From positions 1-21,095 of IMG/VR virus record IMGVR_UViG_3300008107_000991: a stretch of 21,095 nt of DNA; one strand, written 5' to 3'. The DNA is from a virus. The notes beneath the pieces were generated by a model, which worked only from the letters and a program-made list of their open reading frames with translations, was not told where the DNA came from and searched no databases. The position numbers were made by a program, and so were the translations under genes. Below are positions 1-21,095 of the stretch, one piece after another; within the stretch, counting starts at the first letter, position 1; every line of letters begins with the position of its first letter.

Positions 1-2
1 TG

Positions 3-2048
3 AAAGATCGTATCCTCACGTTGCCTATGTGGGAGAAAGCATCTGCCAACGTCTACGATATGCTGGTGGGTCACGAAGTCGGTCACGCTCTCTACACTCC
101 CGACAAGTGGGGTGATGACTATGGCATTCCTCAGTCGTATCTGAATGTCTGTGAGGATGCTCGTATTGAGAAACTGATGAAGCGTAAGTTTCCTGGTCTC
201 GCTCGTAACTTCTACAGCGGATATCGTGAGTTGCATGATGAAGATTTCTTCTGCATCGGTGATCGTAGCCTTGATTCGTATGCTTTGATTGACCGTGTGA
301 ATCTTTTCTTCAAAGTTGGTATTCATGCTGGAGAAATCTTTGAGTGGAATATCGAAGAGAAAACAATCATCGATGAACTTGCTGATGCTGAAACCTTTGA
401 GCAAGTTGTAGATGTTGCCCGCAAGATTCTTGCATACACTGAGCAACAGGAGCAACAGCAGGTTGTTGAAGCGCAAGGCGACCTTCAGCAATCTACTCAA
501 GGTGGGGGTGATTCCACTCAAGGTGGGGGTGAACCTACCGATGGTGATGGTAATCAACCTCAGCAAACTTCTGGTGACGGCAACCAAACTAAGGGTGCTG
601 ATTCCAATCAACCCAATGAGCAAGGTGAAGGTGCTACCAATGGTGGTGGTCAAACGAATACGCTTGAGTCTGAAACTGACAAGGCATTCACTGAGAATCA
701 GAAACAACTGATTAGCGATTATCCTCGTGCTAATCATCTGAACTATATTGAGTTGCCTGACATTAAAGTAGAAAACTTTGTTATTACGAACAAAGAAGTG
801 ATGGAAGATTGTAACACCTGTTTCGGTGAGCAGTCTCAAAAACTTTTTGCTGAAGTTGACAAACAGTATCTGACTTTCCGTGCGGAAGCTCAACGTGAGG
901 TTAACTACCTTGTGAAAGAGTTTGAGATGCGTAAGTCAGCCGATCAGTATGCTCGTGCTAGCACTGCTAAAACTGGCGTTCTTGACACAGCACTTCTTCA
1001 CACCTACAAGTGGAATGAAGATGTATTCAAGAAAATCAATGTGGTGCCTGACGGTAAGAATCACGGTCTGATTTTCATTCTCGATTGGTCTGGATCTATG
1101 GGTGGTATCTTACAAGATACTGCTAAGCAACTGCTGAACCTCGCATGGTTCTGTAAAAAAGTGCAGATTCCTTTTGACATCTATGCTTTCACCAACGACT
1201 ATTGGTATCACAAATCCTACGATTATTCTTCTGGCACTCGCACTAAACCACAGAAGATTCAAACTCCCAAAGCAGGTCAAGTGCAAATGTGTGAGCACTT
1301 CCGTCTGCTAAATCTTGTCAGCAGCAATGGTCGTAACGGCAAAGATCTTGAAGCACAACTGAAAAACTTCTGGCGTCTTGTTACTGGTGAGAGTGGTTAC
1401 TCTGGATACTCTATGCCCGCTGGGTATGGTCTGTCTGGCACTCCTCTTCATGAAGCTGCTATTTCTCTGACTGCACTTATTCCCGACTTCCAGAAGCGCA
1501 ACAAAGTTCAAAAGACTAATGTTATTATTCTGACTGACGGTGAATCTGCCAGCATCAACTATTACACTGATCAAAAGTATGGTAGTCGTATGGGAACACA
1601 ATATGTAACCAATGATTGTGTTCTGCGTGATCGCAAGACTGGTCGTGTGTATCCTCGTTTTGACAATGGTGGATACTATGGCAACTCAGATCTTATCACT
1701 AAAGTGTTTCTTCAAAATGTTCGTGATCGCTTCCCTGATGTAAACCTGATTGGTATTCGTCTGGTGAATGGTCGTGGTCTTAACACCACTTACAATGCTG
1801 AAGATTGTAAAACGGATTGGAATGAAGTTCAGAAGCAGTGGAAAAAATCTAAGTCTGCTGAACTGGTTGAGCATCTTGGTTATCAGGCATTGTATCTGAT
1901 GGGAACTGATTCCCTCGCTGTCAATAGTGAGTTTGATGTTGAAGAAGATGCTACTGAGAAAGAAATCGGCAAAGCATTTACTAAAGCACTCGCCAAGAAA
2001 GGTGTCAACAAAAAAATGCTTACATCTTTTGCCACGTTGATTTCATGA
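3..2048 (+). CDS. cobT: CobT-like protein with HEXXH and VWA domains (5'-truncated)
   Basis: The reading frame is open from the left edge (first whole codon at 3), so the N-terminus is missing; the codon at 21 is TTG and is not a credible start. Numbering from position 3, an HEVGH zincin-like motif sits at residues 24-28, with a possible third ligand Glu in a CEDARIE segment near 51. A Gln/Gly/Asp-rich linker follows (about 147-226), then a C-terminal VWA domain with all three MIDAS elements: DWSGS (361-365), SGTP (T480) and TDGES (D512). This matches the CobT-like, VWA-containing partners of MoxR/CobS AAA+ ATPases; in the cobaltochelatase, CobT and CobS help CobN insert cobalt. A CobS gene lies 700 bp downstream, which supports the pairing. 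The metallopeptidase motif suggests it may instead act as a peptidase or remodelling factor. The stop overlaps the next ATG (ATGA). Confidence 0.8.
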   Translation, partial: KDRILTLPMWEKASANVYDMLVGHEVGHALYTPDKWGDDYGIPQSYLNVCEDARIEKLMKRKFPGLARNFYSGYRELHDEDFFCIGDRSLDSYALIDRVNLFFKVGIHAGEIFEWNIEEKTIIDELADAETFEQVVDVARKILAYTEQQEQQQVVEAQGDLQQSTQGGGDSTQGGGEPTDGDGNQPQQTSGDGNQTKGADSNQPNEQGEGATNGGGQTNTLESETDKAFTENQKQLISDYPRANHLNYIELPDIKVENFVITNKEVMEDCNTCFGEQSQKLFAEVDKQYLTFRAEAQREVNYLVKEFEMRKSADQYARASTAKTGVLDTALLHTYKWNEDVFKKINVVPDGKNHGLIFILDWSGSMGGILQDTAKQLLNLAWFCKKVQIPFDIYAFTNDYWYHKSYDYSSGTRTKPQKIQTPKAGQVQMCEHFRLLNLVSSNGRNGKDLEAQLKNFWRLVTGESGYSGYSMPAGYGLSGTPLHEAAISLTALIPDFQKRNKVQKTNVIILTDGESASINYYTDQKYGSRMGTQYVTNDCVLRDRKTGRVYPRFDNGGYYGNSDLITKVFLQNVRDRFPDVNLIGIRLVNGRGLNTTYNAEDCKTDWNEVQKQWKKSKSAELVEHLGYQALYLMGTDSLAVNSEFDVEEDATEKEIGKAFTKALAKKGVNKKMLTSFATLIS

Positions 2049-2698
2049 ATAGTAATTTTGAAAAAAACGGCTTTCTTGTAGTTCGTAATTATCTAGATCA
2101 AATTGGTTTAGATATTAACGTTCTACAAGAATATTTTTATTTGAAAGGATTAACAACGAAAGTCAAAGATGATCCTCAAACACCAGGATCTGTAAACTAT
2201 TATTCTGATTTATTAACAGAAACTATTCTGAAAATATCTAAATCAAAATTTGAAAAATTCACGGGATATAATTTATTGCCAACTTATAGTTTTTCTAGAC
2301 TTTATTTGAAGGGAAATAAATTAACAAAACATACAGATAGAATGTCGGCTGAAATATCTGGAACTCTATGCATTGATTATTCTGGCGAACATCATTCTGA
2401 AATTTATATGTCTCCAACAGATAAAGAAAGTGATGCAACTAAAGTAATATTAAATCCAGGAGATCTTTGTGTTTATAATGGAATTAAAATGTGGCATTGG
2501 AGAGACCGAGTAAAAAATGATTGGTTGCTGCATACTTTCCTTCATTATGTCAATGCAGATGGAGATAAAAAACATTTAGTTTACGATCAAAGATCATACT
2601 TAGGAATGCCATCTATTAATGATAAACAATTTAATCAGGGGCACGTATCAAATTATTTTAAGTCATACATAAGCAACGCTTATCGACAACTCCCTTGA
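2045..2698 (+). CDS. Putative 2OG-Fe(II) oxygenase
   Basis: This 217-residue protein has the 2-oxoglutarate/Fe(II) dioxygenase pattern: an N-terminal region leading to RLYLKGNKLTKHTD with H96-x-D98 as metal ligands, then a GDLCVYNG strand (139-146) and MWHWRDRV with H151 as probable third ligand and R153 or R155 as candidate 2-oxoglutarate contact. Such enzymes hydroxylate proteins, nucleobases or small molecules; the substrate cannot be read from sequence. Many marine T4-like phages carry one or more of these genes. It starts within the stop of the CobT-like gene. Its codons are far more AT-rich than those of both neighbours, suggesting separate acquisition. The call rests on motif spacing; an orphan family of the same fold is the main alternative. 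Confidence 0.68.
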   Translation: MNSNFEKNGFLVVRNYLDQIGLDINVLQEYFYLKGLTTKVKDDPQTPGSVNYYSDLLTETILKISKSKFEKFTGYNLLPTYSFSRLYLKGNKLTKHTDRMSAEISGTLCIDYSGEHHSEIYMSPTDKESDATKVILNPGDLCVYNGIKMWHWRDRVKNDWLLHTFLHYVNADGDKKHLVYDQRSYLGMPSINDKQFNQGHVSNYFKSYISNAYRQLP

Positions 2699-2723
2699 CC
2701 TCTCACCTCTCTTGCCCTATAAT
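2695..2723 (+). promoter_or_regulatory. Sigma70-type promoter upstream of cobS
   Basis: TTGACC at 2695-2700 and a perfect TATAAT at 2718-2723 are separated by exactly 17 nt, a near-consensus housekeeping promoter. The -35 box overlaps the stop codon of the oxygenase gene, and the first downstream ATG is cobS at 2750. It should be read by unmodified host RNA polymerase, as expected for an early phage promoter. Confidence 0.8.
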
Positions 2724-2749
2724 ATCTACATACCAAACAACCCCACACC

Positions 2750-3844
2750 ATGAAAAACTTTGAAGTCGCCCCCATGATTGACCGCTTCGGCGCTGTGGTG
2801 ACCGCTGCTGATGTTCGTGCCTATGCCGATGAGGTTGGTATTTCTTATCAGACTCTCACTAAGAAACTGGAGCAGTTTAAGGTGCAGCGTGGCATGTGGC
2901 ATCTGACTGCTGCTGAGCAACTGGAGCAAACTTATAATCAACCCGCTGTGGAACCTGTGGCAGAAAACCCTGAAAACTTTATTCCTGCGAAAGATGCTTC
3001 CTTCGTCAGCTTTGGTAACTTTAGTGATATTAAGAAGATTGTTTCTTCTCGCCAGTATTATCCTATCTTCATCACTGGTCTCTCTGGCAACGGTAAAACT
3101 TTCAGTGTTGAGCAAGCTTGTGCTCAACTGAAGCGTGAACTGATTCGTGTCAACATCACCATTGAAACCGACGAGGATGACCTGATTGGTGGTTTCCGTC
3201 TGGTCAATGGTGAGACTGTGTGGCATGATGGTCCTGTAATTCAAGCACTGAATCGCGGTGCTATTCTGCTGCTTGACGAGATTGACCTTGCCTCTAACAA
3301 AATCCTCTGCCTGCAATCGGTGCTTGAGGGTAAGGGCGTCTTCCTTAAGAAGATCGGCAAGTATGTCAAACCCGCTGCTGGTTTCAACGTTGTTGCTACT
3401 GCCAACACTAAAGGTAAGGGTAGCGATGACGGTCGCTTCATCGGCACCAACGTGCTCAACGAAGCATTCCTTGAGCGTTTCCCTGTGACCTTTGAGCAGG
3501 CATATCCTACTCCTAAGGTTGAAACTGCTATTCTCAAGAAAGCTTCTGAGTCTCTCAACTGCTACGATGAAGAGTTTGTGGGTCGTCTGGTTGCATGGGC
3601 AGAAATCATTCGTAAGACTTTCTACGATGGTGGTGTTGATGAAATCATTTCTACTCGTCGCCTAGTGCATGTTATTCGTGCCTTCAGCATCTTCGGCAAG
3701 CGTAAGAAAGCAATCGAAGTGTGTATTGCTCGTTTCGATGATGAGACTAAGCAATCCTTCATGGAACTCTATACTAAGATTGATGCTTCCATTGATGCTC
3801 AAACTGAAACTACTCAGCCTGAACTGACTGTTGAAACTCTCTGA
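2750..3844 (+). CDS. cobS: CobS-like AAA+ ATPase (cobaltochelatase subunit family)
   Basis: This 364-residue MoxR/CobS-type AAA+ ATPase has Walker A GLSGNGKT at 110-117, Walker B ILLLDEID at 172-179, and a sensor region with VVATANTKG followed by an LERFPV segment. The N-terminal 80 residues look like a short helical module, then a linker. Cyanophage genomes commonly carry cobS; the family name reflects the cobaltochelatase CobNST, in which CobS is the ATPase. Together with the upstream CobT-like VWA protein it forms the ATPase/VWA pair expected for a chelatase or MoxR-type remodelling complex. No CobN homologue is visible here, so the host would have to supply it. The ATG at 2750 is the first start after a strong promoter. 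The end overlaps the next ORF by TGATG. Confidence 0.9.
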   Translation: MKNFEVAPMIDRFGAVVTAADVRAYADEVGISYQTLTKKLEQFKVQRGMWHLTAAEQLEQTYNQPAVEPVAENPENFIPAKDASFVSFGNFSDIKKIVSSRQYYPIFITGLSGNGKTFSVEQACAQLKRELIRVNITIETDEDDLIGGFRLVNGETVWHDGPVIQALNRGAILLLDEIDLASNKILCLQSVLEGKGVFLKKIGKYVKPAAGFNVVATANTKGKGSDDGRFIGTNVLNEAFLERFPVTFEQAYPTPKVETAILKKASESLNCYDEEFVGRLVAWAEIIRKTFYDGGVDEIISTRRLVHVIRAFSIFGKRKKAIEVCIARFDDETKQSFMELYTKIDASIDAQTETTQPELTVETL

Positions 3845-4050
3845 TGTTTGATAATCTCTCTCGCCACACCCTCATCCAACTTAAAGATGGGGGTGTTTTT
3901 TCAATTAAATGTAAAGTCATGGAATATCACAGTGGTAAAGATATTCCATGTTACTTGGGAATAAAATATCCGACTGGCATCGTGGGTGTTGACTCTTTTA
4001 CTTCAAGATGCTATACTAACCAAATAGATTCTATTATCAAGGAAATCTAA
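3844..4050 (+). CDS. Small hypothetical protein (68 aa)
   Basis: I do not recognise this protein. It starts within the cobS stop (TGATG), which favours translational coupling, and has an SH3-like feel (IQLKDGGVFSIKCKV, then GIVGVDSF) without a diagnostic motif. Codons 8-20 coincide with an intrinsic terminator hairpin, so many transcripts may end inside the gene. A later in-frame ATG at 3920 would give a truncated product starting MEYHSG, with no clear ribosome binding site. A strong promoter lies in its 3' third. Confidence 0.5.
   Translation: MFDNLSRHTLIQLKDGGVFSIKCKVMEYHSGKDIPCYLGIKYPTGIVGVDSFTSRCYTNQIDSIIKEI
3867..3901 (+). terminator. Intrinsic terminator at the start of the ORF after cobS
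   Basis: CACCCTCATC (3867-3876) pairs with GATGGGGGTG (3886-3895) over 10 bp with one wobble, around a 9-nt loop, followed directly by six T (3896-3901). It would end the cobS transcript, or act as an attenuator for the small ORF in which it lies. Confidence 0.75.
3989..4017 (+). promoter_or_regulatory. Sigma70-type promoter for the DUF3310-gp45-gp44 operon
   Basis: TTGACT (3989-3994) and TATACT (4012-4017) are 17 nt apart, with a TG at 4009-4010 giving an extended -10. It lies inside the 3' end of the small ORF and about 35 bp upstream of the ATG at 4053. It is probably an early or middle promoter driving the replication genes down to the terminator after regA. Confidence 0.75.
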
Positions 4051-4052
4051 CT

Positions 4053-4361
4053 ATGCAATGGAAATACAATGAAGACAAAATCCTTAAAGACGTTGAGGAT
4101 TATGTAGTGAGCACATACCACGGTCATTACTGTGGGGATGAAGAAGGATACGATGATATCCAAACAATTGATCTGATGGCGGCGAAGAAACTTGCTGCTC
4201 CTTTCTGTCAAGCAAATATTCTTAAGTATGGCAGTCGCTATGGTGATAAGGATGGTCGTAATAAGCGTGACCTTTTGAAAGTGATTCACTACGCAATGCT
4301 TCTGCTTAACTTTGATGGTCACTACACTCGCACACAGAACGGTCTACAGGAGTTTAAATGA
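4053..4361 (+). CDS. DUF3310-like small protein
   Basis: This 102-residue protein has a C-terminal half resembling the phage DUF3310 family (related to T7 gp1.7-type proteins): a FCQANILKYGSRYGDKDGR segment followed by a KRDLLKVIHYAMLLL helix. T7 gp1.7 is a nucleotide kinase, but the family assignment here rests on this one conserved segment and the biochemical role is not established. It is the first gene of the clamp/clamp-loader operon and its end overlaps the start of gp45 by ATGA, so it should be co-translated with the replication genes. Confidence 0.6.
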   Translation: MQWKYNEDKILKDVEDYVVSTYHGHYCGDEEGYDDIQTIDLMAAKKLAAPFCQANILKYGSRYGDKDGRNKRDLLKVIHYAMLLLNFDGHYTRTQNGLQEFK

Positions 4362-5020
4362 GCACAGTCGCACTTTCCCAAACTACTCTGAATATTCTTA
4401 AGAACTTTGCCACTATCAACAATGGCATCATTATTAAAAAAGGAAACACGCTACGAACTATCTCAAATGCTGAGAACATTCTCGCAGCGGCGAACGTTGA
4501 AGAATCCTTTCCTCAAACTTTTGCGATTTATGATCTTAACCAGTTTCTGGCTGGTTTATCATTGTTCGATAATCCTTCTTTGGTGTTTGATAATGCCGAT
4601 TATGTTACTATCAAAGATGGGCGTAGTCGTGTCAAATATTACTTTAGTGACCCTGAGATTACACTTAAAACTGCTCCAGATAAATCCGTAAAATATCCTG
4701 GATCTGACATTCAGTTTACATTGTCTGCTGCTAATATTGCTGCTATTCAAAAGGCAACTGGTATTTACAAACTGCCTGATTTGAATATCAGCTCAGATGA
4801 AGAGATCGTTCTCTCAGTGCGCGACAATGAAGTGTCAACTTCCAACACGTATGATATCATTGTTCCTGGCACCTTTGAAGGAACTCATTCTCTTGACCTC
4901 AAGGTTGAGAATATTCGTCTTCTTCAAGGTGACTATCAAGTTGGAGTTTCCAAGCATTACATTTCTGAGTGGAAGCATCTTAACTTTGATCTTACTTATT
5001 ATATTGCACTTGAACCTTGA
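4358..5020 (+). CDS. 45: Sliding clamp (gp45-like)
   Basis: The 220-residue protein has the length of T4 gp45 (228 aa) and its typical layout: an N-terminal LSQTTLNILKNFATIN helix and strand, internal duplicated clamp folds, and a C-terminal strand ending with FDLTYYIALEP. T4 gp45 is a trimeric ring that tethers polymerase gp43 to DNA and also activates late transcription with gp33 and gp55. It lies directly before clamp loader gp44 as in T4. The start overlaps the previous stop (ATGA) and the stop overlaps the gp44 ATG (TGATG). Confidence 0.93.
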   Translation: MSTVALSQTTLNILKNFATINNGIIIKKGNTLRTISNAENILAAANVEESFPQTFAIYDLNQFLAGLSLFDNPSLVFDNADYVTIKDGRSRVKYYFSDPEITLKTAPDKSVKYPGSDIQFTLSAANIAAIQKATGIYKLPDLNISSDEEIVLSVRDNEVSTSNTYDIIVPGTFEGTHSLDLKVENIRLLQGDYQVGVSKHYISEWKHLNFDLTYYIALEP

Positions 5021-5961
5021 TGAAAAACTTTTTGTGGGTGGAGGAGTATCGTCCTCGTAAGATCGAAGACTGTATCCTCCCTGATTCGTTAAAGAAAGTA
5101 TTTACTGGATTTGTAGAGCAGGGGGAGATTGCTAATCTCCTTCTGTCTGGTCCTCCTGGAGTTGGAAAGACTACAGTTGCCAAAGCCCTGTGTGAAGAGA
5201 TTGGTGCTTCATATATTGTTATCAACGGTTCGGATGAAGGTCGCTTCCTTGATACTATCCGAACCCGTGTCAAACAGTTCGCCAGTTCTGTCAGTTTAAC
5301 TGGCGCTGGCAAACACAAAGTCGTCATCATTGACGAGGCAGATAATACCACTCATGACGTTCAGCTATCTCTTCGCGCCTTCGTTGAAGAGTTCCATAGC
5401 AACTGTCGTTTCATTTTTACCTGCAACTTCATTAATAAAATCGTTGACCCCCTGCACTCCCGCTGCACGGTCGTTGATTTCCGCATCAAACCCGAGGAGC
5501 AGAAGAAGTTACAGGCGGCGTTCTTTGGGCGCTTACAGACGATCCTAGACGCCTCTGGCGTGGCGTATGAAGACAAGGTGCTGGTCAAACTGATCCAACG
5601 CTACTACCCCGACTGGCGACGCCTGCTGAACGAAGCGCAGCGCCACTCTGCTGGTGGATCGTTGGATGCTGCAGTGCTCTGTGATATTGCTGATGTAAAC
5701 CTAGACCAACTCATGCGAGCAATGAAAGCAAAGGAATACAAGGTCGTTCGTCAATGGGTTGTAGATAATATGGATAGTGACCCTAATACTATCATTCGTA
5801 AAATTTATAATTCTCTGAGTGAATGTCTTGAAGGTTCTTCTATTCCTCCTGCTGTGTTGGTGTTGGCTAAGTATCAGTATCAAATTGCGTTCGTAGCTGA
5901 TCAAGAGATTAATATGCTTGCTTGTTTGACTGAAATTATGGTGGAGTGTAAGTTTAAATGA
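5020..5961 (+). CDS. 44: Clamp loader large subunit (gp44-like)
   Basis: This AAA+ clamp loader ATPase has 313 residues from the ATG at 5020 (a TTG at 5017 is a less likely start; the ATG gives a TGATG overlap with gp45). Walker A is GPPGVGKT at about 44-51, Walker B is VVIIDEAD at 101-108, sensor 1 is FIFTCN, and the SRC motif occurs as LHSRC. In T4 four gp44 subunits and one gp62 open and load the gp45 ring. Codons from about 5440 to 5650 are conspicuously GC-rich compared with the rest of the gene. The next gene is a methyltransferase rather than gp62. Confidence 0.95.
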   Translation: MKNFLWVEEYRPRKIEDCILPDSLKKVFTGFVEQGEIANLLLSGPPGVGKTTVAKALCEEIGASYIVINGSDEGRFLDTIRTRVKQFASSVSLTGAGKHKVVIIDEADNTTHDVQLSLRAFVEEFHSNCRFIFTCNFINKIVDPLHSRCTVVDFRIKPEEQKKLQAAFFGRLQTILDASGVAYEDKVLVKLIQRYYPDWRRLLNEAQRHSAGGSLDAAVLCDIADVNLDQLMRAMKAKEYKVVRQWVVDNMDSDPNTIIRKIYNSLSECLEGSSIPPAVLVLAKYQYQIAFVADQEINMLACLTEIMVECKFK

Positions 5962-6848
5962 AATCATTAAAGACCCCTCTTCGTTATCCTGGCGGCAAAT
6001 CTCGTGCCGTCAAGTATCTTATTCCTAAGATGCCTAAAGACATTACCGAATACCGTGAACCTTTTCTGGGTGGTGGTAGTGTAGCAATTGCGTTTACAAA
6101 AGAATACCCAGATATTCCTGTATGGGTGAATGATTTGTATGAACCATTGGTGAATTTCTGGCAGATGCTACAGAAGTCACCTGATGGTTTGTTCTGTTTA
6201 CTGGAAGCATACAAGAATACATATGACACGCCAGGCAAAGCACGGGCATTGTTTGACGAAATGAAGATTCAACTGAATAGTGCTGACACACCTAACCTCC
6301 AGAAAGCTGCTGCTTTTTATGTGGTCAACAAGTGTAGTTTCTCTGGTCTAACTGAATCATCTTCCTTCTCACCTCAAGCAAGTGATCATAACTTCACTAT
6401 GCGTGGTATTACAAATCTTTCTAAGTATTCAGAACTGATTGAGAATTGGAAGATTACTTGTGGTTCATATTGGGATATGATGATGACATCTGCTCCTGTA
6501 GGAACGTTCTGGTTCTTTGACCCTCCTTATGATATCAAAGATAATCTTTATGGTAAGAAAGGAGAACTACATAAAGGATTCAATCACGAAGAGTTTCATG
6601 CTTGGATCACTCAGGGTAATGTAAAAGATCGCTGGATGATTACTTACAATACCAATCCAACTCTTATGGAGTGGTATGATGGTTATTATCAAACCAAATG
6701 GGATTTGACTTATACTATGCGTTCAGTAGGCGACTACATGAATGAGCAAAAAGACCGTGCTGAACTTTTGATTACTAATTATGACGAAACCATCTCTAAC
6801 GGAATATTTGAACTCAATAAATCAAACCAAGAAGTCGGTAGTTATTGA
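5958..6848 (+). CDS. dam: D12-class DNA adenine-N6 methyltransferase (Dam-like)
   Basis: This 296-residue D12-class methyltransferase has PLRYPGGKSRA at 7-17, the AdoMet-binding EPFLGGGSV at 34-42, the catalytic DPPY at 188-191 within FWFFDPPYD, and a terminal strand AELLITNYD. The family methylates adenine N6, commonly in GATC; the exact site cannot be read here. It may protect phage DNA or mark replicated strands. It lies between gp44 and gp62, splitting a pair adjacent in T4, and its last 22 codons overlap the start of gp62 by 68 nt, so it is embedded in the operon rather than loosely inserted. It starts on the gp44 stop (ATGA). Confidence 0.93.
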   Translation: MKSLKTPLRYPGGKSRAVKYLIPKMPKDITEYREPFLGGGSVAIAFTKEYPDIPVWVNDLYEPLVNFWQMLQKSPDGLFCLLEAYKNTYDTPGKARALFDEMKIQLNSADTPNLQKAAAFYVVNKCSFSGLTESSSFSPQASDHNFTMRGITNLSKYSELIENWKITCGSYWDMMMTSAPVGTFWFFDPPYDIKDNLYGKKGELHKGFNHEEFHAWITQGNVKDRWMITYNTNPTLMEWYDGYYQTKWDLTYTMRSVGDYMNEQKDRAELLITNYDETISNGIFELNKSNQEVGSY

Positions 6849-7167
6849 CGAGGAATCTGAAAAAGCATATCCACCTTTTATTGTCAACAAGTGTCTTGCT
6901 GCTTTTCATGATACTATTTTATTTTCAAACGAAATGAATATGTATCCTCATCTCGATAAGAAGATGCAATATGACTTTTTTATAAATAGTATCAGCCCGC
7001 GTAAGAGATTTTCTCCTTGGGCAAAAAAATCTCAAGTAGAATACCTTGATGCGATTAAGGAGTATTATGGTTATAACGACGATAAAGCTCTACAAGCATT
7101 GAGAATCTTATCTAAAAATCAACTTGAACACATTAAAAAACTTGTAGACAAAGGTGGAAAAAGATGA
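6781..7167 (+). CDS. 62: Clamp loader small subunit (gp62-like)
   Basis: The 128-residue protein resembles cyanophage gp62 proteins: LTEYLNSINQTKK at the N-terminus, FIVNKCLAAFHDTILFSNEMN, LDKKMQYDFFINSISPRKRF and a C-terminal helix ending in HIKKLV. It is shorter than T4 gp62 (187 aa), as I recall being usual for marine relatives. gp62 is the non-ATPase subunit of the gp44/62 loader. The start at 6781 lies 68 nt inside dam; I keep it because the recognisable N-terminal motif begins a few codons later. The position between gp44 and regA fits. A TATAAATA at 6981-6988 lies in its coding sequence. Confidence 0.88.
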   Translation: MTKPSLTEYLNSINQTKKSVVIDEESEKAYPPFIVNKCLAAFHDTILFSNEMNMYPHLDKKMQYDFFINSISPRKRFSPWAKKSQVEYLDAIKEYYGYNDDKALQALRILSKNQLEHIKKLVDKGGKR

Positions 7168-7592
7168 CTCCTGATATCGAAGTAGAATGGAAGCAAGCTG
7201 ATATGGTTGAGGTGACTCTCAATGAACCTGATGATTTCCTCAAAGTTCGTGAGACCCTAACTCGTATCGGTGTCGCATCCCGTAAAGAAAAAAAGATTTA
7301 CCAATCTTGTCATATCTTACACAAGCAAGGTAAGTATTATATTGTTCACTTCAAGGAGCTGTTTGCCCTTGATGGAAAGAATACCAATCTTTCTGTGAAT
7401 GATGTTCAACGTAGAAACAGAATTATTCAACTGTTATCCGATTGGGGATTGATTTCTGTTGTTAAAGCAGAAGCGATTGCTGATGTTGCTCCGTTGAATC
7501 AAATCAAAGTTCTTGCTTTCAAAGAGAAAGATGAATGGACGCTTGAAAGTAAATACAACATTGGTCGTAAGAAGACCGAGATAACCGAATAA
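7164..7592 (+). CDS. regA: Translational repressor RegA
   Basis: The match to T4 RegA is strong: VEVTLNEPDDFLKVRETLTR, IYQSCHILHKQGKYYIVHFK, a DWGLISVV segment and a terminal EWTLESKYNIG. RegA binds ribosome-binding sites of early phage mRNAs, including those of clamp-loader genes, and represses translation. T4 RegA (122 aa) begins at the equivalent of M14 (ATG at 7203), so either this phage protein has a 13-residue N-terminal extension or translation starts at 7203. The 7164 start is preferred because it gives an ATGA overlap with gp62. A terminator follows at once, closing the operon. Confidence 0.95.
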   Translation: MTPDIEVEWKQADMVEVTLNEPDDFLKVRETLTRIGVASRKEKKIYQSCHILHKQGKYYIVHFKELFALDGKNTNLSVNDVQRRNRIIQLLSDWGLISVVKAEAIADVAPLNQIKVLAFKEKDEWTLESKYNIGRKKTEITE

Positions 7593-7599
7593 TATTTGT

Positions 7600-7623
7600 A
7601 GGGAGTTCCACACTCCCTTTTTT
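7600..7623 (+). terminator. Intrinsic terminator after regA
   Basis: GGGAGT (7601-7606) pairs perfectly with ACTCCC (7612-7617) around a 5-nt loop, with an A/T pair at the base, followed by T 7618-7623. It closes the gp45-to-regA operon. Confidence 0.88.
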
Positions 7624-7632
7624 AATGCTTTC

Positions 7633-7643
7633 TGATATATAAT
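7633..7643 (+). promoter_or_regulatory. Probable promoter of hsp20 (extended -10)
   Basis: A TGATATATAAT run offers either TATAAT at 7638-7643 or an extended -10 with TG at 7633-7634 and TATATA at 7636-7641. No good -35 box is seen; the expected position falls in the T-tract of the preceding terminator. It is the only plausible start for hsp20 transcription after that terminator. Confidence 0.45.
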
Positions 7644-7647
7644 AATG

Positions 7648-7666
7648 AAGACGCCTTCGGGGTCTT
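7648..7666 (+). promoter_or_regulatory. UUCG-tetraloop hairpin in the hsp20 leader
   Basis: AAGAC and GTCTT close a stem with two further C-G pairs and a UUCG tetraloop (CTTCGG core), with a single bulged G at 7653. It lacks a T-tract, so it is more likely an mRNA-stabilising or regulatory leader element than a terminator. It ends about 20 nt before the AAGGAG ribosome binding site (7687-7692). Confidence 0.55.
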
Positions 7667-7699
7667 AATCAAACTCTCGCTTATTCAAGGAGAATTAAA

Positions 7700-8096
7700 A
7701 TGACAAATACTTATACTTGGGATGTTTATACTCCCTTCAACGTAGGATTGGAAAGCATTTTTAATAGACTAGATGCGATGTCTGGTCACAATACAAACTA
7801 TCCTCCCTACAACATCATCAAACACGATGGCGCTAACTACGAAATTGAAATCGCTCTGGCTGGATTTAAGTCAGACGAGATTGAAGTCTCTACAGAACAG
7901 AACATTCTCAGAGTTACCTCGAAAGTTGAGAAACGAGATACTGAAAGAGTGTATGTTCATAAAGGTCTATCAAGCCTCTGTAGATTTTTCTGATGGTCTA
8001 TTAACCATTTCTTTGGAGAAGATCATTCCAGAACACCAGAAAAAAACAACTTATACTATTGGTGCTGGTAAACAGGAACTTCTAACTGAAGGATAA
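7700..8096 (+). pseudogene. hsp20: Small heat-shock protein Hsp20, disrupted
   Basis: The first 90 or so codons read as a cyanophage Hsp20: NYPPYNIIKHDGANYEIEIA, then LAGFKSDEIEVSTEQNILRV and RVYVHKG. The frame then runs into a stop at 7991-7993. The normal C-terminal part (SVDFSDGLLTISLEKIIPE) continues in the +1 frame to 8096. The conserved alpha-crystallin stretch between HKG and DGLL, usually about 25 residues with R, F and LAD positions, is shortened to about 9 codons in either frame. This points to a true internal deletion of roughly 45 nt that also shifts the frame, not a simple one-base error. Either ORF alone would lack key beta-strands of the chaperone. A good ribosome binding site (AAGGAG) precedes the ATG. 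Confidence 0.75.
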
Positions 8097-8099
8097 ATA
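8093..8099 (+). promoter_or_regulatory. Late-promoter-like ATAAATA at the hsp20 end
   Basis: ATAAATA overlaps the TAA stop of the displaced hsp20 reading frame. It resembles the T4-type late promoter core (TATAAATA, 7 of 8). Transcription from here would end about 70 nt later at the terminator at 8131-8175. Confidence 0.4.
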
Positions 8100-8130
8100 T
8101 TCATGGGGTAACCCAAATATCGTCGGCGCA

Positions 8131-8175
8131 GGGGCGGTGCTGGTCAGAATCAGCACTTGCCCCATTTTATTTTTT
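8131..8175 (+). terminator. Strong intrinsic terminator downstream of hsp20
   Basis: GGGGCGGTGCTG (8131-8142) pairs with CAGCACTTGCCCC (8151-8163), 11 Watson-Crick pairs plus one wobble and one bulge, around an 8-nt loop, followed by a T-rich tract. It is one of the most GC-rich short segments in the window. Confidence 0.82.
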
Positions 8176-8185
8176 GTGGTATACT
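8157..8185 (+). promoter_or_regulatory. Sigma70-type promoter overlapping the terminator
   Basis: TTGCCC at 8157-8162, inside the right arm of the terminator, lies 17 nt from TATACT at 8180-8185. It would drive the two small genes and gp43. A ribosome binding site (AAGGAG, 8197-8202) precedes the ATG at 8209. Confidence 0.55.
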
Positions 8186-8208
8186 ATAAAAACTCTAAGG
8201 AGCAAATT

Positions 8209-8589
8209 ATGATTCCGAAAATTTTGTTAATGAACAGCGGAGAAAGAATTATCGCTGGTCTAGCAGAACTTACCGATCCAGAAGGTAAAGCAATCTGTTT
8301 AGTTGCAAGATGCCCTTATCTTCTTGCTATGATGCCAACAGGTGATGTATCTCCAGATGGCAATCCCGCACAATTTAATGTTAACTTTACCAAATGGATT
8401 CCTTATTCGTCAGATGATCAGTTTAAAATTCCATATAGTTCAGTTACTGCCATTGGCGAAGTAGATCCTGGAATTTTAGAAGTATATCTTGAAAAGTTTG
8501 GAGATAAATTAAATGACACAGACACCGTACAACCCAGTGATTCAAGTGATATTACTGAAGAATCAGGAGTATCTGATAGCGCAGATTGA
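8209..8589 (+). CDS. Conserved small phage protein, paralogue A
   Basis: Translation from the ATG at 8209, behind an AAGGAG ribosome binding site, gives 126 residues; the longer open frame from 8137 crosses a terminator and promoter and is not used. I do not recognise a named domain. The N-terminus (IPKILLMNSGERIIAGLAEL, then CL and PY) and a C-terminal VDPGILEVYLEKFGD segment match corresponding parts of the next protein, so the two appear to be paralogues. The pattern of a hydrophobic strand, Gly/Asn-Glu and IA strand could suit a small beta-barrel (Sm-like) fold, but that is a guess. The last 25 codons are Asp/Ser/Glu-rich and overlap the next gene. Confidence 0.85.
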   Translation: MIPKILLMNSGERIIAGLAELTDPEGKAICLVARCPYLLAMMPTGDVSPDGNPAQFNVNFTKWIPYSSDDQFKIPYSSVTAIGEVDPGILEVYLEKFGDKLNDTDTVQPSDSSDITEESGVSDSAD

Positions 8590-8902
8590 GGAGAGAGAGG
8601 AGAGCCCTGAATGCCTCTTAACTAATCCTTATAGAATAACTGATTTAACTTACTGGGATCATTCTAACGTTGATTACAAAAACGTTCGCAATCCTGATGC
8701 TCTTTTCATTGAGGAAAGCGAAGAAAAAGAAATCGACAAAGATGGTAATGAAGTGACAGTTATTCAATCAGATTATATTCTGTTGCAAAAGTTTCCCAAG
8801 TATACTAACCAAACTCAAATCTACATGCGAGCAGATGACATCCTGACCATTTGCGATCCGTCGTATTCTGTGCTAGAATACTACCAGAAGACCCTGGGTT
8901 GA
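8513..8902 (+). CDS. Conserved small phage protein, paralogue B
   Basis: This 129-residue protein begins at ATG 8513 inside the tail of the previous gene (77 nt overlap). No later ATG lies before its conserved N-terminal segment, which is why I keep this start. VIQVILLKNQEYLIAQIEE and later CLLTNPY mirror paralogue A, and near the C-terminus ILTICDPSYSVLEYYQKTLG mirrors the other gene's end. Its function is unknown. It sits directly upstream of gp43 (3-nt gap) and its last codons may carry the gp43 promoter. Confidence 0.85.
   Translation: MTQTPYNPVIQVILLKNQEYLIAQIEEREESPECLLTNPYRITDLTYWDHSNVDYKNVRNPDALFIEESEEKEIDKDGNEVTVIQSDYILLQKFPKYTNQTQIYMRADDILTICDPSYSVLEYYQKTLG
8851..8879 (+). promoter_or_regulatory. 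Possible sigma70 promoter for gp43
   Basis: TTGCGA (8851-8856) and TAGAAT (8874-8879) are 17 nt apart, with TG at 8871-8872 giving an extended -10. It lies 27 nt before the gp43 ATG and inside paralogue B. The -35 match is only 4 of 6. Confidence 0.42.
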
Positions 8903-8905
8903 CGC

Positions 8906-11398
8906 ATGAAGTTTTATACGAACATTGAACAGGCGGGGAATCGCATCCTCGTTCGTGGTTATGAGAAAGGTGAGCGAGTTCAGTATCGTGTAGATTATCA
9001 ACCTAAACTGTACATCCCTTGCAATAAGCAAACGGATCATAAGAGCCTTGATGGGCGGTATCTTAAAGAGATCCGCCCTGGTTCTATTAATGATTGTCGC
9101 CAATATATCAATCAGTATGATGGTGTGGAGGGATTTGAAATTCATGGAAATACTAGATACTTGTATCAGTATATCAACGAAGCATATCCCGATGACGAAA
9201 TTCGCTTCGACTCTTCTCTCATTCGCACATTTACTCTGGATATTGAAACTGGAGCAGAGAATGGTTTCCCTGATATTGAATCAGCAGACCAAGAGATTCT
9301 GCTTATTTCTCTCCGTGATTCTTTTACAAACAGGATCACTGTCTGGGGATCAAAGAGTTTCAAGAATGAAGACCGACAGGTTGATTACATCCATTGTAAC
9401 GATGAGACGAAACTCCTTTCGTGCTTCCTCAAATGGTGGCAGGAGAATACCCCCGACGTAATTACTGGTTGGAACGTTCAGCTATTCGATATGCCATACA
9501 TCTGCCGACGTATGGATCGAGTGCTTGGGGAAGATCATACTAAACTTTTGTCGCCTTGGAAACTAATCTCATCGCGTGAGATTTTCATTAAAGGTCGCAA
9601 ACAGATTGCATATGATATTCCTGGCATTGCCACGTTGGATTACCTTGAACTCTACAAGAAGTTTACATACACCAATCAAGAATCTTATCGTCTTGATCAT
9701 ATTGCTTTTGTAGAACTGGAAGAAAAGAAGCTCGACCACTCTGAGTTTGATACCTTCAAGGAGTTCTATACTAAAGACTGGAACAAGTTTGTGTTGTATA
9801 ACATCCACGACGTTCGACTTGTTGATCGACTAGATGACAAGATGAAGTTGCTGGAACTTGCGTTCACTATGGCATATGACGCCAAAGTAAACTACGAAGA
9901 TGTTTACTCTCAGGTTCGCATGTGGGATAACATCATCTTCATCTATCTGGCAAAGATGGGTGTTGTCATTCCTCCTAAGAAAGATAGCGTGAAGGATGCT
10001 AAGTATGCTGGTGCATATGTTAAAGAACCTGTGCCTGGCATGTATGATTGGATTGTGAACTTTGACCTTAACTCACTGTATCCACACCTCATCATGCAGT
10101 ATAACCTGTCACCTGAGACCCTCCTGCCACGCCGTAGCAGCGTCAACGTAGACATGCTTCTGGAGAAGCAGTTCGATACCAGCGACCTCGTAGGGGAGAC
10201 CCTGTGCGCCAATGGCACCCATTACACAACCAAGTTTCAGGGGTTCCTCCCCAAGCTGATGGAGAAGATTTATGAAGACCGCACCATTTACAAAAAGAAG
10301 ATGATTGCTGCCAAGCAGCAATATGAAAAGACTCCAACGATTGAGTTGAAGAAAGAGATTGCCCGCTGTAATAACATTCAGATGGCGCGTAAGATTCAAC
10401 TCAACTCTGCCTATGGTGCTATCGGTAACGAGCACTTCCGTTATTATAAACTTGAAATCGCTGAGGCAATTACTCTTTCTGGTCAGCTATCTATTCGCTG
10501 GATTGAGAAGAAGATGAATGCCTATCTTAATAAAGTTCTAAAGACACAGGATGTTGATTATGTTATTGCTTCAGATACTGATTCTATGTATCTTAATCTG
10601 GGTCCTCTGGTTGAGACTGTATACAAGGGAAGAGAGAAAACTGCTGAGAGCATTGTTACGTTCCTTGATAAGGTCGCTTCGCTGGAACTTGAGAAGTTTA
10701 TTGAAAGTTCTTATCAAGAACTGGCCGACTACCTCAAAGCATACGACCAGAAAATGAAGATGAAGCGTGAGAACATTGCTGAGCGTGGTTTTTGGACTGC
10801 AAAGAAACGCTATGTTCTTAACGTTTGGGATAGCGAAGGTGTGCGTTATGCTAAACCGAAGATGAAAATCTGTGGTATGGAAACTGCACGTTCTTCCACT
10901 CCTGCTTACTACCGCGATAAACTAGAGCAGGCATATCGTATCATCGTAACCAAAACGAATGAAGATGTTCTTGACTTCATTAATGAAATCAAGGAAGACA
11001 CTAAGAAGCAAAATTATCTCAACATTGCATTCCCTCGCGGGTGTAATGGTCTGAAGAAGTATCGTAGTGCTGCTGACATTTATCAGAAGGGCACACCAAT
11101 TCAAGTGCGTGGTGCGTTGCTCTATAACTATTACATTCGTAAAAACAATTTGGAGCACAAGTATCCAATCATTCAGGAAGGTGAGAAGATTAAGTTCATC
11201 TATCTGAAGACACCAAATCCTATCCGCGAGAATGTTATTTCGTTCTTTCAACAACTGCCGAAGGAATTGAACCTTGACAAATACATTGACTACACGCTAC
11301 AATTTGAGAAGAGTTTCTTTGAACCGCTCAAGAACGTGCTAGAATGCATTGGATGGCAAGCGGAACGTAAAGGCAGTTTAACCAGTTTTTTTAGTTGA
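8906..11398 (+). CDS. 43: Family B DNA polymerase (gp43-like)
   Basis: This 830-residue replicative polymerase has a 3'-5' exonuclease domain with D112-I-E114 (Exo I), GWNVQLFDMPYI near 190 (Exo II) and YNIHDVRLVD near 300 (Exo III). Polymerase motifs follow: A (D387 in FDLNSLYP), B (KIQLNSAYG near 500) and C (D557-T-D559-S). It is somewhat shorter than T4 gp43 (898 aa). It works with the gp45 clamp and gp44/62 loader encoded just upstream. All catalytic acidic residues are present and no intein or intron is visible. A stretch from about 10080 to 10260 uses markedly GC-rich codons. Confidence 0.97.
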   Translation: MKFYTNIEQAGNRILVRGYEKGERVQYRVDYQPKLYIPCNKQTDHKSLDGRYLKEIRPGSINDCRQYINQYDGVEGFEIHGNTRYLYQYINEAYPDDEIRFDSSLIRTFTLDIETGAENGFPDIESADQEILLISLRDSFTNRITVWGSKSFKNEDRQVDYIHCNDETKLLSCFLKWWQENTPDVITGWNVQLFDMPYICRRMDRVLGEDHTKLLSPWKLISSREIFIKGRKQIAYDIPGIATLDYLELYKKFTYTNQESYRLDHIAFVELEEKKLDHSEFDTFKEFYTKDWNKFVLYNIHDVRLVDRLDDKMKLLELAFTMAYDAKVNYEDVYSQVRMWDNIIFIYLAKMGVVIPPKKDSVKDAKYAGAYVKEPVPGMYDWIVNFDLNSLYPHLIMQYNLSPETLLPRRSSVNVDMLLEKQFDTSDLVGETLCANGTHYTTKFQGFLPKLMEKIYEDRTIYKKKMIAAKQQYEKTPTIELKKEIARCNNIQMARKIQLNSAYGAIGNEHFRYYKLEIAEAITLSGQLSIRWIEKKMNAYLNKVLKTQDVDYVIASDTDSMYLNLGPLVETVYKGREKTAESIVTFLDKVASLELEKFIESSYQELADYLKAYDQKMKMKRENIAERGFWTAKKRYVLNVWDSEGVRYAKPKMKICGMETARSSTPAYYRDKLEQAYRIIVTKTNEDVLDFINEIKEDTKKQNYLNIAFPRGCNGLKKYRSAADIYQKGTPIQVRGALLYNYYIRKNNLEHKYPIIQEGEKIKFIYLKTPNPIRENVISFFQQLPKELNLDKYIDYTLQFEKSFFEPLKNVLECIGWQAERKGSLTSFFS
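11274..11303 (+). promoter_or_regulatory. Possible sigma70 promoter for uvsX-41-mazG
   Basis: A perfect TTGACA (11274-11279) and TACAAT (11298-11303) are 18 nt apart, inside the 3' end of gp43 and about 100 nt before uvsX. The coding constraint of gp43 means the match could be chance. Confidence 0.42.
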
Positions 11399-11404
11399 GG
11401 TATT

Positions 11405-12433
11405 ATGAGTTTCCTACAATCTGTTATTAAGGAGTTAGATAATGAGTTTGCAAGTGTGGCGGATGACGGAATCGCAACGGGCGATTGCGACGGTTTTGTT
11501 GATACAGGGAGCTATATTCTCAATGCTCTCATTAGCGGGAGCATCTATGGGGGGTTACCCTCCAACAAAATCACCGCGCTTGCTGGAGAATCCTCTACTG
11601 GTAAAACATTCTTTGCCCTCTCTATCGTCAAACATTTCTTAAATAGTAATCCTGAAGCACAGGTAATTTATTTTGAAACGGAATCTGCTGTCTCTAAAGA
11701 CATGATGGTTTCGCGTGGGATCGATGTTAAACGTGTAGGTTTGGTTCCTGTTACTACTGTTCAAGAGTTTCGCACTCAGTCTATCAAAGTTGTAGATGAG
11801 TATATGAAACTTAAGAAAGAGGATAGACCTCCGCTGCTTTTTGTGCTAGACTCTTTGGGGATGCTCTCCACCACGAAGGAGATTGACGATGCCACTGCTG
11901 GCAAGGAGACACGCGATATGACTCGCGCCCAGGTTATTAAATCGATCTTTAGGATTTTGTCACTGAAACTTGGGCAAGCTAGTATTCCTCTAATCGTTAC
12001 CAACCATACATATGAAGTGGTTGGTGCCTATGTGCCAACTAAAGAGATGGGTGGTGGCACTGGTCTGAAGTATGCAGCGTCAACTATTCTCTTCCTGTCT
12101 AAGAAGAAAGAGAAAGATGGCACTGAAGTTGTAGGTAACATTATTAAAGTGAAGGCACAGAAGTCTCGCTTTACCAAAGAAAACTCAGATATCGAGACGA
12201 GGTTATTCTATGACGCACGGGGATTGGATAAGTATTATGGATTACTGGAGTTGGGTGAGAAATACGGAGTATTCCAACGTAAGGGGAATCGCGTGGTTGT
12301 TGGGGAATCTTCCGTTTATCCTTCTGTTATCCTTGCCGATCCTGAGAAGTATTTCACGCCAGAGATAATGCAAGCTTTAGATGAATGTGCCTGTAAAGAG
12401 TTTCTATATGGAGTAGTGGATGGAGAGAATTGA
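11405..12433 (+). CDS. uvsX: RecA-like recombinase UvsX
   Basis: This 342-residue RecA-family protein has Walker A GESSTGKT at 61-68 and Walker B LLFVLDS ending at D149-S150, followed by a [12 protein letters not shown] helix and a [16 protein letters not shown] segment typical of UvsX/RecA strands around the DNA-binding loops. UvsX forms filaments on single-stranded DNA and drives recombination-dependent replication and repair. It starts 6 nt after gp43 and its last 14 nt overlap the helicase gene, consistent with one replication-recombination operon. Confidence 0.95.
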
Positions 12434-13802
12434 AACGACTATTTTACGCAACCTCCTGTGCAACGAACAGTTCTACAGGAAGGTTGTTCCTTTTGTAAAA
12501 CCAGATTACTTCAATGAGATTCATGAACGTGTAATCTATGAAGAGGTCTGGAACTTCGCAAGCACCTATGAGCTGGTGCCTACGAAAGAAGTATTAACTA
12601 TCAACCTTGAAGCAAGAAAAGATTTAAATGAGGAAGTATATCAAAACGCAGTTAAAACAATTGCTGAGTTGTCTACCGATCCAATTGAATATAACTGGTT
12701 GCTCGACACCACAGAGAAGTGGTGTAAAGACAGAGCAATCTACCTCGCCTTGCTTGAGTCAATCAAGGTCGCGGATGGAGGTAATCCAAAAATATCAAAG
12801 GATGCGATTCCAGCAATCCTTCAAGAGGCCCTGGCAGTATCGTTCGATGAACACGTAGGTCACGATTATCTAGAGAATAGTGTAGAACGATATGAGTTCT
12901 ATCATCGTGAAGAAGATAAGATTCCATTTCACCTTGAATACTTCAATAAGATTACCAAAGGTGGTCTGCCAAACAAGACTCTTAACGTAGCTCTTGCTGG
13001 CACTGGTGTAGGTAAGTCACTCTTCATGTGTGACCTTGCCGCTCATTGTTTATCTATGGGTCGCAATGTTCTCTACATAACTATGGAGATGGCAGAAGAA
13101 AAGATTGCTGAACGTATTGATGCTAACCTGTTTAACGTCAATATCAAAGACCTTGTGGATTTGCCTGAGACAATCTTCCAAAGTCGCATCAATGAACTGA
13201 AGCGTAAAACTCAGGGTCGTCTTATCATCAAAGAATATCCTACAGCATCAGCACATGTCGGTCACTTCAAATCTCTTCTTAACGAACTTCAACTCAAGAA
13301 GACGTTTAAACCAGATATCGTCTTTATCGACTATCTTAACATCTGTGCTAGTGCGAGGTATAAAGGCGCTATCGTCAATTCCTATACTTATGTTAAAGCG
13401 ATTGCTGAAGAACTACGCGGTCTTGCTGTGGAACACAATGTTCCTGTTGTCTCAGCGACGCAAACAACCCGTAGTGGTTTTGGCAATAGTGACGTGGATC
13501 TTACTGATACTTCGGAATCCTTTGGTCTACCTGCTACTGCTGACTTCATGTTTGCTCTTATATCGACGGAAGATTTGGAGAAGGATGGTAAAATTATGGT
13601 CAAGCAATTGAAGAACAGATACAATGACCCTACTGCATATAAGAGATTTTTGGTTGGGGTTGACAGAGCAAGAATGAAGCTCTATAATGTTGATAACGCT
13701 GTTGACCTATCCTCTGATAAAGAAGAGGAGTATGATTTCGAAGAGATGGCAGCACAACAAAGCAAAGATACTAAAAGCAAATTTACCAGTTTTATTTTAT
13801 GA
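12420..13802 (+). CDS. 41: Replicative DNA helicase (gp41-like)
   Basis: This 460-residue DnaB/gp41-type helicase has an N-terminal helical domain, then [20 protein letters not shown] with Walker A GTGVGKS at 194-200, an [15 protein letters not shown] segment (catalytic Glu region), Walker [10 protein letters not shown] with D304, and a [11 protein letters not shown] segment (DnaB H3-like Gln). A C-terminal Glu/Lys-rich tail ends in KFTSFIL. gp41 is the hexameric 5'-3' fork helicase. It starts inside the uvsX end and its stop overlaps mazG (ATGA). Confidence 0.95.
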
Positions 13803-14203
13803 CAATTGATTTTAATAAGTATGTTGAATTCGTTGGTTCTGTCACCAGCCCAGCGTCACGAGATACTGGAGAATTTATTCTTCGTATTAGTGATCTCAAA
13901 TCTCAAGGTGTAGATATTCAACGTCTGATGACTGCTGCTTGTGGTATCACTGCCGAAGGCGGTGAGTTTACTGAGATTGTGAAAAAGATTGCTTTCCAAG
14001 GTAAACCTTATAACGAAGATAATGTCTTCCATATGAAGCGTGAACTTGGAGATATTCTTTGGTATATTGCTCAAGCATGTATCGCACTTGATATTTCGTT
14101 TGAAGAAATTGCTCAGATGAACTTTGAGAAACTGACTGCTCGATATCCAGAAGGAACTTTCAGTATTGAGCGAAGCGAAAAACGAGTTGCCAACGACGTA
14201 TAA
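13799..14203 (+). CDS. mazG: MazG-type nucleotide pyrophosphohydrolase
   Basis: This 134-residue MazG-fold protein has the all-alpha NTP pyrophosphohydrolase metal site E53-x-x-E56 in ITAEGGEFTEI and E82-x-x-D85 in RELGDILWYIAQ, with a conserved C-terminal FEKLTARYPEGTFS segment. MazG is a frequent cyanophage auxiliary gene. It was proposed to degrade ppGpp, but characterised cyanophage MazG prefers dGTP and dCTP, consistent with recycling nucleotides of the high-GC host genome. It is the last gene of the replication block: it starts on the gp41 stop (ATGA) and is followed by a terminator. Confidence 0.92.
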   Translation: MTIDFNKYVEFVGSVTSPASRDTGEFILRISDLKSQGVDIQRLMTAACGITAEGGEFTEIVKKIAFQGKPYNEDNVFHMKRELGDILWYIAQACIALDISFEEIAQMNFEKLTARYPEGTFSIERSEKRVANDV

Positions 14204-14211
14204 ACTAATCG

Positions 14212-14243
14212 CCTCTTCTAAATAATAGAAGGGGTATTTTTTT
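14212..14243 (+). terminator. Intrinsic terminator after mazG, with late promoter in its loop
   Basis: CCTCTTCTA (14212-14220) pairs with TAGAAGGGG (14226-14234) over 9 bp with one wobble, around an AATAA loop, followed by TA and seven T (14237-14243). It marks the boundary between the replication block and the late block. Confidence 0.8.
14218..14224 (+). promoter_or_regulatory. Late promoter motif CTAAATA
   Basis: CTAAATA spans the left arm and loop of the terminator and lies 23 nt before the ATG at 14248. The same 7-mer recurs at 16709 and 18275, and full TATAAATA occurs at 17524 and 18657, all just before genes of the late block. Confidence 0.6.
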
Positions 14244-14247
14244 AACT

Positions 14248-15504
14248 ATGGCTGGATTAACTTGGGGTCAGTTTAATAGAAGAGATAGATACAAAAGCAA
14301 CTGGCGTGTAGTGTATGAACGCATGAAAAATAATTTACCATTCACTCTAGTTCAAAAAAGCACGACAGATTCTGAAGATGGTATACATGTATATTTTTCT
14401 AAAGTTGCTATAAGTATCCCTGCTAAAGTTAATGGTAGATATAAGAAAGATAATATTTTTCTGGATTTAGAACCAAAAAGATTTTCTACCTTTGAAAATT
14501 TTTACCGAGAAGTTAAAAAAATTATTCCTGATAGTATGGTATCTGAAGGTGCGGGAGTTCCAATAACTTTAATATTTTTGCCATCAAGAAATTCCCCAAT
14601 AAGAAATGGAACAAACACAAATCAGATATTGAAAGATTTGGATTTTGGTGGTAGACCTTTGAACGGTCAAGTTAGAAATATATTTTGGGGCAATCTAAAA
14701 TATTATGTTGATAATGTAGATTCCACTTATAAGTTAAACTATCCAACCGCTACTGAAGCGGGGGAAGCAGATTTTATTAATACTTTCAATCAGGAACTGG
14801 ATGCCATACTTAAAAAAACAGGATTGTCGTCTATAGATTTAATGGTTGGTAATACAACTTTTGAAAATATTGTTGGTGTTAATAAAGTAGAAGGAACAGT
14901 TAAAGCAGACCTAGCATTGGTTGCTTTAGAAAAAGGAAAGTTGAATGACGTTGGGTGGTTCTCACACAAGCAAGGTAATGTAGCATCTGATTTTCAACAA
15001 TGGGGTGGTGTTACTCACTATGCTTCTGACAAACTTGGCGCTGATGAAACATTAGATAAGTTTCCTGAGATTAGAGCATTTGCAAAATATATGGCTTTTT
15101 GGTGTGGAAATGGAATGCAGTATGATTTAAAAAGTTCTAATGGAGTTGGGTTTACTGCAGTGGCAGAGATAGAAGATAACGATTTAAAAATGGAATCTGT
15201 TTACGGCAAAAATTTTGGATCTTCTAAGTATGGAGTATCAAATTGTAATGGAGTATTACAGGGTTCTCCATCTATTAAAAAAGTGGGGAACAAATATAAA
15301 TTAGAAATGTCGTCACATATTGTAATGAATCCAACCGCCATGACTGGCGGGTATGAACCTGTGTTGATGCTCATAAACAAGGGAGACAGGTCGCAGTATG
15401 GGATCCCAGGTGCTAGAATAGCGGTGCAGCCACGGGCGAGCAGGAAAGCAAAGTTCATCGTGTCTAAAGATCGCAACGGAAACTATCAGATGAATCCAGC
15501 ATGA
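14248..15504 (+). CDS. Hypothetical protein, possible PD-(D/E)XK-like nuclease
   Basis: I do not recognise a named family for this 418-residue protein. The central segment KADLALVALEKGK followed by VGWFSHKQGN has D221 and, 18-20 residues on, S239-H-K241, which fits the D...(S/E/Q)xK active-site spacing of PD-(D/E)XK nucleases between two beta strands; a DFQQWGGVTHYA helix follows. This is an inference from a short pattern. Codon use is AT-rich up to about 15350, then turns GC-rich for the last 50 codons. A late promoter lies upstream. The next gene starts on its stop (ATGA) and encodes a ligase-like protein. No signal peptide or membrane segment is seen; a virion protein of unknown fold is the alternative. 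Confidence 0.85.
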   Translation: MAGLTWGQFNRRDRYKSNWRVVYERMKNNLPFTLVQKSTTDSEDGIHVYFSKVAISIPAKVNGRYKKDNIFLDLEPKRFSTFENFYREVKKIIPDSMVSEGAGVPITLIFLPSRNSPIRNGTNTNQILKDLDFGGRPLNGQVRNIFWGNLKYYVDNVDSTYKLNYPTATEAGEADFINTFNQELDAILKKTGLSSIDLMVGNTTFENIVGVNKVEGTVKADLALVALEKGKLNDVGWFSHKQGNVASDFQQWGGVTHYASDKLGADETLDKFPEIRAFAKYMAFWCGNGMQYDLKSSNGVGFTAVAEIEDNDLKMESVYGKNFGSSKYGVSNCNGVLQGSPSIKKVGNKYKLEMSSHIVMNPTAMTGGYEPVLMLINKGDRSQYGIPGARIAVQPRASRKAKFIVSKDRNGNYQMNPA

Positions 15505-16712
15505 GCAAGAACACTCACCTCGAACACTTAGAAGACAGCATCTTGTTTGATGGCAAAGAAGGCGCTAATGATGCGTTTGCTTTTCTTGATGCTCTTACTA
15601 AAACTTTTAGCGGAACTCAAACCAGCAACTTTAAAATCACTACTAAGTGGGATGGTGCTCCTGCTGTAATTTGTGGTGAAGATCCAGAGAACGGTCAGTT
15701 TTTTGTTGGAACTAAATCTGTTTTTAATAAGACTGAACCCAAGATTAACTACACTGATTATCATATTGAAGCAAACCATGGCAACTCTTCTGGTCTGGTA
15801 GAGAAACTTAAAGTAGCACTGGAACATTTTCCTAAGCTGGGAATCAAAGGAATCATTCAGGGAGACTTGTTGTTTACCGATGATGCTAAAGAAGAGAAGA
15901 TTGATGGTGTAGATTATCTCACGTTTACTCCTAACACTATCACCTATGCTATTCCGAAAGGAACTGACGCATACAAAAAAGCAAAGCGAGCCAAGATTGG
16001 TGTAGTGTTTCACACTCGCTACGTTGGTTCTAGCATTGCAACTTCTAACGCTACGTTCGGTGTTGACATCAGTAAGTTTAATAATACTAATGATGTCTTT
16101 GTAATCAGTGCTGAGGTAGATACTCTTGGTAGTAATATGATTCTTAATGCAACCGAGAAGAGAAATCTTAATAACATGAAGAGAACTGCTCCCGCTGCTC
16201 TTCGTAATGCTGGTGCGTTCTTGGATGAGATTTCGCAACAGATTAACTCCAAAGATAATTTTAGTGTTGGAACTCGTCTTAAAACTTACTTCAACACTTA
16301 TGTAAGAGAAGGTAAGCGTATCAGTAATGTTAATCGTTTTATCGATGACTTCAAGAATGCTTATCATGAAACCATGATGAAGGAAGTTAACAAAGTGAAG
16401 CAGGAGAAGACCAAGGCTGCTAAACTGAAGAAACTCTATGATGGTATCGAGTTTGTGGATTCCAACATCGCTGGATTCAAAGCAACGATTACTCTCTATG
16501 TTATTCTTCAGAATGCTAAAAATATGTTTGTGAAGAAACTGGAATCTGCTGATAGCACTCGCACGTTTCTTCGCACTGATGATGGATTCCGTGTTACTGC
16601 CCCTGAAGGATTTGTTGCTATTAAAGATGGAAATGCTACCAAGCTTGTTGATCGTCTTGAGTTTAGTTTGGCAAACTTTACTCTCGCAAAGAACTGGGTA
16701 AAGGGAAACTAA
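15501..16712 (+). CDS. Ligase-like covalent nucleotidyltransferase candidate
   Basis: This 403-residue protein resembles a family seen in marine T4-like phages (I believe DUF6267, from memory). Several segments fit the nucleic-acid ligase superfamily: K49-x-D51-G52 in TTKWDGAPAV (motif I, lysine nucleotidylated), FFVGTKS, GIIQGDLLF near 117-125 (motif III-like), and close to the C-terminus PEGFVAI (E369) and TKLVDR (K381), matching motifs IV and V in order. A roughly 150-residue helical, Lys-rich insert separates III from IV, unlike compact ligases. It could seal DNA or RNA or be a nucleotidylated structural protein. It overlaps the preceding nuclease-like gene by ATGA and is followed 12 nt later by a nucleotidylyltransferase. 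Confidence 0.8.
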   Translation: MSKNTHLEHLEDSILFDGKEGANDAFAFLDALTKTFSGTQTSNFKITTKWDGAPAVICGEDPENGQFFVGTKSVFNKTEPKINYTDYHIEANHGNSSGLVEKLKVALEHFPKLGIKGIIQGDLLFTDDAKEEKIDGVDYLTFTPNTITYAIPKGTDAYKKAKRAKIGVVFHTRYVGSSIATSNATFGVDISKFNNTNDVFVISAEVDTLGSNMILNATEKRNLNNMKRTAPAALRNAGAFLDEISQQINSKDNFSVGTRLKTYFNTYVREGKRISNVNRFIDDFKNAYHETMMKEVNKVKQEKTKAAKLKKLYDGIEFVDSNIAGFKATITLYVILQNAKNMFVKKLESADSTRTFLRTDDGFRVTAPEGFVAIKDGNATKLVDRLEFSLANFTLAKNWVKGN

Positions 16713-16715
16713 ATA
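16709..16715 (+). promoter_or_regulatory. Possible late promoter CTAAATA
   Basis: The motif includes the TAA stop of the ligase-like gene and lies 9 nt before the ATG at 16725, so a transcript would have almost no leader. It may be a chance match produced by the stop codon. Confidence 0.35.
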
Positions 16716-16724
16716 CTAATAAAA

Positions 16725-17279
16725 ATGTTTAAGAGAGTAGTCATTACTTTCGGTCGCTTCAATCCTCCTACCATTGGTCATGAAAAACTCATTGATGCTG
16801 TAGCAAGAATTGCTGGAACCGATGACTATAAAATCTATACCAGTCATACCAAAGACAAGAAGAAGAATCCTCTATCTTCCGAACAGAAAGTAGGATACAT
16901 GAAAAAGATGTTTCCGAAACATAAAAATAATATTATGCTTGATACTGATCTGAAGACAATCATTAAAGTTCTTCAGAGTTTGCAGGGTGAATATTCGGAT
17001 CTTACTCTTGTAGTTGGCAGTGATCGTGTGCAGGAAATGGATACTTTGATCCAACGTTATAATGGAACAGAGTATACATTTAGAACTCTTGAAACAAAAT
17101 CTGCTGGCGAAAGAGATCCTGATGCTGACGGAGCAACTGGAATGTCTGCTAGTAAAATGAGAGAAGCAGCAACTAATGCAAACGTTGCTGAGTTTCGTAA
17201 AGGTATACCATCTACTTTAGACGATAAAGAAATGATGAAATTAATGACAGACGTTAGAGAAGGGTTGGGTATTAAATGA
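16725..17279 (+). CDS. HxGH-type nucleotidylyltransferase (NMNAT/cytidylyltransferase-like)
   Basis: This 184-residue protein has the nucleotidylyltransferase fold signatures: GRFNPPTIGHEKLI at 10-23 (TxGH version of HxGH, T16-I-G-H19), VVGSDR at 96-101, and GMSASKMREA at 139-148 (the ISSTxxR-like nucleotide-binding motif). The family includes NMN adenylyltransferases (NAD synthesis), pantetheine-phosphate adenylyltransferases and CTP-glycerol-phosphate cytidylyltransferases; the Asn-Pro-Pro after GRF leans towards the NMNAT/NadM side, but the substrate cannot be decided. It follows the ligase-like gene and overlaps the next small gene by ATGA. Confidence 0.88.
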   Translation: MFKRVVITFGRFNPPTIGHEKLIDAVARIAGTDDYKIYTSHTKDKKKNPLSSEQKVGYMKKMFPKHKNNIMLDTDLKTIIKVLQSLQGEYSDLTLVVGSDRVQEMDTLIQRYNGTEYTFRTLETKSAGERDPDADGATGMSASKMREAATNANVAEFRKGIPSTLDDKEMMKLMTDVREGLGIK

Positions 17280-17563
17280 AATCACTTAAAGAACTGTTAG
17301 CACAATCAAAACAAAAATCTTATATGCTTGGCAATGTATTTGCTGAGGGTGATTGGATTCAAAATTCTAATGGTGAAGCGGGAAGAATTCATCGCCGTGG
17401 AGTCAATTATGTTATTGCTGTAACAGAAGAAGGTAAAATGTTTCGTGCTTGGGTGAAAGATATTAAAGAACATTGTGGGTGTGAAGATAAAAATATGACA
17501 GATAAGGAGAAAGTCAAGTCATTTATAAATAAAAATAAACGACAAAAGAACAATGACAATTGA
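17276..17563 (+). CDS. Small KOW/SH3-like protein
   Basis: This 95-residue protein has an SH3/KOW-like core: GDWIQNSNGEAGRIHRRGVN, then YVIAVTEEGKMFRAWVKDIK, and a Lys-rich C-terminal tail. Similar modules appear in small late proteins of marine T4-like phages, sometimes fused to longer virion proteins. It may bind nucleic acid or protein; no catalytic residues are apparent. It is translationally coupled at both ends (ATGA with the upstream gene, 11-nt overlap with the next), and its 3' end contains a full late promoter motif. Confidence 0.75.
   Translation: MKSLKELLAQSKQKSYMLGNVFAEGDWIQNSNGEAGRIHRRGVNYVIAVTEEGKMFRAWVKDIKEHCGCEDKNMTDKEKVKSFINKNKRQKNNDN
17524..17531 (+). promoter_or_regulatory. 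T4-type late promoter TATAAATA
   Basis: An exact TATAAATA lies 21 nt before the ATG at 17553 and inside the 3' end of the preceding gene. It matches the consensus recognised by the gp55 sigma factor in T4. Confidence 0.65.
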
Positions 17564-18278
17564 CGAGTTTTCAAAAAGTCTAATTCAAGCGGCAGTTGCT
17601 GAGTTAGATGAAGCATGGGAAAAGCCTGAGAAAGAAGAGAAGGGAGAGAAAAAGCATACTGAAGGCAAGGATGAAGAGAAAAAAGAATTAAAAAAAGAAG
17701 CAAGAGACATGCCTGGCAATCAAGAGAAGATTGATGCCAATAAGAATGGTAAAGTAGATGCTCATGATTTTGCACTTCTTCGTGCTAGAAAGGGCAAGAA
17801 GTCAGTTAAGGAAATGTGGGAGAAGGCAGCAGAGGTTCAGGAAGGTTGGGCTAAAAAAAAAGCCGTAGATGAGGGCAAGAAAGTAGAAATCGAAATCATG
17901 CCTCAGGTTGATACTCCTAACGATCCAGAACCACCTACAGGAAAGAAAGCAAAGAAAGAAGTTAAGAAAGAAGAGTTTGCTGCTGAAGGTAAGAACAAGG
18001 AAGGTAAGGAGCAAGGTGCTGACGGCAAAGCTTGCTGGAAAGGATATAAGTATGCTGGCACAGAGAATGGTAAAGACAAGTGTGTGAAGGCAGGATATGA
18101 AATGGAAGGTGGCGAAGAACTTCAAGAGAAGCGTCTTTCTGCTAAAGAAAAAGCAAAGAAAGAAAAGTTTGTTAAGGGCATGAAGAAGAAGTTCAGTTCT
18201 TTCAAGTCTAAGTATGGTGCTAAAGCAAAAGATGTGATGTATGGAACTGCCACCTCGATGGCAAAGAAAGCAGCCTAA
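17553..18278 (+). CDS. Lys/Glu-rich late protein with EF-hand-like loop
   Basis: This 241-residue, highly charged protein contains a canonical 12-residue calcium-loop pattern at 61-72 (D61, N63, N65-G66, V68, D69, D72) within KIDANKNGKVDAHDF, dockerin- or EF-hand-like. Later a KACWKGYKYAGTENGKDKC segment has C161 and C177, a motif I associate with virion proteins of cyanomyoviruses. The rest is Lys/Glu-rich and probably disordered or helical, with a basic C-terminal tail. It is likely a head-related or DNA-packaged structural protein; this is inferred from composition, the late promoter and position. Confidence 0.78.
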   Translation: MTIDEFSKSLIQAAVAELDEAWEKPEKEEKGEKKHTEGKDEEKKELKKEARDMPGNQEKIDANKNGKVDAHDFALLRARKGKKSVKEMWEKAAEVQEGWAKKKAVDEGKKVEIEIMPQVDTPNDPEPPTGKKAKKEVKKEEFAAEGKNKEGKEQGADGKACWKGYKYAGTENGKDKCVKAGYEMEGGEELQEKRLSAKEKAKKEKFVKGMKKKFSSFKSKYGAKAKDVMYGTATSMAKKAA

Positions 18279-18281
18279 ATA
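18275..18281 (+). promoter_or_regulatory. Possible late promoter CTAAATA
   Basis: The motif contains the TAA stop of the preceding gene and lies 27 nt before the ATG at 18309, a reasonable distance for a late start followed by the GGAGG ribosome binding site at 18299-18303. Confidence 0.5.
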
Positions 18282-18308
18282 AGCCGTCATCCATTCTCGG
18301 AGGTCATC

Positions 18309-18482
18309 ATGGGCGCAGTAGTAGCAGTAGTCAAACCACTACTTATTTCGATTGCGACTCACCCAGCGGTCAAGAATCTTGTTATTGAACTTCTAACAAA
18401 GTATGTGAAGTCAACAGATAATAGCATTGATGATGTCGTTCTTGAGTTGGTTAAAGATAAACTCTTTACACCACAAGCATGA
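18309..18482 (+). CDS. Small hypothetical protein (57 aa)
   Basis: This short ORF has a strong ribosome binding site (GGAGG) just before its ATG, so it is probably translated. The protein begins MGAVVAVVKPLLISIATHPA, moderately hydrophobic and perhaps membrane-associated, followed by an amphipathic helical part ending in KDKLFTPQA. Its stop overlaps the start of the next small ORF (ATGA), a sign of coupled translation. I do not recognise a family. It fills the gap between the EF-hand protein and the Ig-like virion protein. Confidence 0.72.
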   Translation: MGAVVAVVKPLLISIATHPAVKNLVIELLTKYVKSTDNSIDDVVLELVKDKLFTPQA

Positions 18483-18643
18483 TTACTTGTTTTCTGACGA
18501 ACTGGGGTGTCACAATAGTTCTTGGTTTTCTTTTATCATTATCTGAATGGTTATCAAAAACAAAAAGAACTGAAGCAAATGGTATCTTAGATTTCATTCA
18601 ATTGTTTCTAAGAACCGTATTACGCAAGGGAGACCAGAAGTAA
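18479..18643 (+). CDS. Small membrane protein (54 aa)
   Basis: Starting on the stop of the previous small ORF (ATGA), this 54-residue protein has one clear hydrophobic segment (about residues 9-25, WGVTIVLGFLLSLSEWL) followed by a Lys/Arg-rich stretch and an amphipathic helix ending in RKGDQK. Single-spanning late proteins of this size can be holin-like or virion-assembly factors; nothing here decides between them. Its last codons form part of the intrinsic terminator that follows. Confidence 0.72.
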   Translation: MITCFLTNWGVTIVLGFLLSLSEWLSKTKRTEANGILDFIQLFLRTVLRKGDQK

Positions 18644-18657
18644 GGTCTCCTTTTTTT
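18629..18657 (+). terminator. Intrinsic terminator before the Ig-like protein gene
   Basis: GGAGACC (18629-18635) pairs perfectly with GGTCTCC (18644-18650) around an 8-nt loop that contains the TAA stop of the small membrane protein, followed by seven T (18651-18657). Confidence 0.9.
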
Positions 18658-18664
18658 ATAAATA
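18657..18664 (+). promoter_or_regulatory. T4-type late promoter TATAAATA
   Basis: An exact TATAAATA begins on the last T of the terminator's T-tract and lies 35 nt before the ATG at 18700, which has an upstream GAGG ribosome binding site (18690-18693). It is the clearest late promoter in the window. Confidence 0.8.
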
Positions 18665-18699
18665 CTTTTTAGAATACGAATATTTTATAGAGGAAACCG

Positions 18700-19569
18700 A
18701 TGGCAATTTTCGGAACAATCGACGCTAAAGCGTTGGCAACAAATGTAAGTGTTACCAACGGTAGCACAACTGTTACTACAACTGGTGACTTCACCAACAG
18801 AGCAACTGCTGACTTTGTTCAGAACGGTGATGTTCTTTCATTAGGTGGTGTTCAGTATACTGTTGAGTCGGTAGTTTCAGCAACATCACTCAAACTCAGA
18901 ACAGCATATGCAGGTTCAACAGGAACTGTTCTTGCTGCTAATGCTATTCGCAGAACTGCACCAAAAGAAGTTGCAACTCTTCTCCTTGATGAGAATGGTC
19001 AACTAGCACACTTCCCAACGGGAACAAGTCTCATCTTCATCGATGACACTGAAGCTGCTCTAGATGAGAACAAGGTTCGTGGTCTCAAGTGGCCAGGTTG
19101 GTGGGCATATAGAACCTATACTGATGGTGATGGCAATACTCGCCATAAGGCAGAGTGCCTAGCATTCGCTAATCAGACTGCCGCTAACGCTGGTGACTAT
19201 GGCACCGCTCAGGGTGGAACAGAAGATAATCCTGCTGCTGATGTAGTATCTGCAGTTACTATCACTGGTCAACCTGCTGCTGTAACTGGTGCTGCTACTC
19301 CTTACACTGGAACATTCACAGTTACAACTTCGACAACTGGCACACCTGGAACTCTTCTATATCAGTGGCAGTATCAAACTGCTACGCAGACAACCAAGTG
19401 GACTAATGTTACCAACACTGGTGTATACACTGGTGCTACAACTGATACTCTCACACTTACTGCTGCTGCTAAGGCAACCTATGATGGTTATAAGTATCGC
19501 GTGAAGATTACATCTGCTGGTGGAACTGAGGAAGTCATTTCCAACTCTGCTTCTATTACCTATGCATGA
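18700..19569 (+). CDS. Putative virion protein with C-terminal Ig-like domain
   Basis: This 289-residue, Thr/Ala/Gly-rich protein has few charges, as in phage surface proteins. The first 80 residues are beta-rich (VQNGDVLSLGGVQYTV then a TSLKLRTAYAG strand), a central part contains WPGWWAYRTYTDGDG, and about 185-289 forms an Ig-like domain with LLYQWQYQ, TDTLTLTAA, YDGYKYRVKITSAGG and SNSASITY. Ig-like domains decorate capsids, tails and fibres and may bind cell-surface carbohydrates. It has its own strong late promoter and a terminator just upstream, suggesting high late expression. Its exact place in the particle cannot be read. Confidence 0.85.
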   Translation: MAIFGTIDAKALATNVSVTNGSTTVTTTGDFTNRATADFVQNGDVLSLGGVQYTVESVVSATSLKLRTAYAGSTGTVLAANAIRRTAPKEVATLLLDENGQLAHFPTGTSLIFIDDTEAALDENKVRGLKWPGWWAYRTYTDGDGNTRHKAECLAFANQTAANAGDYGTAQGGTEDNPAADVVSAVTITGQPAAVTGAATPYTGTFTVTTSTTGTPGTLLYQWQYQTATQTTKWTNVTNTGVYTGATTDTLTLTAAAKATYDGYKYRVKITSAGGTEEVISNSASITYA

Positions 19570-19575
19570 TGATGT

Positions 19576-19935
19576 ATGATTTTTAATGAGTTGACACCAG
19601 ACAACTGGTTGTTGTTTGCAATCAAAAACTACAACAACCCGTTGTCTGTTACATATGATGACTTTGAAGAAGACCTTCAAAAGTTCAAATATATTAAAAG
19701 ATTATTGAGACGCTATGATACTACTGGTGAGTTGAAACATCATTTGATTCTCAATCATATCATAACACTATATAATGTATTCAATGACGCAGCAACGCTG
19801 CTTCTATTCTATAAAATAGAATCGCAATACTGGTCAATCTTAAAAGCATACATGTTGTTTTTAGATAGATTGCCAGAGAATGTAGATACAACAGATGTAG
19901 ACGAACAATGTCTGAAACTTCTAAAACTACTGTGA
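19576..19935 (+). CDS. Conserved small T4-like marine phage protein
   Basis: This 119-residue, mostly helical protein begins MIFNELTPDNWLLFAIKNYN and contains KFKYIKRLLRRYDTTGELKH and ILNHIITLYNVFNDAATLLL, then KIESQYWSILKAYMLFLDRL. I recognise the pattern as a small conserved protein of marine T4-like phages with no assigned function. It starts 6 nt after the Ig-like gene and its last 28 nt overlap the next gene, so it belongs to the same late transcript. No membrane segment or catalytic motif is obvious. Confidence 0.85.
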   Translation: MIFNELTPDNWLLFAIKNYNNPLSVTYDDFEEDLQKFKYIKRLLRRYDTTGELKHHLILNHIITLYNVFNDAATLLLFYKIESQYWSILKAYMLFLDRLPENVDTTDVDEQCLKLLKLL

Positions 19936-20654
19936 ATGAAATGATGGCAGGTGATGGATCGTCACTAGCACTTCCTCCTGCCTTTGTCTTTGTTAACACA
20001 GCAAAGAAAAAGAAAAACTTGAAAAAGACCAAAGATGAAAAGATTGATGGTCGCAAGAAGAGTGCTAAAAAACTAATCCAACGTGTAATGTCTAGGAGGA
20101 AAACTAAAATGTCTGAAGAGAATATGGAAAATATTTCGGAGGCAACATCCGAAACTGAAAAGGCGCAGAAGCAAATTAAAGCTTCTAAGCAGATGAGAGC
20201 GAAGAGAGAACTTCAATCAAAGCGCACTGCTGCTAAGCAACAAGCACAAGATAAGTCGGATGAAATGAATACTTTGCTTCGTGCTCGCATGGCAGATTTT
20301 AAAAAGAAGTCAGCACAGAAGCAACAGAAAGCTTCAAAACAAATTATGAAAAAAGAGGAAGTGGAAATGATTTCTCAACCAAGAACTGGTTCAGCAGGTG
20401 GTGTAGATGTATTTACCACTGCTCTTAAAGTTGCTGAAGAAGGAACTGGATGGGGTAGAGATCCTGAAACATCATTTGCAAATCTTGTATTCAATGATGG
20501 CACTTCTGGTAGAATCGGTGTCTTTGATGCAAAGAGAATCCTTGCTGCATACGAAAGTCTATCACCAGAGAACAGAGATAAGTTCCGTGTCATGCTAAAC
20601 ATGAGTGCTTCATCTTATCAGAAAGCACTTGACTTTGCTGTAAGAAACGTCTGA
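19908..20654 (+). CDS. Lys-rich late phage protein with possible internal start
   Basis: This 248-residue protein begins MSETSKTTVNEMMAGDGSSL with a hydrophobic ALPPAFVFVN patch, then a basic segment (30-67), a long Lys/Gln/Ala-rich coiled-coil-like region (about 75-150), and a compact C-terminal domain (FANLVFNDGTSGRIGVFDAK to the end). A strong AGGAGG at 20094-20099 lies 9 nt before an in-frame ATG at 20109 (M68), so a 181-residue product may also be made. The function is not recognised; composition and position suggest a structural or assembly role. The start lies in the end of the previous gene. Confidence 0.82.
   Translation: MSETSKTTVNEMMAGDGSSLALPPAFVFVNTAKKKKNLKKTKDEKIDGRKKSAKKLIQRVMSRRKTKMSEENMENISEATSETEKAQKQIKASKQMRAKRELQSKRTAAKQQAQDKSDEMNTLLRARMADFKKKSAQKQQKASKQIMKKEEVEMISQPRTGSAGGVDVFTTALKVAEEGTGWGRDPETSFANLVFNDGTSGRIGVFDAKRILAAYESLSPENRDKFRVMLNMSASSYQKALDFAVRNV
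20094..20111 (+). promoter_or_regulatory. Internal ribosome binding site and in-frame ATG
   Basis: A consensus AGGAGG at 20094-20099 with a 9-nt spacer precedes ATG 20109, in frame with the gene that starts at 19908. It is the best Shine-Dalgarno match in this part of the window and better than that of the annotated start. Confidence 0.6.
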
Positions 20655-20665
20655 TAAGGAGTGTC

Positions 20666-21058
20666 ATGCCGTTTGGGAAAGACCTTTCAGTATTAGAAGC
20701 GAAGTTTCAAATATATGAAGATCTCTCCAAAGAGATGCTTGACAAGCTTGAAAGAGCGGTTGATAAGATAAGTGAGAGCAATCAAAATGTTGCTCTCATT
20801 TTAGAACGACATGAAAATAGATTAGATCAAGTAGATAGATCAGAAGCAGCAATCTTGGAACTTATTAAAGGTATCAATGCTAAGCTAGAAAAACTTGAAA
20901 GAAAAGTAGAAGACCTTTCTAAGTTTCGTTGGATTACTATGGGAGTTGCTACTGCTGCTACTGTGGTAATTGGATCAGCGGCATTCTTCGGTAACCTCTT
21001 GACACTAGGAAAAACGGATGCTACTATGGGAGGAGCGACCACACAACTTACAAAATGA
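20666..21058 (+). CDS. Coiled-coil protein with C-terminal membrane segment
   Basis: This 130-residue protein has a long heptad-like helix from about 8 to 85 (VLEAKFQIYEDLSKEMLDKL and GINAKLEKLERKVEDLSKF), then a hydrophobic membrane segment (about 88-112, ITMGVATAATVVIGSAAFFG) and a short Gly/Thr-rich tail. This layout resembles XhlA-like or other tail-anchored phage proteins. It may span the host membrane late in infection or be a virion component; the sequence does not decide. A ribosome binding site (AAGGAG, 20657-20662) precedes the ATG, and the stop overlaps the next start (ATGA). Confidence 0.83.
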   Translation: MPFGKDLSVLEAKFQIYEDLSKEMLDKLERAVDKISESNQNVALILERHENRLDQVDRSEAAILELIKGINAKLEKLERKVEDLSKFRWITMGVATAATVVIGSAAFFGNLLTLGKTDATMGGATTQLTK

Positions 21059-21095
21059 ATTATATTGACACCAAGTATATTGGTTTGGTCTCTTC
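21055..21095 (+). CDS. Start of the next gene (3'-truncated)
   Basis: An ATG overlapping the previous stop (ATGA) opens a frame that reads MNYIDTKYIGLVS to the right edge. The ATGA coupling used throughout this window supports a real gene. Thirteen residues are too few to name it. Confidence 0.6.
   Translation, partial: MNYIDTKYIGLVS

Follow-up and report, generated by a model that had tools for sequence, protein, structure and literature searches.

Layout of the locus and late control

The window, which is the whole 21,095-nucleotide stretch of viral DNA that was analysed, carries three adjoining genes on the plus strand, designated A, B and C, behind a terminator-like hairpin (Table 1). 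The A stop and the B start overlap in ATGA. The late-promoter box CTAAATA lay at 14218-14224, within the hairpin. The position immediately upstream of B is termed the slot; a late box preceded 91 of 127 distinct slot genes, and the box-in-hairpin arrangement was found 5' of 25 of the 127 and of none of 1101 control ORFs, in agreement with the late control proposed in the first-pass annotation. The timing of the cassette fits packaging and not replication, and B can therefore not be assumed to be a replicative ligase. The block is best read as a late, translation-coupled cassette of T4-like cyanophages.

Table 1. Features of the cassette and of its upstream flank, as positions in the window.
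Feature	Position	Strand	Description	Basis
mazG	13799..14203	+	Closes the replication block upstream of the hairpin; shown for context, outside the cassette	
Hairpin	14211..14235	+	Terminator-like, 10 pairs then ATTTTTTT; head of the cassette, after mazG	
A	14248..15504	+	Restriction-endonuclease-like, 418 aa, phrog_13937; domain of catalytic type at ~aa 166-402; D221, S239, K241 as candidate site; K219, H240, Q251 also invariant	Structure model, PADLOC, invariant residues
B	15501..16712	+	403-aa DUF6267 protein, predicted polynucleotide-ligase (covalent-nucleotidyltransferase) fold; motifs I K49-W-D-G, III Q120-G-D, IV E369-G, V K381; helical insert aa 217-350	Pfam family, structure model, alignment
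C	16725..17279	+	184-aa HxGH-type nucleotidylyltransferase, nearest NMN/NaMN adenylyltransferases	Profile matches, motifs
95-aa protein	17276..17563	+	Split-off C-terminal transferase module	Fused to C in other phages

The residues named earlier were all present, as D221 and S239-H-K241 in A, K49-W-D-G, Q120-G-D-L-L-F, E369-G-F-V and K381-L-V-D-R in B, and T16-I-G-H19 in C. These motifs exceed chance, since they are conserved across homologues (A, n = 43; B, n = 188; C, n = 144).

Protein A and the slot upstream of B

K219, D221, S239, H240, K241 and Q251 were invariant in 43/43 distinct A sequences. In VIA the A model (pLDDT 90.4) was matched by MspI (Z 7.1) and HinP1I (Z 6.6 and 6.3), with the next match at 4.9; for the A and B models alike, Z of 7-8 is a range where unrelated folds can turn up. 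The model also matched R.CviJI (E = 2.6e-11) and Nt.CviQII (E = 1.6e-9; both probability 1.00, TM 0.3-0.5), and PADLOC assigned A to type II nicking endonucleases (E = 2.2e-6). Foldseek with the A model returned no PDB match at E < 0.001. PDB sequence searches with A and with its profile gave no convincing relative, and the best match of the profile was the nucleotidyltransferase TM1012 (E 0.054), over the N-terminal part of A only. With MspI and HinP1I at the top in VIA, and R.CviJI and Nt.CviQII at E of 1e-9 to 1e-11, the predicted fold of A was that of restriction endonucleases, as had been suggested; the nuclease, previously considered the weakest link, was not clearly the weakest of the structural calls.

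D221 and K241, candidate residues of a PD-(D/E)XK motif, occurred in all A sequences, but the second acidic position, in contrast to the textbook motif, was occupied by serine (S239). Non-acidic residues may stand there in MspI and HinP1I, whereas a passage in a review instead names N in place of the lysine of MspI (PMC4081073). In predicted fold and in the invariant D and K, A resembled these two enzymes and the chlorovirus R.CviJI and Nt.CviQII. A is probably a DNA nuclease. Unlike the chlorovirus restriction enzymes, A adjoined no methyltransferase and was coupled to a ligase-like gene. No cognate methyltransferase of a type II restriction-modification system stood beside A in the window. 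The methyltransferase search across records covered PF00145, which was matched in 0/13 cyanophage or cyanophage-like records, and the D12 family, which was matched in 8/13 and lies at 5958-6848 of the window. The D12 gene was present in three records without the A family and missing from 5 of the 10 with it, one of these five being a partial contig.

The slot is hypervariable, and A is one of the many unrelated proteins found in it. The A family was present in 52 of the 193 B loci with sufficient space for it, its place elsewhere being taken by other families; the 106 ORFs compared fell into 27 BLAST clusters. In 102 of 152 loci the slot ORF and B shared 4 nt or 1 nt at their junction, and the occupants came from several clusters. 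These locus counts (210, 193 and 152 B loci) are not dereplicated, and some loci share one contig. The co-occurrence of all three genes, for which a check had been proposed, did not hold, the A family being absent from 141 of the 193 loci. Homology of all slot proteins to A was rejected after hhalign of 12 clusters against A (probabilities 0.1-2.4). A D...[SE]xK motif was present in 16/27 slot cluster representatives, against 26/164 control clusters and 4.7/27 in shuffles; the pattern was taken from the same data, which makes the enrichment a post hoc one, and some hits among the 16 are at unlikely places. In slot cluster 1, G-x-S-x-K was nearly invariant (at least 93% of members), with alanine for G in at least one member. 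Pfam gave no match for 10 slot proteins; PADLOC on the same 10 matched a restriction enzyme with L122 (E 1.7e-10) and gave one weak JetC match. A relative of A was also present in phage phiN3, where B and C were both absent.

Palindromic 4-mers were strongly avoided, with observed/expected ratios of 0.04 for GTAC and 0.02 for CCGG in a phage resembling that of the window (G001). L072 and L010, with A proteins 95% identical, yet avoided AATT and TGCA, respectively. In 66 pairwise comparisons of 12 phages, avoidance distance had a Spearman correlation of -0.12 with A identity (p 0.32) and of -0.68 with B identity. The CviJI site RGCY was low both with the A family (0.43, 0.43) and without it (0.34, 0.34). 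The avoidance pattern did not track A, and a specificity of A that shapes the phage's own genome was rejected.

Protein B, its pairing with C and the search for known ligase families

Of 188 distinct B sequences, 186 had K49, D51 and G52 and the other 2 were gapped there; E369 was found in 179 (9 gapped) and K381 in 180 (8 gapped). K49, E369 and K381 showed no substitution in the set, and K49 was thus conserved, as the earlier proposal to check it required. Position 383 was V in 176 sequences, I in 4 and gapped in 8, and R385 occurred in 178. The motif V rule of ligases is KxK, with a second lysine; B lacked that lysine and had KLVDR instead. An additional N-terminal motif, H6-x-x-H9-x-E11-D12, was nearly invariant.

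The B model (pLDDT 92.2) placed helices at 217-350, in accordance with the large insert that had been described. RNA or DNA ligases made up 48 of 50 among the VIA matches listed, headed by Naegleria RNA ligase (Z 8.3, rmsd 3.8, 177 aligned), which upheld the ligase-like fold. Foldseek with the B model returned no PDB match at E < 0.001, and PDB sequence searches with B and its profile gave no convincing relative and no solved ligase; the best match of the profile was ribosomal eS8 (E 0.0045), over the helical insert. DUF6267 was the only sequence family above cut-off, and LigA (PF01653) was not matched. Compared with polynucleotide ligases (Naegleria, T4 Rnl1/Rnl2, TbREL1, Trl1 and ATP-dependent DNA ligases), B shared the predicted fold and had, in order, the KxDG motif I, motif III, the EG(F/Y)V motif IV and the first lysine of motif V; it differed in the second motif V lysine, in having no OB-like second domain that could be seen, in the helical insert, which adds about 130 aa ahead of motif IV, and in the N-terminal HxxHxED. 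B is very probably an active covalent nucleotidyltransferase, and the balance tips slightly towards its joining polynucleotide ends. The ligase-fold assignment makes the uncharacterised DUF6267 a testable enzyme.

In C, H19, S141 and R146 were found in 144/144 sequences and K144 in 142/144. The nearest curated families were NMN/NaMN adenylyltransferases (E 4.7e-7 and 7.7e-6), all matches being below cut-offs (TIGR00482, 30 bits against 112.45), and the PDB sequence search with C gave no convincing relative. The nucleotidylyltransferase call was confirmed by these families and by the HxGH and S-x-x-K-x-R motifs, which C shares with NadD, NadR and NadM; it differs from them in falling below every curated NMNAT cut-off and in being paired with or fused to DUF6267. 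C belongs to the same family as the virion 'cytidyltransferase'/NMNAT (T4-GC190) and the S-SCSM1 and S-CREM2 proteins. As in phage NAD+ salvage (NadV with NadM/NadR), in the part of PMC9503650 considered, C is a HIGH-superfamily adenylyltransferase of a T4-like phage; in contrast to that system, there was no NadV, and the partner of C was a ligase-fold protein and not a Nudix or kinase domain. NadV (PF04095) was matched in 0/13 cyanophage or cyanophage-like records and in 3/3 other phages.

B and C form the fixed unit. They were one 591-aa ORF in resequenced S-PM2, and in L112 B was fused to a different HxGH transferase. C was present in 175 of 210 B loci, in 113 of them fused or within 300 b; 21 of the 35 loci without C had < 1.5 kb of DNA downstream, and 12 of the 210 had room and no HxGH motif nearby. 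Of 11 phage records, 10 carried the two genes and one carried neither; B was far from C in 3 of the 10 genomes (S-CAM7, S-CREM2 and S-SCSM1). With the fusion, a partner is for the first time assigned to the virion NMNAT that several groups have reported and whose role has so far only been guessed.

PF01068, PF01653, PF09414 and PF09511 had no match in 13/13 cyanophage or cyanophage-like records, and three other phages in the same search matched PF01068; PF01653 was matched in 0/16 records. B may be the sealing enzyme that T4-like cyanophages otherwise seem to be without, and the question is raised of what seals DNA in phages with no match to the four families. Counted by name and not paired record by record, 368 Synechococcus and 61 'Cyanophage' entries contained B, about as many as contained the helicase of T4 type (376 and 61). 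EniLVp02 and DLP_6 had B plus an ordinary DNA ligase. A ligase is listed in the sections of the S-CREM2 paper considered (PMC10665884), and the S-CREM2 record labels gp190 (167 aa) 'DNA ligase'; gp190 was rejected as a conventional ligase, as it matched DUF6433 only (E 1.1e-30) and had no KxDG. Relatives of gp190 were found in eight of the contigs examined, so that a wholly different sealing enzyme may exist.

Candidate roles of the cassette

C has been reported in the virions of S-SM1 (PMC3037559), S-SCSM1 (PMC9602691) and S-CREM2 (PMC10665884), according to the sections of these papers considered. S-SCSM1 ORF90, which bears a virion-protein label beside C, had homologues among the slot ORFs (best E 2e-47) and belongs to a slot family other than that of A. 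B had no virion label in S-SCSM1 (ORF257) and was not among the rows of the S-CREM2 virion table that were considered (gp87; PMC10665884), and the sections used of the cyanophage virion papers cited held no virion report for the family of A. Packaging of A-type slot proteins in the virion is fairly likely. Restriction enzymes are packaged in chlorovirus virions and are thought to target host DNA (PMC7019647, in the part considered), and a swapping nuclease slot would be the phage counterpart.

In the preferred reading, A would cut DNA as a restriction-type (PD-(D/E)XK-like) endonuclease and would be produced in order to be packaged in the virion; the slot it now holds would be taken by other nuclease-like proteins in other cyanophage lineages. 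B would be a single-domain enzyme of the polynucleotide-ligase superfamily that takes AMP onto K49 and seals nicks or breaks in phage DNA before packaging, including those made by A in the producing cell. C would be NMNAT-like, would feed or recycle the nucleotide donor of B and would itself be carried in the virion. The whole chain, with cutting by A, sealing by B and donor supply by C, has a probability of roughly 0.3 to 0.35. Of the nuclease, ligase and transferase trio described in the first-pass annotation, the three folds stood and the fixed three-gene module did not, only B and C being fixed; a cut, seal and cofactor repair module is put forward for A, B and C as a hypothesis. A wider scheme is speculative and improbable as a whole: DUF6267 would be the missing ligase of T4-like cyanophages and take AMP from NAD+, the NMNAT, fused to it in S-PM2, would turn the released NMN + ATP into NAD+ so that B-C recharges itself, and B, by resealing phage DNA, would be a general antidote to any co-translated, rapidly changing, virion-packaged slot nuclease, which in turn would cut the DNA of the next host or of a competitor.

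Alternatively, selfish, homing-like nucleases might gather in the slot as a hot spot without any functional bond to B and C, B-C being a separate unit. The many unrelated occupants and the large share of loci without the A family are consistent with this; the short overlaps with B across several kinds of occupant, the late box before most slot genes and the slot-type virion protein next to C argue against it and leave it doubtful. It is unlikely that B is an RNA ligase that reseals defence-cut tRNA or RNA, in which case NAD+ from C would serve end clean-up and A would be unrelated. The best structural matches of B were RNA ligases (Naegleria Rnl, TbREL1, T4 Rnl2, Rnl1 and Trl1), and phage RNA repair using NAD+ is described in the part of PMC9503650 considered. 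However, the annotations of the neighbouring genes named no kinase, phosphatase, 2H or KptA-type partner, a late box heads the cassette whereas RNA repair would be expected early, and the coupled neighbour of B is a DNA-restriction-like nuclease.

Two further alternatives centre on C and are both decidedly unlikely. C might make an NDP-activated sugar, alcohol or amine phosphate that B transfers or uses for DNA or virion modification, as suggested by the atypical motif V and the extra N-terminal motif of B and by the reading of cyanophage HIGH-superfamily transferases as NDP-sugar makers (PMC7824862, in the passages considered); the nearest curated families of C, although below cut-offs, are NMN/NaMN adenylyltransferases. 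In the second, C alone would act on host NAD+ after injection, which is the published view, and B would be an inactive or structural relative kept by history. Control of NAD+ by the virion NMNAT is proposed in the sections considered of PMC9602691 and PMC10665884, but the unsubstituted catalytic residues of B, the B-C fusion in S-PM2 and the retention of both genes even in genomes where they lie apart speak against this alternative.

The 95-aa ORF downstream of C, missing from the gene list of the first-pass annotation, corresponds to a module that P-SSM4, S-CAM9, S-8S56 and S-SCSM1 carry as a fusion with C.

Gene layout and the ligase-like fold of protein B

The three adjoining genes named by the first-pass annotation were present on the + strand (14248-17279) and encode a predicted nuclease (A, 418 aa), a DUF6267 protein (B, 403 aa) and an HxGH protein (C, 184 aa). 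In the window, a complete IMG/VR virus record of 21,095 bases, they followed a T4-like block with DNA polymerase, RecA-like protein, DnaB-type helicase and MazG, and then a hairpin. The 95-aa module after C was one protein with C in P-SSM4, S-CAM9, S-8S56 and S-SCSM1; it was labelled 'ribonucleotide reductase subunit' in the S-PM2 record and in PHROGs. A strongly charged 241-aa ORF with relatives in many loci overlapped the 95-aa ORF and contained a calcium-loop-like stretch (dockerin and EF-hand matches below cut-off). Larger-scale checks used G001, a contig of 192,732 bases whose A was 100% identical to that of the window.

Positions of features in the window and in fetched loci (L numbers)
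Locus	Feature	Position	Strand	Basis or remark
Window	A	14248-15504	+	ORF and translation
Window	B	15501-16712	+	ORF and translation
Window	C	16725-17279	+	ORF and translation
Window	95-aa ORF after C	17276-17563		C-terminal transferase module; joined to C in other phages
Window	241-aa ORF	17553-18278		
Window	D12-class adenine methyltransferase	5958-6848		
Window	Box in hairpin, T-run	14211-14235		
Window	Second terminator-like hairpin	18626-18664		
L087	Split DUF6267-transferase fusion	5995-7771		S-PM2, AJ630128
L095	DUF6267-transferase fusion, one open frame	3995-5770		S-PM2, LN828717
L090	Relative of C	6999-7886		Vibrio phage EniLVp02
L112	Multi-module protein	5989-10137		with DUF5824
L102	Multi-module protein	3967-7068		with DUF5824
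L092	Multi-module protein	8376-10544		DLP_6
L311	gp190	14429-14932		S-CREM2

Protein B matched DUF6267 (Pfam, E 3.5e-127), a family without assigned function. Among 188 distinct sequences drawn from the fetched loci, no substitution occurred at K49, D51 and G52 (residue present in 186), Q120 and D122 (187), H171 and T172 (186), E369 (179) or K381 (180), the rest being gapped; these residues include K49, Q120, E369 and K381 of the motifs singled out by the first-pass annotation. The motif I lysine, the glutamate and the motif V lysine were also kept in an 11-sequence alignment with Vibrio, Stenotrophomonas and short cyanophage forms. With the AlphaFold model of B (82 sequences; mean pLDDT 92.2, pTM 0.86), all eight VIA-align rows with Z > 8 among 998 chains were Naegleria RNA ligase, and RNA or DNA ligases made up 48 of the best 50 of the 998 (the other two were DnaK and TolQRA). 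Foldseek alone gave zero matches below E 0.001. A Z near 8 is insufficient by itself; because motif residues and fold matches agree, the predicted membership of B in the polynucleotide-ligase superfamily is convincing.

In the numbering of ligase motifs, motif V follows a K-x-K rule. Unlike polynucleotide ligases, B had K-L-V at this triplet, no visible OB-like domain in the model, a large helical insert (217-350, between the H171-T172 strand and E369) and an additional, nearly invariant H6, H9, E11, D12 motif.

Other ligases were searched in 16 records (11 named phages and five IMG/VR contigs, the latter maybe incomplete), with a 14-genome control that was positive for PF01068, PF01653 and PF09414 and not for PF09511. 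PF01653 was found in 0/16 records, PF01068 was confined to three non-cyanophages, and PF09414 and PF09511 to EniLVp02 and phiN3. In the 13 cyanophage or cyanophage-like records, B was the sole ligase-fold protein detected among the families searched. These phages may carry an unrecognised sealing enzyme other than B, and host LigA (PF01653, present in the control genome of Synechococcus elongatus) could serve phage DNA sealing. One label argues the other way: the S-CREM2 authors list a ligase (excerpt of PMC10665884). The 167-aa gp190, named 'DNA ligase' in the S-CREM2 record, matched DUF6433 alone in Pfam (E 1.1e-30) and lacked KxDG, so that this label was not accepted; relatives of gp190 occurred in eight contigs.

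Association of protein B with protein C

Judged by its motifs (T/HxGH and S-x-x-K-x-R; H19, S141 and R146 in 144/144 sequences, K144 in 142/144) and by Pfam CTP_transf_like (E 3.1e-8), C is a predicted nucleotidylyltransferase. Its closest NCBIfam models were NMN/NaMN adenylyltransferases, all far below cut-offs. NadV (PF04095) was confined to three non-cyanophages among the 16 records; in the 13 cyanophage or cyanophage-like records, recognisable phage-encoded NadV was not detected beside C.

B and C belong together. They formed a single open ORF of 591 aa in resequenced S-PM2 (LN828717), split by a frame change in the older record (AJ630128), and in L112 B was joined to a second, different HxGH transferase inside a 1383-codon frame. 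Of 210 B loci, 175 contained C: in 1 it was fused to B, in 112 it lay no more than 300 b away, and in 62 the distance was greater. Among the 35 loci without C, 2 had the second HxGH type (in L110 about 1 kb downstream of B), 21 had under 1.5 kb of sequence after B, and the other 12 had room downstream in which no HxGH motif was found nearby. Both genes occurred in 10/11 phage records (far apart in S-CAM7, S-CREM2 and S-SCSM1) and neither in the eleventh, phiN3. Across 50,697 phage records, B was present in 468 and C in 532. Counted by record name (helicase threshold E 1e-40; B and C E 1e-5), B, C and the T4-type helicase numbered 368, 374 and 376 in Synechococcus-named records, and 61 each in 'Cyanophage' records. 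Of the three genes, B and C were the pair that co-occurred; the A family adjoined B in 52/210 loci.

In EniLVp02, a gene carrying the label 'DNA helicase' encodes a nucleotidylyltransferase related to C (E 5.6e-9). Transferases also lay inside long multi-module proteins of L112, L102 and L092 (the last with a ParB-like end by eye), which look like polyvalent injected proteins.

Protein A and the hypervariable slot upstream of B

Protein A matched zero Pfam families above cut-off and belonged to phrog_13937, which has no assigned function; the PADLOC 'type II nicking endonuclease' model matched residues 215-345 (E 2.2e-6). K219, D221, S239, H240, K241 and Q251 were invariant in 43/43 distinct sequences, including the candidate D221, S239-H-K241 site of the first-pass annotation. 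The AlphaFold model (31 sequences; pLDDT 90.4) was closest in VIA-align to MspI (Z 7.1) and HinP1I (Z 6.6 and 6.3; next row 4.9). Among predicted viral proteins it matched chlorovirus N751L (E 7.5e-12), restriction enzyme CviJI (2.6e-11), nicking enzyme Nt.CviQII (1.6e-9) and a third chlorovirus endonuclease (3.7e-9), with probability 1.00 each and TM-scores of 0.3-0.5. On this structural comparison A is predicted to be a restriction-endonuclease-like protein. A departs from the textbook PD-(D/E)XK motif in having serine S239 at the usual acidic position; MspI and HinP1I presumably also have non-acidic residues there, an unsure comparison. The asparagine of MspI has been placed at the lysine position (excerpt of PMC4081073).

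Beyond the 52 loci with A, 17 of the 210 B loci had no upstream room and 141 had no adjoining A-family gene; in 106 of these 141 another ORF of at least 190 aa lay close by (27 BLAST clusters). Ten such proteins were compared with PHROGs: six matched families without known function, all different, and four had no match. In 152 loci an ORF of at least 190 aa ended no more than 120 nt from the ATG of B, with overlaps of 4 nt (59) or 1 nt (43). A D...[SE]xK pattern, tested post hoc after it had been seen, was commoner in slot clusters (16/27) than in controls (26/164); profile comparison of slot clusters with A found no homology. Large cluster 1 nearly always kept G-x-S-x-K, and its S-SCSM1-like branch kept K-W-[NST]-P-[AG]-D-I...G-[IV]-S-L-K in 14 aligned rows.

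Late control, virions and a proposed division of labour

The late-promoter context described by the first-pass annotation was recovered as a CTAAATA box upstream of A, within a hairpin followed by a T-run. A late-type box occurred in 91 of 127 distinct 70-nt stretches preceding slot genes, and in 25 it lay inside a T-run hairpin (L003, L005, L007, L013, L086 and others); the numbers for 1101 control ORFs were 236 and 0. Stems varied across loci; the loop kept TAAATA. By analogy with T4 late promoters, from which the box takes its meaning, the element looks like a terminator of the replication transcript doubling as a late promoter, and early transcripts may stop where late ones start.

T4-GC190 (the C family) and one further core cyanophage protein were newly detected in virions of S-SM1, the core set being defined on 16 genomes (excerpt of PMC3037559); S-SCSM1 ORF91 (NMNAT; excerpt of PMC9602691) and S-CREM2 ORF154 (excerpt of PMC10665884) were also detected, and the authors of both latter studies allow for carry-over of abundant protein. 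ORF90 of S-SCSM1, directly upstream of NMNAT, has the product name 'virion protein' in the record and is not named in the available text of PMC9602691. It was homologous to slot ORFs of L183, L185, L168, L203 and others and occurred in 54 phage records (tblastn); among the matches listed, it ended within about 100 nt of B in S-WAM2, Syn1, S-RIM44, S-SSM5 and ACG-2014e. B had no virion label in the S-SCSM1 record and was not among the S-CREM2 virion table rows listed in the excerpt of PMC10665884. Chlorovirus virions contain restriction enzymes without the methyltransferases, and these enzymes are held responsible for degrading host DNA (excerpt of PMC7019647).

The most economical account is that A would cut DNA, B would seal it, C would feed the nucleotide donor of B, and A and C would travel in the virion. 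Since B is coupled to unrelated slot proteins, an enzyme acting on a common product, broken DNA, would suit it better than a protein-specific inhibitor. Neither of two methyltransferase families searched was a cognate companion of A, and its site preference left no trace found in genome composition; were A to act in the cell that makes new virions, the phage would thus need other protection, for which sealing by B is one possibility. The first-pass observation of the three genes is confirmed, and its interpretation as a cut, seal and cofactor module is partly supported. Each part belongs to a known superfamily; the combination, with the widespread DUF6267 gene in it, is apparently new, and the available open-licence text did not state DUF6267 as ligase-like or paired with NMNAT.

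Short palindromes were extremely avoided in the window (GTAC 2 vs 57 expected, CCGG 0 vs 13 expected) and in G001 (180 kb counted), and some relatives avoided AATT, TGCA, GATC or TCGA instead. The avoidance did not track the slot nuclease. A likely candidate cause is restriction by the host. The adenine methyltransferase gene lay upstream of the replication genes and was present in 8/13 phage records searched. The second terminator-like hairpin was directly followed by TATAAATA, with a head-protein gene downstream at 18700.
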